Assembly (NCBI RefSeq): GCF_022647325.1
Contig: NZ_CP071405.1
Coordinates: 1,426,001-1,490,000 of the forward strand
Direction of reading: 5' to 3'
Length of the DNA: 64,000 bases
Origin: Pantoea deleyi
Lineage (GTDB): Bacteria; Pseudomonadota; Gammaproteobacteria; Enterobacterales; Enterobacteriaceae
The notes beneath the pieces were generated by a model, which was not told where the DNA came from, made no database searches, and saw only the letters and a list, made by a program, of their open reading frames with translations. Shown one piece after another: positions 1-64,000 of the stretch (positions within the stretch are counted from its first letter, which is position 1; each line of letters begins with the position of its first letter). The translations under genes were made by a program, and so were the position numbers.

Positions 1-2563
1 ACGGCAGGCGATGCTGTTCATAGATCATCAGCCGTCCGCGTCCGCTGCGTTTGGCGTTGTAACAGGCGATATCCGCCTGGGACAGGACGTCACTGCTCTG
101 GCAGTTTTCGGCGGAGATCTGCGTTACCCCGGCGCTGGCGCCGACCTGATAGAGACGACCCAGCCACTGGAAGCGGTAGTCATTGACCGCGGCGACGATA
201 CGCTGCACCACGTCATGCGCCTGCGCGACTTCGCAGTCGGGCATCAGCAGGGCGAACTCATCGCCACCCAGACGGGCCAGGAAATCGCTGCTGCGCAGAT
301 GGTGCTGCATCAGCGCGGAGAGTTCGCGCAGCAGCGCATCCCCGGCGGCGTGTCCGGCGCTGTCGTTCACGGCCTTAAACTTGTCCAGATCGATAAAGAC
401 CAGCACATGGTGATGACGATGTTCCGCGGCATCAAACAGCAGGCGCTTAAGCTGCAGTTCAAAGCTGGCGCGGTTGGGCAGGCTGGTCAGGGTGTCATGC
501 AGCGCGCTGTAGCTCAGACGCTTCATCAGCTTACGAGACTCACTGACATCCTGAATAATCATCACGGCACCCTGTTCCAGCCCGGCTTCCGAACGCAGCG
601 GGGTGATGCTGTAGTGAATGTCGATATGACCCCCATCCGGCGCATGCAGCACCAGATCTTCCGCGAAATCTGGCGCAACCTTCTCCGGCGGCAGCTGGCA
701 CAGCAGCAGATTTTCCACTTCGGGCCCGTTGCGGCCCTGGGTGATGTGCAGCACCTTGCTCAGGGGCTGACCGGTGGCCTGCGCCTGCGACCAGCCGCTC
801 ATCTTCTCGGCCACCGGATTCATAAAGGCCACGCACATCTCTTTATCGGTGCTGATCACCGCTTCGCCGATCGAATCCAGGGTGATCGCCATGCGCTCTT
901 TCTCCTGAAACAGCGCCTCATTCAGATTGCGCAGCGGCGTGATGTCCTGACAGATACCCAGCATCCGCTCGATGCGTCCCTCTTTGCTCAGCAGCCGGTT
1001 AGCCTGGGTGCGCACCCAGCGCTGGCCCTGCCTGTCGACCACGCGATACTCCATATGGAAGGCGCTGCGCGTCTCAATGGCCTGCTGCACCGTCAGCGCC
1101 GCATACTCGCGGTCGGTGGCGTGCAGCAGATGGATCCAGAGGTCATAGCTGGGCGACTCATGCGGAGCCAGGCCAAACAGGTCGTACATGCGCTTATCCC
1201 ACAGCATCTCACCGGTCAGCAGGTTCCACTCCCAGACGCCGATGCCGCCCGCTTCGTTGGCCAGCGTGATGCGTTCCATCAGCCGCCGGTTCACCTGTTC
1301 GCTCTGTTTCAGCTCCGAGATATCGATGATCTGCGCAATGAAGTAGAGCGGGGCATGGCTGCTGTCGCGCACCAGCGACACGGTCAGACGCGCCCAGACG
1401 ATTTCGCCATCTTTGCGGAAATAGCGCTTTTCCAGGGTATAGGTGTCGATGTCGCCTTCCAGCAGTCGCCTGACATGCTGCATGTTCAGGGAGAGATCGT
1501 CGGGATGGGTGATCTGCTGGAAGGTCAGCCGCTTCAGCTCGTCGGCCGGATAGCCGAGGATCTGGCAGAGTGAGCGGTTCACCTGCAGCCAGTTGCCCTG
1601 CGGGGCGACCAGCGCCATTCCGATCGCCGAATACTCCATGGCGTGACGGAAGCGGGTTTCACTGTCGGAGATATGCAGTTTTTCGCGCCGGGAGGCGTCC
1701 ATCACCAGCGACATGATATGGCTGGGGATCAGCACCAGCAGAAACGGCAGCCAGCTGGAAACCGGGCCCAGCGAACTGTTGTTGTTGACGACGCTGACCA
1801 GATCTAATGCCAGCAGCATCGAGATAAAACTGGCGTTCAGGAAGAACAGAATAAACGCCTGCAGCTTGGGCAGGCGAACGGCGCACCAGAACAGAATCAC
1901 CACGATAAAGGTAAAGGGCCACGGCAGAAAGCGCAGTGACAGGTAACTGGCGCCGAGGGTGAGCAGCAGCGTCAGGGCGAGTTCGGCCAGGCGCAGATCG
2001 CTGAACTGCGCACGCCGCAGCGGCCAGGGCAGCAGCAGCAGCATCGGGCCGAGCACCAGCATGCCGATGATCTCGGAGATCACCCAGGTATAAAAGAAGG
2101 GAAACAACGCCTCGCCGCTGACCTGAAGCGTCCAGATCGCCAGCAGGCCGCCGAGGAGCGGCGTCATAATGCCGACCGACAGCACCAGGCGTGCCCAGTC
2201 ACTCAGCGAATCCAGCGGTGCGCGCCGGTTCAGCAGGGCGCGCAGCAGCATACCGCCGACCCCGGCCTGAATCAGGTTGAGCAGCGTAAATTTAAGGTTG
2301 GAAAAGGCGGGCCCGATGACCAGGGCGTTCGCGCTGGCGGTGCCCAGTACGCAGGCCGCCAGCAGCAGCGGCAGCTGGCGCGTCGGACAGCGGAAGACCA
2401 CCACGGTCATCAGCGTGGTCGGAAACCAGAGCGGGGAGATTTTCCCGCTGACCACGATCAGTTCAAGACAGAACAGCGTCAGGAAAAAGAGGACCCCGCC
2501 CAGAACCAGCGCCTGGAGCCAGCGATTGGGGATGTTATTTTGCGGGGATAAAATCTCAGTCAT
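1..2563 (-). CDS. dgcE: Diguanylate cyclase DgcE (YegE), 3' end beyond window
   Basis: Partial gene: reading from an ATG at 2563, 854 codons stay open to the window edge. An N-terminal block of about 300 residues is rich in membrane helices (MASE1-type sensor). Three PAS-like sensor segments follow near residues 301-425, 432-550 and 556-680. The cyclase domain starts near 687 with LHDTLTSLPNR and carries an intact GGDEF active-site motif at 766-770, so it should make cyclic di-GMP from two GTP at the inner membrane. E. coli DgcE is about 1105 residues and ends in a degenerate EAL domain, which would lie outside the window. Its position divergent from udk matches E. coli. The frame was read by hand from the reverse complement, because the open frame has no stop inside the window. 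Confidence 0.93.
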   Translation of the reverse strand, partial: MTEILSPQNNIPNRWLQALVLGGVLFFLTLFCLELIVVSGKISPLWFPTTLMTVVVFRCPTRQLPLLLAACVLGTASANALVIGPAFSNLKFTLLNLIQAGVGGMLLRALLNRRAPLDSLSDWARLVLSVGIMTPLLGGLLAIWTLQVSGEALFPFFYTWVISEIIGMLVLGPMLLLLPWPLRRAQFSDLRLAELALTLLLTLGASYLSLRFLPWPFTFIVVILFWCAVRLPKLQAFILFFLNASFISMLLALDLVSVVNNNSSLGPVSSWLPFLLVLIPSHIMSLVMDASRREKLHISDSETRFRHAMEYSAIGMALVAPQGNWLQVNRSLCQILGYPADELKRLTFQQITHPDDLSLNMQHVRRLLEGDIDTYTLEKRYFRKDGEIVWARLTVSLVRDSSHAPLYFIAQIIDISELKQSEQVNRRLMERITLANEAGGIGVWEWNLLTGEMLWDKRMYDLFGLAPHESPSYDLWIHLLHATDREYAALTVQQAIETRSAFHMEYRVVDRQGQRWVRTQANRLLSKEGRIERMLGICQDITPLRNLNEALFQEKERMAITLDSIGEAVISTDKEMCVAFMNPVAEKMSGWSQAQATGQPLSKVLHITQGRNGPEVENLLLCQLPPEKVAPDFAEDLVLHAPDGGHIDIHYSITPLRSEAGLEQGAVMIIQDVSESRKLMKRLSYSALHDTLTSLPNRASFELQLKRLLFDAAEHRHHHVLVFIDLDKFKAVNDSAGHAAGDALLRELSALMQHHLRSSDFLARLGGDEFALLMPDCEVAQAHDVVQRIVAAVNDYRFQWLGRLYQVGASAGVTQISAENCQSSDVLSQADIACYNAKRSGRGRLMIYEQHRLP

Positions 2564-2671
2564 GCGGGCTTCCGGCAGGGTGCAGGGCTCCGCAACGGCG
2601 AATCAGGCACCAGTCATTCTCTGACTGCATGCTAGCACATTCGGCAAAGAAAAAAGGGGGGAAATCAAAAT

Positions 2672-2699
2672 TGCCCGTTATTCGGCGAATTGACGGGCA
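2672..2699 (-). terminator. Hairpin after the PAP2 gene
   Basis: The arms TGCCCGT and ACGGGCA form a 7 bp perfect stem around a 14 nt loop that can pair further inside (TTCG/CGAA). On the minus strand it is followed by a T-rich run. It lies just past the PAP2 stop and before dgcE, so it plausibly terminates the PAP2 transcript. The loop is long, so confidence is moderate. Confidence 0.5.
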
Positions 2700-2726
2700 G
2701 GCGGTGGTGGCGGTCCAGCTTATTGA

Positions 2727-3341
2727 TTACTGACGAAAAAGATCGGCGCGGGTATAGGGTTTTTCCATCCCCGCGAGGCTGGCAGAGAAGCGCTCCAGAA
2801 ACTGCTGCGTGGTGGCGACGCGCCCGTGACTCATCAGAATAAATGGTACGACCAGCGCAGCACCGACCTGCGGCCAGCTAAAGCCTTTAAGCGTGGTGCG
2901 CCGCTGCGAGATCAGAAACGCGGTGCTCAGCGTGAAGCCCAGCAGCAGACCGGTGGCGACCTCGCTCCTGGAGTGCGCATGGATCACCAGGCGGGAGAAG
3001 CCCACCATCAACGGGATCAGATAGCCGACGGCGATCGCCACGACGCGACCCGGCAGCGACCAGCGCCCCGAGATCAGCCAGAGCATCACCGGCCACAGCG
3101 TAGCGGACATCGCGCTGTGACCGCTGAAACCGGTAAAATTAAAGCGCGCGCTGCCGATGCCGAATCCCAGAAACAGAATCTTCGAAATGCTCACCGTCAG
3201 GCCGGCCAGGCCAAACGCCACAATCCAGTAGAAGACGGTAAGACGGTTGTCACTCTTCCACGGTAAAATCAGGGCAATAATCACGGCTGTCGGAATCAAC
3301 AGCATGCTGTCGCCAAAATAGGTCAAAGTCTTCCAGTGCAT
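2727..3341 (-). CDS. PAP2-family membrane phosphatase
   Basis: 204 residues with several membrane segments. Two PAP2 acid-phosphatase motifs are visible: SGHS in the middle (motif 2, histidine) and SR...H in SRLVIHAHSRSE (motif 3, the usual nucleophilic histidine). Members dephosphorylate lipid phosphates such as undecaprenyl pyrophosphate or phosphatidylglycerol phosphate; the substrate here cannot be told. The start at 3341 (MHWKTLTYFGDS) is preferred over an upstream ATG at 3386 because AGGAG sits four bases before it and the upstream residues are polar. It stands alone between dgcE and udk, where E. coli has no gene. A link to polyprenyl carrier recycling is inference from the polysaccharide genes nearby. 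Confidence 0.82.
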   Translation of the reverse strand: MHWKTLTYFGDSMLLIPTAVIIALILPWKSDNRLTVFYWIVAFGLAGLTVSISKILFLGFGIGSARFNFTGFSGHSAMSATLWPVMLWLISGRWSLPGRVVAIAVGYLIPLMVGFSRLVIHAHSRSEVATGLLLGFTLSTAFLISQRRTTLKGFSWPQVGAALVVPFILMSHGRVATTQQFLERFSASLAGMEKPYTRADLFRQ

Positions 3342-3625
3342 ACAACTCCTGATGCCTTCTCGGGGCGTGATGAGAGCTTCGCGCACGGGCTAGCCGGCAC
3401 GCTGAAGGGGCCATTTTAGTTATAATTGGCTGTGACAACAGTTTATCGGTGAAATGAGTGGCGTCCAAAGGGGAAAGTCTGAAAAGTCGCCGACGCCATT
3501 TCTCTGGCATCAAAAGACCGAAATCCCTATACTTAGCGCGAACACACCCTCTCCATTTCGGCCCGTCCGCTGCCCGCGTAATGTGTGTCCAGTGGCAGGC
3601 TCCAGTTATCAGGTCTTAAAAAAGT

Positions 3626-4267
3626 ATGACTGACAAGTCTCATCAGTGCGTGATTGTAGGCATTGCCGGCGCTTCCGCATCCGGTAAAAGTTTAATTGCC
3701 AGCACGCTCTATCGTGAAATCCGTGATCAGGTAGGTGACGAGCACATCGGGGTCATCCCGGAAGATGCTTATTACAAAGATCAAAGTCACCTCACCATGG
3801 AAGAGAGGGTTAAAACCAATTATGACCATCCCAGCGCGATGGATCATGATTTACTGCTGCAGCACCTGCAGGCGGTGAAAGCCGGTCAGGATATCGAACT
3901 GCCGGTCTACAGCTACGTTGAACACACCCGCACGCAGCAGACCCAGCATCTGAAAGCCAAAAAGGTAATTATCCTGGAGGGCATTCTGCTGCTCACCGAC
4001 GCCCGGCTGCGTCAGGAACTCAACTTCTCTATCTTCGTGGACACGCCGCTCGATATCTGTCTGATGCGCCGTATGAAACGCGACGTCAATGAGCGCGGAC
4101 GTTCGATGGATTCGGTGATGAGTCAGTATCAGAAGACGGTCCGTCCGATGTTCCTGCAGTTCATCGAGCCCTCCAAGCAGTACGCCGATATCATCGTGCC
4201 GCGCGGCGGAAAAAACCGTATCGCCATCGATATCCTCAAGGCGAAAATTAACCAGTTTTTTGAATAA
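3626..4267 (+). CDS. udk: Uridine/cytidine kinase
   Basis: 213 residues, the normal length for Udk. The P-loop GASASGKS is at residues 15-22, with the kinase body [13 protein letters not shown] and [12 protein letters not shown] following. It phosphorylates uridine and cytidine to UMP and CMP in cytosolic pyrimidine salvage. It starts a co-directional set udk-dcd-asmA, the same order as in E. coli. The 284 bp upstream has a possible -10 TATACT at 3528-3533 without a convincing -35, and the SD (AGGTC) lies rather far from the ATG. Assignment is secure from the whole-protein pattern. Confidence 0.97.
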
Positions 4268-4350
4268 TCCACGTCCGGCCGGACGTGGAGCAGACCGACG
4301 ACAGGCAGGCTGAAGTCGGTTCGCTACACTTATGTCATGGAGTTTCCGCA

Positions 4351-4932
4351 ATGAGATTATGCGATCGCGATATTGAAGCCTGGCTGGATAGTGGCAAACT
4401 GGCCATCGAGCCGCGCCCGCCGGTCGAACGCATTAATGGTGCCACGGTCGATGTGCGGCTGGGGAATCAGTTTCGTACCTTCAGCGGGCATACCGCCGCC
4501 TTTATCGATCTGAGCGGCCCGAAGCAGGAAGTGAGTGCCGCCCTGGATCGGGTGATGAGCGATGAGATCGTGCTGGCCGATGGCGAAGCCTTCTTCCTGC
4601 ATCCGGGCGAACTGGCGCTGGCGGTGACGCTGGAGTCGGTCACGCTGCCCGATGATTTGGTCGGCTGGCTGGATGGCCGCTCGTCGCTGGCGCGTCTGGG
4701 CCTGATGGTGCACGTCACGGCTCACCGCATCGATCCGGGCTGGCAGGGCCGTATCGTGCTGGAGTTCTATAATTCCGGTAAACTGCCGCTGGCACTGCGT
4801 CCTGGCATGTTAATCGGTGCGCTGAGTTTTGAACCGCTTTCCGGCCCGGCTGCGCGTCCCTACAACCGCCGTGAAGATGCAAAATATCGCGGTCAGCAGG
4901 GTGCTGATGCCAGCCGTATCGACAAAGATTAA
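4351..4932 (+). CDS. dcd: dCTP deaminase
   Basis: 193 residues, exactly the E. coli length when started at [11 protein letters not shown] (4351). The frame stays open 22 codons further upstream, but that part is unlike the family and GGAG precedes 4351. The enzyme converts dCTP to dUTP for thymidylate synthesis. The catalytic region is intact: GRSSLARLG (Ser111, Arg115) and Glu138 in RIVLEFYN. It is 83 bp behind udk and 12 bp before asmA, so the three are probably co-transcribed. Confidence 0.97.
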
Positions 4933-4944
4933 TCTGAGGATGTA

Positions 4945-6765
4945 ATGAAAAGAGTGATAACCACGCTGGCCATCCTGTTAGTGGTGGTCGTATCGGGAAT
5001 GAGCGCGCTGGTGCTGCTGGTCAATCCCAACGACTTTCGTGCCTATATGGTACAACAGGTTGAACAACGCAGTGGTTATCGGCTGGCGGTCAGCAGCGAT
5101 CTGCGCTGGCACGTCTGGCCTCAGCTCAGCATCCTCGCGGGCCGGATGAGCCTGACCGCGCCGGGGGCCAGTCAGCCGCTGGTGTCGGCCGAAAATATGC
5201 GGCTGGATGTCAACCTCTGGCCGCTGCTCTCCCATCAGCTCAGCGTCAGTCAGGTGATGCTGAAAAACGCCGTGGTGCGCGTCACCCCCGACAGCAGCCC
5301 GCAGCCCGCGAAAAACGCGCCGCAGGGACCGCGTGATGCGGAGCCTGCATCACCCGCCAGCGGCTGGTCTTTTGACATCGCGAAACTGCGGGTCGCCGAC
5401 AGCCTGCTCATCTGGCAGCAGCCGGGCGGCGATGAATACAATTTCCGTGACCTCAACATCAGCATGGATCAGGACGCCAGCAACCTGGCGACGCTGGCGC
5501 TGAGCACCAGCCTGATGCGTAACCAGCGCAACGCCACGCTGTCGCTCAAGGGGCAGCTCGACGCCTCACAGTATCCTCATCGTCTCAGCGGCCAGCTGCA
5601 GCAGCTGGATTACACCCTGTCCGGCGCGGATATTCCGGCGCAGGGCATCAAAGGTTCGCTGAGCCTGCAGGGCGAGTGGAATGGCGACCGCCAGCGCTTC
5701 GCGTTCAGCAATCTGCAGCTCACCGCCAACGACAGCACGCTGACCGGGCAGGGCAGCGGCCACCTTATGCCACCGCAGCAGCTGGCGCTGGATCTGAAAG
5801 CCAGCTCGCTCAATCTCGATAATTTACTGACCAGTGCGCCCGCCTCTGAAACGCCTGGCGCTCAGCACGCCACCGTGGCCCGTTCACCGGTGATCGCGGC
5901 GCCGCGCGAACGCACCAACGCCGACTCTCCGCTGAACGACCTGGATCTGGCGCTGAAGCTTCAGGCGGACAGCGTGGTGTGGCGCGGCCTCTCGCTGACC
6001 GGCCTGACGCTCGATGCCAGCAATCAGCAGGGTCTGATGACGCTTAACACCCTCAGCGGTAAGCTGGGCAATGGCAGCTTCTCGGTTCCCGGCCGCATCG
6101 ATATCCGTCAGCCTGAGACGCAGGTGTCGCTGAAGCCGCAGCTCCGGCTGATTGCGATCCAGCCCCTGCTGAAAGCCTTTAACCTGCCGGAGAGTCTGCA
6201 GGGCAACCTGAGTCTCGACGGCGAGCTGGCGGGCGACACGCTGAGCGTCGAGGCGGCGAAGCGGCGCTGGCAGGGCAGGGCGACCCTGAGTGCCAGCAAC
6301 CTGAAACTGGCGCAGCTTAATCTGCAGCAGATGGTGCAGCGTGCCGTGGCGCGGGTCAGCGATAAGGTCAGCCGCGAAGAAGCTGATGATGCGGCCGATG
6401 AGGGCATTGAGTCGATCAGCGGCCAGGTGACGCTGAACAAAGGCGTACTCAGCTTCAGCGATATCAACGGCAACGGTCGCAATCTCGGTCTGCAGGGTGC
6501 CGGCAAAGTGGACATGGCGCAGCAGCAGCTGGATGTGACGCTGGGGCTGAAACTCAGCGGCTGGCGTGGCGCGGAGACGCTGGTGAAAGCACTCGCCGAT
6601 CAGCCGGTTCCGCTGCGCATCTACGGCGACTGGAACAGCCTGCAGTATTCGCTGCCTGTGGATGACGTGCTGCGCGAACGTCTGCAGAGCGAGGCCAGAA
6701 CACGGCTGAACCAGTGGATCGATCGTCAGAAAGAAGAGAGCAACAAGCCGGACAGGAAGAAATAG
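4945..6765 (+). CDS. asmA: AsmA, outer-membrane assembly-linked membrane protein
   Basis: 606 residues, close to the 617 of E. coli AsmA. A single N-terminal membrane anchor (residues 5-25) is followed by a long periplasmic body of alternating short hydrophobic and polar stretches, typical of AsmA-like repeating beta-groove proteins. The body is interrupted by a Pro/Ala-rich linker. The C-terminal part (LNLQQMVQRAVARVSDK onward) is the conserved AsmA end. AsmA affects outer-membrane protein and LPS assembly; the family is thought to help lipid movement between membranes. GAGGA precedes the ATG. It converges on yegH with only 24 bp between the stops. Confidence 0.93.
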   Translation: MKRVITTLAILLVVVVSGMSALVLLVNPNDFRAYMVQQVEQRSGYRLAVSSDLRWHVWPQLSILAGRMSLTAPGASQPLVSAENMRLDVNLWPLLSHQLSVSQVMLKNAVVRVTPDSSPQPAKNAPQGPRDAEPASPASGWSFDIAKLRVADSLLIWQQPGGDEYNFRDLNISMDQDASNLATLALSTSLMRNQRNATLSLKGQLDASQYPHRLSGQLQQLDYTLSGADIPAQGIKGSLSLQGEWNGDRQRFAFSNLQLTANDSTLTGQGSGHLMPPQQLALDLKASSLNLDNLLTSAPASETPGAQHATVARSPVIAAPRERTNADSPLNDLDLALKLQADSVVWRGLSLTGLTLDASNQQGLMTLNTLSGKLGNGSFSVPGRIDIRQPETQVSLKPQLRLIAIQPLLKAFNLPESLQGNLSLDGELAGDTLSVEAAKRRWQGRATLSASNLKLAQLNLQQMVQRAVARVSDKVSREEADDAADEGIESISGQVTLNKGVLSFSDINGNGRNLGLQGAGKVDMAQQQLDVTLGLKLSGWRGAETLVKALADQPVPLRIYGDWNSLQYSLPVDDVLRERLQSEARTRLNQWIDRQKEESNKPDRKK

Positions 6766-6789
6766 CGGCGCCCGAAACGGACGCGCGCG

Positions 6790-8361
6790 CTAGACCTCGT
6801 ACTCCATATCGGGCTGCAGAAGGATCTCAACCTTCTGCACCCGGTGGTTCTCGACCTGCAGGGTGCGCAGCTGATAGCCCTCCAGCTGCAGCACTTCGCC
6901 TTCCTGTGGAATATGCTGCAGCCTGTCCATCAGTAACCCGGCCAGCGTGTGATAGTCGCGCTGTTCATCCAGCGGTAACTTCACATAGAGCGCCAGATCC
7001 TCCAGCGGCATATGGCCGTTGGCAATCCAGTGGCCTTCCCCCTGAATCTGAATATCGTAACGGGCATCAATTTCACCCGCCTCATTTGGCAGATTGCCGG
7101 CGATGGTCTCCATCACATCGCTCAGGGTCACGACGCCTTCCACAGAACCAAACTCATCGACCACAAACGCAAAGTGCGTATGCGCCTGGCGAAACTGTTC
7201 CAGCGCCTGCAGCAGCGTCAGCCGCTCAGGAAAGACCAGCGGCTGGCGGATAAGGGCGCGCAGGTCGAGCGAATGGTGATGCAGTGACTGATGCAGCAGA
7301 TCGATAACGTGGACCACGCCCAGCGGTTCGCTGGAGTTATCGGTGATCAGGATGCGCGTATGCTGGTTGCGGTCCAGCCGGGCCATGATTTCAGCCGGAT
7401 CGTCACTGAGGTCGATATGCTCTACGTCGTGACGGGAGGTCATGATGCTGTTGACGTGGCGCTGAGCCATGCCCAGCACCCGGGCAATCATCACCCGCTC
7501 CTGGCGGTTAAACAGCATGCTGGCATCGCTGTCCGCAATCAGTGACGAGGTTTTCGCATCCAGCTCGGCCGGTTCCGCCGCGCCCCGCAGCATCCGCAGC
7601 ACCGCTTCCGCCGTCCGCTGCCGGAGCGGGCGACCCGCCGACAGGACCCGGCGGCGATTAAAGTGCGCCAGCTGGTTCAGCGCCTCAATGATCACCGAGA
7701 AACCGATCGCGGCGTAGAGATACCCTTTGGGGATCACGAAGCCAAACCCTTCCGCCACCAGGCTGAAACCAATCATCAGCAGGAAGCTCAGGCAGAGGAT
7801 CACAATCGTAGGATGGCTGTTCACAAAGCGGGTCAGGGGTTTGCTGGCGAGCAGCATCAGCAGGATCGCGATCGTCACCGCCAGCATCATGACCGGTAAA
7901 TCGTTCACCATTCCCACGGCGGTGATGACCGCATCCAGCGAGAAGATGGCATCCAGCACCACAATTTGCGCCACCACCGGCCAGAATTTAGCGCCGCCTT
8001 TTTGTTGACCGGACGCCTCATCATGGCCCTCAAGGCGCGCATTTAACTCTGTCGTGGCTTTAAACAGCAGGAAAATCCCGCCTGACAGCAGCAGAAGATC
8101 GCGTGCACTGAAGGGGTGATCCGCCAGCGTTATCCAGGGTTCCTTGAGCGTCACCAGCCACGAAAGCGAAGCGAGAAGCAGAATCCGGCACGCCAGCGCC
8201 AGCAGCAGGCCGATAACGCGCGCGCGGTCGCGAAGCGGCCCCGGCAGCTTCTCCACCAGGATGGCAATGAAAATCAGATTGTCGATGCCTAAAACCAGTT
8301 CCAGAACGATTAGCGTTACTAATCCCGCCCATAGCGAGGGATCGGCAATTACCTCCAGCAT
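6790..8361 (-). CDS. yegH: YegH-like TerC / CBS / CorC-HlyC membrane protein
   Basis: 523 residues (E. coli YegH 527). The order of parts is: a TerC-type membrane domain at residues 1-225, with the acidic helix motif [11 protein letters not shown] and a second copy [13 protein letters not shown]; a CBS pair at about 290-410; and a CorC/HlyC transporter-associated domain at about 420-510. The TerC family is linked to metal ion transport at the inner membrane; the substrate of YegH is not established. It is convergent with asmA and divergent from the exopolysaccharide cluster, exactly as in E. coli, so this is the chromosomal boundary of the capsule locus. Confidence 0.93.
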
Positions 8362-8527
8362 CTCTTATTCACCTGAATGTCTTAAATTGCGTTTTCTCTG
8401 ATGATAGTGGAGTGCCAGGCCAGGCACAAATGGCAGGGCAGGGGAGAGGGGGCCGGGCCGGACCACGCGATTGTGCGAAATGTGAACACAGGCGTGTGAC
8501 GGTTTGATTAATTCCGCAGAGGCGGAC

Positions 8528-8541
8528 AGAGATAATTCTGA
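8528..8541 (+). promoter_or_regulatory. Candidate RcsAB box
   Basis: AGAGATAATTCTGA matches 12 of 14 positions of the RcsAB consensus TRVGAAWAWTSYGR (mismatches at positions 1 and 6). It lies about 620 bp upstream of the amsG start, similar to the known placement in Erwinia. RcsAB activates capsule genes under the Rcs phosphorelay. Found by eye, so binding is a prediction. Confidence 0.5.
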
Positions 8542-8918
8542 CCCGATGTGTAGCAGAAAGAGGATATTCACCTGCCGGGCTTATGCGATTTATCTTATCG
8601 CGGGTATGGCATTAATCCGAATTGTGCGGAAAGGATTGCACTGCCTGTCCGGCATCAATACTAATTGCTGGTAGTCTTTTTCCTAAAATAGTCCAGGGAT
8701 GGCGGGACCTGCTTGTAAACAAGCCAGTAATAACTAGTATAGCAACAAGTTAGCAAACTCTGCCCCAGAGTCGTAATTTGCGTACCGATTCGACATTATC
8801 CGTAATGTCACGAATACGTAATTCATCATTGAACGTCTGTATGATGCGTTACCGAAACGCTGACGCATTTTGGGGAGCAATATGAATGATGACAGCGATA
8901 TTGGCAGCGACAGCCAAG

Positions 8919-8930
8919 GGCGGTAGCGTG
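8919..8930 (+). promoter_or_regulatory. ops element (JUMPstart), RfaH recruitment site
   Basis: GGCGGTAGCGTG is a perfect ops core, preceded by a JUMPstart-like stretch (CAGCCAAGGG). During transcription ops pauses RNA polymerase and loads the antiterminator RfaH, which lets long surface-polysaccharide operons be transcribed and translated. It lies 228 bp upstream of the first gene and faces into the cluster. Confidence 0.9.
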
Positions 8931-9158
8931 CCTGAATCGCGTTTTTCGTTGATAAAATGAGCAGCGCTGGCGATGATTAAAGTCAGAGTAATCTGTTGGT
9001 ATTCATCACAATATTATTGGTTTTATGGTTAAGATCATTGGCGTAAACGCCGCAGGAGCTCCCCTCAGAAACGGCTCAGTCTTGAGAGGTTACATCGCTC
9101 AACGATTAAACAGGCGATAGCCGTTGCGGGTTAAAGGAAATAAAATAAAGAGTTAAAT

Positions 9159-10592
9159 ATGCGCGATACAGAATTTACGTTTAAAAGTCTTATTACCAAA
9201 TTAATGCTGGCCTGTTCAGATTTAATTTGTTTCAACGCAGCGTTATTTATAGCGATGATGCTAATTAATGTTCAGTCAGATTCGCCTCTGGCAGATATTT
9301 CTGAAAAAGAACTGCATTTAAAAATTGCTACACACATTTGTCTGTCAGTAATTTGTATTGGCTGGTTCTGGGTAAGGCTTCGTCACTATACTTACCGCAA
9401 ACCTTTCTGGTTCGAATTAAAAGAAGTTTTTCGTACCATTCTGATATTTTCCGTCATCGACCTGTCGATTACCGCGCTGTCCCAGTGGCAGATGTCGCGC
9501 TTCGTCTGGTTGCTGACCTGGGTACTGGCACTGATTTTAATTCCGACCTGCCGCGCGCTGGCCAAACGCCTGCTGAATAAAAATGGCCTGTGGAAAAAGC
9601 AGACCATCATTATCGGCAGCAGCAAAAACGCGCACGAAGCCTGGCAGGCGCTGCAGAGCGAAGAGGTGATGGGTTTCGACGTTATCGCCTTCTACGATGT
9701 CGACGGAACCTGTCCGCAGGAGATCATGAACGGCGTGCCGGTGCTGCGCGATGAGCAGGAGCTCTGGAGCCTGACCAGCAGCGAAACCCAGTTTATCGTG
9801 GCCGTTGAGTATGAGCAGAGCCAGTATCGCGACATGTGGCTTAAGTCGCTGGCGATGCACAACTGCCGTTCTGTTTCTGTGATCCCGACCCTGCGCGGCG
9901 TGCCGCTCTACGGCACCGACATGGCCTATATCTTCAGCCACGAAGTGATGATCCTGCGGGTTCAGAACAACCTGGCGAAACGTACTTCGCGCTTCCTGAA
10001 GCGGACGTTCGATATCGTGGGCGCACTGTCAATTATCCTGATGCTGATGCCGGCGCTGCTGGTACTGGGCTTCCTGGTGGGCCGTGATGGCGGACCGCCG
10101 ATTTATGGTCACGAACGTGTTGGTATGAATGGCCGTAAATTTAAATGTCTGAAATTCCGCTCGATGGTTATTAATTCCAAAGAGGTACTGGAAGAGGTGC
10201 TGCGCACCGACCCGGTTGCCCGGGCAGAATGGGATAAAGATTTTAAACTCAAAAATGATCCACGTATTACTAAAGTGGGCCACTTCATCCGTAAAACCAG
10301 TCTCGATGAGTTACCTCAGCTCTGGAACGTGGTGCGCGGTGATATGAGTCTGGTCGGTCCTCGTCCGGTCATTGAAGATGAACTCTGTCGTTATGCAGGC
10401 GATGTTGATTATTACCTGATGGCAAAGCCAGGCATGACGGGATTGTGGCAGGTCAGCGGTCGTAATGACGTTGACTATGAAACCCGCGTCTATTTCGACT
10501 CGTGGTACGTTAAAAACTGGTCGCTGTGGAATGACATCGCCATTCTGTTCAAAACAGTGGGCGTGGTACTGAAACGCGACGGTGCTTATTAA
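9159..10592 (+). CDS. amsG: Undecaprenyl-phosphate galactose phosphotransferase (priming enzyme)
   Basis: 477 residues, the WbaP/AmsG/WceG type. Four hydrophobic N-terminal helices come first, then a central nucleotide-binding-like domain (QTIIIGSSKNAHEAW), a fifth helix, and the C-terminal sugar transferase domain from about residue 285. The conserved KTSLDELPQLWNV and GDMSLVGPRPV motifs are near 379-405. It transfers galactose-1-phosphate from UDP-Gal to undecaprenyl phosphate at the inner membrane, starting each repeat unit. First gene after the ops element. P. stewartii names for this gene are cpsA and wceG. Confidence 0.93.
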   Translation: MRDTEFTFKSLITKLMLACSDLICFNAALFIAMMLINVQSDSPLADISEKELHLKIATHICLSVICIGWFWVRLRHYTYRKPFWFELKEVFRTILIFSVIDLSITALSQWQMSRFVWLLTWVLALILIPTCRALAKRLLNKNGLWKKQTIIIGSSKNAHEAWQALQSEEVMGFDVIAFYDVDGTCPQEIMNGVPVLRDEQELWSLTSSETQFIVAVEYEQSQYRDMWLKSLAMHNCRSVSVIPTLRGVPLYGTDMAYIFSHEVMILRVQNNLAKRTSRFLKRTFDIVGALSIILMLMPALLVLGFLVGRDGGPPIYGHERVGMNGRKFKCLKFRSMVINSKEVLEEVLRTDPVARAEWDKDFKLKNDPRITKVGHFIRKTSLDELPQLWNVVRGDMSLVGPRPVIEDELCRYAGDVDYYLMAKPGMTGLWQVSGRNDVDYETRVYFDSWYVKNWSLWNDIAILFKTVGVVLKRDGAY

Positions 10593-10603
10593 TCGTGAGT
10601 CGG

Positions 10604-10623
10604 GAGCGTGTTAACGCACGCTC
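10604..10623 (+). terminator. Hairpin between amsG and wza
   Basis: GAGCGTG and CACGCTC pair perfectly (7 bp, 6 nt loop) 12 bases after the amsG stop. No T-run follows, so it may be a pause, a processing stem or a Rho-related site rather than a true terminator. The 284 bp amsG-wza gap is the longest gap in the early cluster and could also hold an internal promoter; none was recognised with confidence. Confidence 0.35.
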
Positions 10624-10876
10624 AGAGGGGTTATGCCGTTGTCAGGCGTGTCGTTGTTTGTGGCCATCATCAGGGATATCGTCTCGCATCCTGCATCCGC
10701 TATGATGCGTAGCGTTTCGGGTAGACCCTGACAGATGGTCATGACCTATAACAAGTGGAGCAAGGATAATGAACGACAGGTTCAGAGCTTAAGTCAGCCA
10801 GGATTTACTTTTTGTTGGACGCTTACACAGCGGCGGTTTCGCCTCTATCAATAAATAACTGATAGCGAAGATCTAA

Positions 10877-12016
10877 ATGATTACAATCAAAATGAAATTG
10901 ATACCCTTGCTGGTATCCGCCACAATCCTCAGCGGGTGTACGATCGAACCCGGTCAGCATCTTTCTACATCGGGAAAAAATGTTGTTGAACAGCAGGATA
11001 GCAACTTTGACATCGATAAATATGTCAACGTCTTTCCGTTAACCCCTTCGCTGGTTGAGAAGATGCGTCCGAAGCCGCTGGTGGCCCAGACCAACCCTTC
11101 TCTGCAGAACGAAATCCAGAACTACGAATACCGTATCGGTGTGGGCGACGTCCTGACCGTAACCGTCTGGGATCACCCGGAACTGACGACCCCGGCGGGT
11201 CAGTACCGTAGCGCCAGCGACACCGGTAACTGGGTGCACTCTGATGGCACCATCTTCTATCCCTACATTGGCCGTGTGCGTGTAGCGGGCCGTACCGTCA
11301 GCGAAGTGCGTAACGAAGTCGCGCGTCGCCTGGCGCAGTACATTGAGAGCCCACAGGTCGATGTGAGCATCGCCTCCTTTAAATCGCAGAAAACCTACGT
11401 CACCGGTTCGGTCACGACCTCAGGTCAGCAGCCGATCACCAACGTGCCGTTGACGGTGCTGGATGCGATCAACGCCGCGGGCGGCCTGGCGGCCGATGCG
11501 GACTGGCGTAACGTCGTACTGACGCACAACGGTCGCGAACAGCGTATCTCGCTGCAGGCCCTGATGCAGAACGGCGACCTGAGCCAGAACCACCTCCTCT
11601 ACCCGGGCGATATCCTCTACGTTCCGCGTAACGATGACCTGAAAATCTTCGTGATGGGTGAAGTGAAGCAGCAGACCACCCTGAAAATGGACCGCAGCGG
11701 TATGACGCTGGCGGAAGCGCTGGGCAATGCGGCGGGGATGGATCAGACCACCTCTGACGCGACCGGTGTCTTCGTGATTCGTCCACTGCACGGTACCGAT
11801 CGCAACAAGATTGCCAACATCTATCAGTTGAACACCAAAGATGCGGCATCCATGGTGATGGGAACCGATTTCCAGCTTCAGCCTTATGACATCGTCTATG
11901 TCACCTCAACGCCGCTGACGCGCTGGAACCGTGTGATTTCGCAGCTGATACCAACCATCGCCGGTATCAACGATGCGACGCAGGCCGCATCGCGTATCCG
12001 TACCTGGGGAAGATAA
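10877..12016 (+). CDS. wza: Outer-membrane polysaccharide export lipoprotein Wza (AmsH)
   Basis: 379 residues. The signal peptide ends in the lipobox LSGC with Cys21, so this is an outer-membrane lipoprotein. The body has the polysaccharide export (PES) domain beginning [17 protein letters not shown] and two SLBB-type ligand domains ([26 protein letters not shown]). It ends in a C-terminal amphipathic stretch that in E. coli Wza forms the octameric helical barrel across the outer membrane. It exports the finished exopolysaccharide together with Wzc. An in-frame Met6 is an alternative start; either keeps the signal peptide. Confidence 0.95.
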
Positions 12017-12025
12017 GGTCCGTCC

Positions 12026-12460
12026 ATGATTACGTCCGTGCTCGTCGTTTGCGTCGGCAACATCTGTCGCTCTCCTACCGGAGAGCGGTTGTTTAAACGC
12101 GCGTTGCCTGATTTAGATGTCCGCTCTGCCGGCCTGGGGGCGCTGGTTGGCCATCCGGCCGACAAAATGGCGTCTGAGGTCGCTGCGGCGCAGGGTCTGT
12201 CGCTGGAAGGGCATCAGGCGCAACAGTTGACGGCAGAAATGTGCCGCAACGTTGACCTGATTCTGGTGATGGAGAAGCGGCACATCGATCAGGTGAACCG
12301 CATCGACCCGGCAGCACGGGGCAAAACCATGCTGCTTGGACACTGGCTGAATCAAAAAGAAATTGCGGATCCGTACAGAAAAAGCCGTGAGGCCTTTGAA
12401 GAGATTTACGGGTTACTGGAAAACGCTACCCAGAAATGGGTCAACGTATTAAGCCGATAG
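12026..12460 (+). CDS. wzb: Low-molecular-weight protein-tyrosine phosphatase Wzb (AmsI)
   Basis: 144 residues. The N-terminal phosphatase signature CVGNICRS has nucleophile Cys9 and Arg15, and the general-acid Asp sits in IADPYRKS near the C terminus. It removes phosphate from the tyrosine cluster of Wzc; cycling of Wzc phosphorylation is needed for polymer export. It starts 9 bases after wza and stops 12 bases before wzc, so the three are translationally close. Confidence 0.95.
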   Translation: MITSVLVVCVGNICRSPTGERLFKRALPDLDVRSAGLGALVGHPADKMASEVAAAQGLSLEGHQAQQLTAEMCRNVDLILVMEKRHIDQVNRIDPAARGKTMLLGHWLNQKEIADPYRKSREAFEEIYGLLENATQKWVNVLSR

Positions 12461-12472
12461 TTGGGATTATCC

Positions 12473-14656
12473 ATGAATATAAAAAATAAGGTCAGTACCG
12501 CGCCGGGAGAGGATTCGAATGGATGGGATCTGGCGCATCTTGTGGGACAGCTAATTGATCATCGCTGGATCATTGTTGCCGTTACCGCATTTTTCATGCT
12601 GGCGGGAACACTCTACACACTGTTTGCAACACCGATTTATAGCGCCGATGCGCTGGTTCAGGTTGAGCAGAAAAATGCCAGTACCGTTCTGAACGAAATT
12701 GACAGCATTCTGCCACCGACGCCTGCGTCAGATACGGAGATCGAGATTCTGGAATCCCGTATGGTCATCGGTAAAACCGTTGACGATCTGGGTCTGGATA
12801 CCGTGGTGGAGCAGAACTACTTCCCGGTGATCGGTAAGGGTCTCTCCCGCCTGATGGGTAACAAGCCCGCCACGATTGCGATTTCGCGCCTGGAAATCCC
12901 ACGCACTATCGACAAACGTAACGTTGAACTGGAAGTGACCGGCCCGGACAGCTACACCGTCTCTAAAGATGGTGATGAGCTGTTCAAAGGTAAAGTGGGC
13001 CAGCTGGAGTCGCATGGCGACGTCAGCATGCTGGTCAGCGACATCAAGGCCGACGAAGGCACCAGCTTCACTGTGACCAAGCTGAACGACCTGCAGGCTA
13101 TCCGCTCCGTGCTCTCTAACCTGACCGTCGCAGACAAAGGTAAAGATACCGGCGTTCTGGGTCTGGAATATCTGGGTGAAGATCCGGATCAGATCAGCAA
13201 AGTCCTGAACCAGATCGTCAACAACTACCTGCTGCAGAACGTTGAGCGTAAATCTGAGCAGGCAGAGAAGAGTCTGCAGTTCTTACGCACTCAGCTGCCT
13301 GCCGTGCGCAGCAAGCTGGATGAAGCGGAAGATAAGCTGAACACCTTCCGTCGTCAGAACGAATCGGTTGACCTGTCACTGGAAGCGAAATCTGCACTGG
13401 ACTCGTCTGTCAGCGTCCAGAGCCAGCTGAACGAGCTGACCTTCCGTGAAGCCGAAGTTTCTCAGCTGTTTACCAAAGATCACCCGACGTACCGCGCGCT
13501 GCTGGAAAAACGCAAAACGCTGGAAGGTGAGCAGGCACAGCTGAACAAGAAAATTTCCGCAATGCCACAGACTCAGCAGGAAATTCTGCGTCTGACCCGT
13601 GACGTTCAGTCCGGTCAGGAGATCTACATGCAGCTGCTGAACCGTCAGCAGGAGCTGGGCATCAGCAAGGCGAGCACCGTGGGTGATGTCCGCATCATCG
13701 ACAGCGCGCAGACTGCGAATGCGCCGGTTGCACCGAAGAAACTGCTGATCATCGCAGCAAGCCTGATTGCAGGTCTGTTCGTGTCAGTGGGCCTGGTGCT
13801 GCTGAAAGCGCTGCTGCATCACGGTATCGAAAACCCGGATCAGCTGGAAGAGCTGGGCATGAACGTCTATGCCAGCGTGCCGCTCTCGGACTGGCAGCGT
13901 AAGAAAGATACTGAGGCTCTGGCGCGTCGTGCCAGCAAGTCGAAGGTCAAAACCGACCCGCATGAAACACTGCTGGCGCTGGGTAACCCGACCGACCTCT
14001 CCATCGAAGCGATTCGTAGCCTGCGTACCAGCCTGCACTTCGCGATGATGGAAGCTAAAAACAATATCCTGATGATCACCGGTGCCAGCCCGGGTATTGG
14101 TAAAACCTTTATCTGTGCCAACCTGGCGACCCTGATTGCGAAAGCCGGTCAGCGCGTCCTGTTCATCGATGGCGACATGCGTCGTGGTTACACCCACGAA
14201 CTGCTGGGCGCAGAGAACAAAGCGGGTCTGTCGAACGTCCTGTCCGGCAAAACCGAGTTCAGCCCGGCGCTGATTCAGCAGGGTGTCTACGGCTTTGATT
14301 TCCTGCCACGCGGTCAGGTGCCACCGAACCCGTCTGAGCTGCTGATGCACCGTCGCATGGGCGAGCTGCTGGACTGGGCGAGCAAGAACTACGATCTGGT
14401 GTTAATCGATACGCCACCGATTCTGGCCGTCACCGACGCCTCTATCATCGGTAAACTGGCGGGCACCTCGCTGATGGTGGCGCGCTTCGAAGCCAACACC
14501 ACCAAAGAAGTGGATGTCAGCTTCAAACGCTTCGCCCAGAACGGTATTGAGATTAAAGGTGTGATCCTCAACGCCGTGGTGCGTAAAGCCGCGAATGCGT
14601 ATGGCTACGGTTACGACTACTACGCCTACGACTACGGTAAGACAGATAAAAGCTGA
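12473..14656 (+). CDS. wzc: Tyrosine autokinase / co-polymerase Wzc (AmsA)
   Basis: 727 residues from the ATG at 12473; an in-frame TTG at 12461 is rejected. Membrane helices near residues 30-50 and 425-445 flank a periplasmic Wzz-type chain-length domain with a coiled-coil middle. The cytoplasmic BY-kinase carries Walker A GASPGIGKT (from about 537), Walker A' LFIDGDMRRGY and Walker B VLIDTPPILAV. The C-terminal tail has a cluster of seven tyrosines in residues 709-722. It sets polymer length and gates Wza. A strong hairpin terminator follows directly. Confidence 0.96.
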   Translation: MNIKNKVSTAPGEDSNGWDLAHLVGQLIDHRWIIVAVTAFFMLAGTLYTLFATPIYSADALVQVEQKNASTVLNEIDSILPPTPASDTEIEILESRMVIGKTVDDLGLDTVVEQNYFPVIGKGLSRLMGNKPATIAISRLEIPRTIDKRNVELEVTGPDSYTVSKDGDELFKGKVGQLESHGDVSMLVSDIKADEGTSFTVTKLNDLQAIRSVLSNLTVADKGKDTGVLGLEYLGEDPDQISKVLNQIVNNYLLQNVERKSEQAEKSLQFLRTQLPAVRSKLDEAEDKLNTFRRQNESVDLSLEAKSALDSSVSVQSQLNELTFREAEVSQLFTKDHPTYRALLEKRKTLEGEQAQLNKKISAMPQTQQEILRLTRDVQSGQEIYMQLLNRQQELGISKASTVGDVRIIDSAQTANAPVAPKKLLIIAASLIAGLFVSVGLVLLKALLHHGIENPDQLEELGMNVYASVPLSDWQRKKDTEALARRASKSKVKTDPHETLLALGNPTDLSIEAIRSLRTSLHFAMMEAKNNILMITGASPGIGKTFICANLATLIAKAGQRVLFIDGDMRRGYTHELLGAENKAGLSNVLSGKTEFSPALIQQGVYGFDFLPRGQVPPNPSELLMHRRMGELLDWASKNYDLVLIDTPPILAVTDASIIGKLAGTSLMVARFEANTTKEVDVSFKRFAQNGIEIKGVILNAVVRKAANAYGYGYDYYAYDYGKTDKS

Positions 14657-14674
14657 TTACTGAGCAATAAACAG

Positions 14675-14698
14675 GGGGCGGTCTGACCGCCCCTTTTT
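14675..14698 (+). terminator. Rho-independent terminator after wzc
   Basis: GGGGCGGT / ACCGCCCC is an 8 bp GC-rich stem with a CTG loop, followed at once by TTTTT. This is a textbook terminator in the middle of the exopolysaccharide cluster. It is probably read through when RfaH is loaded, which would lower downstream expression otherwise. Confidence 0.85.
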
Positions 14699-14932
14699 AT
14701 CGTCTCTCTGAATGACGACACGCAACAATTTACACAGGTTATTCTGTCCAACCCAGATAAGCGATGAATCTATACATCGCATGGCGAACGTCACTCAACA
14801 GAATTCATTACCAGCATGGCATCGCCTGCACACTGGTTGTCACCGTGCTGACAGGCTTGCTGAGAAGCCAGCCGGGAAGGCGAAGCGGGATGATTGCTGG
14901 CATGAGCACTTGTGGAATTAAGGAATCACACC

Positions 14933-16069
14933 ATGGCTCCATATTGGTATGTATCAGGTTTTTTACTGCTGCTTTCACTGTTTGAACTCGCACTTAAAAA
15001 AGACGAACGCACAAATCATGTTCTGACCTGGCTGCTCTGTTTTGCCGCCGTTGTTTTGATTATTTTCGGGGGCATCCGCGGTCTTGGCACCGGCATGGAT
15101 GACTTCCAGTACCGCAGTTTCTTCGAAGACTTTGTCCGTCGTATCGAGATCAATGGCTTTTTCAAGACCGTGGCGTTTTTCCGCTACGAACCCCTGATTT
15201 TTGTGACCGCCTGGCTGACCAGCCTGATTTCGCATAACGCCAGCATCTTCCTGTTTGTCTTCTGCGCTATCGCGGTTTTCATCAATACTTACTTTTTCAG
15301 GAAGATGTCACCCTATCCGGTGCTGGCACTGGTGCTCTATTCGGCGCACATCTTCATCAACAAAGACATTAACCAGATTCGCTTTGGCCTGAGCTCTGCG
15401 CTGTTCCTCGGCGTGCTCTGGTCGATCTATCTCAGGCACTACTGGTGGGCCTTTGTCTTCTTTATTCTGTCGTTCACCAGCCACAACACCGGTGTCATGG
15501 TCGTCACGCTGATCCCGTTCCTGTTTATTCGTGACTGGCGCTGGTGGCCGGTGATTATCATCGTTGCCAGTCTGCCGCTGTCTGTCGTGGGGGGCTCCAG
15601 CTTTATTGCCCTGATCGCCGGGCATCTGGGTTCGCTGGGGGAGAGGGCGTCGGGCTATAACAACGACCCCTCCTACGCCATGGGTGGCAGCATCCTGGCC
15701 GTGTCGAACCTGAAAAACATCATGCTGGTGTTTGTCTTCTTCTACTTCATGCTGACCGATGAGCTGAAGCGGGAAAACTACGCGCAGTATCGCCTTAACT
15801 ACCTGCTGATTCTGAGTTTTGCTATCGGCGGCGCGATCAGGATCTTCCTCTACAACTTCCCGTCAGGTTCGCGTCTGTCTAACTACCTGCAGCAGGTGGA
15901 GCCGATCATCCTGACCTCGCTGATCTATCAGGCCAGACGATCCTGGAAGCCCGTGCTGTTTGGCATGCTGGTCTTCTTCCTGCTCTATTACCTCTACTAC
16001 AACACCATTTCGACTAAGCAGGCGGTAACCGGTTATGAAGTGGCGCGTGAGTTTTGGTTGATCCATTAG
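14933..16069 (+). CDS. amsC: EpsG-family exopolysaccharide polymerase (AmsC-like, Wzy role)
   Basis: 378 residues and almost entirely membrane helices (about ten), with charged loops, in the EpsG/Wzy pattern (FGGIRGLGTGMDDFQYR near the N terminus, INKDINQIRFGLSSALFLG in the middle). In the Wzx/Wzy pathway it would join lipid-linked repeat units in the periplasm. The ATG at 14933 is chosen over an in-frame GTG at 14912 because AAGGA lies 8 bases before it. The 276 bp gap from wzc holds the terminator and small frames not believed to be genes. The polymerase role is inferred from family and position. Confidence 0.82.
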   Translation: MAPYWYVSGFLLLLSLFELALKKDERTNHVLTWLLCFAAVVLIIFGGIRGLGTGMDDFQYRSFFEDFVRRIEINGFFKTVAFFRYEPLIFVTAWLTSLISHNASIFLFVFCAIAVFINTYFFRKMSPYPVLALVLYSAHIFINKDINQIRFGLSSALFLGVLWSIYLRHYWWAFVFFILSFTSHNTGVMVVTLIPFLFIRDWRWWPVIIIVASLPLSVVGGSSFIALIAGHLGSLGERASGYNNDPSYAMGGSILAVSNLKNIMLVFVFFYFMLTDELKRENYAQYRLNYLLILSFAIGGAIRIFLYNFPSGSRLSNYLQQVEPIILTSLIYQARRSWKPVLFGMLVFFLLYYLYYNTISTKQAVTGYEVAREFWLIH

Positions 16070-16197
16070 TTAATCCGGCTACCGGCCCGGTGTGAAAGCG
16101 TCACGCCGGGCCGGTGGCCGGTCAGAACACCGGTTTTTCATCGACCCTTGTCGGATGAACGGTTTTATTTTTGAACTATTTTAATGAGGTGCTGGCC

Positions 16198-17115
16198 ATG
16201 AAGGACATTCGTTTCTCCATCGTAATTCCGGCTTATAACGCGTCAGAATCGATTGTCACGACGCTGGATTGCGTTAAAGCACAGACGTATCGCAATTTCG
16301 ACGTCATCATCGTGGATGACAAATCGGCGGATGCTGCGGCGCTGGCAGAGGTGGTTCGCAGCGAACGCTATCAGGATCTCGACATCAACCTGGTGCTCTC
16401 TGAGGTTAAACTCAACGGCGCAGGCGCGCGTAACAAAGGCATTGAGCTGGCCACCGGGGATTATGTCAGCTTCCTTGACGCCGACGATGAGTGGGCTGCC
16501 GATAAACTGCAGCAGGTCAGTGAAAAAATTGCCCAGCTGGAGGCGCAGGGCAAACAGAACTTCATCATTTTCAGCCAGGTCAATATCTATCAGGATGGCG
16601 CCTTCCTGAAGGTGATGCCGATGCAGCCACCGGGCAAAAATGAGACCGTCGCCGAGTATCTGTTTGGCTGCTACGGCTTTATCCAGACCAGCACCATTGT
16701 GCTGAAGCGGGAAGACGCGGCGAAGATTCAGTTCGATACCCGTTATATCCGCCATCAGGATTATGACTTCTGCATTCGTGCCGACCGCATGGGCTACGAC
16801 TTTGTGATGATCGCCGCGCCGCTGGCGAACTACCATCTCATCACTAAATTTGGCTCGAAACACAAAGGCGAATCGGTGAAGTATTCGATGTTCTGGCTCG
16901 ACACCATGAAGCCGCATCTTACCCCGCGTGATATCCACACCTATAAAGCCTTTAAGCTGCCGCTGCGCTACAAAATGGATGGCCAGTCGCTGATGGCGAG
17001 CCTGAGCTTTGCTCGCTACTTCTTCCTCACCAACAAAGACAACCGCGCATATTTCATGAACCGGGTCAAAGACAAGGTCAAAGCGCGTTTTGGCGGTGAG
17101 AAAGCGATCTCCTGA
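16198..17115 (+). CDS. amsB: GT2 glycosyltransferase (AmsB-like)
   Basis: 305 residues. The GT-A fold begins FSIVIPAYNASESIV, followed by the nucleotide-sugar acidic motif IIVDDKS and the metal-binding SFLDADDEW near residue 100. There is no membrane helix of note, so it should act on the cytoplasmic face adding one sugar to the lipid-linked repeat unit. The start at 16198 has GAGGT upstream; an in-frame TTG at 16171 is rejected. Position after the EpsG-type gene matches amsB in E. amylovora. The donor sugar cannot be read from sequence. Confidence 0.85.
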   Translation: MKDIRFSIVIPAYNASESIVTTLDCVKAQTYRNFDVIIVDDKSADAAALAEVVRSERYQDLDINLVLSEVKLNGAGARNKGIELATGDYVSFLDADDEWAADKLQQVSEKIAQLEAQGKQNFIIFSQVNIYQDGAFLKVMPMQPPGKNETVAEYLFGCYGFIQTSTIVLKREDAAKIQFDTRYIRHQDYDFCIRADRMGYDFVMIAAPLANYHLITKFGSKHKGESVKYSMFWLDTMKPHLTPRDIHTYKAFKLPLRYKMDGQSLMASLSFARYFFLTNKDNRAYFMNRVKDKVKARFGGEKAIS

Positions 17116-17185
17116 CGCGCAGCGCGCCTCGCCTCGCTCCTGAAGCCAGGAGCCCCTCTCTCTTTCATTACATTCAGGGTTGAAG

Positions 17186-17938
17186 ATGAATACTTCTGTT
17201 GGAACCGTTGGCATTGTCATGCCGATGTATAATGCCCGTCAGACGGTGTTACGCGCTGTGCAGTCGGTGATAAATCAGCACTATACCGACTGGCACCTCT
17301 ATCTGGTGAACGATAAATCGACCGATGATTCGCTGGAGTTTGTGCGTGAACACTGTCAGGACCCGCGCATTACTATCCTCGATAACGCGGTCAATATGGG
17401 CGCCGCCGAGACCCGCAACGTCGGGCTGCGTGCCGCCACAGAAGAGATTATCGCCTTTCTGGACAGCGACGATGAGTGGCATGCGGACAAGCTGACGCAG
17501 CAGGTTGCCGCCATCGCTGCCGGCGACGATTTCGTGATCACCGAGTATCACTACAAAACCCGCAAGGCCGAGCACGACATTACCTACGGCAAACCCTATC
17601 TGCAGCAGGAAAACTTTGTGAAGAAACAGTATCGCGTCTGTTTCTCTTCGGTCTGTTTCCGCCGTCCGCCGCAGGGGCTGTTCTTCCAGCGCAAAGGCCA
17701 CGAAGATTTCCTGTTTCTGTATGAATTATTCACCCGCTATAAGCAGGCGCGCGTAATTCAGACGATTCTGGTCAACTATTACGAATTAGGCGATTCCCTT
17801 TCGCGCAATAAGAATAAAGCGGCCCAGTGGCACCTTGAATTATTAAGAATTATCTATAAAAACAATCCTTTAAAAATCTATTACTATTACGCCTGGTATA
17901 TGGTGAATGGTGTGCTGTTTACCCTTAAGCATCGTTAA
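17186..17938 (+). CDS. GT2 glycosyltransferase
   Basis: 250 residues from the ATG at 17186 (AGGGT upstream). GT2 hallmarks are GIVMPMYNARQTV at the N terminus and IAFLDSDDEWHADKL near residue 95. It resembles the short GT2 of the stewartan/amylovoran clusters (AmsE or WceM type), but the exact orthologue is not assigned here. It lies between two other glycosyltransferases, so it should build the same repeat unit. The last 40 codons are more AT-rich than the rest. Confidence 0.82.
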   Translation: MNTSVGTVGIVMPMYNARQTVLRAVQSVINQHYTDWHLYLVNDKSTDDSLEFVREHCQDPRITILDNAVNMGAAETRNVGLRAATEEIIAFLDSDDEWHADKLTQQVAAIAAGDDFVITEYHYKTRKAEHDITYGKPYLQQENFVKKQYRVCFSSVCFRRPPQGLFFQRKGHEDFLFLYELFTRYKQARVIQTILVNYYELGDSLSRNKNKAAQWHLELLRIIYKNNPLKIYYYYAWYMVNGVLFTLKHR

Positions 17939-17984
17939 GCCCGTCGGCAGGATTGTCTTTAAAATTTGAGGTGGATAGCGTTTC

Positions 17985-19019
17985 ATGAAAAAAATTGTCC
18001 TGGTGATCAAAGATGCTTATTCGTATGCGGGCACCGAGAACATCTGTAACTTCATGTCAGAGTGTCTCGGCGAAACGCACGATGTCACCATCTACTCGCT
18101 GGAAGGCAGCGGAAAAACCTTCTATCCGTTTGAACATGTCAGAGAGATTGTGAGCTTCGAAGGGCAGAGCAACCCGATTAAGAGCGCGGTCACCCGGATC
18201 AACGAAGAGGGGTTTGATACCGTCTTTCTGATCAGCATGGGTCGCCTGAGCGTGATGTTCGCCTTCTGGAACCTGCTGGCGATGAAAAAGAAGCGGGGCA
18301 AAGCCTACGCCTGCGAACACATCGCCATTAACTCCTTCAGCAAACCGATCAGGTTTCTTAAGTTTCTGCTGCTGCGCTACTACGACCGCGTGATCGTGCT
18401 GACCGAAAAAGATCATCAGGTGTTCAGCCGCTGGCGCATTCCGAGCATGCCAATCCCCAACCCGGTGGTTTACAAAAACTATCCGCGTCAGACCCGTCAT
18501 CGCCAGGCGCTGGCGGTAGGCCGTCTGGATAACCAGAAGGGCTTTGATCTGCTGCTGGATATCTGGCGCGACTTCGCCCGCAACCATCCGGACTGGACGC
18601 TGGTCATCGCCGGTGACGGCGAACTGCGTCAGCAGCTGCACGACCAGGCGGCCGTGCTGGGCATCACCGACAGCGTGAAGTTTGTCGGCAAGGTCAGCAA
18701 CATCAATGACTACTACCGTGACAGCGACATGGCGCTGATGACCTCGCGCTATGAAGGCCTGCCGCTGGTGCTGCTGGAGGCCAAATCCTGGTCACTGCCG
18801 GTTGTGGCGTATGACTGCCCGACCGGCCCGCAGGAGATCATCAACCACGGTGAAGATGGCTTCCTGGTGCCGATGAATGACAAAGCGACCTTCCTGGCCC
18901 GAATGGAGCAGCTCGCCAGCGATGACGCGCTGTTCTATGCCATGAGCGAAAAAACCAAACAAACCGCGCTGAAATTCGACGGTAATCAGATCAGGCAAAG
19001 CTGGCTGTCACTGGTTTAA
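17985..19019 (+). CDS. GT4 glycosyltransferase (AmsD-like)
   Basis: 344 residues. The GT-B fold has an N-terminal half starting MKKIVLVIKDAYSYAGTENI and a C-terminal nucleotide-sugar half starting ALAVGRLDNQKGFDLL. The donor-binding motif SRYEGLPLVLLEA contains the E-x7-E pair of retaining GT4 enzymes. GAGGTGG lies upstream of the ATG. It is cytoplasmic or membrane-associated and adds one sugar to the exopolysaccharide repeat. Similar in kind to AmsD; orthology is not proved from here. Confidence 0.83.
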   Translation: MKKIVLVIKDAYSYAGTENICNFMSECLGETHDVTIYSLEGSGKTFYPFEHVREIVSFEGQSNPIKSAVTRINEEGFDTVFLISMGRLSVMFAFWNLLAMKKKRGKAYACEHIAINSFSKPIRFLKFLLLRYYDRVIVLTEKDHQVFSRWRIPSMPIPNPVVYKNYPRQTRHRQALAVGRLDNQKGFDLLLDIWRDFARNHPDWTLVIAGDGELRQQLHDQAAVLGITDSVKFVGKVSNINDYYRDSDMALMTSRYEGLPLVLLEAKSWSLPVVAYDCPTGPQEIINHGEDGFLVPMNDKATFLARMEQLASDDALFYAMSEKTKQTALKFDGNQIRQSWLSLV

Positions 19020-19101
19020 CCGGAGCTGGAAAAGCTCACTTGCGACGTGCCTCAGGGACACCGCCATGGCCACTGGCCTTATTGACTACGGGAATTGATG
19101 C

Positions 19102-21318
19102 ATGAAAAGAAGAGAAGTTTTACAGACCGCCGCCTCCGCCCTGGTGGGGGCTCTCTCCGTGAGCACCTTTTCCAGCTATGCTGCTAAAAGTAACGGTATT
19201 GCCCTGAAGCCGGTTGACGCCACGGATGTGCCTAAAGGCGACGTCCCGATCCTGACGCCGGAAAACGTCTACGCCATGCCGCCCCAGTTCTGGCAGAGCT
19301 TTGAAGGAAAACTCTGGATCGGCAAAGCCGGTGCGGATGCCAGCAAGCCAGGCAATCAGATCCCGGTTTACCTGCGGGACGCCAGCGGCAAAGTGTCGCA
19401 GATCGCCCAGCCTATCGCGCTGAATAAAGGCAATTTCGACCAGTTTATCCAGGACAACGCTGCGCTGATTGCCGACCCCGCGCACTCCATGGCGGTCGAG
19501 GACAGCACCGGCCAGACGCTGTTCAATATCACCGACGTCAGCCGTCCGGGCGCGGCCGATTTCAGCCAGCGCCTGGCACAGCCTGCGGGCTACCAGCTGA
19601 TTGGCGAGATCCCCTCCGTGGCGGAGCTGCGCAAGACCCGTCCGCTGTTTGAAGGCGCCAAGGTGAAGCTGAAAAGCTGGCATGAAGGGCGGGAAGTCGG
19701 CGGCGGCGAGTTCGTTGGCAGTTTCCAGACCGCGCAGAACGATGGCGGCGTGAACTTTGCCGGTGAAGGCTTCTACTGGCGTCGCGTGGTCGACGATTTC
19801 AACCGCCTGACGCTGTTCGATTTCGGTGCGATTGCCGACGGCAAAACCGACTGCGCACCCGCGATCATGGCGATGTTCCAGTGGTCACAGCAGGCTAACC
19901 AGCAGATCTGTGTCCAGTTCCCGGCCGGTACCTTTATGGTCTCCGCCTGTCACCTGGGCGACAAGTATCTCAACTTCTTCCGCATGTCCGGTGCGATGGT
20001 TAACTTCGGCTACTTCCCGGCGACCGCCATCGTCTCCGATGGCAAGTCCGATTTCGTCTTCCAGATGAATGCCCGTCGTGTCGAGCTGTCCAACCTGATT
20101 TTTAACGGCAACAGCGATAAGCATCCGAACCAGCAGGGCTTTTTCCATAACATCTGCCCGGGCGGACAATATTTCCGTGGGGCCTGCCTGCGCTTCAACG
20201 CCGTCGGCGGCACCGCCATCAGCCTGCAGGATACCCTCGACTGTAAGATCGACCAGTGGTACGCCTCTCGCTGCAGCGGCGATGTCATCAAATCGGGCTG
20301 GTCAGGTCAGAAGCAGGGCAAATGGGACCACAGTACCGCGATCGAGCTGTCGAACTTCAATGCGCAGTACTGCCGTGGCGGCATGGTCCTGAACCTGCCG
20401 CGCTGCGGCCAGTCAATCATTCACAACGGCTGGATCGAGCACTGTGATAATCCGGGCGATCTCTCCAACGGACAGTGGATCGTCGATGCCCTGAGCCTGG
20501 AGGATTGTAAGAATCCGCTTATCGCCCACAACACCCGGCTGAATATGCGTCAGACCAGCCTGCAGTCAGGCAGCTGGATCGACAACTCCATGCAGGGCGA
20601 CCGTCTGCTCAGCATCTGGGAGATGGGCTCGACCCGCGTGGAATCCTGGGGCGTCGCGCTGGATGGCAGCCTGAAATATAACTACCTCACGTCGCGCTGG
20701 CGGCTGGAGAACAACACCAATCAGGAGACCTGGTTCGATCTCGGCTCGCTCTATTCTCCGACGGTGGGGGATTCATGGGAGATCGAAATCTTCGGTCAGT
20801 CGCAGTTCAGCAACGGCAGCGGCGACAAGCCACTGATGAATCTGATCGGGGACAAGACCACCGGCGGTCGCGCGGTTATCCATGTACAGCGCAAGAAAGA
20901 TCGCTCGGAAGCGAGCTGGTCAGCAGAGGGCAGCTCGCCGGTGATCGATGTCCGCTATGTGGCTGAGCATGACACCGATGTGCGGATCTTCGTCAAACTG
21001 GCGGGCTGGACACCTTCGGCCGGCGTGCTGGTGAAAACCAACGGTAAAGATCGCTTCGTCACCGGCCGCTGCGCGCGGATTAACGCCCGCATGGAAAAGG
21101 CTAATCCGCCTGCGGGCGACGCCACTAAACGCGCGCCGCAGCGCTTCAGCCTGCACAACGGCAAAGCAGGCGTGGGCGCGAACGAGCAGGGCGATCTGCT
21201 GATGGCATCCCGGCCACTCTCCGCCGATCAGGTCGATACCAGTAAACCGGAAGGCTTTGTTTCGGTCGTGATCAACGGCAGACAGGTCGCACTGCCTTAT
21301 TTCGCCATTAAGTCTTAA
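19102..21318 (+). CDS. amsF: AmsF/WceF-type beta-helix exopolysaccharide-processing protein
   Basis: 738 residues. The N terminus MKRREVLQTAAS followed by a hydrophobic stretch and SSYAAKS looks like an export signal with a twin arginine. The middle contains a pectate-lyase-like right-handed beta-helix entry, LFDFGAIADGKTDC near residue 235, the pattern of phage tailspikes. The P. stewartii homologue WceF is reported to be a trimeric tailspike-like glycosidase that adjusts stewartan chain length; E. amylovora amsF mutants alter amylovoran. It is therefore expected in the periplasm or outside the cell, cutting the polymer its neighbours make. Confidence 0.88.
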   Translation: MKRREVLQTAASALVGALSVSTFSSYAAKSNGIALKPVDATDVPKGDVPILTPENVYAMPPQFWQSFEGKLWIGKAGADASKPGNQIPVYLRDASGKVSQIAQPIALNKGNFDQFIQDNAALIADPAHSMAVEDSTGQTLFNITDVSRPGAADFSQRLAQPAGYQLIGEIPSVAELRKTRPLFEGAKVKLKSWHEGREVGGGEFVGSFQTAQNDGGVNFAGEGFYWRRVVDDFNRLTLFDFGAIADGKTDCAPAIMAMFQWSQQANQQICVQFPAGTFMVSACHLGDKYLNFFRMSGAMVNFGYFPATAIVSDGKSDFVFQMNARRVELSNLIFNGNSDKHPNQQGFFHNICPGGQYFRGACLRFNAVGGTAISLQDTLDCKIDQWYASRCSGDVIKSGWSGQKQGKWDHSTAIELSNFNAQYCRGGMVLNLPRCGQSIIHNGWIEHCDNPGDLSNGQWIVDALSLEDCKNPLIAHNTRLNMRQTSLQSGSWIDNSMQGDRLLSIWEMGSTRVESWGVALDGSLKYNYLTSRWRLENNTNQETWFDLGSLYSPTVGDSWEIEIFGQSQFSNGSGDKPLMNLIGDKTTGGRAVIHVQRKKDRSEASWSAEGSSPVIDVRYVAEHDTDVRIFVKLAGWTPSAGVLVKTNGKDRFVTGRCARINARMEKANPPAGDATKRAPQRFSLHNGKAGVGANEQGDLLMASRPLSADQVDTSKPEGFVSVVINGRQVALPYFAIKS

Positions 21319-21477
21319 CACTTTGCAGGACGGCCGCCACAACGGAGGCGGCCGGGTCAGACAGGAGCACTACCTTTGGGTGCGTTATCCCGTAAAGCAT
21401 TACTTTAATCAGAGTCCATTTTGCCCATTTCGGATCCGGGCGGTTTAGAGAATTAAAAAAATTCATTCGGAGTTGTT

Positions 21478-22740
21478 ATGAAAATTTTATTGGTGGGTAA
21501 CCATACGTGTGGGAATCGCGGGGATGGCGCGATTCTGCGTGGACTGATCGATTCGATGCGGTCCGCACGCAGTGATTTAGACATTGATGTGATCAGCCGT
21601 TATCCAACCAGCTCCGGTTATCTGCTCCAGCAGGATATTCAGCAGGATGCGCTCTACCTGCACAACAGTAAGTCAGGCAAAGGCCTGGTCGGTTCATTTA
21701 AGCGTAAGGTTGCCAACCGTCTGATGCCCGACATCATGATGGCGCATCTGGGCAAAGGCGGCGTCTTTAAGTCGTTTGCCGTGCCACCGCACCTGAAAGC
21801 CTTTACCGAAAGCCTGGAAAAATATGATGCGATCATTCAGGTGGGCGGTTCGTTCTTCGTCGATCTCTATGGCGTGACCCAGTTTGACCACGCGCTCTGT
21901 GCACTGATGGCGAAAAAACCGATCTACCTGATCGGGCACTCGGTCGGACCTTTCCAGAACCCGCGCGTCAATGCGCTGGCAAACTTTGTGTTTGACCGCG
22001 TTGACAGCCTGGTGCTGCGTGAATCCGTCAGCCTCGATCTGATGAAGCGCGATGGCGTGACCAGCTCGAAAGTGGCGCCTGGCGTTGATACGGCCTTCCT
22101 GGTGCGGGCGCGCGAGGTTGAAAATCCGAGCCATAACCTGCTGCACTGGCAGGGCATTATCGACGGACGTAAAACCATCGCCATCACCGTGCGTGAGCTG
22201 GCACCGTTTGATAAACGTCTGGGCGTGACGCAGAAAGAGTATGAGGCGGCATTTGGTCGGGTGATCAACGCGATGATCGCCGAAGGCTATCAGGTCGTGG
22301 CGTTCTCGACCTGCACCGGTATCGACAGCTACGCCAAGGATGACCGCATGGTCGCCCTGACGCTGCGCGACCACGTGACACAGCCTGAACATTATCATGT
22401 CATCATGGATGAGTTTAATGACCTTGAGCTGGGCATCCTGCTGAGCCACTGCCATCTGACCATTGGCACGCGCCTGCACTCGGCGATTATCTCCATGAAC
22501 TTTGGCACCCCGGCCGTGGCGATCAACTACGAGCACAAGTCGATGGGCGTCATGAACCAGCTTGGTCTGCCACAGATGGCAACCGATGTAAAAAGCCTGA
22601 TGGATGGCTCGCTGATCGACAAGGTCAAAACTGTCCTTGCCGACTACGACAACATCAAGGCGAAGGTCGACACGGCCGTTGCGAATGAAAGGGAAATTGG
22701 CAACCGGATCACTGAAGAGATTCTTAAAGTATTAGGGTAA
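21478..22740 (+). CDS. amsJ: Polysaccharide pyruvyl transferase (AmsJ-like)
   Basis: 420 residues, polysaccharide pyruvyl transferase family (GT-B-like). Features are the N-terminal LVGNHTCGNRGDGAI, IQVGGSFFVDLYG, LIGHSVGPFQNP, and a C-terminal TIGTRLHSAIISMNFG that is strongly conserved in the family. It transfers a ketal pyruvate from phosphoenolpyruvate to a terminal sugar, giving the polymer acidic groups. Position between amsF and the GT4 gene equals amsJ. It is one base-pair step from the next gene, so the operon is tight. Confidence 0.9.
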   Translation: MKILLVGNHTCGNRGDGAILRGLIDSMRSARSDLDIDVISRYPTSSGYLLQQDIQQDALYLHNSKSGKGLVGSFKRKVANRLMPDIMMAHLGKGGVFKSFAVPPHLKAFTESLEKYDAIIQVGGSFFVDLYGVTQFDHALCALMAKKPIYLIGHSVGPFQNPRVNALANFVFDRVDSLVLRESVSLDLMKRDGVTSSKVAPGVDTAFLVRAREVENPSHNLLHWQGIIDGRKTIAITVRELAPFDKRLGVTQKEYEAAFGRVINAMIAEGYQVVAFSTCTGIDSYAKDDRMVALTLRDHVTQPEHYHVIMDEFNDLELGILLSHCHLTIGTRLHSAIISMNFGTPAVAINYEHKSMGVMNQLGLPQMATDVKSLMDGSLIDKVKTVLADYDNIKAKVDTAVANEREIGNRITEEILKVLG

Positions 22741-22744
22741 TGTG

Positions 22745-23968
22745 ATGAAACTGACTTTTTTCACCATGCGTTTCCCGGTTGCCTCTGAGACATTCGTTTT
22801 AAATCAGGTAACCCACTTTATTGATGCCGGTTACGAGGTGGAGATCATTTCAGTCTTTCCCGGCGATTTAGTGAACCGGCATGCCGCGTTTGATGAGTAT
22901 GGCCTGGCGGCCAAAACGCACTATCTGCTGCCGGAAGAGAAAATCTCGCTTGTCGATAAGCTGAATCAGCGCATCAAGCTGGTGCTGCCGAAAGTGACCC
23001 GGCCCTCGCTGCTGCGTTCACTGAACGTGCGCCGCTACGGTGCGCAGTCCAGCAAACTGCTGCTGCCGTCGATTGTGGCTAATGCGAAGCAGACCTTTAC
23101 CGCGGATGTGTTCCTGGTGCATTTCGGCTATGCCGGTGCGCTGGCGAACAAACTGCGTGAGCTGGGCGTACTCCGGGGCAAACAGGCTACCGTGTTTCAC
23201 GGTGCCGACATCTCCCGCCGTCACATTCTGGAAGAGCACAAGCTCGACTACGTGAATCTGTTCCGCCAGAGCGAACTGATGCTGCCGATCAGCCACCTGT
23301 GGGAGAACAAGCTCATCGGGATGGGCTGCCCGCCGGAAAAAATTCACGTAACGCGCATGGGCATCGAGCCGGAGAAGTTTAATTTCCAGCCCCGCCAGGC
23401 GTTTCAGAAACCGCTGCGCATCGTTTCGGTGGCGCGTCTGACCGAGAAAAAAGGGCTGGATGTGGCCGTTAAAGCCAGCGCCATCCTCAAGCAGCGTGGT
23501 GGTCAGTTTCACTACACGATTATCGGCAACGGCGACCAGGATGAGATGATGCGTGACTTCATCGCCCGCGAGGGAATGGAAGATTGCGTCAGCATGCCGG
23601 GCTTTAAGCCACAGGAGGAGATCCGTCGTGCGCTGAGCGAGGCGGACATCTTCCTGCTGCCCTCCAAAACCGCCGCAGATGGCGATATGGAGGGTATTCC
23701 GGTCGCGCTGATGGAGGCGATGGCGGTCGGTCTGCCGGTCGTTTCAACCTTCCACAGCGGTATCCCCGAGCTGATCGAGAACAACGTCTCCGGCTGGCTG
23801 GTGGATGAGGACGATCCCGAGGCGCTTGCGGAGACGCTGCTCAGGCTCTCTCAGGGTGAAGTGGATGTGGCGCCGGTGGTTGCGGCGGCACGCCACAAAG
23901 TTGAGACTGAATTTAATCAGCATATCGCCTACGGCGAACTGGCGCAGATTCTGGAGCGACTGGTGTGA
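22745..23968 (+). CDS. amsK: GT4 glycosyltransferase (AmsK-like)
   Basis: 407 residues from the ATG at 22745; GTG at 22742 is also in frame. GT-B fold: N-terminal MKLTFFTMRFPVASETFV and C-terminal IVSVARLTEKKGLDVAVKA, with the E-x7-E motif in GIPVALMEAMAVGLPVV. This is the colanic-acid WcaL / amylovoran AmsK type of retaining glycosyltransferase that adds a late sugar of the repeat unit. Its stop overlaps the GTG start of the flippase gene. Confidence 0.87.
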   Translation: MKLTFFTMRFPVASETFVLNQVTHFIDAGYEVEIISVFPGDLVNRHAAFDEYGLAAKTHYLLPEEKISLVDKLNQRIKLVLPKVTRPSLLRSLNVRRYGAQSSKLLLPSIVANAKQTFTADVFLVHFGYAGALANKLRELGVLRGKQATVFHGADISRRHILEEHKLDYVNLFRQSELMLPISHLWENKLIGMGCPPEKIHVTRMGIEPEKFNFQPRQAFQKPLRIVSVARLTEKKGLDVAVKASAILKQRGGQFHYTIIGNGDQDEMMRDFIAREGMEDCVSMPGFKPQEEIRRALSEADIFLLPSKTAADGDMEGIPVALMEAMAVGLPVVSTFHSGIPELIENNVSGWLVDEDDPEALAETLLRLSQGEVDVAPVVAAARHKVETEFNQHIAYGELAQILERLV

Positions 23969-25305
23969 GTGGATTTAAGTCACAGGCGATTTGGCTGTTT
24001 GGCAGCACCTGCTTCTCGGCGGTGCTGCAGGTGGCGCAGCTGAGCTTTCTCGCCCGCAAACTGGAAACCCACGAGCTGGGGCTGCTGGCCATCATCAACG
24101 CCATCCTGGCGGTGGCGGGGGTGCTGCAGGATATGGGGATGAGCAGTTATCTGGTTCATCGCCAGAACATTACCCGTCGCGAGCAGAGCACTATCTACTG
24201 GGTGAACGTCTCGCTCAGCTTGTGTACCGGCCTGATCATGCTGCTGATCGCCTTCCCGGTCTCCTGGTTCTATCATCTGCCGGAGCTGACAGGGCTGATC
24301 ATGCTGACCAGCCTGAACTTCCTGGTGCTGGGGCATCTGTCGCAGTATCAGGCGCACTACATCAAAACCAAGCGGATGGTCTCGCTGGCGAAGATCGAGA
24401 TGGGCACCAAGCTCTTTGCCTTCCTCTGTGTGGTGGCGATGCTGGAGTTCACCTCGCTGACGGTGGCCGCGGCGATTCTCGGTCTGTTTATCAACGCCTT
24501 TACCCGTATCCTCTGCATGATTGCGCTGGGTGAGAAGTCGTGGCGCCCGACCTGGGAGTTCGACAAGGCGACCTTCTTCGGCGCGATTCGCTACGGCAGC
24601 TACCAGCTTGGCTCGCAGACCATTAATCAGCTGCGCACCCAGGCGGATGCGCTGGTGGTGGGCAAGGTGATGGGAGCCGAGATGCTGGGCGTCTACTCGC
24701 TGGCGAAAGAGCTGGTACTGCAACCGCTGAAGCTGGTGACGCCGGTGATCAACCGTCTGGCGCTGCCGCGCTTTGCGGAAAAGCAGCACGATCCGGAGCA
24801 GCTTAAGCAGCTGTTCCTGAAGGGGACGCTGGGGATCATGCTCTTCAGCAGCGCCATGTATCTGGCGATTGGTATCCTCTCACCGGTCATCGTGCGTCTG
24901 CTTTACGGCCCAGCACATGAACAGGTCTATCACCTGATTCCGCTGATGCTGCTGTTCGGGATGCTGCGGCCAATGGGCGGGCTTACCGGGGCGATTTCGC
25001 AGGCCAACGGGCGTACCAACGTAGAGTTCTACTGGAACATCGTGGCGAGTATCGTGGTGCTGGCCGTTCTGGCAACCACCTTCATCTGGCCGAACGTGCT
25101 CTATGTCGCACTCACGCTCTCCATCTCGCAGATCCTGATTTCTGCCCTGGCGCATCCGTTCTTTATCAGGCCGGTGATTGGCATTCGGTTTATCCCCTAT
25201 GCCCGCCAGTGGGTCGCGGTATCGGTGGTGTTTGTCGGCGTGATGCTGCTGGTAAATCACTTCAATCTGTTTGTGATGCCAGAGTGGTTTGAAGGCTGGC
25301 TTTAA
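23965..25305 (+). CDS. wzx: Wzx-type lipopolysaccharide/exopolysaccharide flippase (AmsL)
   Basis: 446 residues, MOP/PST superfamily. About twelve to fourteen membrane helices are visible, starting right at the N terminus (SQAIWLFGSTCFSAVLQVAQ). The GTG start overlaps the amsK stop (GTGA). It moves the undecaprenyl-linked repeat unit across the inner membrane for polymerisation by the EpsG-type protein. It is the last ams-type gene, and a hairpin follows. Confidence 0.92.
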   Translation: MSGFKSQAIWLFGSTCFSAVLQVAQLSFLARKLETHELGLLAIINAILAVAGVLQDMGMSSYLVHRQNITRREQSTIYWVNVSLSLCTGLIMLLIAFPVSWFYHLPELTGLIMLTSLNFLVLGHLSQYQAHYIKTKRMVSLAKIEMGTKLFAFLCVVAMLEFTSLTVAAAILGLFINAFTRILCMIALGEKSWRPTWEFDKATFFGAIRYGSYQLGSQTINQLRTQADALVVGKVMGAEMLGVYSLAKELVLQPLKLVTPVINRLALPRFAEKQHDPEQLKQLFLKGTLGIMLFSSAMYLAIGILSPVIVRLLYGPAHEQVYHLIPLMLLFGMLRPMGGLTGAISQANGRTNVEFYWNIVASIVVLAVLATTFIWPNVLYVALTLSISQILISALAHPFFIRPVIGIRFIPYARQWVAVSVVFVGVMLLVNHFNLFVMPEWFEGWL

Positions 25306-25324
25306 TGACCAGTGCGTAATATAC

Positions 25325-25351
25325 ACGGGCGGCCTCAGGGTCGCCCGTTTT
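25325..25351 (+). terminator. Terminator after the wzx gene
   Basis: ACGGGCG / CGCCCGT arms (7 bp, 10 nt loop that can pair CC/GG) followed by a T-run TTTT. It lies 19 bases after the wzx stop and closes the ams-type operon before galF. Confidence 0.72.
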
Positions 25352-25521
25352 CATTTATGAGTGGCCTCAGCCGGGCAGCGCACCCCTGCAAAAAGCGCAG
25401 AGGTCATCGTCGATTACTGATTGTCTTTATTCAGTTTATGCTGCCGCTGGCAATGGGCAAAATGCCGAATTTCTAAGTTATGACAGAGAGTTACTGTCCG
25501 CTTTTCAGATAAAGATTATAC

Positions 25522-25548
25522 TTGGACTTCCGGCCGATCCTGCATAAT
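25522..25548 (+). promoter_or_regulatory. galF: Tentative galF promoter
   Basis: TTGGAC (25522-25527) and CATAAT (25543-25548) resemble -35 and -10 boxes, with a short 15 bp spacer, 35 bp before the galF start. The spacing is poor, so this is only a candidate; the wzx terminator just upstream makes a local promoter likely. Confidence 0.35.
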
Positions 25549-25583
25549 CGACCCACATCTTCATTTTATTAAACGGAATAAAT

Positions 25584-26486
25584 ATGACCAAGCTTAAAGC
25601 AGTAATCCCGGTTGCGGGCCTCGGTATGCATATGCTCCCTGCGACTAAAGCCATTCCGAAAGAGATGCTGCCCGTCGTCGACAAACCGATGATCCAGTAC
25701 ATCGTTGACGAATGTGTTGCCGCGGGTATTAAAGAAATTGTGCTGGTCACGCATGCCTCAAAAAATGCGGTCGAAAACCACTTCGACACCACCTATGAGC
25801 TGGAAGCGCTGCTGGAAGCGCGCGTGAAGCGTCAGCTGCTGAGCGAAGTGCAGTCAATCTGCCCGCCGGGCGTGACCATCATGAACGTGCGTCAGGCACA
25901 GCCCCTGGGTCTGGGCCACTCCATTCTCTGCGCCCGTCCGATGATCGGTGATAATCCGTTCGTGGTGGTGCTGCCGGATGTCCTGCTGGATGACTCGACC
26001 GCAGACCATATGCGCTATAACCTCGCAGCGATGGTGGCCCGTTTCGAAGAAACCGGCCACAGCCAGGTTCTGGCGCAGCATATGCCCGCGTCTGACCTCT
26101 CCGAATACTCCGTGATTACCACAGAAGAGCCGATCGATCACCCGGGCGATATCAGCACCATCACCGGCTTCGTTGAGAAGCCAGAGCATCCGGCTGAACT
26201 GAACTCCGATCTGGCCGCTGTAGGGCGTTACGTGCTCTCTGCCGATATCTGGGCCGAACTCGAGCGCACCGAGCCAGGTGCATGGGGCCGTATTCAGCTG
26301 ACCGATGCGATTGCCAGCCTGAGCAAACATAAAACCGTTGATGTTTCACTGCTGACCGGGCACAGTTTCGACTGCGGTCGCAAGCTCGGTTACATGCAGG
26401 CGTTTGTCTCTTATGGACTGCGCAACAACGCGCAGGGTCGCGATTTCCGCGAAGCGATTCAGACCATTCTCGCCAAACAAAAGTAA
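25584..26486 (+). CDS. galF: GalF, regulatory GalU-like UTP-glucose-1-phosphate uridylyltransferase subunit
   Basis: 300 residues. The N-terminal nucleotidyltransferase motif reads [11 protein letters not shown], whereas active GalU has GFGTRMLPATK; the Met-His version is the GalF signature. GalF is reported to have little activity of its own and to stabilise GalU, raising UDP-glucose supply. It marks the border between capsule and O-antigen loci in many Enterobacterales. The rest of the fold ([25 protein letters not shown]) is intact. It is followed after 42 bp by galE. Confidence 0.95.
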
Positions 26487-26493
26487 TGAATTT

Positions 26494-26510
26494 GCCGCGC
26501 ATGGCGCGGC
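26494..26510 (+). repeat. Intercistronic hairpin between galF and galE
   Basis: GCCGCGC ATG GCGCGGC is a perfect 7 bp stem with a 3 nt loop. No T-run follows, so it may attenuate or protect RNA rather than terminate. Confidence 0.4.
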
Positions 26511-26528
26511 CGATTGAAAGGAGTTCAC

Positions 26529-27542
26529 ATGGCCATTTTAGTCACGGGTGGAGCAGGGTATATCGGCTCCCATACGGTACTGGCGCTGCTGCAGCGCGGT
26601 GATGATGTTGTGGTGCTGGATAACCTCTGCAACGCTTCGCGCGAAGCGATCAATCGCGTGGAGAAGCTGGCGGGTAAGAAAGCGACCTTCGTCGAAGGCG
26701 ATATCCGCGACCGTGCCTGTCTGCGTGACCTGTTTGCAGCCAACAGCATTTCTGCGGTCATCCATTTTGCAGCACTCAAAGCGGTAGGTGAATCGACCCG
26801 TATGCCGCTGGAGTATTACGAGAACAACGTTGCAGGTACTGTAGTTCTGCTGGAAGAGATGCGTAATGCCGGTGTCTGGAACTTTATCTTCAGTTCATCA
26901 GCCACGGTCTACGGCGCCGATGCGCCGGTTCCGTATGTGGAAACAACCCCGATTGGCGGTACGACCAGCCCTTATGGCACCTCCAAGCTCATGATCGAAT
27001 TCGTTATGCGTGACTTCGCAAAATCGGAACCGAAGTTCAGGGCGATTGCGCTGCGTTACTTCAACCCGGTCGGCGCGCATGAGTCAGGTGAAATCGGTGA
27101 AGACCCAACCGGTATCCCGAACAATCTGCTGCCCTATATTGCTCAGGTGGCAATTGGTCGCCTGGAGAAGCTCGGTGTCTTTGGTGGCGATTACGATACG
27201 CCAGACGGGACCTGTCTGCGCGACTACATTCATGTGGTCGACCTGGCAGAAGGGCATCTGAAAGCGCTGGATCATCTGAGTCAGGTTGAAGGTTACACTG
27301 CCTTTAACCTGGGCGGCGGCAAAGGCTTCTCCGTGCTGGAGATGATCAAGGCGTTTGAGAACGCATCCGGCAAAGCGATTCCTTTCGAGATCAAGCCACG
27401 TCGTGACGGCGACCTGCCGGCGTTCTGGGCCGATGCCTCGCTCGCGAACACGAAGCTCGACTGGCGGGTGACGCGCGGCATCGATGAGATGATGCGCGAT
27501 ACCTGGAACTGGCAGAGCAAGAACCCGGACGGGTTTAAGTAA
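26529..27542 (+). CDS. galE: UDP-glucose 4-epimerase
   Basis: 337 residues from the ATG at 26529 with AAGGAG ahead; an in-frame TTG at 26514 is rejected. NAD-binding GGAGYIGSHT is at residues 7-16. The SDR catalytic part has FSSSATVYG and the tyrosine in SPYGTSK. It interconverts UDP-glucose and UDP-galactose in the cytosol, feeding the galactose-first repeat unit started by AmsG. This copy in the capsule locus is probably dedicated to exopolysaccharide. A strong terminator follows. Confidence 0.95.
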   Translation: MAILVTGGAGYIGSHTVLALLQRGDDVVVLDNLCNASREAINRVEKLAGKKATFVEGDIRDRACLRDLFAANSISAVIHFAALKAVGESTRMPLEYYENNVAGTVVLLEEMRNAGVWNFIFSSSATVYGADAPVPYVETTPIGGTTSPYGTSKLMIEFVMRDFAKSEPKFRAIALRYFNPVGAHESGEIGEDPTGIPNNLLPYIAQVAIGRLEKLGVFGGDYDTPDGTCLRDYIHVVDLAEGHLKALDHLSQVEGYTAFNLGGGKGFSVLEMIKAFENASGKAIPFEIKPRRDGDLPAFWADASLANTKLDWRVTRGIDEMMRDTWNWQSKNPDGFK

Positions 27543-27544
27543 TT

Positions 27545-27576
27545 GAAAAAAAGGCGAACTGCGGTTCGCCTTTTTT
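27545..27576 (+). terminator. Strong terminator after galE
   Basis: GGCGAAC / GTTCGCC (7 bp, TGCG loop) flanked by A-run and T-run that extend the pairing; TTTTTT follows. It separates the exopolysaccharide cluster from the rhamnose locus. Confidence 0.9.
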
Positions 27577-27975
27577 ATATTTGATTTAATTTTTCTTAAT
27601 CGCGATTTATCAATATTCTGATTGCGTCGACTTGGCGCATCAGCAACCATCTTCTACGCCATGAAAGCGCTCATTAGTTGAACTAACACCCGCATTACAA
27701 TCGCATTTTATTCGTAATAGCTATATCTGAGTGATAGAATTTGCGATTGTTGAATGATAAACCCACTTAAACAATTTCATCAATAAAGTGATATCAATCA
27801 ACGAAATGCTGGTTATGTAACGGATTCCCGTCATCAGCATATTCATTCGGCCAAAGATAATCAGCATCGTGGGAGCTGTAACCCAGGGGCGGTAGCGTGC
27901 TCTGAAAACGCTTATGATTGTCTGCTTTTTATTCAGGCGCCTATGCCTCAGATAGCTTGTCAGGAATAACACGTT
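27577..27975. other. AT-rich leader of the rfb locus, no gene
   Basis: About 400 bp from the galE terminator to rfbB. It holds an ops/JUMPstart element at its downstream end. No promoter boxes convincing enough to list were found, and the small minus-strand frame here is not believed. The length and composition are typical of O-antigen operon leaders. Confidence 0.6.
27870..27900 (+). promoter_or_regulatory. Second JUMPstart with ops element (27888-27899)
   Basis: GGCGGTAGCGTG is again perfect, and the preceding GAGCTGTAACCCAGG follows the longer JUMPstart consensus closely. It lies 76 bp before rfbB and faces it. RfaH loading here would serve the rhamnose/ABC-exporter operon independently of the exopolysaccharide operon. 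Confidence 0.92.
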
Positions 27976-29055
27976 ATGAAAATACTTATCACTGGTGGTG
28001 CAGGTTTTATCGGTTCAGCGGTTGTGCGTCACGTTATCAACAATACCAACGATGAAGTGATAAACGTTGATAAACTCACCTATGCTGGCAATCTTGAGTC
28101 TCTGAAAGAGGTGAGCAGCAACCCACGTTACACCTTCAGGCAAATCGATATCTGCGACGGTCAGGCTATCTCTGCTGCACTCAACGAGTTCCAGCCAGAC
28201 GCCATCATGCATCTGGCAGCAGAAAGCCATGTAGACCGTTCCATCACCGGTCCGGCGGAATTCGTGCAGACCAACGTGGTAGGTACATACGCTTTACTGG
28301 AAGCCAGTCGCCAGTACTGGAGCGCACTGCCAGAAGCGCGTAAAGCTGCATTCCGTTTTCATCATATTTCCACGGACGAAGTCTACGGCGACCTGCCACA
28401 TCCGGACGAAATGGACGGCGAGTTGCCACTGTTTACCGAAGAGACGCCGTATGCCCCGAGCAGCCCATACTCGTCAACCAAAGCTGCCAGTGACCATCTG
28501 GTCCGCGCATGGGGCCGCACCTATAAACTGCCAGTTATCGTGACGAACTGCTCGAATAACTACGGTCCTTATCACTTCCCGGAAAAACTGATTCCTCTGA
28601 TTATCAGCAATGCCCTGGAAGGTAAGCCATTGCCTATCTATGGCAAAGGCGATCAGATTCGAGACTGGCTCTATGTCGAAGATCATGCGCGTGCGCTTTA
28701 TACCGTTGTTAAGCATGCTAAAACCGGCACCACTTACAACATCGGTGGACATAATGAAAAGAAAAACATCGATGTCGTAATGAAAGTATGTGAACTGCTG
28801 GACCAGCTGCGCCCTAAAGCGACCTCCTACCGCGACCAGATTACCTACGTTCAGGATCGCCCGGGCCACGACCGCCGTTACGCAATCGATGCCGCTAAGA
28901 TTGAAAAAGAGTTGGGCTGGAAACCGGAAGAGACCTTTGAAACTGGCCTGAAGAAAACCGTTGAATGGTACCTGAACAACTCACAGTGGGTTGAGCATGT
29001 GAAGAGTGGGGCTTACCAGAACTGGATCGAACAAAACTACGAGAAGCGTAGCTAA
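27976..29055 (+). CDS. rfbB: dTDP-glucose 4,6-dehydratase
   Basis: 359 residues. NAD-binding [11 protein letters not shown] is at the N terminus, the STDEVYGDL motif carries catalytic Asp/Glu, and [11 protein letters not shown] carries the catalytic tyrosine. It makes dTDP-4-keto-6-deoxyglucose, the second step to dTDP-L-rhamnose. First gene after the ops element, with AGGAA upstream. The stop overlaps the rfbD start (TAATG). Also called rmlB. Confidence 0.97.
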
Positions 29056-29942
29056 TGAATATTCTGCTTTTTGGTAAAAATGGACAGGTGGGCTGGGAAC
29101 TTCAGCGTGCACTGGCACCCTTAGGCAATCTGACTGTTGTTGATCGCCATTCCATTGAATACTGTGGTGATTTTGAAAATCCACAGGGTGTGGCTGAGAC
29201 GGTTCGCAGAATTAAGCCTGCAGTGATTGTAAATGCGACAGCTTATACCGCTGTCGATAAAGCCGAATCCGAAGAGGACAAAGCACGTCTGATCAATGCA
29301 ACGTCCATCAAAGCGCTGGCTGAGGCCGCTGAAGAAACCGGCGCATGGTTGATCCATTACTCAACTGATTACGTATTTGATGGTTCAGGCGCAGAGCCCT
29401 GGTCTGAAGAGGATCCGACGGCTCCTTTGAATATCTACGGCCAGACAAAGCTGGAAGGTGAGCAGGCCATCGTCCGCAGTATGACGAAATACCTCATTTT
29501 TCGGACCAGCTGGGTGTATGCCGCAAAAGGTAATAACTTTGCTAAAACCATGCTGAAACTGGCGAAAGACCGGGAGACGCTGTCAGTCATTGACGATCAG
29601 TTTGGTGCGCCCACGGGCGCTGAGTTGATCGCAGACAGTACGGCGCACGCCATCAGAGTGGCCATTAACAATAGTGGCGTTGCAGGCATTTATCATCTCA
29701 TTGCCGCTGGCGAAACGACCTGGCATGCTTACGCTTCTAAGGTTATTGCGTTCGCTAAACAGCAAGGCGTTGAACTTAATGTTCAGGCAATCAATCCTGT
29801 ACCGACCAGTGCATTTCCTACGCCAGCCAGACGGCCTGGTAACTCCCGGCTCAATACTGCTAAGTTTCAGCGCACCTTTGGTTTGACCTTGCCTGACTGG
29901 CAATTGGGTGTTGAACGCATGTTGATTGAGACTCTTATATAA
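29055..29942 (+). CDS. rfbD: dTDP-4-dehydrorhamnose reductase
   Basis: 295 residues. The N-terminal Rossmann motif is GKNGQVGWELQ, with STDYVFDG and YGQTKLEGE (catalytic Tyr-Lys). It performs the last, NADPH-dependent step to dTDP-L-rhamnose. One-base overlap with rfbB and a 43 bp gap to rfbA. Also called rmlD. Confidence 0.97.
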   Translation: MNILLFGKNGQVGWELQRALAPLGNLTVVDRHSIEYCGDFENPQGVAETVRRIKPAVIVNATAYTAVDKAESEEDKARLINATSIKALAEAAEETGAWLIHYSTDYVFDGSGAEPWSEEDPTAPLNIYGQTKLEGEQAIVRSMTKYLIFRTSWVYAAKGNNFAKTMLKLAKDRETLSVIDDQFGAPTGAELIADSTAHAIRVAINNSGVAGIYHLIAAGETTWHAYASKVIAFAKQQGVELNVQAINPVPTSAFPTPARRPGNSRLNTAKFQRTFGLTLPDWQLGVERMLIETLI

Positions 29943-29985
29943 TTAAACAGGCTGCGATAGTGACCTGACCACGTAAGGCTAAATT

Positions 29986-30867
29986 GTGAAAAAGAATAAA
30001 GGTATTATTCTGGCGGGTGGCTCCGGAACCCGCCTCTACCCTGTAACAATGGCAGTGAGCAAGCAGTTACTCCCGGTTTACGATAAACCCATGATCTACT
30101 ATCCGTTAAGCACTCTGATGCTGGCGGGCATTAACGATATTCTGATTATCAGTACGCCGCAGGATACGCCACGCTTCGAAAGTCTGTTAGGTGATGGCTC
30201 ACAGTGGGGTATCTCCATTCAGTATAAAGTGCAGCCGAGCCCGGATGGCCTGGCGCAGGCGTTCATCATTGGTGAAGAGTTTATTGGTGACGATTCAGTC
30301 GCACTTATTCTGGGCGATAATATTTTCTATGGGCACGATCTCTATAAGCAGCTGGAGACGGCATCCGTAAAAGATGATGGCGCAACGGTTTTCGCCTACC
30401 ATGTCACTGACCCCGAGCGCTATGGCGTGGTGGAGTTTGACAGCGAAGGCAAAGCGATCTCACTGGTTGAAAAACCTGAGCATCCACGCAGCAACTATGC
30501 AGTAACCGGACTCTATTTCTACGACAATCGCGTCGTTGAGATGGCAAAAAATCTCAAGCCATCACCGCGCGGTGAGCTGGAGATTACGGACATTAATCGG
30601 ATCTATATGGAGCAGGGCAAACTTTCTGTTTCTATTATGGGACGTGGTCATGCCTGGCTGGATACCGGTACGCATCAGAGCCTGATGGAAGCCAACAACT
30701 TTATTCAGACTATCGAATCACGCCAGGGTTTAAAAGTGGCCTGCCCGGAAGAAATTGCCTTCAGAATGGGTTTCATTAATAAAGAGCAATTACAGGAACT
30801 GGCCAAGCCTTATTTGAAAAATGAGTATGGCAAATACTTAATGGCGCTGGTGGAAGGGCGTTTATAA
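29986..30867 (+). CDS. rfbA: Glucose-1-phosphate thymidylyltransferase
   Basis: 293 residues with a GTG start at 29986, since the conserved [14 protein letters not shown] begins there. The nucleotidyltransferase signature [11 protein letters not shown] is intact, with ILGDNIFYG and VEKPEHP downstream. It makes dTDP-glucose from dTTP and glucose-1-phosphate, the first committed step. One-base overlap with rfbC. Also called rmlA. Confidence 0.97.
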
Positions 30868-31415
30868 TGAAGATTATTGATACTAAGATTGCTGATGTAA
30901 AAATTATTGAGCCTAAAGTGTTTGGCGACGAGCGCGGTTTTTTTCTGGAAACGTGGAATCAGCAGAAATTTGAAGAACAAGTTTCACCAAGGACTTTTGT
31001 TCAGGATAACCACTCGAAATCTTCAAAAGGTATTTTACGTGGTTTGCACTATCAGACTATGAACACCCAAGGCAAGCTAGTACGTGTTGTTGCAGGGGAA
31101 GTCTACGATGTGGCAGTTGATATGAGGAGGTCGTCACCGACTTTTGGGCAGTGGGTAGGCGTGTATCTTTCTGCTGAAAATAAGCGACAGCTATGGGTAC
31201 CAGAAGGGTTTGCTCATGGTTTTTATGTGACATCTGAAAGTGCCGAGTTTGTCTATAAATGCACTGATTACTACAATCCACAACATGAGCATTCTTTGCT
31301 TTGGAATGATTCAGAACTGAATATCAATTGGCCGATTTCTGAAGGTGATAGTCCTGTTCTGTCCGCAAAAGACATGGACGGAACAACACTATCACATGCA
31401 GTAACATTTGATTGA
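30867..31415 (+). CDS. rfbC: dTDP-4-dehydrorhamnose 3,5-epimerase
   Basis: 182 residues, the cupin-like RmlC. Signature GILRGLHYQ carries the catalytic His, and PEGFAHGFYV follows. It epimerises dTDP-4-keto-6-deoxyglucose at C3 and C5. It is visibly more AT-rich in codon choice than rfbB and rfbA and ends the rhamnose set; a strong terminator lies 12 bp after the stop. Also called rmlC. Confidence 0.96.
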   Translation: MKIIDTKIADVKIIEPKVFGDERGFFLETWNQQKFEEQVSPRTFVQDNHSKSSKGILRGLHYQTMNTQGKLVRVVAGEVYDVAVDMRRSSPTFGQWVGVYLSAENKRQLWVPEGFAHGFYVTSESAEFVYKCTDYYNPQHEHSLLWNDSELNINWPISEGDSPVLSAKDMDGTTLSHAVTFD

Positions 31416-31426
31416 TTCCTAAAACT

Positions 31427-31455
31427 AAGGATGAGTTTTTTACTCATCCTTTTTT
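31427..31455 (+). terminator. Terminator after rfbC
   Basis: AAGGATGAGT / ACTCATCCTT, a 10 bp perfect stem with a T5 loop followed by a T-run. It sits between rfbC and the AT-rich glycosyltransferase genes, so those genes depend on read-through (for example by RfaH) or on their own promoter. Confidence 0.85.
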
Positions 31456-31464
31456 ATATAGCTA

Positions 31465-32397
31465 ATGATGATGAGCAATAATGGTAAAGTAAGTATTCTG
31501 ATGGGTACTTATAATGGAGAAAGATACTTAACCGAGCAACTTCAGTCAATTGCTTCACAAACATACACTAACTGGAATCTGATTATTTCCGATGACGGAT
31601 CGACAGATAGAACCTGTGAGATCATTGAAGAGTTTTCGTTAAAATATCCGGACAAAGTCGTAATTCAAAAAGGTCCAGGGAAGGGGTTTGCAGCCAATTT
31701 TCTCTGCATGCTTCAACGCAAAGACATAGATTCTGAATTTTACGCTTTCTGCGATCAGGATGATATCTGGCTGGAAGATAAACTTGAAGTCGCTGTTTTT
31801 AAGTTAAATTCAATATCTCAAAGTGAATATAGATTATATGGATCGCGTACCCAGCTGATTGACTCAAATGGAGAATTCATTGGCCATTCGCCATGCTTTA
31901 CAAAAGCTTTTAATTTTAATAATGCGCTTTTGCAGAGCTATGCTGGTGGAAATACAATGGTATTCAGTCGAGGGTTGAAGGAGCTATTTGAAAAGCTGCC
32001 TGCAGATTTAAAGATCGTTTCTCATGATTGGATTCTTTACGTTATATGTAGCGCCATGAATGGTAATGTCATTTATGATCGGGAACCAAAAATCCTCTAC
32101 AGGCAACATGAAAAAAACCTGGTTGGGAGCAATACAGGTCTATTATCAAAGTTCACCAGATTTAACAGGCTCTTTTCTGGAGAATTTAAAGCCTGGAGCG
32201 AAATGAATTGCGAGGCAATAGATAGCATCAAAGATAAAATGCCCTATGATAATCAAATCACATATCAAAGGTTTTGTTCACTGCGAGATGGCTTGTCAAA
32301 AAGAACTATTAGTTTCTTAAAAGGTAAGTTCTATCGGCAAAGCTTCGTTGAGACATGTGCTTTTTTTGTCATGAATGTATTTAAAAAATTGATTTAA
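31465..32397 (+). CDS. GT2 glycosyltransferase, probable rhamnosyltransferase
   Basis: 310 residues. GT2 features are KVSILMGTYNGERYL at the N terminus, LIISDDGSTDRT, and the metal-binding FCDQDDIWLEDK near residue 96. This combination is common in O-antigen rhamnosyltransferases. Three successive ATGs (31465, 31468, 31471) are possible starts and no clear SD decides. The gene is AT-rich and uses rarer codons than the rfb genes, a sign of separate origin. Rhamnose as donor is inferred from the adjacent dTDP-rhamnose genes. Confidence 0.82.
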   Translation: MMMSNNGKVSILMGTYNGERYLTEQLQSIASQTYTNWNLIISDDGSTDRTCEIIEEFSLKYPDKVVIQKGPGKGFAANFLCMLQRKDIDSEFYAFCDQDDIWLEDKLEVAVFKLNSISQSEYRLYGSRTQLIDSNGEFIGHSPCFTKAFNFNNALLQSYAGGNTMVFSRGLKELFEKLPADLKIVSHDWILYVICSAMNGNVIYDREPKILYRQHEKNLVGSNTGLLSKFTRFNRLFSGEFKAWSEMNCEAIDSIKDKMPYDNQITYQRFCSLRDGLSKRTISFLKGKFYRQSFVETCAFFVMNVFKKLI

Positions 32398-32414
32398 CCA
32401 TTGATGGTGTAAAT

Positions 32415-33710
32415 ATGAAACGAATTATTTATATGATTGTCAGGTTTTTTCTGAAAATTGCTATATACTGTTATTATGGTGTTTTATCGATTCGTGATGA
32501 CATCAAAACAAAAAAATATACAGATGTAAAGATCAAGACTGACTTTAACGGTGGCAAGGTTATGCTCCTTGCTCTTTATGAAAAATCCTCGTTAAGGACT
32601 GATACCCTTGAATTGTTGAAAGAAGCTAAACGAAACAATGTCTTTGTTATTGCGGTCAACACATTAAAGCTTGAGGAAGTCAATTTTCCAAATGATTTAA
32701 CTGATGTTTACATTGAACGCGATAACTATGGCCGGGATTTCGGTAGTTATAAAGCTGGGATGACATACTTCTTCGAAAATAACTTTCAGACGAAATGTGG
32801 AAGGCTTCTAATTATTAACGACAGTGTATTCTTTTCAAAGTTGGGGCTGTCTGAATTTGTCAAAAATCTGTTTGAGACTAAAGTTGAAGTGTTGGGTGCA
32901 ACAGAGAATAGTCAGCACTCACATCATTTAGGCTCTTTTTGCATTTCTGTTGGTGAAAAAATAATCAGGAATGGCAAGTTTAAAAATTTCTGGTACGAAT
33001 ATAAAGCATCAAATGTCAGACCATTAGTCATCAAGCGCGGTGAGTTTGGTTTAAGTAAACTTCTCAAATCCCTTGTCAGCTCTGAACAGGAATTTAAGTC
33101 ACTCTTTAATATTTCTTTTATGGAGCGTAAACTTAGAGAAGATCTTGAGTTTTATAAAAACTATTACTACTACCGCCGCGAAGGTGTCAGGGGATGGGCT
33201 AACCGTTCAATAACCGGTATGCTTGTTAATGACGAGGTATTGTCTTCATATTACAATCAATATTTAATACAAAACAGAAATTATTCGAAATTGCTCGTCC
33301 CCGGTGAAATTCATCCCTCTTCGAAGATTCTGGTTAATGATGCAGAGACATCGAAAGATGAAAATGTTGATTACCTTAATGTTGTGAATTTTTTCAGGAC
33401 TTATAGTAATGACGAAACTTTCCTGGATAGTCAATTCAAACAACGTGTAGTCGCCCTCTACCTTGATGAATTTACGATGGGTTCTCAAATCCATATCAAC
33501 TGTCTCGCACTGCATCATGTGGGCCTGCCGATTATAAAATTGGATTTGATGTTCCGTTGCGTGTGTAGCATGAACGATATTATTAAGCTTCGAGATCAAC
33601 TTGATGAATCTCAACAGGAGGAATTTATGACGTTGATGCTTGCTCGCCTGTGTGGTGATAGATTCCTTGTCGGTTTAAATCGTCTTGCATATCAGTTTGG
33701 GATTTTGTGA
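32415..33710 (+). CDS. RgpF-like (rhamnan synthesis F family) protein
   Basis: 431 residues. A short N-terminal hydrophobic segment (about residues 5-25) comes first. The hallmark of the rhamnan synthesis F family is at about residues 103-113: DNYGRDFGSYKAG, followed by LLIINDSVFF and a long alpha/beta region. Members take part in assembly of rhamnose-containing polysaccharides, probably as glycosyltransferases on the cytoplasmic side of the membrane. AT-rich; its TGA overlaps the wzm start. It is the second protein in the locus likely to build the rhamnose polymer. Confidence 0.8.
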   Translation: MKRIIYMIVRFFLKIAIYCYYGVLSIRDDIKTKKYTDVKIKTDFNGGKVMLLALYEKSSLRTDTLELLKEAKRNNVFVIAVNTLKLEEVNFPNDLTDVYIERDNYGRDFGSYKAGMTYFFENNFQTKCGRLLIINDSVFFSKLGLSEFVKNLFETKVEVLGATENSQHSHHLGSFCISVGEKIIRNGKFKNFWYEYKASNVRPLVIKRGEFGLSKLLKSLVSSEQEFKSLFNISFMERKLREDLEFYKNYYYYRREGVRGWANRSITGMLVNDEVLSSYYNQYLIQNRNYSKLLVPGEIHPSSKILVNDAETSKDENVDYLNVVNFFRTYSNDETFLDSQFKQRVVALYLDEFTMGSQIHINCLALHHVGLPIIKLDLMFRCVCSMNDIIKLRDQLDESQQEEFMTLMLARLCGDRFLVGLNRLAYQFGIL

Positions 33711-34510
33711 TGTCAAATAAACAAAAGTCGGTTGGGTGGGATGATTTCACCTCCGCATTAAAGAATTTTCATGTCGTGAAAGTCATGGGTGGGCAGGACA
33801 TCCGCATGCGGTATAAACGCTCTAAAATGGGGCCGTTTTGGATTACCATCAGTATGGCGGTGATGATCACCACCATGGGGTTAGTATTCGGCAACTTGTT
33901 TAAAACCAATGTTAAGGAATTTCTACCCTATCTGACTTTAGGCTTGATTACATGGACATTTATTCAAAGCTGCATATCTGAAGGCTGTGATGCTCTCATT
34001 TCGTCTGAGGGTATTATCAAGCAACTGCCTGTGCCTTTGCATGTTCACGTAATGCGAGTAGTGTGGAAAAATTTATTAATATTCCTCCATAATATTGTTA
34101 TTTTTCCTCTGGTGCTGCTTGCAGTGCAAAAAAGCGTGAGCTGGACTGTATTGTTAGCAATACCTGGGTTCTTTCTGCTTGTATTAAATCTCACTTGGAT
34201 ACTAATGGTACTTTCTATGATTTGTGCGCGCTTTCGTGACATGACACAAATCGTAATGAGTATTATGCAGGTCATATTTTATCTGACTCCAGTAATCTGG
34301 ATGCCTAAGTTGCTGTCGCATAGTTCGGCTGCTATCTTGTTAAATTTCAATCCACTTTACCATCTTATCGATTTAGTGCGCAGCCCATTATTAGGCCAAG
34401 TGCCGATGACGAGCAGTTATATCACAGCAGTTGTAATGGCAATATTGGGTTTGGCTTTTTCGATTGCAATGACCAGTAAATTTAAATATCGCGTTCCTTA
34501 TTGGGTGTAA
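33710..34510 (+). CDS. wzm: ABC-2 polysaccharide exporter permease Wzm
   Basis: 266 residues from the ATG at 33710, which overlaps the preceding stop. The N-terminal cytoplasmic segment has DIRMRYKRSKMGPFW, typical of polysaccharide exporters, followed by about six membrane helices ending in FKYRVPYWV. It forms the membrane channel that flips a completed undecaprenyl-linked glycan with the ATPase encoded next. The presence of Wzm/Wzt and absence of a second wzx/wzy pair says this glycan is made by the ABC-transporter pathway. Confidence 0.93.
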   Translation: MSNKQKSVGWDDFTSALKNFHVVKVMGGQDIRMRYKRSKMGPFWITISMAVMITTMGLVFGNLFKTNVKEFLPYLTLGLITWTFIQSCISEGCDALISSEGIIKQLPVPLHVHVMRVVWKNLLIFLHNIVIFPLVLLAVQKSVSWTVLLAIPGFFLLVLNLTWILMVLSMICARFRDMTQIVMSIMQVIFYLTPVIWMPKLLSHSSAAILLNFNPLYHLIDLVRSPLLGQVPMTSSYITAVVMAILGLAFSIAMTSKFKYRVPYWV

Positions 34511-34514
34511 TTCG

Positions 34515-35288
34515 ATGGCAACTATCAAATTTGAAAATGTAGGTATCGATTTTCCTATATTCGATGCAAGGGCAAGATCTATCAAAAAGAACTTTATTAA
34601 TTTTGCTACAGGCGGAAAGGTTGGCCAGCATGATGGTAAAGTAGTTGTTTCTGCTCTGAATAATCTTAATTTTGAGATTAAAGATGGGGAGCGGGTTGGT
34701 TTAATTGGTCATAATGGTGCGGGTAAAACCACGTTGTTGCGTATGTTTAGCAAGGTATATCATCCAACAAGTGGTCAGGCTACTATTAAAGGTGATATTG
34801 GTTCATTAATTTCAATTTCATTAGGCATCAATCAGGAGTTTACTGGTAGAGAAAATATATACATTCGTGGTGCACTCTTGGGCCTGAAAAAGAAAGAAAT
34901 TGATGCACGAATTGATGAAATCATTGATTTTACTGATTTAGGCGATTTTATAGACATGCCGGTCAGAACATACTCATCAGGTATGCAAATGCGACTCGGC
35001 TTCAGTGTTAGTACAATTTTTACTCCAGAAATTTTGCTGATGGATGAATGGTTATCTGTTGGAGATGAAGGTTTTAAAGAGAAAGCAGAGACGCGTTTAA
35101 CAAACATTATAAACTCAACTAAAATTTTGATTTTAGCCAGTCACAGTAACGAGTTATTGAGAAAGACCTGCACCAGAATTTTATGGCTGGAACATGGTAC
35201 TGTTAAAATGGATGGTACACCTGATGAAGTGCTGCCACTCTATTTTAAATCAAATATAAAAAGAGGCGATTTATTAGCCAATGCCTAG
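34515..35288 (+). CDS. wzt: ABC polysaccharide exporter ATPase Wzt (no carbohydrate-binding domain)
   Basis: 257 residues. Walker A GHNGAGKTT is at 65-73, ABC signature YSSGMQMRLGFS at about 153-164, Walker B ILLMDEWLSVGDE from about 173, and the switch His is in LILASHSNELL. It stops soon after the ATPase fold, so it lacks the C-terminal carbohydrate-binding domain that reads a terminal cap in Wzt proteins of capped O-antigens. It powers Wzm. Four bases separate the two genes. AT-rich. Confidence 0.94.
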   Translation: MATIKFENVGIDFPIFDARARSIKKNFINFATGGKVGQHDGKVVVSALNNLNFEIKDGERVGLIGHNGAGKTTLLRMFSKVYHPTSGQATIKGDIGSLISISLGINQEFTGRENIYIRGALLGLKKKEIDARIDEIIDFTDLGDFIDMPVRTYSSGMQMRLGFSVSTIFTPEILLMDEWLSVGDEGFKEKAETRLTNIINSTKILILASHSNELLRKTCTRILWLEHGTVKMDGTPDEVLPLYFKSNIKRGDLLANA

Positions 35289-35415
35289 TCTTGCGCATTT
35301 TGGTATTTGATCATCGCACCATTCACTACCTAAAATGCAGATAGATGGGTTAACATATTTGCCACTTCAGTCACAAATCTTAGTTTGTGATGGTAACTTC
35401 AGACAGGAGTAGATG

Positions 35416-36825
<1,410 letters not shown>

Positions 36826-36837
36826 ATTTCTACTTTA

Positions 36838-36866
36838 TAAGGCTTCGTTATGAAGCCTTATTTTTT
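36838..36866 (+). terminator. Terminator after gnd
   Basis: TAAGGCTTC / GAAGCCTTA, 9 bp stem with GTTAT loop, followed by TTTTTT. It isolates gnd from the next gene, which must have its own promoter in the 165 bp AT-rich stretch that follows. Confidence 0.9.
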
Positions 36867-37030
36867 GTTGAACTAAAATATTTTTCAACTATTTTCATTT
36901 AAGTAACATTTTCGCTACTTTAACTCCCAACCTTCGACTTTTTTAAGTATGAGCAATTTAAGCAATAAATAATATAGGCTACCTAAGTCTCAATTATTTG
37001 TATGCTAAGTTTTGGATTTTAAGGATAGAA

Positions 37031-40000
37031 ATGAACTCACCAAAAAAAAGTATTTCTCCATCGTTTGATGTATTTAATGATCTGCAAATAACCTCTGAAA
37101 ATACAAATCATTATCCTAATTACTCAATGAATACAATATCATTCATGAGTCCCATTGAACTCACTCTCTCTGCATGGCTGGAGCATATTCCTTTTGCATT
37201 TTGGTTGATTAATGCTCATAAACCTCGTGTGTTAGTTGAACTTGGTACACACTATGGCTCTTCATATTTTGCTTTCTGTCAGGCTATAAATCAGTTGAAT
37301 CTATCCACAAAAACCTATGCTGTCGATATGTGGAAAGGGGACGAGCACGCAGGTTTTTATGGAGAGAATGTTTATAATTCAGTGCTGTCGCACAATAATC
37401 ATTTGTATTCTCGATTTTCTACACTTATGCGCACATCTTTTGATGAAGCTTCAGAGCACTTTACTGACGGCGAAATAGATCTGCTGCATATTGATGGCTA
37501 TCACACTTACGAAGCAGTGAAAAACGATTTCAACGTATGGCTTCCTAAATTATCCAACCGCGGTGTTGTAATAATCCACGATAGCAATGTACGCAAAGCT
37601 GATTTTGGTGTTTACAAGTTTGTGGCTGAACTGCGAGAGAAATATCCCTGTTTCGAATTCTCACATGGTCATGGTTTGACGATTGTCGGAGTAGGTACAG
37701 ATCAAGATGCCGCGATGCTTCAACTTTTTGCTGCCGATAGTGATGCAGTCAAAGTCAGGCATATCCAGACAATTTTCTCAAGGCTAGGCAAAGCTTGTGC
37801 CGATGAATACAAAGTAAAAATAAATAGCATCGATCATGAACGTCAAAAAGCAGAGCTTAAAGATGCTTCAGCTAAGATAAAAGATGGATTGGAAAAATTA
37901 AACGATCTAAAAGATCAAAATACTGATCTAGAAGCCGTTCTCTCAGAACTTCGTCAGAGTCTTGACGTCAGACTGGATGAAATGGACACTTTGAAACAGG
38001 AATTGGTAAAACTTCAGGAAAATAATTTATTAGTTAATGGTCAACTTACCATTAGAGATGAAGAGATACATGCAATTTTGAATTCCACATCATGGCATGT
38101 AACTAAGCCGCTCAGATTTTTCAAACGTGTCGTAAATTTTCTAATCAGAAAAGCGCGTTTCAAATCTTCAGAGAACCCGGAAAAAGTCAGTGGACATCCG
38201 TTGCCAGTAGATGAACAGGTTATCCATTTTGACAGCCAATGGTATCTCACGACCTATTCTGATATTGCCGATTCTGGGGTTGATCCTTACGAACATTATC
38301 TGGAACACGGTCGTCATGAAGGACGCTATCCATCTAAAGATGCGCTGAAAAATGCCGTAGCTCCCGATTTAGATGAAGAATGGTATCTTACAACCTATTC
38401 TGATGTCAGAAGCGCAGGTCTTAGCGCACTACATCATTATATAAACTATGGCCGTGTAGAGGGACGATTCTCTTCATTGGCTAAGCTATTCGCTCAGGAC
38501 TTTGATGAGAAATGGTATGTTGAAGAGTATCCTGATGTAGCAGCTGCTGGTATTGAGCCATTAGAACATTTCCTTTTATACGGCTATGCCGAAGGTCGCA
38601 AGCCTTGCGCGATGCCACGTATGCTGGAAGCGCCCTATTTTCGATACGGACCTTCAGAATATGGTGCTAAAGATGCGCCACTGATGATAGACGCTGATGT
38701 AAGTTTAAATAATAATTTTAAGCAAAAGGTTGCTGTTCATTTACATCTTTATTATATCGATCTGGCTGAAGAGTTTGTCAGTTATCTTAATAACATACCT
38801 GCTAAATTTGATCTGTTTATTTCAATACCTGAAGGAAAATATCAAATTGAAGATTGCGAAAAGATTTTCGCTTCTTCATTGCGAAACCTGAATGCGATAA
38901 CTGTTAAAGAAACCAAAAATGTTGGCAGAGACATTTATCCATTTATTGTTGTGTTTGGGCGCGATCTGCTTGCTTACGATTTAGTTCTTCATATACATTC
39001 AAAAAAATCACCGCAATCTAAAACAAGAGGATGGCGTAGATTCCTCCTTCACTATACTCTTGGTAGCAAAGCTATCGTTACGCAGATTCTGAACGCGTTT
39101 GATGAAGAAAAACGCCTGGGTGCTTATTTCCCAGCTTATTTCCATGCAACTACCCGCCAACCGTTATGGGGTGGGAACAGCGCTATAGTTGAAAGGGAAC
39201 TGGAAAAACTGGGTTTTGAATATAACATGACTCATTGCCCGGATTATCCAGCCGGCTCATTCTTTTGGGCAAGACCTGAGGTTTACAGGCCCGTATTAGA
39301 CGGAAAATATCAACTTAGTGATTTTGACGAAGAAAAAGGTCAGTTTGATGGCACCCTGGCTCATGGATTTGAGCGATTATTCGGTGTCTTGCCTCTGGTG
39401 CAAGAATATAAAACGAAGATAAGTTTTGTTGATCGAGATTATCGACTTTTAAACTACTTTGATAAAGAAAGGTTTGCTACTTCTGAAAAGAAAACCTTAG
39501 CTCATTTCGAACAAGATCGTACGGCTGATATTGCGGCTTACCAAAAAGAAAAAAGTGAGAGAGTACATAAAAAGGCTAGCATTGCTCTCGTTACCGCTAT
39601 TATCGGTAATTTCGATGCGCTTTTTATACCAAAACATCTTGAAGGTGATGTCGACTATTACTGTTTCTCTGATACATTATCAGATGGCTATGGTGTCTTT
39701 GATATTTTTAAGCCTCCATATATTGATGCCGATCCGCGTCGAACAGCACGTTATATAAAAACTAATCTCATGAAATATTTTCATGACTACGATTATGTTG
39801 TCTGGATCGATGCAAATGTTGAAATAAATGTCAAAGTCTCTGAGCTTGTTCTGAGAGTGTCAGATTCATCCCATTCTCTGGGAGCCATTCAGCATCCAGT
39901 CAGAGATAATTTATTCCAAGAGGCCGAGGAAATTCTCGCATGGGATCTTGATGACGTAAGTGTTGTAAAAGAGCAAATAGCCCGATATGAGTACATACAT

Positions 40001-41188
40001 AATCTTCGCTCTGAACCATTAATTGAGAGTAATGTCTTGGTTATGGATGCGCGTGATGAAAGAATCCATAATTTCATGCGTATCTGGTGGAATGAGATAA
40101 ATAATTATAGCCGGCGGGATCAGCTCAGCATCGGCTACGCTTTGAAAGAAGCGGGTGTAACGTGGCAACCTCTTTTAGAGGAACAGCAGTCAACACGAGA
40201 TTCGCATGAATTTGCATTATTTCGTCATGGAATCAATGACTGGGGGCCTAAGCCACACATCTATTCTTCATGGTACAAACCTTGCACAAAACAGACGCAT
40301 GATATCAATCCCGTGATATCTGATGACTCAGCTGCAATGCAGCTTAATCTTGATATTGTAATTTGTATTCATAACGCTTTAGAGGACGTTCGTGCCTGCC
40401 TTGATTCGCTTGATGGCGTTTTATCAACAGCAAATATTATTTTGGTGGACGACGCTTCTGATGATGAAACCAAAATATTTTTGGAAAAGTATGCAGAGCA
40501 TAACCCTGTAACGTTATTGCGTCAGAATGAGCGTCTTGGCTATACTAAAACGTCAAACAATGGGATTCGCGCTGGATACAGTGAAAATGTTCTTCTGCTT
40601 AACAGTGACACTATTGTTCCGCCAGATTCATTGAGTAAGCTTTGTACAGCACTAAATAATCAACCCAACTTAGGCGTAGTTGGACCATTATCTAATGCAG
40701 CAAGTACTCAATCAGTTCCATCAATAAAAGGGACTGCAGGACAAACTGCAATTAATGCGTTACCTGAGAAATTATCTCCCGCCGAGTTAGATTCCTACTT
40801 TGAAAAAAATTGGGATCATGAGCTTGTCAGAGTTCCGTTGGTGCACGGTTTCTGTTTTATGGTTAAGCGAGCTATATTCGAGCAGGTGGGTTTATTCGAT
40901 GAACAAAGCTTCCCGCACGGTTATGGGGAAGAAAACGACTTTTGTTTCCGTGTTGCGGATGCAGGCTTCGATTTAGCCGTACTGACAAATACTTATATTT
41001 ATCATGCCAAATCAAAAAGCTATGCCAGTGATGAACGTGTGCGTTTGATGGATGAAGGTATGAAAGCTCTCGTTCGTAAATATTCTGTTCACAGGATTCA
41101 GCGCTCTGTTTCAACTATGCAAAATCACCCTAAGCTAGAAACAGCCCGAACGCTGGCACAAAAACTCTACGATCTGCACAGTGATTAA
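37031..41188 (+). CDS. Giant fusion: methyltransferase, coiled coil, three repeats, RgpF-like, DUF616/TOD1-like and GT2 regions
   Basis: 1385 residues from the ATG at 37031 (AAGGA upstream; an in-frame TTG at 36998 is rejected). Regions seen: class I methyltransferase at about 60-235 (VELGTHYGS near 69, LLHIDGYHTYEAVKNDF at 151-167); likely coiled coil at about 260-350; linker SWHVTKPLRFF; three modules of about 35 residues at 400, 447 and 491, patterned WY...Y.DV..AG...L.H....G..EGR; RgpF-like region at about 560-815 with NVGRDIYPF near 631; DUF616/TOD1-like glycosyltransferase at about 846-1070 (ALVTAIIGNFDALF, VVWIDANVEI); GT2 from about 1105 (LDIVICIHNA, LLLNSDTIVPP, GYGEENDFCFRV). No signal peptide or membrane helix was noticed. 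AT-rich. It probably builds and perhaps methylates the rhamnose-containing glycan; the function of the whole is inference. Confidence 0.85.
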   Translation: MNSPKKSISPSFDVFNDLQITSENTNHYPNYSMNTISFMSPIELTLSAWLEHIPFAFWLINAHKPRVLVELGTHYGSSYFAFCQAINQLNLSTKTYAVDMWKGDEHAGFYGENVYNSVLSHNNHLYSRFSTLMRTSFDEASEHFTDGEIDLLHIDGYHTYEAVKNDFNVWLPKLSNRGVVIIHDSNVRKADFGVYKFVAELREKYPCFEFSHGHGLTIVGVGTDQDAAMLQLFAADSDAVKVRHIQTIFSRLGKACADEYKVKINSIDHERQKAELKDASAKIKDGLEKLNDLKDQNTDLEAVLSELRQSLDVRLDEMDTLKQELVKLQENNLLVNGQLTIRDEEIHAILNSTSWHVTKPLRFFKRVVNFLIRKARFKSSENPEKVSGHPLPVDEQVIHFDSQWYLTTYSDIADSGVDPYEHYLEHGRHEGRYPSKDALKNAVAPDLDEEWYLTTYSDVRSAGLSALHHYINYGRVEGRFSSLAKLFAQDFDEKWYVEEYPDVAAAGIEPLEHFLLYGYAEGRKPCAMPRMLEAPYFRYGPSEYGAKDAPLMIDADVSLNNNFKQKVAVHLHLYYIDLAEEFVSYLNNIPAKFDLFISIPEGKYQIEDCEKIFASSLRNLNAITVKETKNVGRDIYPFIVVFGRDLLAYDLVLHIHSKKSPQSKTRGWRRFLLHYTLGSKAIVTQILNAFDEEKRLGAYFPAYFHATTRQPLWGGNSAIVERELEKLGFEYNMTHCPDYPAGSFFWARPEVYRPVLDGKYQLSDFDEEKGQFDGTLAHGFERLFGVLPLVQEYKTKISFVDRDYRLLNYFDKERFATSEKKTLAHFEQDRTADIAAYQKEKSERVHKKASIALVTAIIGNFDALFIPKHLEGDVDYYCFSDTLSDGYGVFDIFKPPYIDADPRRTARYIKTNLMKYFHDYDYVVWIDANVEINVKVSELVLRVSDSSHSLGAIQHPVRDNLFQEAEEILAWDLDDVSVVKEQIARYEYIHNLRSEPLIESNVLVMDARDERIHNFMRIWWNEINNYSRRDQLSIGYALKEAGVTWQPLLEEQQSTRDSHEFALFRHGINDWGPKPHIYSSWYKPCTKQTHDINPVISDDSAAMQLNLDIVICIHNALEDVRACLDSLDGVLSTANIILVDDASDDETKIFLEKYAEHNPVTLLRQNERLGYTKTSNNGIRAGYSENVLLLNSDTIVPPDSLSKLCTALNNQPNLGVVGPLSNAASTQSVPSIKGTAGQTAINALPEKLSPAELDSYFEKNWDHELVRVPLVHGFCFMVKRAIFEQVGLFDEQSFPHGYGEENDFCFRVADAGFDLAVLTNTYIYHAKSKSYASDERVRLMDEGMKALVRKYSVHRIQRSVSTMQNHPKLETARTLAQKLYDLHSD

Positions 41189-41218
41189 TAGGGTTAATCA
41201 CTAAGTTGTCACTGCTCT

Positions 41219-41251
41219 AAAGCGCCTGAATAAATGATGTTCAGGCGCTTT
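41219..41251. terminator. Bidirectional terminator between convergent genes
   Basis: AAAGCGCCTGAA / TTCAGGCGCTTT, a 12 bp perfect stem with a 9 nt loop, ending in T on one strand and A on the other. It lies between the giant gene (plus) and the deacylase gene (minus), 4 bp beyond the stop of the latter. Confidence 0.85.
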
Positions 41252-41255
41252 AACA

Positions 41256-42554
41256 TTATCCTACCAGCAAATCCCCGCTCCGAATCTCCCGCTCACCCGC
41301 CAGCCTCACCACCAGCATGCCCGCCGTTGCAAAGCGTACCCAGTGTCTCGCATAGAGAATACCGCCATACTCGGCGACCAGCGGCGTAATGTGATCGGTC
41401 ACGGGATCGACAATCTCAGCAACCACTTCACCAGGCCGGATCAGCGCGCCCAGCGGCTTACGATGCAGGATCAGCCCCGACACCGGCGAGTGAATATATT
41501 CACAGCCCGCTAACGGCGTCGGCGGATTTTTCAGGGCAGGGGAGGAGGCCGACGTGCCTTCGCTGTGACGCTCCTTAATCACGCCCGTCTCGCCCGGCGC
41601 TTCCGCTGCCTCAGGCACGGTCAGACCGATGGGGCCATCATTGATCGCCACCACATCATCGCCCGCCGCATTCGCCGGCACCAGCTCATCCCCGCCAATC
41701 ACCGGCGCAGCTACCTCCACGGAAATGGCCGGTTCGCTATAGGCGATATAGCCGCCTTCCTGCAGTGCCGAAATAATTGCATCGGCATCTTTCTCCGCCT
41801 GCTCAGGCGAAACATCCCGCACGCCACGCAGCTCCAGCGTCACCGGCAGTAAACCGCGCGGCATCGGATAGGCCGCGCCAAAACGTTCCGCCAGCGTCAG
41901 CCAGGGCTCACAGCAGGCTTCATCGAACGGCTCACCGCCGGAGATCTGCGCCAGCAGCTGCACCTCGCTGCCCAGCCAGCGCGCCAGCGGCTCAATCTCC
42001 GGCCAGGCATGCGGCGTGGTGTAGAGATGTGGCACGGCTTCCCAGTCGCAGTGCAGATCAATCATCAGATCCGCCTGGCTGGCCATCCGCATCAGCGTAT
42101 AGCGCTGCGCATCCAGTTCGGTTTTTGGCACGGTGTCGCGATAGTGGCGATCGATCGCCTCGCGGATCAGGCTTCGGTTCTGTGACTCGCTCTGTGTCAG
42201 GCTGTCAGCCAGAGTGGTCGCCAGGGTCGCGCCCAGAGAGGGAAAGCGGCGGTTAAAGTCCTGACCAGAGAGCGTATGGTATCGGCCGAGATGGGTGCCG
42301 TGCCAGTGCTGTCCCAGCGCCAGAGGATTGGCAACCGGTACGAGGGTAAAGCCGGCTTTAAGCTGTCCGGCGGACTCCAGCGCCTGCAGACGCTGCTTTA
42401 AAAACCAGGCCACCGCCATCCCGGGCAGTTCATCGCCATGCAGCGCAGCCTGAATATAAACCTGACGTTCGTGATCCCCGGCAAAGTGGAAACTGATGAT
42501 TTCACGCTGGGTGCCTAAAGAGGCGCTTAACAGTGGATGATGTTGTTGATGCAT
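41256..42554 (-). CDS. Zinc-dependent deacylase, succinylglutamate desuccinylase/aspartoacylase family
   Basis: 432 residues. Zinc-ligand motif HGDE (His39, Glu42) and a third ligand His168 in LMIDLHCDWE follow the M14-like desuccinylase/aspartoacylase pattern. A flexible acidic, Ala/Pro-rich insert lies at about 290-345. The C-terminal domain (HSPVSGLILHRKPLGALIRPGE) looks like a small barrel as in biotinyl-like or AstE-like tails. Members hydrolyse an amide bond of an N-acylated amino acid or similar. The substrate is unknown; the binding-protein gene 105 bp upstream hints at an amino-acid derivative. Confidence 0.82.
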   Translation of the reverse strand: MHQQHHPLLSASLGTQREIISFHFAGDHERQVYIQAALHGDELPGMAVAWFLKQRLQALESAGQLKAGFTLVPVANPLALGQHWHGTHLGRYHTLSGQDFNRRFPSLGATLATTLADSLTQSESQNRSLIREAIDRHYRDTVPKTELDAQRYTLMRMASQADLMIDLHCDWEAVPHLYTTPHAWPEIEPLARWLGSEVQLLAQISGGEPFDEACCEPWLTLAERFGAAYPMPRGLLPVTLELRGVRDVSPEQAEKDADAIISALQEGGYIAYSEPAISVEVAAPVIGGDELVPANAAGDDVVAINDGPIGLTVPEAAEAPGETGVIKERHSEGTSASSPALKNPPTPLAGCEYIHSPVSGLILHRKPLGALIRPGEVVAEIVDPVTDHITPLVAEYGGILYARHWVRFATAGMLVVRLAGEREIRSGDLLVG

Positions 42555-42659
42555 ACCGTGTTAATGTCCTTTAATCGGCAAAGGACGACAGCGCGCCGTC
42601 CCGAAAAAGTAACAGTATAGTGTCGGATCGCGGTGAGGACGAACGGGGGCGACCGGACC

Positions 42660-43451
42660 TTACTGCTGGATGGAGATATCCGTGGCAAAGTAGCGTTTCT
42701 GAATCTGATCAAAGGTGCCGTTCTTTTTGATCTCAGCAAAGGCGTTATCCAGCGCACTTTTCAGTTCACTGTCCCCTTTACGCAGGCCAATAGCGGTGCC
42801 GGGGCCGATAATCGGATCCTGAATAATCGGACCGGCCAGCTCAAAATCTTTGCCCTGCGGATGCTTCAGGAAGCCAATAGCCGCCTGCGCCGCATCGGTA
42901 AAGACGGCATCCAGCCTGCCCGAGACCAGATCGCTTTCCACCTGCGCCTGATCGCCATAGGGCACCACGGTCACGCCATAAGGCTGCCACTTCGCCAGTG
43001 CATAGCGCTCCTGCACCGTTCCCTGTTCCACGCCGACAGTTTTGCCTTTCAGAGAGTCTGCCGTAGGGAGGATATTGGCGCCTTTACGGGCGATAAGCTG
43101 GGTATGGGTGTCGTACAGCGGGACGGTGAAATCGATCTGCTTCAGGCGCTCTTCAGTAATGCCCATATCGGAGAGGATGGCATCAAACTTACGCGCTTTC
43201 AGGGCCGGGATCATGCCGTCAAACTGGCTTTCAACCCACACACACTTCGCCTGCATCTGGGTACAGAGCGCGTTGCCCAGGTCGATATCAAAGCCGACCA
43301 GCTTGCCCTGCGGCGTCTTCGATTCAAACGGCGGATAGGTCGGATCGACTGCGAAACGAACCTGGTCGATTTTCGCCTGGGCGCCGAACGCGCAGCCTGC
43401 CAAAACCGCTACAGCCAGCGTCTGGCGCAGGCGTTGAGTGAAAATGTTCAT
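42660..43451 (-). CDS. Periplasmic polar amino-acid binding protein (ArgT/HisJ type)
   Basis: 263 residues from the ATG at 43451. The signal peptide MNIFTQRL...GCAFGAQA is followed by the family-3 solute-binding fold: VRFAVDPTYPPFESK, GKLVGFDIDLGNAL, and DAILSDMGITEERLKQIDFT. It is most like lysine/arginine/ornithine or histidine binding proteins. No permease or ATPase gene is adjacent, so it must share a transporter encoded elsewhere, as ArgT and HisJ share HisQMP in E. coli. Possibly co-transcribed with the downstream deacylase. Confidence 0.88.
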   Translation of the reverse strand: MNIFTQRLRQTLAVAVLAGCAFGAQAKIDQVRFAVDPTYPPFESKTPQGKLVGFDIDLGNALCTQMQAKCVWVESQFDGMIPALKARKFDAILSDMGITEERLKQIDFTVPLYDTHTQLIARKGANILPTADSLKGKTVGVEQGTVQERYALAKWQPYGVTVVPYGDQAQVESDLVSGRLDAVFTDAAQAAIGFLKHPQGKDFELAGPIIQDPIIGPGTAIGLRKGDSELKSALDNAFAEIKKNGTFDQIQKRYFATDISIQQ

Positions 43452-43517
43452 GATTTTGCTCTTATTCTGTCGTGATGAGTGTCTGTGCAGAGTATCGCCG
43501 GGCTGGCGGGATGGCAA

Positions 43518-43994
43518 TTACTGTGTGATCGGCACCACTTCCGCCGCGCACAGCGCCCGGTAATCTTCGGTGTTCAGGATCACCGAGCGTTCCAGCAGAC
43601 CGGCGTTAAAGGCGATTTCCGGATAACGTTCAAACAGCGCCGGGTCAACGATCACTCTGAGGTCGGGATGAAAACTAAAGGGCGGGATCGCACCGAAGAC
43701 GCAGCCGGTCAGCCGGGCGGTCTCTGCCGGGCTGGCGAGTGAAACCCGGCTTCCGCCCACGGCGGCAGCAACTTTGCCAGGATCGGCCTGCCGGTCGGCC
43801 GGTAACACCGCCAGCACATGCTGTTTCACGCCGTTGCCCTTTACATGGCAGACCAGTGCTTTCGCGCCCTGGCCGATTTCGGTGCCGCGTATCGCCGCGA
43901 CCGCTTCACATTTTCCGGTGGCCTCATGCTCCATCAGGCGATAGCGGGCCTGATGCTGGTCGAGCAGGGCGATGAGTTTCTCATGAGTCGTCAC
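43518..43994 (-). CDS. YbaK/ProX-type aminoacyl-tRNA deacylase (YeaK-like)
   Basis: 158 residues with a GTG start at 43994 preceded by AGGAGAG. It closely follows E. coli YeaK: HEA.GKCEAV, GQGAKALVCHVKGNGV (with the conserved Lys of this fold) and GCVFGAIPPFSFHP. The family hydrolyses mis-charged tRNAs in trans; YeaK-type enzymes act on wrongly made aminoacyl-tRNAs such as Ser-tRNA. It is 66 bp from the binding-protein gene and in the same direction. Cytosolic, single domain. Confidence 0.87.
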   Translation of the reverse strand: MTTHEKLIALLDQHQARYRLMEHEATGKCEAVAAIRGTEIGQGAKALVCHVKGNGVKQHVLAVLPADRQADPGKVAAAVGGSRVSLASPAETARLTGCVFGAIPPFSFHPDLRVIVDPALFERYPEIAFNAGLLERSVILNTEDYRALCAAEVVPITQ

Positions 43995-44190
43995 GGTTCT
44001 CTCCTGGTGTCAGTTGCAGCATCAGTCTCTCCAGCGTAGGCGATTGGTGCGGCACTATGCCGGTGTTCAGCCCCTGGGGGTTAAGCGCCTGGCTGAGGGG
44101 AGCCTGCGGGGTAGTCTCCCTGTCCTGCCCGAAGTCTGAACCTGTCCGGCGGCTGATGCCTGCCAGTGCGGCATAACTGCCAATAAGCAT
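43981..44190 (-). CDS. Possible small protein upstream of the YeaK-like gene
   Basis: 69 codons from an ATG at 44190. The sequence (MLIGSYAALAGIS, then a polar Pro/Gln-rich middle, then SPTLERLMLQLTPG) looks protein-like rather than random, and its end overlaps the start of the YeaK-like gene by 14 bases, enclosing that gene's ribosome site. There is no clear SD of its own. I do not recognise the family. It could equally be an accidental open frame in the 475 bp gap. Confidence 0.25.
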   Translation of the reverse strand: MLIGSYAALAGISRRTGSDFGQDRETTPQAPLSQALNPQGLNTGIVPHQSPTLERLMLQLTPGENRDDS

Positions 44191-44370
44191 GACCGGATAA
44201 TTGAGACTGCAGCTGGCTTCATTACGCTCAGGATAATCGACAGCGTAGTCAAAGTCGCAGGCAGGTAAGGCGGCGCGTTCACGCTCCCGGAGGGGAGGCT
44301 GAATCCTGAGTCGGGTGGCATCATACCCGCGGCCTTTAATAAAAGGCTGAGGTGTGAGCGTGGCAACACC

Positions 44371-44394
44371 TGTTGAGCAATATTATGCTCAACA
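44371..44394. repeat. Perfect palindrome TGTTGAGCA / TGCTCAACA
   Basis: 9 bp arms with loop ATATTA. It is 27 bp away from a second, 10 bp inverted repeat (44421-44457) that shares the GCTCA core. No T-run flanks it, so a protein-binding site or RNA-stabilising stem is as likely as a terminator. Confidence 0.5.
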
Positions 44395-44420
44395 ACAGCG
44401 TTTAATTCTGGAGAAGGATT

Positions 44421-44457
44421 CTGCTCAGAACCTGCAGACACACGACATTCTGAGCAG
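44421..44457 (-). repeat. Inverted repeat CTGCTCAGAA / TTCTGAGCAG downstream of hisI
   Basis: 10 bp perfect arms with a 17 nt loop, 13 bases past the hisI stop on the minus strand. Possible 3' end stem of the his mRNA; a canonical T-run is missing. Confidence 0.45.
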
Positions 44458-44469
44458 CTTATTACACAA

Positions 44470-45074
44470 TCAGTTATGACGGGCGCGCAGGTTATTGATG
44501 ACGGCACTGAAGTCGAGATCCTGATCCTGCAACAGCACCATCAGGTGATAGACCAGATCAGAGGCTTCGTTCGTCAGCTCGTGACGATCGTTGACCGTCG
44601 CCGCCAGTGCGGTTTCGACGCCTTCTTCCCCCACTTTCTGGGCGATACGCTTGGTGCCGCTGGCGTACAACCGCGCGGTATAGGAGCTCTCTGGATCGGC
44701 CGTTTTACGCGATGCCAGCAGCTGCTCCAGCTGATAGAGGAAGGTCCACTCCGGTGCAGCGGGCGAGAAGCAGCTGGTGGTGCCGAGATGGCAGGTCGGG
44801 CCAATCGGATTCGCCAGCACCAGCAGAGTGTCGTTATCACAGTCAGGCGTGATGCTCACGACCTGCAGAAAGTGGCCTGAGGTTTCGCCCTTGGTCCATA
44901 AACGGTTTTTGGTGCGGGAGAAAAAGGTGACATTGCCTTCAGCCAGGGTTTTCTCCAGCGCCGCCGGGTTCATGTAGCCATGCATCAGCACTTCGCCGGA
45001 GACGTTGTGCTGCACGATGACCGGCATCATGCCCCCGGTTTTATCCCAGTCGAGAAGGGCCAGTTGTTGTTCGG

Positions 45075-45081
<7 letters not shown>
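44470..45081 (-). CDS. hisI: Phosphoribosyl-AMP cyclohydrolase / phosphoribosyl-ATP pyrophosphatase
   Basis: 203 residues, bifunctional HisIE. The N-terminal cyclohydrolase half contains [11 protein letters not shown] and the metal-binding [17 protein letters not shown]. The C-terminal pyrophosphatase half starts near residue 110 and contains [11 protein letters not shown] and [11 protein letters not shown]. It does steps 2 and 3 of histidine synthesis. Last gene of the operon; its start overlaps the hisF end by 7 bases. Confidence 0.97.
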
Positions 45082-50601
<5,520 letters not shown>

Positions 50602-50604
50602 GGC

Positions 50605-51504
50605 TTACTCCATCATCTTCTCAATAGGCAGCACCAGAATCGAACTGGCACCCAGCGCTTTCAGTTTTTCCATGGTTTCCCAGAACAGGGTTTCGCTGCT
50701 GACCATGTGCATCGCCACGCGGCTGACATCGCCTGCCAGCGGCAGCACGGTCGGACGCTCTGCGCCAGGCAGCAGGCTGATCACCTCTTCCAGACGCTCA
50801 CTCGGCGCGTGCAGCATGATGTACTTCGATTCACGCGCTTTAATCACGCCCTGAATACGGGTCATCATCTTGTCGATCAGCTCCTGCTTGGCGGCAGGCA
50901 TCTCGCCGTCACGCTGGATCAGGACCGCTTTCGAGCGGTAGATCACTTCCACTTCACGCAGGCCGTTGGCTTCCAGCGTCGCACCGGTAGAGACCAGGTC
51001 GCAGATGGCGTCAGCCAGCCCGGCGCGGGTCGCGACTTCCACAGAACCATTCAGCATACAGGTTTTGAAGCTGACGCCCTTCTTATCGAGGTACTGTTTC
51101 AGCAGGTGCGGGTAGGAGGTGGCGATGCGGGATTTATCCAGGCACTCCGGGCCGGTGTACTCGGCGTCGGTTGCCATCGCCAGTGACAGGCGGCAACCGC
51201 CGAAGTCCAGGCGACGCAGCGTAAAGTAGCGGGGGTCTTCACCCTGAGCACGGCGCGAGAGTAACTCTTCTTCCAGCACGTTCTCGCCGATGATGCCTAA
51301 ATCGACCACACCATCCATTACCAGGCCAGGAATATCGTCATCGCGCACGCGCAGGATGTCGATGGGCATATTCTCCGCAAACGCAATCAGGCGCTGTTGC
51401 TGAAGGTTGATTTTAACGCCGCAGCGCGCCAGCAGTTCGCGTGAATCATCACTTAAACGGCCGGATTTCTGCATAGCTATGCGTAAACGGGTGTTATCTA
51501 ACAT
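50605..51504 (-). CDS. hisG: ATP phosphoribosyltransferase (long form)
   Basis: 299 residues. The N-terminal catalytic part has [11 protein letters not shown], the PRPP loop [14 protein letters not shown], and the C-terminal ACT-like regulatory domain has [15 protein letters not shown] for histidine feedback. First enzyme and first structural gene, 145 bp after the leader peptide, behind the attenuator. AGGAAC precedes the ATG. Confidence 0.98.
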
Positions 51505-51554
51505 GGTTCCTGTCCTCTTAATCCTGTCCTGAATCGATGGTTACGTCAGCCCAT

Positions 51555-51588
51555 AAAAAAACCCCCGGAAGACGATCTTCCGGGGGTT
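51555..51588 (-). terminator. his attenuator terminator
   Basis: On the minus strand CCCCCGGAAGA, loop TCG, TCTTCCGGGGG, then seven T. The 11 bp GC-rich stem between hisL and hisG is the Rho-independent attenuator. It should fold when histidyl-tRNA is plentiful and the ribosome moves through the leader. Confidence 0.96.
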
Positions 51589-51648
51589 CTCTTGCGTTCA
51601 CACCACTGGAAGATCTTGAAAGTCTCCCAGCACCAATCGCCTGAAAGA

Positions 51649-51696
51649 CTAGTCAGGATGATGGTGGTGATGATGGTTGAACTGAACGCGTGTCAT
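51649..51696 (-). CDS. hisL: his operon leader peptide
   Basis: 15 codons reading MTRVQFNHHHHHHPD on the minus strand, starting at 51696. Six consecutive His codons act as the histidine sensor; E. coli has Lys in place of Asn and seven His. Too short for ordinary gene finders. The alternative RNA stems that pair with the attenuator lie in 51589-51648. Confidence 0.97.
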   Translation of the reverse strand: MTRVQFNHHHHHHPD

Positions 51697-51737
51697 ATTA
51701 ATCTCGTCGATGAATGAGTATTCATTTGTGGGGTTTA

Positions 51738-51766
51738 ACCTAGCGAAGATGGCTGCGCTTGGCAAC
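51738..51766 (-). promoter_or_regulatory. his operon promoter
   Basis: On the minus strand: -35 TTGCCA (51761-51766), 17 bp spacer, -10 TAGGTT (51738-51743), followed by AAACCCC, the GC-rich discriminator known for the stringently controlled his promoter. It is about 40 bp before the hisL start. Confidence 0.85.
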
Positions 51767-51875
51767 ACTTTTTTAAACATGACGTTCGGAAAGCGCTGAA
51801 ACAGGTTGTTCCGGTTTGCAATCCGGGCGCAAACTACGGTGAAGTCAGGGTGGATGTTTTACGTCAGGAGTGAAC

Positions 51876-52703
51876 ATGAAAAAGGTCGCGATTGTGGGGC
51901 TGGGCTGGTTAGGCATGCCGCTGGCCACCGCGTTAACAGCCAGGGGCTGGCAGGTCACCGGCAGCAAAACAACGCCGGACGGGGTGGATGCGGCGCGCCG
52001 CTGCGGCATTGAGGCGTTTCAGCTGGAGCTGACGCCGGAACTGCTGTGTGATGCTGCGGATATCGAGCCGCTGTTCAACGTGGATGCGCTTATCGTCACG
52101 CTGCCAGCGAGCCGGACCGCCGAAGGGGGCGAAGCCTATCTGCAGGCGGTGCAGAACGTGGTCGACACTGCGCTGGTCTATAAAGTGCCGCGCATCATCT
52201 TTACCAGCTCAACCTCCGTCTATGGCAGCCGGTCGGGGCCTAAGCGGGAGAACAGTCCGCTGGACGCCGAAACGGTCGCCGGGAAAACCCTGGTCAGGCT
52301 GGAAAACTGGCTGCACGATCTGCCGGGCACCAGCGTGGATATTGTGCGTCTGGCCGGTCTGGTCGGGCCTAAGCGTCATCCCGGACGGTTCCTGGCAGGT
52401 AAGCAGGATGTGGCGAACGGTTCCCAGGGCGTGAATCTGGTGCATCTGGATGATGTGGTGGAAGCGATCACGCTGCTGCTGCAATCGCCGAAAGGGGGTC
52501 GGGTTTACAACCTCTGCGCACCAGCGCATCCGTCGCGCGATACTTTCTATCCCTCAGTTACGCGACAACTGGGGTTGCAGCCGCCGCAGTTTGCGCCAGA
52601 GGCCGTTAAAGACAGCGGCAAGCTGATAGATGGATCCCGCATTTGCAGCGAACTTGGCTTTGAATATCGCTATGACGATCCGGTGAAAATGCCGCTGGAG
52701 TAA
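51876..52703 (+). CDS. yeeZ: YeeZ, NAD(P)-binding epimerase-like protein
   Basis: 275 residues from the ATG at 51876, with AGGAG five bases before it; an in-frame GTG at 51870 lies on the SD and is rejected. Short Rossmann fold: VAIVGLGWLGMPLATAL at the N terminus, FTSSTSVYGSRSG in the middle, and VHLDDVVEAITLLL. It belongs to the extended SDR/epimerase group, without a proven reaction. Divergent from the his operon as in E. coli, so it marks conserved core on that side. Confidence 0.93.
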   Translation: MKKVAIVGLGWLGMPLATALTARGWQVTGSKTTPDGVDAARRCGIEAFQLELTPELLCDAADIEPLFNVDALIVTLPASRTAEGGEAYLQAVQNVVDTALVYKVPRIIFTSSTSVYGSRSGPKRENSPLDAETVAGKTLVRLENWLHDLPGTSVDIVRLAGLVGPKRHPGRFLAGKQDVANGSQGVNLVHLDDVVEAITLLLQSPKGGRVYNLCAPAHPSRDTFYPSVTRQLGLQPPQFAPEAVKDSGKLIDGSRICSELGFEYRYDDPVKMPLE

Positions 52704-52925
52704 ATTATAAATCTTGTCAGTGATAATATTAATATTACAGTTTGTTTTATATTTTTATTTAAGGTAGTAGAAAGCTCAAATCAGGGTTAGGAAAACGTGA
52801 CTATATTGTAGATGTTGCGTTTTTTCATTTAGCTACAGGTTTTTGGCTATTGGCAAGTGAAAAAAAGTAATAGTTGACATCGTCTTTAATGATGATGAAC
52901 TTCACATTTCCAGTTTTTCAATAGC

Positions 52926-52954
52926 TTTACAAAAATTTGCAATCCTGATACTAT
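52926..52954 (+). promoter_or_regulatory. Promoter of the gtr-type cassette
   Basis: TTTACA (52926-52931), 17 bp, TACTAT (52949-52954) preceded by TG in extended -10 position (TGATACTAT). It ends 34 bp before the first cassette gene. The surrounding 285 bp gap after yeeZ is AT-rich and holds nothing else recognised. Confidence 0.6.
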
Positions 52955-52988
52955 CGGCAAAACTTATTTGCTAGGCAATGTTTTTTAA

Positions 52989-55187
52989 ATGTTACCAAAT
53001 TTTTCGAAGTCGTTTGAAAAAATTCTATATGTAATCCTTTTTCTCTTAGGTGCGTTATACATTTTCAACTCCTGGAGCCCATCATCATACGGCTTCTTTT
53101 TAAAGAAAATTGACCCTCAAAATTCAGGCGTTTTATGGGGGGAACCAAGAGCTATACGCTCCGATGAATGGGCAGTAGTTACACCGCTAACTCAAGCCAC
53201 CATAAATAATGGGTTTAAACGCTATAATAAAACATCTTTTTACGGAGAAGACTTAAGAATAAATTATGGGCTTCCTATATTTGACTGGGGATTACTGTTC
53301 AAGCCTACTATGTGGGGATATTTGTTTTTGTCCCCTGCTAAAGCCTATTCATTGCAGTGGTACCTTACATTTTGCATTTTTATTATTGGGTATTTTAAAT
53401 TATTCAAAGAGATAGGTTTAAATAAAAAAATATCGATTTTATTAAGTTTCTCTCTTTTTTTTACTGGGGGTACTCAGTTTTGGTGGGATGAAAAGGGACC
53501 TGTTTATGCGTTTTTTCCATGGGTAGTTTATTTCTTAATATCTAAAAATAACATCTATCTTAGAATGATGTTATTTTATTGGGTGGGGGCTTCGTGGTTA
53601 ATTACAAACTTTTATCCACCACTAGTTATATCACTTGCATTCATTGGTGCAATGCTATTTGTTTCGGACTTAAAAAGTTGGAGGAATGTTAAATCTGTTA
53701 TTTTATTGGTTTTTTCTTCCTTAGCTATAATCATAACTGCTCTCTTTTATCTTAAAGACTATTTAATAAAAACCTCTAATACGGTATATCCCGGTCATCG
53801 CTCTTTTAGCGGAGGCAGTGTTGGATGGGGAGAGTGGTTATCACAATTTTTCCCTTTTTCAACTTTTAATACACATTTTGAGACAATATATAATAGCAAC
53901 ATATGCGAAGTTGGAGTGACTGGATTCTCTTTCATATTGCTGTTACTTATTCACCTTGACTACAATTCAGTAAAAACAAATTTCTTCAAAAACACTCACT
54001 ACAATAAAACATTGATTCTTGCAGTGGGCGTTATTCTAAGCAATCTATGGCTCATTGCACCAATACCTAGCTGGGCTGGTAAAATTTTTCTCTGGAATAA
54101 TGTTAGTCCTAATCGAATGGTATATGCAGCCGGTATTTTGACGGCGATTACATCAATGCTGTTTTTTCAAAATCTTAAATTTAAAATTAGCCCATTAAGA
54201 TTTATTGCATATATAACACTTGTTATTATCGTGTGGTATTTTATGAAATACCGTCCATTGACTCAGGATATGAAAGGGTTTGGTGGTTTTGCTCATAATT
54301 ACGCCGATTTTTATTTAATTGTAGCTATCATTATATCCTATTTCTTAATAAATTTTTTCAAATGCAAACCAATTGAAATATTTTTACTTACATCATTGTC
54401 AGCATCTTTTTTTGCATTTTTTAACTTCAATCCAATACAGTCAACGGATGCCATTTTTTCAGCGCATTCAAAAGCTAAGAAAATATTGGATTCTTCAGTC
54501 GATAGAAAAACAGGTGTATTGGCAATCGAAGGGTATCATGGATCTACATTAAATGGCTTAGGTTATAGATCTGTTAGTCATGTAACAGCAGTACCAGATC
54601 TAAATATGTGGAGAGGCAAGTTCCCAGAAATGCCGCATGATCAATTTGAAAAGATCTTTAATCGCTATTCTCACATTAGATTGGCTAATATTAGTGAGCC
54701 CTATTCACCGCAACCAGATGTTGTTTTAGTACCTATTTCTTTATTTAAAAAAGTAGAGTTTTATCCTGACGACTCAAATGCTGACTTGAAAGTCTTAAGA
54801 TTAAATAATAATGAAAAATTAGAAGGGAAAATTAACTCACGTATTTCAGGTAAAGTTAATTCATTCTCTGTATTGATTGGCACATACAATGGTCTTTCAG
54901 ATGGAGTTTTGAATTTAAAGGTATGTGTTAAAAATGTTTGTGAAACAGGCAGTATCTTTGTTGAGGATAGCCTCGATAATCAATATGCAGAGGTTCAGTT
55001 GACCACTCCGATATTAGTTAATAAAGGAGATACAATTGAATATAGCTATTCATTGCTAAATGCAACCAGACCTGTTGCTATATATTCCAATCATGGCAGT
55101 GATGAGGTTAGTATTTCAGTGAATGATATGGGTCAGCTGAAAAATTTAGGTGCGAAAATTAAAGTTAATTATGCAGGTGATGAATAA
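52989..55187 (+). CDS. Large multipass membrane protein, probable acceptor glycosyltransferase (GtrC position)
   Basis: 732 residues. About twelve hydrophobic helices fill residues 12-500, then a hydrophilic, probably periplasmic C-terminal domain of about 230 residues. An early conserved-looking loop PRAIRSDEWAVVTPL has an acidic pair (DE) in the first periplasmic loop, as in GT-C fold enzymes. It starts the operon with GtrB and GtrA, so it is likely the serotype-specific transferase that moves a sugar from a lipid carrier to a surface glycan. The name is not assigned because GtrC-type proteins share little sequence. Strongly AT-rich. Confidence 0.75.
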   Translation: MLPNFSKSFEKILYVILFLLGALYIFNSWSPSSYGFFLKKIDPQNSGVLWGEPRAIRSDEWAVVTPLTQATINNGFKRYNKTSFYGEDLRINYGLPIFDWGLLFKPTMWGYLFLSPAKAYSLQWYLTFCIFIIGYFKLFKEIGLNKKISILLSFSLFFTGGTQFWWDEKGPVYAFFPWVVYFLISKNNIYLRMMLFYWVGASWLITNFYPPLVISLAFIGAMLFVSDLKSWRNVKSVILLVFSSLAIIITALFYLKDYLIKTSNTVYPGHRSFSGGSVGWGEWLSQFFPFSTFNTHFETIYNSNICEVGVTGFSFILLLLIHLDYNSVKTNFFKNTHYNKTLILAVGVILSNLWLIAPIPSWAGKIFLWNNVSPNRMVYAAGILTAITSMLFFQNLKFKISPLRFIAYITLVIIVWYFMKYRPLTQDMKGFGGFAHNYADFYLIVAIIISYFLINFFKCKPIEIFLLTSLSASFFAFFNFNPIQSTDAIFSAHSKAKKILDSSVDRKTGVLAIEGYHGSTLNGLGYRSVSHVTAVPDLNMWRGKFPEMPHDQFEKIFNRYSHIRLANISEPYSPQPDVVLVPISLFKKVEFYPDDSNADLKVLRLNNNEKLEGKINSRISGKVNSFSVLIGTYNGLSDGVLNLKVCVKNVCETGSIFVEDSLDNQYAEVQLTTPILVNKGDTIEYSYSLLNATRPVAIYSNHGSDEVSISVNDMGQLKNLGAKIKVNYAGDE

Positions 55188-56159
55188 ATGATTAATTATA
55201 ATATGGTTAAACGGACTTATCGCGGTAACACAATTGCTGTTATTCTTCCTTGCTACAACGAAGCGCTTGCTGTTGAAAAGGTGGTAAAGCATTTTGAAGA
55301 GGCCTTGCCAGAAGCAGTGGTTCATGTTTTTGATAATAATTCTACCGATAATACGATTACACTGGCTGAACAAGCTGGCGCAATTGTTCACTCTGTAAAA
55401 AACAAAGGCAAAGGTAATGTTGTAAGGCGTATGTTTGCTGATGTTGAGGCCGATATTTATGTTATGGCAGATGGTGACGATACCTACCACGCACCTTCAG
55501 CTAGAAAATTAATCGATAAGTTGCTGGACGATAAGCTAGACATGGTCGTTGGCAAGCGAGAAGAAGTCGGAGAGAAAACGGCTGCCACATATCGTCAGGG
55601 ACATAGGTGGGGAAATCGAATGCTTACTGGGGCAGTAATGAGCATTTTCGGTGGAAAATTTACTGATATGTTATCGGGCTACAGAGTGTTTTCTCGTCGA
55701 TACGCTAAATCTTTTCCAGCACTGGCAAAAGGGTTTGAAACAGAAACCGAGTTGACGGTTCATGCGCTTGAACTGCGCATGCCATACGGTGAAGTTTCTA
55801 CACCTTATGGTTCACGGCCAGAGGGCTCAACCAGCAAGCTATCAACCTATAAAGATGGAATTAAGATCCTTCGCACAATCATAAATTTATATGTAAGTGA
55901 AAGACCATTTATTTTCTTTAGCTTAGTTGCACTATTTTTAGCTGCTCTCTCGCTAACTTTTTTTAGCGGCATTCTTGTGGATTATATTGACACTGGATTA
56001 GTACCTCGTCTCCCAACTGCAATTCTTTCTGTCGGATTGATGTTATCAGCAATAATATCTTTCTTTAGTGGTTTGGTATTAAGTACAGTAACATTAGGCA
56101 GGAATGAGACAAAGCGACTTGTATATCTTTCAATACCACAGACTACTCCTAAAGAATAA
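55188..56159 (+). CDS. gtrB: GtrB-like polyprenyl-phosphate glycosyltransferase
   Basis: 323 residues, DPM1/GT2 type. N-terminal TIAVILPCYNEALAVEKV, metal-binding VMADGDDTYH near residue 95, RQGHRWGNRML, and MLSGYRVFSRR; two C-terminal membrane helices end the protein. It loads a sugar from a nucleotide donor onto undecaprenyl phosphate on the cytoplasmic side. Its ATG follows directly on the previous stop. Confidence 0.88.
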   Translation: MINYNMVKRTYRGNTIAVILPCYNEALAVEKVVKHFEEALPEAVVHVFDNNSTDNTITLAEQAGAIVHSVKNKGKGNVVRRMFADVEADIYVMADGDDTYHAPSARKLIDKLLDDKLDMVVGKREEVGEKTAATYRQGHRWGNRMLTGAVMSIFGGKFTDMLSGYRVFSRRYAKSFPALAKGFETETELTVHALELRMPYGEVSTPYGSRPEGSTSKLSTYKDGIKILRTIINLYVSERPFIFFSLVALFLAALSLTFFSGILVDYIDTGLVPRLPTAILSVGLMLSAIISFFSGLVLSTVTLGRNETKRLVYLSIPQTTPKE

Positions 56160-56160
56160 T

Positions 56161-56556
56161 ATGAAAGCGATCAGAGATTTGTTCTTTTTTGGTGTTGCTG
56201 GAGTGTGCGGTTTTTTGATCGATTCAGGGGCTTTGTATTTTCTTAAGCCCTATGTTGGGATATATTTTGGTCGGCTAATTTCTTTTTTATTAGCTGTGAT
56301 TGTTACATGGCTGTTTAATCGAAATATCACCTTTAAAGATAAAAGTATTGATAAAAGTCTGATTTCTGAATTTCTGCATTATCTATCATTGATGGTCGTA
56401 GGAGGCGCCATTAATCTTGGTTCTTTTTACCTACTGGTTAGTTATGTGGATCAGATCAGAGAATGGCCTGTGATAGCAGTTGCTTTAGGTAGCATAGCTG
56501 GGATGATGGCGAATTATATTTCGAGTCGATATTTTCTTTACAAAAAACGATGTTGA
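56161..56556 (+). CDS. gtrA: GtrA-like flippase
   Basis: 131 residues with four membrane helices (FFFGVAGVCGFLIDSGALYF, LISFLLAVIVTWLFNRN, LSLMVVGGAINLGSFYLL, ALGSIAGMMANYISSRY). FNRNITF after helix 2 and SRYFLYK at the end are family hallmarks. It is thought to flip the undecaprenyl-phosphate-linked sugar made by GtrB. It starts one base after the GtrB stop. A hairpin-poor 78 bp separates it from the convergent puuB. Confidence 0.9.
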   Translation: MKAIRDLFFFGVAGVCGFLIDSGALYFLKPYVGIYFGRLISFLLAVIVTWLFNRNITFKDKSIDKSLISEFLHYLSLMVVGGAINLGSFYLLVSYVDQIREWPVIAVALGSIAGMMANYISSRYFLYKKRC

Positions 56557-56634
56557 GAATGGTCTAAAAAATATTTTCTGCGAATCCATAGTAGCCATAA
56601 CAAATTTAGTTATGGCTACTAACAGAGTTTAATC

Positions 56635-57912
56635 TCACACCCCCAGCCGATCCCGCAACGCATACCACACCGCGCCCATCGCGGTCAGCGGCACGCTGAA
56701 GCGCCGGCCGCCGGGAAAGGGCAGGTGGGGCAGGCGGGCAAAGGCATTGAACCGCTCGGCGTTGCCGCGCAGCAGTTCGCTGATCAGCCTGCCGGAGAGA
56801 TGGGTGCTGGTCACGCCGTGACCGCTGTCGCCCTGCATAAAATAGACGTTGTTCTCCAGCTGGCCAAACTGTGGCATGCGCGACAGCGTCAGCAGGAAAT
56901 TACCACTCCAGCCAAAGTCCAGCTTCACGTTCTGCAACTGGGGAAAAGTGCGCCGCAGCTTAGGCCGGATCAGGGCTTCGATATCTGCGGGTTCGCGTGC
57001 GCCATAGACGACGCCGCCGCCATAGAGCAGGCGGTTGTCGGCGGTCAGACGGAAATAGTCCAGCAGGTAGTTACAATCTTCGACGCAGTAGTTGTTCGGC
57101 AGCAGCGACAGGGCCTGATCCGGCGACAGCGGCTCGGTCGCGACAATCTGCGATCCGCACGGCATACTTTTCCGGCTCAGTCGCGGTTCCAGCTGGGGAG
57201 CCAGATAGGCGTTACCGGCGAAGATCACAAAGGTCGCGCTGACCTCACCCTGGGCTGTTTTCACCCGATTGGGAGAGCCATAAACCACCTTTGTGGCGGC
57301 CGACTGTTCATAGATGCGCCCGCCATGCCGCCGAATCGCCTCGGCTTCGCCCAGCGCCAGGTTCAGCGGATGCAGATGGCCGCCGCGCCGGTCCAGCAGA
57401 CCCCCGGCATAACGTTCGGTCGCGACTTCGCGGCGAATGGCGCGCTCATCCAGCAGCTCCAGATCCTGGTTGCCATACTGCTGCCACAGCGCTTTCTGCT
57501 TCTCCAGATGCGCCATCTGGCGCGCATTCAGGGCCGCAAAGATGCCGCCAGGCCGGTAATCACAGTTAATGGCGTAACGATCGATGCGATCGCGGATGAT
57601 CGCCGCCCCTTCGAACATCATATTGCCCAGCATTCGGGCGCTCTCTTTCCCGTAACGCTGCTCAATCACATCCACATCGCGACTGTAGGAGTTCACTACC
57701 TGACCGCCGTTTCGTCCGCTGGCTCCGAAGCCGACCCGCGCCGCCTCCAGCACCACCACATCGTAACCCACCTCGGTCAGATGAAGCGCCGCCGACAGGC
57801 CGGTAAAACCGCCGCCGATAATGCAGACGTCACACTGAATGCTCTCCTGTAATGTCGGCCACGGCGCATGGGGATTGGCGGTCGCTGCGTAATAACTCTC
57901 CACGTAATTCAT
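56635..57912 (-). CDS. puuB: Gamma-glutamylputrescine oxidoreductase
   Basis: 425 residues from the ATG at 57912 (GGAGG upstream); the frame stays open 65 codons further but that stretch overlaps puuR and is not protein-like. FAD-binding CDVCIIGGGFTGLSAAL is at about residues 28-44, then FGASGRNGGQV. DAO-type flavoenzyme that oxidises gamma-glutamylputrescine to the aldehyde. It lies 19 bp after puuR and is convergent with gtrA. Confidence 0.93.
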   Translation of the reverse strand: MNYVESYYAATANPHAPWPTLQESIQCDVCIIGGGFTGLSAALHLTEVGYDVVVLEAARVGFGASGRNGGQVVNSYSRDVDVIEQRYGKESARMLGNMMFEGAAIIRDRIDRYAINCDYRPGGIFAALNARQMAHLEKQKALWQQYGNQDLELLDERAIRREVATERYAGGLLDRRGGHLHPLNLALGEAEAIRRHGGRIYEQSAATKVVYGSPNRVKTAQGEVSATFVIFAGNAYLAPQLEPRLSRKSMPCGSQIVATEPLSPDQALSLLPNNYCVEDCNYLLDYFRLTADNRLLYGGGVVYGAREPADIEALIRPKLRRTFPQLQNVKLDFGWSGNFLLTLSRMPQFGQLENNVYFMQGDSGHGVTSTHLSGRLISELLRGNAERFNAFARLPHLPFPGGRRFSVPLTAMGAVWYALRDRLGV

Positions 57913-57931
57913 AACAACCTCCAGGAAGCGC

Positions 57932-58489
57932 CTAAAAATTGGCTGGCGTGTGGGCACTGACAATGCGGCAGGGAATTTCAGCCCGATTCGTAAAGCTGTG
58001 TGGCAGGCCGGTATCGATGACGTAACTCTCTCCGGCCGTGAGATGAAACTGCTGACCGTTAATAACCAGTGTGATTTCGCCTTCCAGCAGCGTCCCGGTC
58101 TCTTCACCCGGATGCCGCAGCTTCTCGCCCGTGCTGGCGCCGGGCTGATAGGTCTCCAGCAGCATCCCCAGCGTGCGCTGTGTCTTGCCGTTGTCGATCA
58201 GCTTAAGCGAAACGCCCTGGCTGCCAATCTCCAGCAGCTCGCTGGCGCGGACAATCACCCTGGGCGCAGCGTCCGGTTTCGGTTCCGAAAAGAACTCTGA
58301 CAGCGACAGCCCGTATACTTTCAGCAGCTTCTGCAGGGTACTGACGGCCGGGCTGACCTTATCCTGTTCGATGGTGCTGATGGCGCTGTGGGTCAGTCCG
58401 GCCAGTTCCGCCACACGCCGCTGCGACAGGCCCAGCGTCTGCCGGATCTGTGCCAGTCGGCGTCCCGGCGCCAGCGTGGCGTCACTCAT
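57932..58489 (-). CDS. puuR: PuuR, repressor of putrescine catabolism
   Basis: 185 residues, equal to E. coli PuuR, from the ATG at 58489. N-terminal XRE-type helix-turn-helix LAQIRQTLGLSQRRVAELAG and a C-terminal cupin domain (HPGEETGTLLEGE, GLPHSFTN) that would sense the polyamine. It represses puu genes in the absence of putrescine. Its start overlaps the puuD end by 8 bases. Confidence 0.94.
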   Translation of the reverse strand: MSDATLAPGRRLAQIRQTLGLSQRRVAELAGLTHSAISTIEQDKVSPAVSTLQKLLKVYGLSLSEFFSEPKPDAAPRVIVRASELLEIGSQGVSLKLIDNGKTQRTLGMLLETYQPGASTGEKLRHPGEETGTLLEGEITLVINGQQFHLTAGESYVIDTGLPHSFTNRAEIPCRIVSAHTPANF

Positions 58490-59249
58490 CCTCTTTTCCT
58501 CTGTGATAGTGAAGGGCGGCCTGTATAAAGCCGCTGAACAGCGCCTGAGATCCTGCCGTCTGTTCCGGCTGCCATTCAGGATGCCACTGCACCGCCAGGG
58601 CAAAGGGATGATGGCGCAGGCTCACCGCCTCAATCAGCCCGTCCGGTGCGCGCGCTTCAACGCGCAGCTGCGGACCCGGCTCGCGGATACCCTGATGATG
58701 GAGTGAGTTAACCTGCAGCGGCGGGTGACTGCCGAGCAGCGTCGCCAGCAGGCCATCCGGCTCGATGACGACCGGATGCGCAGGCGCGTACTGCCGATCG
58801 AGCGGCTGCGTCTCATCTTCGTGATGCCCCTGCAGGCCCGGCTGTTCAGTGAGATCCCGCCAGAGCGCGCCGCCGTTTGCCACCACCAGCTCCTGCATCC
58901 CGCGGCAGATCCCAAACATCGGCATTTTGTGGCTGGTGGCCCAGGTAATCAGCTGAAAGGCGAGACGGTCGCGGCCGGGATCGGCGTGCGGCTCCTCGCC
59001 GGCCTCGCCATACTGCCAGGGTTCGATATTGCTGGGACTGCCGGTCAGCAGCAGACCATCCAGTACAGCCATAGCGTTTTCTGATAGATGAGGCGCTGCG
59101 AGCAGGCTGTGAGGCAAAGCGAGGGGGACGCCGCCCGCCTGGACGAGCGCATCGATATATTTGTTATGAACCGTCTGAGTGGCGTGGCCGCCCAGATCTT
59201 TCTGACACATCACTACGCCAATCAACGGCTTGTCAAAAATAATGCCCAT
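58482..59249 (-). CDS. puuD: Gamma-glutamyl-GABA hydrolase
   Basis: 255 residues from the ATG at 59249 (AGGA upstream; ATG at 59264 also in frame). Class I glutamine-amidotransferase-like fold: nucleophile Cys in FGICRGMQELVV, and His-Glu in AVQWHPEWQ. It releases GABA and glutamate from gamma-glutamyl-GABA. First gene of the minus-strand puuDRB set, divergent from puuA. Confidence 0.94.
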   Translation of the reverse strand: MGIIFDKPLIGVVMCQKDLGGHATQTVHNKYIDALVQAGGVPLALPHSLLAAPHLSENAMAVLDGLLLTGSPSNIEPWQYGEAGEEPHADPGRDRLAFQLITWATSHKMPMFGICRGMQELVVANGGALWRDLTEQPGLQGHHEDETQPLDRQYAPAHPVVIEPDGLLATLLGSHPPLQVNSLHHQGIREPGPQLRVEARAPDGLIEAVSLRHHPFALAVQWHPEWQPEQTAGSQALFSGFIQAALHYHRGKEDE

Positions 59250-59305
59250 CTCACGTCCTCGCATCGCTGTTCGAAATATCTACCGAAAGGGCACGTCTGG
59301 CGGTT

Positions 59306-59378
59306 AAGTGTGCAATATTTTTTCAATCTAGCAATCTGCTGTTTGTTCTTCAAACAGATTTGTTACATTTGCACACTT
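59306..59378. promoter_or_regulatory. Nested palindromes in the puuD-puuA divergent region
   Basis: Outer arms AAGTGTGCAA (59306-59315) and TTGCACACTT (59369-59378) are a perfect 10 bp inverted repeat. Inside lies CTGTTTG / CAAACAG (59339-59357, 5 nt centre). The symmetrical layout between two divergent genes suggests operator sites for PuuR on both promoters. Assignment to PuuR is inference from context. Confidence 0.5.
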
Positions 59379-59453
59379 TTTATGTTGGCGCTATGTTAGT
59401 GTTGTGGCCGTTATTTTGAGCATTACGCAAACCTTATAGGGGCGGGTGAGATC

Positions 59454-60869
59454 ATGACTAACCTGGTAGAAGTGGAAGACTTCACGCTTCACAGTGAAGA
59501 GAAACGAACCAGCGCGTTCCAGCTTGAGGTGAAAACCTGGCTGGAGCGCCATCCTGACACGCAGTATGTCGATATCCTGTTAAATGATTTGAATGGTGTG
59601 TTCCGCGGCAAGCGCATTCCGGTCTCTGCGCTGCCCAAACTGGAAAAAGGGTGTTATTTCCCTGCTTCGGTGTTTGCGATGGATATCCTCGGCAACACGG
59701 TGGAAGAAGCGGGCCTCGGCCAGTCTCTGGGCGAACCTGATAACCTCTGCCTGCCCGTTTCCGGTACCTTAGTTCCCTCCGCATCAGACCCTCAGCACAT
59801 TGCTCAACTACTGCTGACCATGTGTAACCAAGATGGCACTCCCTTTGACGTTGAACCCCGAAATGTCCTGAACCGGCTGTGGCTACAGCTGCGTAACCGC
59901 GGACTGTTTCCGGTGGTAGCGGTAGAGCTGGAGTTCTATCTGGTGGACAAAAAGCGCGATGCGGAAGGCTTTATTCAGCCGCCGTGCTCGCCGGGCAGTG
60001 ATGAACGCAATATGCAGAGCCAGGTCTACTCGGTTGATAACCTCGACCACTTTGCCGATGTCCTGCGCGATATCGACGACCTGGCGCGTCTGCAGGGAAT
60101 TCCGGCCGATGGCGCGCTGGCGGAAGCGTCGCCCGGTCAGTTTGAGATCAACCTGCATCACACCCGCGACGTGCTGCGCGCCTGCGACCATGCGGTGCAG
60201 CTCAAGCGCCTGATTCGTCAGGTGGCGGAGAATCACGGCATGACCGCCACCTTCATGGCGAAGCCTTATGAGGAGTATGCGGGCAGCGGGATGCATGTGC
60301 ATATCAGTATGCTGGATGCGGCCGACCATAACGCCTTCGCCTGCGACGACGGCAGTGATTCCCCGCTGATGAAGCGTGCGCTGGCCGGGATGATCGATCT
60401 GATGCCCGCCTCGATGGCGCTGCTGGCACCCAACGTCAACGCCTACCGGCGCTTTGTACCCGATGCCTATGTACCGTTACAGGCATCGTGGGGGCACAAC
60501 AACCGGACCGTTGCGCTGCGGGTGCCCTGTGGCGACATCGACAATCATCGTATTGAGTACCGGGTGGCGGGAGCGGATGCGAATCCCTATCTGGTGGTCT
60601 CGGCCATTCTTGCCGGGATGCTGCACGGGCTGGATACCCAGCTGCCGTTGCCGCATCCGGTCACCGGCAACGGTCACCAGGCCGAAGGGCTGGCGCTGCC
60701 GATTCGTCAGAGCGATGCCCTGTATGAGTTCGACAGCAGCTATCCTTTACAGAAGCTGCTGGGCGAACGTTTTGCCAGCGTCTGGCACAGCTGCAAGAAC
60801 TATGAACTGATGCAGTTTGAGCGGCTGGTAACGGCGACAGAAATCGACTGGATGCTGAAAAACGCCTGA
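59454..60869 (+). CDS. puuA: Gamma-glutamylputrescine synthetase
   Basis: 471 residues, glutamine synthetase type III fold. LLNDLNGVFRGKRIPVS, FPVVAVELEFYLVD, GQFEINLHHT, and the catalytic GSGMHVHISM and SWGHNNRTVALRVPCG are all intact. It ligates glutamate to putrescine with ATP, the first step of the Puu pathway. It matches E. coli PuuA along its length. Divergent from puuD; a strong terminator follows, which separates it from puuP. Confidence 0.95.
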   Translation: MTNLVEVEDFTLHSEEKRTSAFQLEVKTWLERHPDTQYVDILLNDLNGVFRGKRIPVSALPKLEKGCYFPASVFAMDILGNTVEEAGLGQSLGEPDNLCLPVSGTLVPSASDPQHIAQLLLTMCNQDGTPFDVEPRNVLNRLWLQLRNRGLFPVVAVELEFYLVDKKRDAEGFIQPPCSPGSDERNMQSQVYSVDNLDHFADVLRDIDDLARLQGIPADGALAEASPGQFEINLHHTRDVLRACDHAVQLKRLIRQVAENHGMTATFMAKPYEEYAGSGMHVHISMLDAADHNAFACDDGSDSPLMKRALAGMIDLMPASMALLAPNVNAYRRFVPDAYVPLQASWGHNNRTVALRVPCGDIDNHRIEYRVAGADANPYLVVSAILAGMLHGLDTQLPLPHPVTGNGHQAEGLALPIRQSDALYEFDSSYPLQKLLGERFASVWHSCKNYELMQFERLVTATEIDWMLKNA

Positions 60870-61272
60870 TGCACCTTTTATGTGCAAACTGGCGTAATTT
60901 TTTTGCATAAGATGCCCCGACGGCTTGAATTCCTGCCTCGGGTTAGGGCAGAATACGCGGCCTGCAAAATCAGATGATAACCGTCGCTCTCAGCGCCGGT
61001 TATTTTTTTTGCATCCAGTTTTAACAGAGCGTTTTTGCTGACTTAACCGAGGCCGGGCACGCACCCGGATAGATAAACACTGAAAACACGCATACGCGTG
61101 AGATTGAGGATTACAAAGATGGGGATGTTTTACACTCTGCCAGCCAATGCTGGCACGCGTTTTCGTGATGACTACGGCGCCGTGTCAACCACCAGCCTGA
61201 CTCCCTGTCGCTTAATGCGCAGTTGCCCTGTGACCCAGCCCAGCCAGGTTGTCGCACATGGGGGACTGAAGC
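60870..61272. other. 403 bp gap between puuA and puuP
   Basis: Holds a hairpin terminator (60977-61010), a TATGTGCAAA...TTTGCATA pair around 60880-60908 that resembles the outer palindrome near puuA, and a possible small frame (61119-61283) reaching into puuP. In E. coli puuA and puuP are close; here puuP probably has its own promoter. Confidence 0.5.
60977..61010 (+). terminator. Terminator after puuA
   Basis: ATAACCG and CGGTTAT, with inner CGCT/AGCG pairing to a CTC loop (11 base pairs and one mismatch), followed by TTTTTTT. Strong Rho-independent terminator 107 bp after the puuA stop. Confidence 0.85.
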
Positions 61273-61283
61273 ATGTCGCTTAA
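61119..61283 (+). CDS. Possible small frame overlapping the puuP start
   Basis: 54 codons from an ATG with GAGGA eight bases ahead; the stop TAA falls 11 bases inside puuP. The peptide ([12 protein letters not shown], later Ser/Thr/Pro-rich) is not recognised. It could be a leader that couples translation to puuP, or an accident of the leader RNA. Confidence 0.22.
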
Positions 61284-62631
61284 TACCTCCGCCGCACCAC
61301 AGCGTGCGCAACTCAAAAAAACCCTTACGTTACTTCCGGTCGTCATGATGGGCTTAGCCTACATGCAGCCTATGACCCTGTTCGATACCTTTGGTATCGT
61401 GTCCGGGCTGACCGATGGTCACGTCGCCACCGCCTATGCTTTCGCGCTGATTGCGATTCTGTTCACTGCTGTGAGTTACGGTAAGCTGGTACGCCGCTTC
61501 CCCTCTGCGGGCTCCGCTTATACCTATGCCCAGAAGGCGATCAGTCCGCACGTCGGCTTTATGGTTGGCTGGTCATCCCTGCTGGACTACCTGTTCATGC
61601 CGATGATCAACATCCTGCTGGCGAAAAACTATTTCGAATCGCTGGTGCCGGGTATTCCGTCGTGGATTTTTGTGGTGCTGCTGGTGGGCTTCATGACGCT
61701 CTCTAACCTCAGGGGCATCAAAACCGTCGCCAACTTTAACAGTGTGATTGTGGTGCTGCAGGTCGTCGTCATGGTCGGGATCACCGGCATGGTGATCTAC
61801 GGTGTGGCAAGCGGCGTAGGTTCCGGCACGCTGGTGAGCAGCCGTCCGTTCTGGTCTGAGAATGCCCATGTGGTGCCGATGATTACCGGTGCGACAATAC
61901 TCTGCTTCTCGTTCCTCGGCTTTGATGGCATCAGCTCGCTGTCGGAAGAGACGAAAGATGCAGAACGCACCATTCCACGCGCCATTTTCCTGACGGCGCT
62001 GATTGGCGGTGTGATCTTTATCGCGGCATCCTATTTCCTGCAGCTCTATTTCCCGGACATCACCCGCTTCCAGCATCCGGACTCCTCACAGCCTGAAATC
62101 ATGCTGTTTGTGGCCGGTAAAGCGCTGCAGGTCGGTATCCTGATCTTCTCGGTGGTCACGGTACTGGCATCCGGTATGGCGGCGCACGCGGGCGTATCGC
62201 GTCTGATGTATGTGATGGGCCGCGATGGTGTATTCCCGGAGCGTTTCTTCGGTTATGTTCATCCGAAATGGCGGACCCCGTCGCTCAATGTCCTGCTGGT
62301 CGGCGCGATTGCCCTGATGGCGATCAATTTCGACCTGGTAACCGCCACGGCGCTGATTAACTTTGGTGCACTGGTCGCGTTTACCTTTGTTAACCTGTCC
62401 GTCATTGCGCAGTTCTGGATCCGTGAGAAGCGTAACCGCACGCTGAAAGATCACGTTCAGTATCTGCTGCTGCCTCTGCTGGGCGCGCTGACGGTGGGTG
62501 CACTGTGGGTGAATCTGGAAGAGAGCTCCATGGAACTGGGCCTGATCTGGGCCGCCATCGGCGTGATCTATCTGGCCTTCGTCACCCGCAGCTTCCGTAA
62601 TCCGGTGCCGCAGTTCAGCGAAGAAGTCTGA
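61273..62631 (+). CDS. puuP: Putrescine importer PuuP
   Basis: 452 residues, APC superfamily permease with about twelve membrane helices. It follows E. coli PuuP through [54 protein letters not shown] and [21 protein letters not shown]. It takes up putrescine with protons when cells use it as a nitrogen or carbon source. GGGG lies before the ATG. Downstream is convergent with the DeoR-family gene. Confidence 0.93.
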
Positions 62632-62725
62632 TTGCGTTAACGTTGCCGCCTTCCTGATGCCGGGAGGGCGGCGACAGTCTCACCGCCGCACCGGCTTTCT
62701 GCCGCGTGCCACGCCGGCAGCAAAT

Positions 62726-63487
62726 CTAACCCGCCAGCACCAGCTCCCAGCTTCCCGCACTCAACTGCGCCAGCGCCGCCTCGCCCAGTTTTTTATCGGT
62801 CACCACCTGATCAAACGTCTCCATCGGCAGCGCCAGAAACGTCGCAATCCTGTTGTACTTCGAACTGTCACTCAGCAGCACCCGCTTACTGCTGACGTCG
62901 CTGACGGCCTGCTTGACCATCACTTTATCTTCATCCGGCGTAAACAGGCCGCGCGGCCCCCAGCAGGAGGCGGAGATAAACGCAATATCGATGGCCAGAT
63001 GCCGCAGGCTGCGCGCCGCCGACTCCCCGACGCAGGAGCGGTTCTCGCGACATACGGTTCCGCCCGTATGGATCACCCGGCACTGACTCGCCTCCATCAG
63101 CAGATTCGCCACCATAAAATCGTTGGTCACCACCAGCAGATCGTCGCGATCCACCAGCTCCCTCGCCAGAGCCAGGGTGGTGGTGCCCGCATCCAGATAG
63201 ATGCAGCTGTTACGGGGAATATGCCGTGCGGCGGTGCGGCCGATCGCACGTTTCTCATCGTTGAACAGGGCGCTCTTTGTCAGGTGAGAGGGTTCAGCCG
63301 CCAGGCGATCGGCAGAGCGCACGCCGCCGGACACCGACAGCACGGCACCCTGTTCCTCCAGCTTCTGCACGTCGCGGCGGATGGTCATATGTGACACGCC
63401 CAGCCGCTCCGTAAGTTCGGCAATACTGACCACGCCGCGATCGGCCACCAGCGCAAGAATCTGTTGATGACGTTCAACCGGAATCAT
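62726..63487 (-). CDS. DeoR-family regulator (YgbI-like)
   Basis: 253 residues. N-terminal helix-turn-helix RHQQILALVADRGVVSIAELTE ... VSHMTIRRDVQ, then the sugar-phosphate sensing DeoR domain with YLDAGTTTLALA and VTNDFMVANLL. It is divergent from an ltnD-type gene, which is the E. coli ygbI-ygbJ arrangement, so it most likely controls four-carbon acid (threonate-type) catabolism. The ligand is not known from sequence. Confidence 0.87.
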   Translation of the reverse strand: MIPVERHQQILALVADRGVVSIAELTERLGVSHMTIRRDVQKLEEQGAVLSVSGGVRSADRLAAEPSHLTKSALFNDEKRAIGRTAARHIPRNSCIYLDAGTTTLALARELVDRDDLLVVTNDFMVANLLMEASQCRVIHTGGTVCRENRSCVGESAARSLRHLAIDIAFISASCWGPRGLFTPDEDKVMVKQAVSDVSSKRVLLSDSSKYNRIATFLALPMETFDQVVTDKKLGEAALAQLSAGSWELVLAG

Positions 63488-63753
63488 ATCTGCTCCCTGA
63501 CAATTACCATTTTTTCACATTGTAAGGGATCTGCGGCCCAACCAGAACAGAAAATAACAGCCAGCGTCAGGCTCCACGTTACGGAAAGGCCAGCCAGGCA
63601 GGCAGGGTGCGGCGGAAATGGCGATGTTAAAAATTGTTCCGCTTCACATCGATGATGATTTTTTGTGAGGCGAGACACGTTTTTACCGGCAGGAAGCTGG
63701 CAGGATTAACACTAACAAACAAATAATCACTTAATTTAACAGTGGGGGCTGAG

Positions 63754-64000
63754 ATGCCAGCTGAAAATATCTGTGTTATCGGGTTGGGCTCTATGGGTAT
63801 GGGGGCTGCGCAATCCTGTCTGCGCGCCGGGCTGAACACCTGGGGCGTGGATCTCAATCCCGCCGCGCTGGAGACCCTGCGCCAGGCTGGAGCGCGCGAT
63901 GCGCAATCCTCGGCGTCCGCGTTTGCTGACCAGCTCGACGCCGTTTTGCTGCTGGTGGTCAACGCGCAGCAGGTCAACGCGATCCTGTTCGGCGAGGATG
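63754..64000 (+). CDS. ltnD: L-threonate dehydrogenase LtnD (YgbJ), 5' end only
   Basis: 82 codons to the window end, no stop. MPAENICVIGLGSMGMGAAQ carries the NAD-binding GLGSMG of the 3-hydroxyisobutyrate dehydrogenase family, followed by GLNTWGVDLNP and LDAVLLLVVNA, very close to E. coli YgbJ. It oxidises L-threonate to 2-oxo-tetronate; kinase and aldolase genes would be expected beyond the window. GGGGG lies before the ATG. The 266 bp gap to the DeoR gene should hold its operators; no clear palindrome was picked out. Confidence 0.9.
   Translation, partial: MPAENICVIGLGSMGMGAAQSCLRAGLNTWGVDLNPAALETLRQAGARDAQSSASAFADQLDAVLLLVVNAQQVNAILFGED

Follow-up and report, generated by a model that had tools for sequence, protein, structure and literature searches.

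Enzymes that terminate O-polysaccharide chains typically go together with a Wzt protein that reads the cap. ORF6 of Klebsiella pneumoniae O7 unites a terminator methyltransferase-kinase, a coiled coil and two GT2 glycosyltransferases in one chain (PMC11231755), and Klebsiella O12 WbbB (PMC11231755) and Escherichia coli O9a WbdD place the terminator on the distal end of a coiled-coil ruler; WbdD, the structure of which is published, has a membrane-associated amphipathic helix. In Klebsiella O1, the optional, unlinked genes wbbY and wbbZ provide the O2a chain with a second glycan and a cap, in a system that has no mechanism based on a terminal moiety and CBM; polymerization and capping are divided between two proteins, pyruvate serves as the cap, and the text consulted describes no coiled-coil ruler for them (PMC10629545). 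In E. coli O101, O-methylation needs an intact methyltransferase with a coiled coil, which the authors read as giving a single terminal group, and in O101/O162 such a methyltransferase is also needed for a second repeat type (PMC13168486).

The window analysed here is a stretch of 64,000 nucleotides from Pantoea deleyi (contig NZ_CP071405.1). Pantoea is a plant-associated bacterium, and the gene of a 1385-residue multidomain protein, P0001, closes a galF-rmlBDAC-GT2-RgpFN-wzm-wzt-gnd O-antigen island, the elements of which, listed below, are on the forward strand. Upstream of rmlB lies GGCGGTAGCG (27888..27897, one of two exact matches within the window), an ops/JUMPstart core. The dTDP-rhamnose supply genes rmlB, rmlD, rmlA and rmlC (27976..31415) come next; rmlB was named by a family match, and the other three from their order and sequence. 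Then follow a GT2 enzyme (31465..32397, domain match), the 431-residue RgpFN (32415..33710), which matches the N-terminal part of RgpF only (profile positions 1-150), the ABC-2 permease gene wzm (33707..34510, domain match), wzt (34515..35288) and gnd (35413..36825, TIGR00873). The sequence-only reading had placed the P0001 gene behind gnd rather than with the glycan genes, a distinction that disappears on inspection of the locus: gnd is itself part of the island, immediately preceded by two glycosyltransferase (GT) genes, wzm and wzt. Between gnd and the P0001 gene there is an intrinsic-terminator-like stem-loop (36837..36861, an 11-bp stem and a T run), which is a consensus match only, in a scanned region that holds eight terminator-like sites against 3.4 expected. 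An AstE_AspA-like gene on the reverse strand (41256..42554, domain match) bounds the slot on the other side. The GC content of the P0001 gene is 40.0%, compared to 53.3% for gnd and 61.6% for the AstE gene.

The 257-residue Wzt of this island is an ABC ATPase that matches ABC_tran only, and Wzt_C was absent from the cassette Wzts scanned, those of 4 of 15 genomes (the window's Wzt and three of three others). Wzt_C was found in two controls, genome G047 and plasmid CP124771. In all 15 cassette genomes, Wzt is 256-266 residues long as called ORFs. The cap-reading partner that accompanies terminators with a coiled-coil ruler is absent here, and P0001 goes with an ABC exporter lacking Wzt_C, as in Klebsiella O1/O2a.

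P0001 is encoded by one uninterrupted frame (37031..41188), as the sequence-only reading had stated, which begins with an ATG at 37031 preceded by AAGGA about 8 nt upstream, ends with a stop codon at 41186-41188, and is supported by Pfam matches and by relatives. From the N- to the C-terminus, it consists of Methyltransf_24, a coiled-coil-like stretch, a predicted amphipathic helix, three WY repeats, the C-terminal half of RgpF, TOD1/DUF616 and GT2. The same reading had named the methyltransferase, RgpF-like, DUF616/TOD1-like and GT2 regions, and a domain search recovered all four above the curated Pfam cut-offs; the catalytic motifs are conserved. The Methyltransf_24 domain, a class I SAM methyltransferase (residues 69-184, 37235..37582, Pfam 3.4e-25), carries ELGTH, HIDGxH and HD motifs that form invariant columns across 35 aligned sequences. 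The RgpF part (residues 562-791, 38714..39403, Pfam 4e-44) covers profile positions 267-501 of 503, and D634, H656, K658, D773, H778 and E781 are invariant in 31 of 31 aligned sequences; the N-terminal part being in the separate ORF 32415-33710, P0001 does not contain a full RgpF domain. The GT-like TOD1_MUCI70 part (residues 896-1039, 39716..40147, Pfam 3e-10), a family formerly named DUF616, displays WIDANV and RRDQ motifs, with D927, N929, R1029, D1030 and Q1031 invariant in 31 of 31 aligned sequences. The GT2 domain (Glycos_transf_2, residues 1109-1286, 40355..40888, Pfam 1.3e-18), likewise conserved, has an NSD motif of the DXD type at 1191-1193 and EEND at 1300-1303, just past the Pfam stretch, and its PDB relatives include chondroitin synthase. 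The GT parts with PDB matches were GT2 and, in sequences with extra domains, GT4; the WY region and the RgpF and TOD1 parts had no significant match among PDB sequences. The three WY repeats (residues 400-435, 447-482 and 491-526; 38228..38335, 38369..38476 and 38501..38608) were delineated with a purpose-built HMM and matched no Pfam model.

The coiled-coil-like stretch (residues 259-349, 37805..38077), which had been noticed earlier together with the three short repeats, contains no proline, is 38% charged and shows heptad periodicity (p 0.031 versus shuffles). Coiled-coil families gave weak matches inside residues 268-349 (E 0.049 and worse). With about 90 residues and a modest heptad signal, this predicted coiled coil rests on weaker evidence than the Pfam domains. 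It has also diverged faster, with 33-61% identity compared to 64-84% in the catalytic domains. It is followed by an STSWHVTKPLR motif and a candidate membrane-contact helix (residues 352-378, 38084..38164), within which the hydrophobic moment of residues 358-375 reaches the 99.7th percentile among P0001 windows. A regular expression for this type of motif matched 38 of the 120 homologues listed, 35 of which have ELGT within their first 200 residues.

This layout puts the methyltransferase at one end of the chain, where it would qualify as a candidate terminator, and resembles that of WbbB and WbdD, in which the coiled-coil ruler likewise ends in the terminator (for O12, PMC11231755). WbbB, however, caps with Kdo, whereas P0001 has a methyltransferase; WbdD carries no GT, whereas P0001 has GT modules. 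Kinship with the WbdD methyltransferase-kinases is not apparent at the sequence level: a phmmer search of residues 1-260 against PDB up to E 1 returned two chains, the better one, another methyltransferase, at 0.033, so that no solved chain, WbdD included, shows a significant relation; a Pfam search of P0001 up to E 1 returned no kinase family. The likeness to O7 ORF6, judged by its description, extends to an N-terminal methyltransferase, a coiled coil and C-terminal GT modules, to an ABC-exported O-antigen and to a cluster that includes genes for rhamnose supply (PMC11231755). Compared with ORF6 by description, P0001 differs in having no Pfam kinase, in its RgpF, TOD1 and GT2 modules and WY repeats, in being encoded by an optional gene, and in the lack of a cap reader in its Wzt. 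As the ORF6 kinase itself was unannotated, a hidden domain may exist in P0001.

The P0001 gene was found in 7 of 61 Pantoea genomes (E = 0), and all seven fall among the 15 genomes with close RgpFN and Wzm proteins (hypergeometric p 1.5e-5, with the relatedness of the genomes ignored). An eighth match, in G047, covers the RgpF stretch only, at 39% identity. The P0001 gene is absent from some genomes that have the core cassette (rml genes, GT2, RgpFN, Wzm, short Wzt and gnd) and present in others, and a slot that can carry different cargo follows gnd. In the 15 cassette genomes it holds the P0001 gene, intact in three and interrupted in two, a split methyltransferase/GT set in three, a WY-repeat sulfotransferase in two or a GtrB-like protein with GtrII in one, and it is empty in four. 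A cassette with no add-on was found only in G009, where it extends over two contigs, and perhaps in G003, the GT2 gene of which is seemingly shortened (148 residues). In a phylogeny built from five flanking proteins (the 15 genomes plus G047), slot presence, with interrupted copies scored as present, needs five changes, although some of the forks concerned are weakly supported. In the sister genomes G060 and G022 the gene adjoins tRNA-Lys genes, unlinked to the O island; the copies are 94.7% identical and probably represent one event. GtrII is an O-antigen-modifying family. As the slot holds other O-antigen-changing genes or nothing in relatives, P0001 looks like a swappable part of the surface-sugar machinery. 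In E. coli O101/O162, too, gnd is immediately followed by further O-antigen genes, but the methyltransferase there, likened to P0001 by description, is a protein in its own right, encoded between galF and gnd (PMC13168486).

This distribution bears on two other readings of the locus. P0001 might be the principal polymerase of the O-polysaccharide and also its terminator, like ORF6 of Klebsiella O7, with GT2 and RgpFN making only an adaptor or one linkage, and with another polymerase and a different O-antigen elsewhere. The layout shared with ORF6 (PMC11231755), the GT modules of P0001, which outnumber the two small core GT genes, and the retention of the unlinked gene in G060 and G022 favor this possibility, yet 8 of the 15 cassette genomes have no P0001 gene, and a genome-wide search of these eight gave no other match to the RgpF C-half. 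Furthermore, the sulfotransferase or Gtr pair in three of those eight should need a polymer made by others. We therefore consider a main polymerase possible but doubtful. It is highly unlikely that P0001 acts on a different glycan, such as a neighboring exopolysaccharide or the LPS core, and that its gene stands in the O island by coincidence: the gene has its own leader behind the terminator-like hairpin and is far from the O island in two genomes, but seven of seven carriers share the RgpFN/Wzm cassette, and one alternative cargo contains the O-antigen-modifying GtrII. The co-occurrence also modifies the sequence-only view of P0001 as a self-contained line that adds several sugars and a methyl group. 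Several sugars and a methyl group from one chain are still the likeliest reading, whereas P0001 most likely relies on other proteins to supply both the chain and the exporter.

Considering the co-occurrence, the slot, the GC content, the terminator-like hairpin, the lack of Wzt_C, the conserved motifs and the precedents described above, the reading we favor, at about even confidence, makes P0001 an exchangeable add-on for the O-antigen: acting in the cytoplasm on a ready-made O-polysaccharide, it would extend or decorate the chain and finish it by O-methylation. An undecaprenyl-linked O-polysaccharide, probably containing rhamnose, would first be assembled there by the core enzymes, and the amphipathic helix behind the coiled coil would hold P0001 at the membrane. 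The RgpF, TOD1 and GT2 modules would add a second glycan to the chain, as a terminal extension or as side branches, and the methyltransferase, on the opposite side of the coiled coil, would O-methylate the new non-reducing end and halt extension. Export would then proceed through an exporter that is blind to the cap, and as such an exporter does not read the cap, capped and uncapped chains would coexist. The net effect would approximate that of the unlinked WbbY plus WbbZ of Klebsiella O1, a second polymer and a cap, in one polypeptide arranged, like O7 ORF6 and O12 WbbB, as terminator, ruler and polymerase; like that pair, P0001 is optional (7 of 15 cassette genomes carry it) and goes with a core O-antigen exported with no cap check. 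Several points count against the add-on: the cap-reading Wzt, the usual partner of a terminator, is absent; the three GT modules might just as well constitute the main polymerase; the coiled coil is short and its heptad signal modest; the methyltransferase has no significant relative among solved chains; G009 and perhaps G003 are the only genomes in which the cassette has no add-on; and the co-occurrence ignores relatedness, the two unlinked copies being probably one event. Published O-polysaccharides of Pantoea agglomerans are rhamnose-containing and diverse, and no methylated sugar appears among them in the text consulted (PMC7277085), so that none of these structures could be assigned to the locus.

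A more elaborate version, which we put forward tentatively and regard as rather improbable, is that P0001 recognizes the end of the finished O-polysaccharide, polymerizes a chemically different outer glycan, gauges the length of this block by means of its coiled coil and seals it by methylation, while the exporter does not check the cap. The slot would then exchange WY-repeat enzymes (GT or sulfotransferase) by recombination, and the WY repeats would be their common adaptor, docking each of them to one core chain or complex. The WY repeat, common to GTs and sulfotransferases, is a candidate docking module. In either case, a putative coiled-coil terminator head is paired with an exporter that has no cap reader, and sister genomes without the gene keep the remaining cassette. 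Because the gene is optional, the role of the cap in export, length or surface chemistry is testable by one deletion. The post-gnd slot, with its five states over 15 genomes, represents a natural experiment in O-antigen diversification that bears on phage receptors and serotyping.

The architecture of P0001 is not due to chance, given that eight further homologues listed (P0002-P0009) have the same four domains at 61-81% identity. All four Pfam domains are present in 13 of the 120 homologues listed, P0001 counted, and a methyltransferase-coiled coil-GT-GT fusion is characterized in Klebsiella O7 (PMC11231755), so the domain order is less unusual than had been claimed. Searches of the open-licence literature listed no title on P0001 or on the Pantoea post-gnd slot. 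No phage record (0 of 25 matching) and no plasmid record (0 of 359 matching) covers 80% of P0001. The identification of E. coli P0119, which aligns with 24% of the query at 45% identity, with the O101 methyltransferase was not supported: in the two records examined of 67 matched, one chromosomal and one plasmid, the gene lies in a capsule-like ABC-transporter/export cluster.

A more distant relative is a ‘rhamnan synthesis F family protein’ of K. michiganensis on the IncX5 plasmid CP124771, which is 41% identical to P0001 over 342 residues of the Methyltransf_24 head and coil and 37% identical over 245 residues of the RgpF part. It has a HAD domain after the RgpF part where P0001 has TOD1-GT2, and its cluster encodes a 453-residue Wzt with Wzt_C, unlike the P0001 cassette. 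This pairing of a similar head with a cap-reading Wzt speaks against the notion that methylation targets internal sugars or side branches, the coiled coil being a mere oligomerization spacer, with no chain termination. So does the coil, which keeps its place between the methyltransferase and the GT modules despite sequence divergence, and the E. coli O101 methyltransferase with a coiled coil, which reportedly gives single, probably terminal methyl groups (PMC13168486). The short coil, the Wzt without a cap-reading domain and weak, below-cut-off scores of the methyltransferase to rhamnosyl O-methyltransferase/CmcI are consistent with internal methylation, which we nevertheless judge to be unlikely. 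A gene like that of CP124771 is also present in P. dispersa NZ_CP045218.

The multidomain-protein gene (window 37031–41188, + strand) is a single frame of 1385 amino acids, in which Pfam placed Methyltransf_24 (MT), the RgpF C-terminal half, TOD1_MUCI70 and GT2, all above cut-off, confirming each of the methyltransferase, RgpF-like, DUF616/TOD1-like and GT2 parts proposed in the sequence-only reading. The segment linking the methyltransferase to RgpF comprises a coiled-coil-like stretch (residues 259–349) with a modest heptad signal (p 0.031), an STSWHVTKPLR motif that leads into a strongly amphipathic helix (hydrophobic moment of up to the 99.7th percentile among the protein's own windows), and three WY repeats (window 38228–38608) located with a purpose-built HMM. 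The catalytic-type residues of RgpF (D634, H656, K658, D773, H778, E781), TOD1 (D927, N929, R1029, D1030, Q1031) and GT2 (S1192, D1193) show no variation across all 31 aligned rows; N1191, E1300, E1301 and D1303 are kept in 30 of 31, and methyltransferase motifs are retained over 35 sequences. The coil sequence drifts faster than the neighbouring domains, as a spacer would: in four other intact Pantoea copies its identity to the window copy is 33–61%, compared to 64–84% for MT, RgpF, TOD1 and GT2.

Scoring 8000 candidates, a protein search yielded 354 proteins; our counts rest on the 120 of these that were listed. Other proteins with the same architecture, for which the sequence-only reading had suggested looking, do exist: all four Pfam families occur in 13 of the 120 listed homologues, the window protein included. 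RgpF, TOD1 and GT2 occur together in 42 of the 120 by our own count from the table; methyltransferase-free relatives are found, for example, in Bradyrhizobium, and Thioalkalivibrio relatives pair a methyltransferase with TOD1-GT2 without RgpF. The 36-residue WY repeat (consensus FDxxWYLxxYPDVAxxGxxPLxHYLxxGxxEGR) gave no match in a Pfam search, and the purpose-built HMM detected one to nine copies in 81 of the 120 listed homologues. The repeat is common to GTs, a methyltransferase protein and sulfotransferases, and is also seen in loci L050, L051 and L043.

The surrounding island is ordered galF, galE, rmlBDAC, GT2, RgpFN (a separate protein with the RgpF N-terminal part only), wzm, wzt, gnd, the multidomain-protein gene and an AstE-like gene, beyond which lie the his genes on the opposite strand; the names rmlD, rmlA, rmlC and his, and the ams-like labels of the upstream exopolysaccharide genes, are our presumed assignments. 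Exact ops cores lie 5′ of rmlB and 5′ of the exopolysaccharide operon. A terminator-like hairpin follows gnd, so the multidomain-protein gene probably has its own leader. Its GC content (40.0%) is similar to that of the core GT and transporter genes (36–41%) and differs from that of gnd (53.3%) and AstE (61.6%). Elsewhere in the window, one protein of the exopolysaccharide cluster (19102–21318) contains a phage tailspike head-binding domain and also gives a weak pectate-lyase-like match. A second small set, behind the his genes (52989–56556), consists of a 732-aa protein whose N-terminus looks membrane-like, one GT2-like protein and a third ORF; judging by sequence starts, we take it to be possibly a GtrAB-type glycosylation set.

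Among 61 Pantoea genomes, 15 carry an RgpFN relative (cut by contig ends in G029 and G009), and the same 15 carry a close Wzm (E below 1e-120). The multidomain protein is present at E = 0 in seven genomes, all within these 15; one additional match over 1e-40, in G047, is limited to an RgpF stretch. The gene is intact behind gnd in G000, G018 and G029, and interrupted there in G007 and G017, the G007 copy also running off its contig. Both interrupted copies (loci L038 and L039) are broken downstream of the methyltransferase and ahead of the GT part, one break coming after about residue 270 and the other after about residue 375, which puts the catalytic parts into separate frames. In the sister genomes G060 and G022, nothing occupies the slot behind gnd; the gene is found instead on another contig or over 1 Mb away, immediately after three tRNA-Lys genes (L037, L040), at a likely insertion hot spot, and the genes preceding these tRNA genes are presumably tol-pal.

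The slot holds other cargo in further cassette genomes. In G039, G004 and G052 it is a three-gene set of a Methyltransf_24-type methyltransferase, a WY-repeat GT4-type protein (Pfam run on the G039 copy only) and a protein without family assignment. This methyltransferase reaches 28–30 bits (cut-off 26.3; 25.2 bits when the G039 copy is scored as protein) and ends in a coil-like tail with an SW-T-PLR-type motif. G005 and G008 carry a WY-repeat sulfotransferase just above cut-off, G040 carries GtrII and a GT2 that we take to be GtrB-like, and G003 and G009 carry nothing. In a tree built from five flanking proteins of the 15 genomes plus G047 (G029 and G047 each less than half filled), five changes are needed to account for presence in the slot when interrupted copies count as present; good support is seen for 7 of the 13 inner branches, and 4 are open, some in the groups concerned. 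The genomes that cluster with G000 show an empty slot, the sulfotransferase or the Gtr pair. Because of these slot states, the tree changes and the carriers and non-carriers among the 15 genomes, the core cassette and the multidomain protein are taken to be inherited separately.

The account with the best support, which we rate an even bet, is that the multidomain protein is an exchangeable O-antigen add-on: the core cassette would build a chain, the multidomain protein would extend or decorate it, and the methyl group from this protein would end it. The domains, conserved motifs, slot, co-occurrence and short Wzt are directly observed. The multidomain protein's donors, acceptors and methyl position are putative, as are a ruler function and membrane contact. 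That the multidomain protein is instead the main polymerase is a rather unlikely reading, on which two observations bear in addition to the separate inheritance. A genome search found no second RgpF C-half in any of the eight cassette genomes lacking the multidomain protein. An add-on of any kind is absent only from G009, whose cassette lies on two contigs, and perhaps G003, whose GT2 gene looks shortened, so the proof that the core cassette makes a polymer unaided is thin.

The exporter bears on the add-on reading as well. Among NCBIfam models, Wzm and Wzt score best against those of Klebsiella-type galactan exporters, both below cut-off (289 bits against 380 for Wzm, 277 against 400 for Wzt). 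Wzt_C, the cap-reading domain, is absent from the window Wzt and three further cassette Wzts, the four scanned; the remaining 11 were assessed by length alone. It is also absent from a 216-aa ATPase beside one E. coli methyltransferase relative, and is present next to a related methyltransferase-coil-RgpF-HAD protein on an IncX5 plasmid (L059) as well as next to G047's other RgpF protein. In G047, a different O cassette (L041 7434–12419) precedes gnd; it encodes a Wzt bearing Wzt_C and a methyltransferase-RgpF-HAD protein of 1661 aa, the middle of which is coil-like. According to two reports, coiled-coil terminators are typically paired with a Wzt bearing the cap-reading domain (PMC11231755, PMC11127046). 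The interest lies in a terminator-type head combined with an exporter without this domain, together with the slot; the domain order matters less.

The matching precedent is Klebsiella O1, in which O2a is reported to receive a second polymer and a pyruvate cap from an unlinked locus, in a system lacking a terminal-moiety/CBM mechanism (PMC10629545). In E. coli O101, O-methylation (terminal capping in the authors' reading) and the second repeat type reportedly both depend on a coiled-coil-bearing methyltransferase being intact, and additional O-antigen genes lie immediately behind gnd (PMC13168486).

Related genes also occur on plasmids. O-antigen-type clusters lie on IncX5 plasmids typed as conjugative in Pantoea dispersa (L058, NZ_CP045218; seen from the ABC ATPase onward only) and Klebsiella michiganensis (L059, CP124771), the latter comprising rfbBADC, an ABC permease, the ATPase with Wzt_C, the methyltransferase-coil-RgpF-HAD protein and two GT2s. 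A methyltransferase relative is found in 66 of 5426 complete E. coli genomes; in the two records examined (L055, L056) it sits within a capsule-like ABC cluster, on the chromosome in one and on a plasmid in the other, each near transposases.
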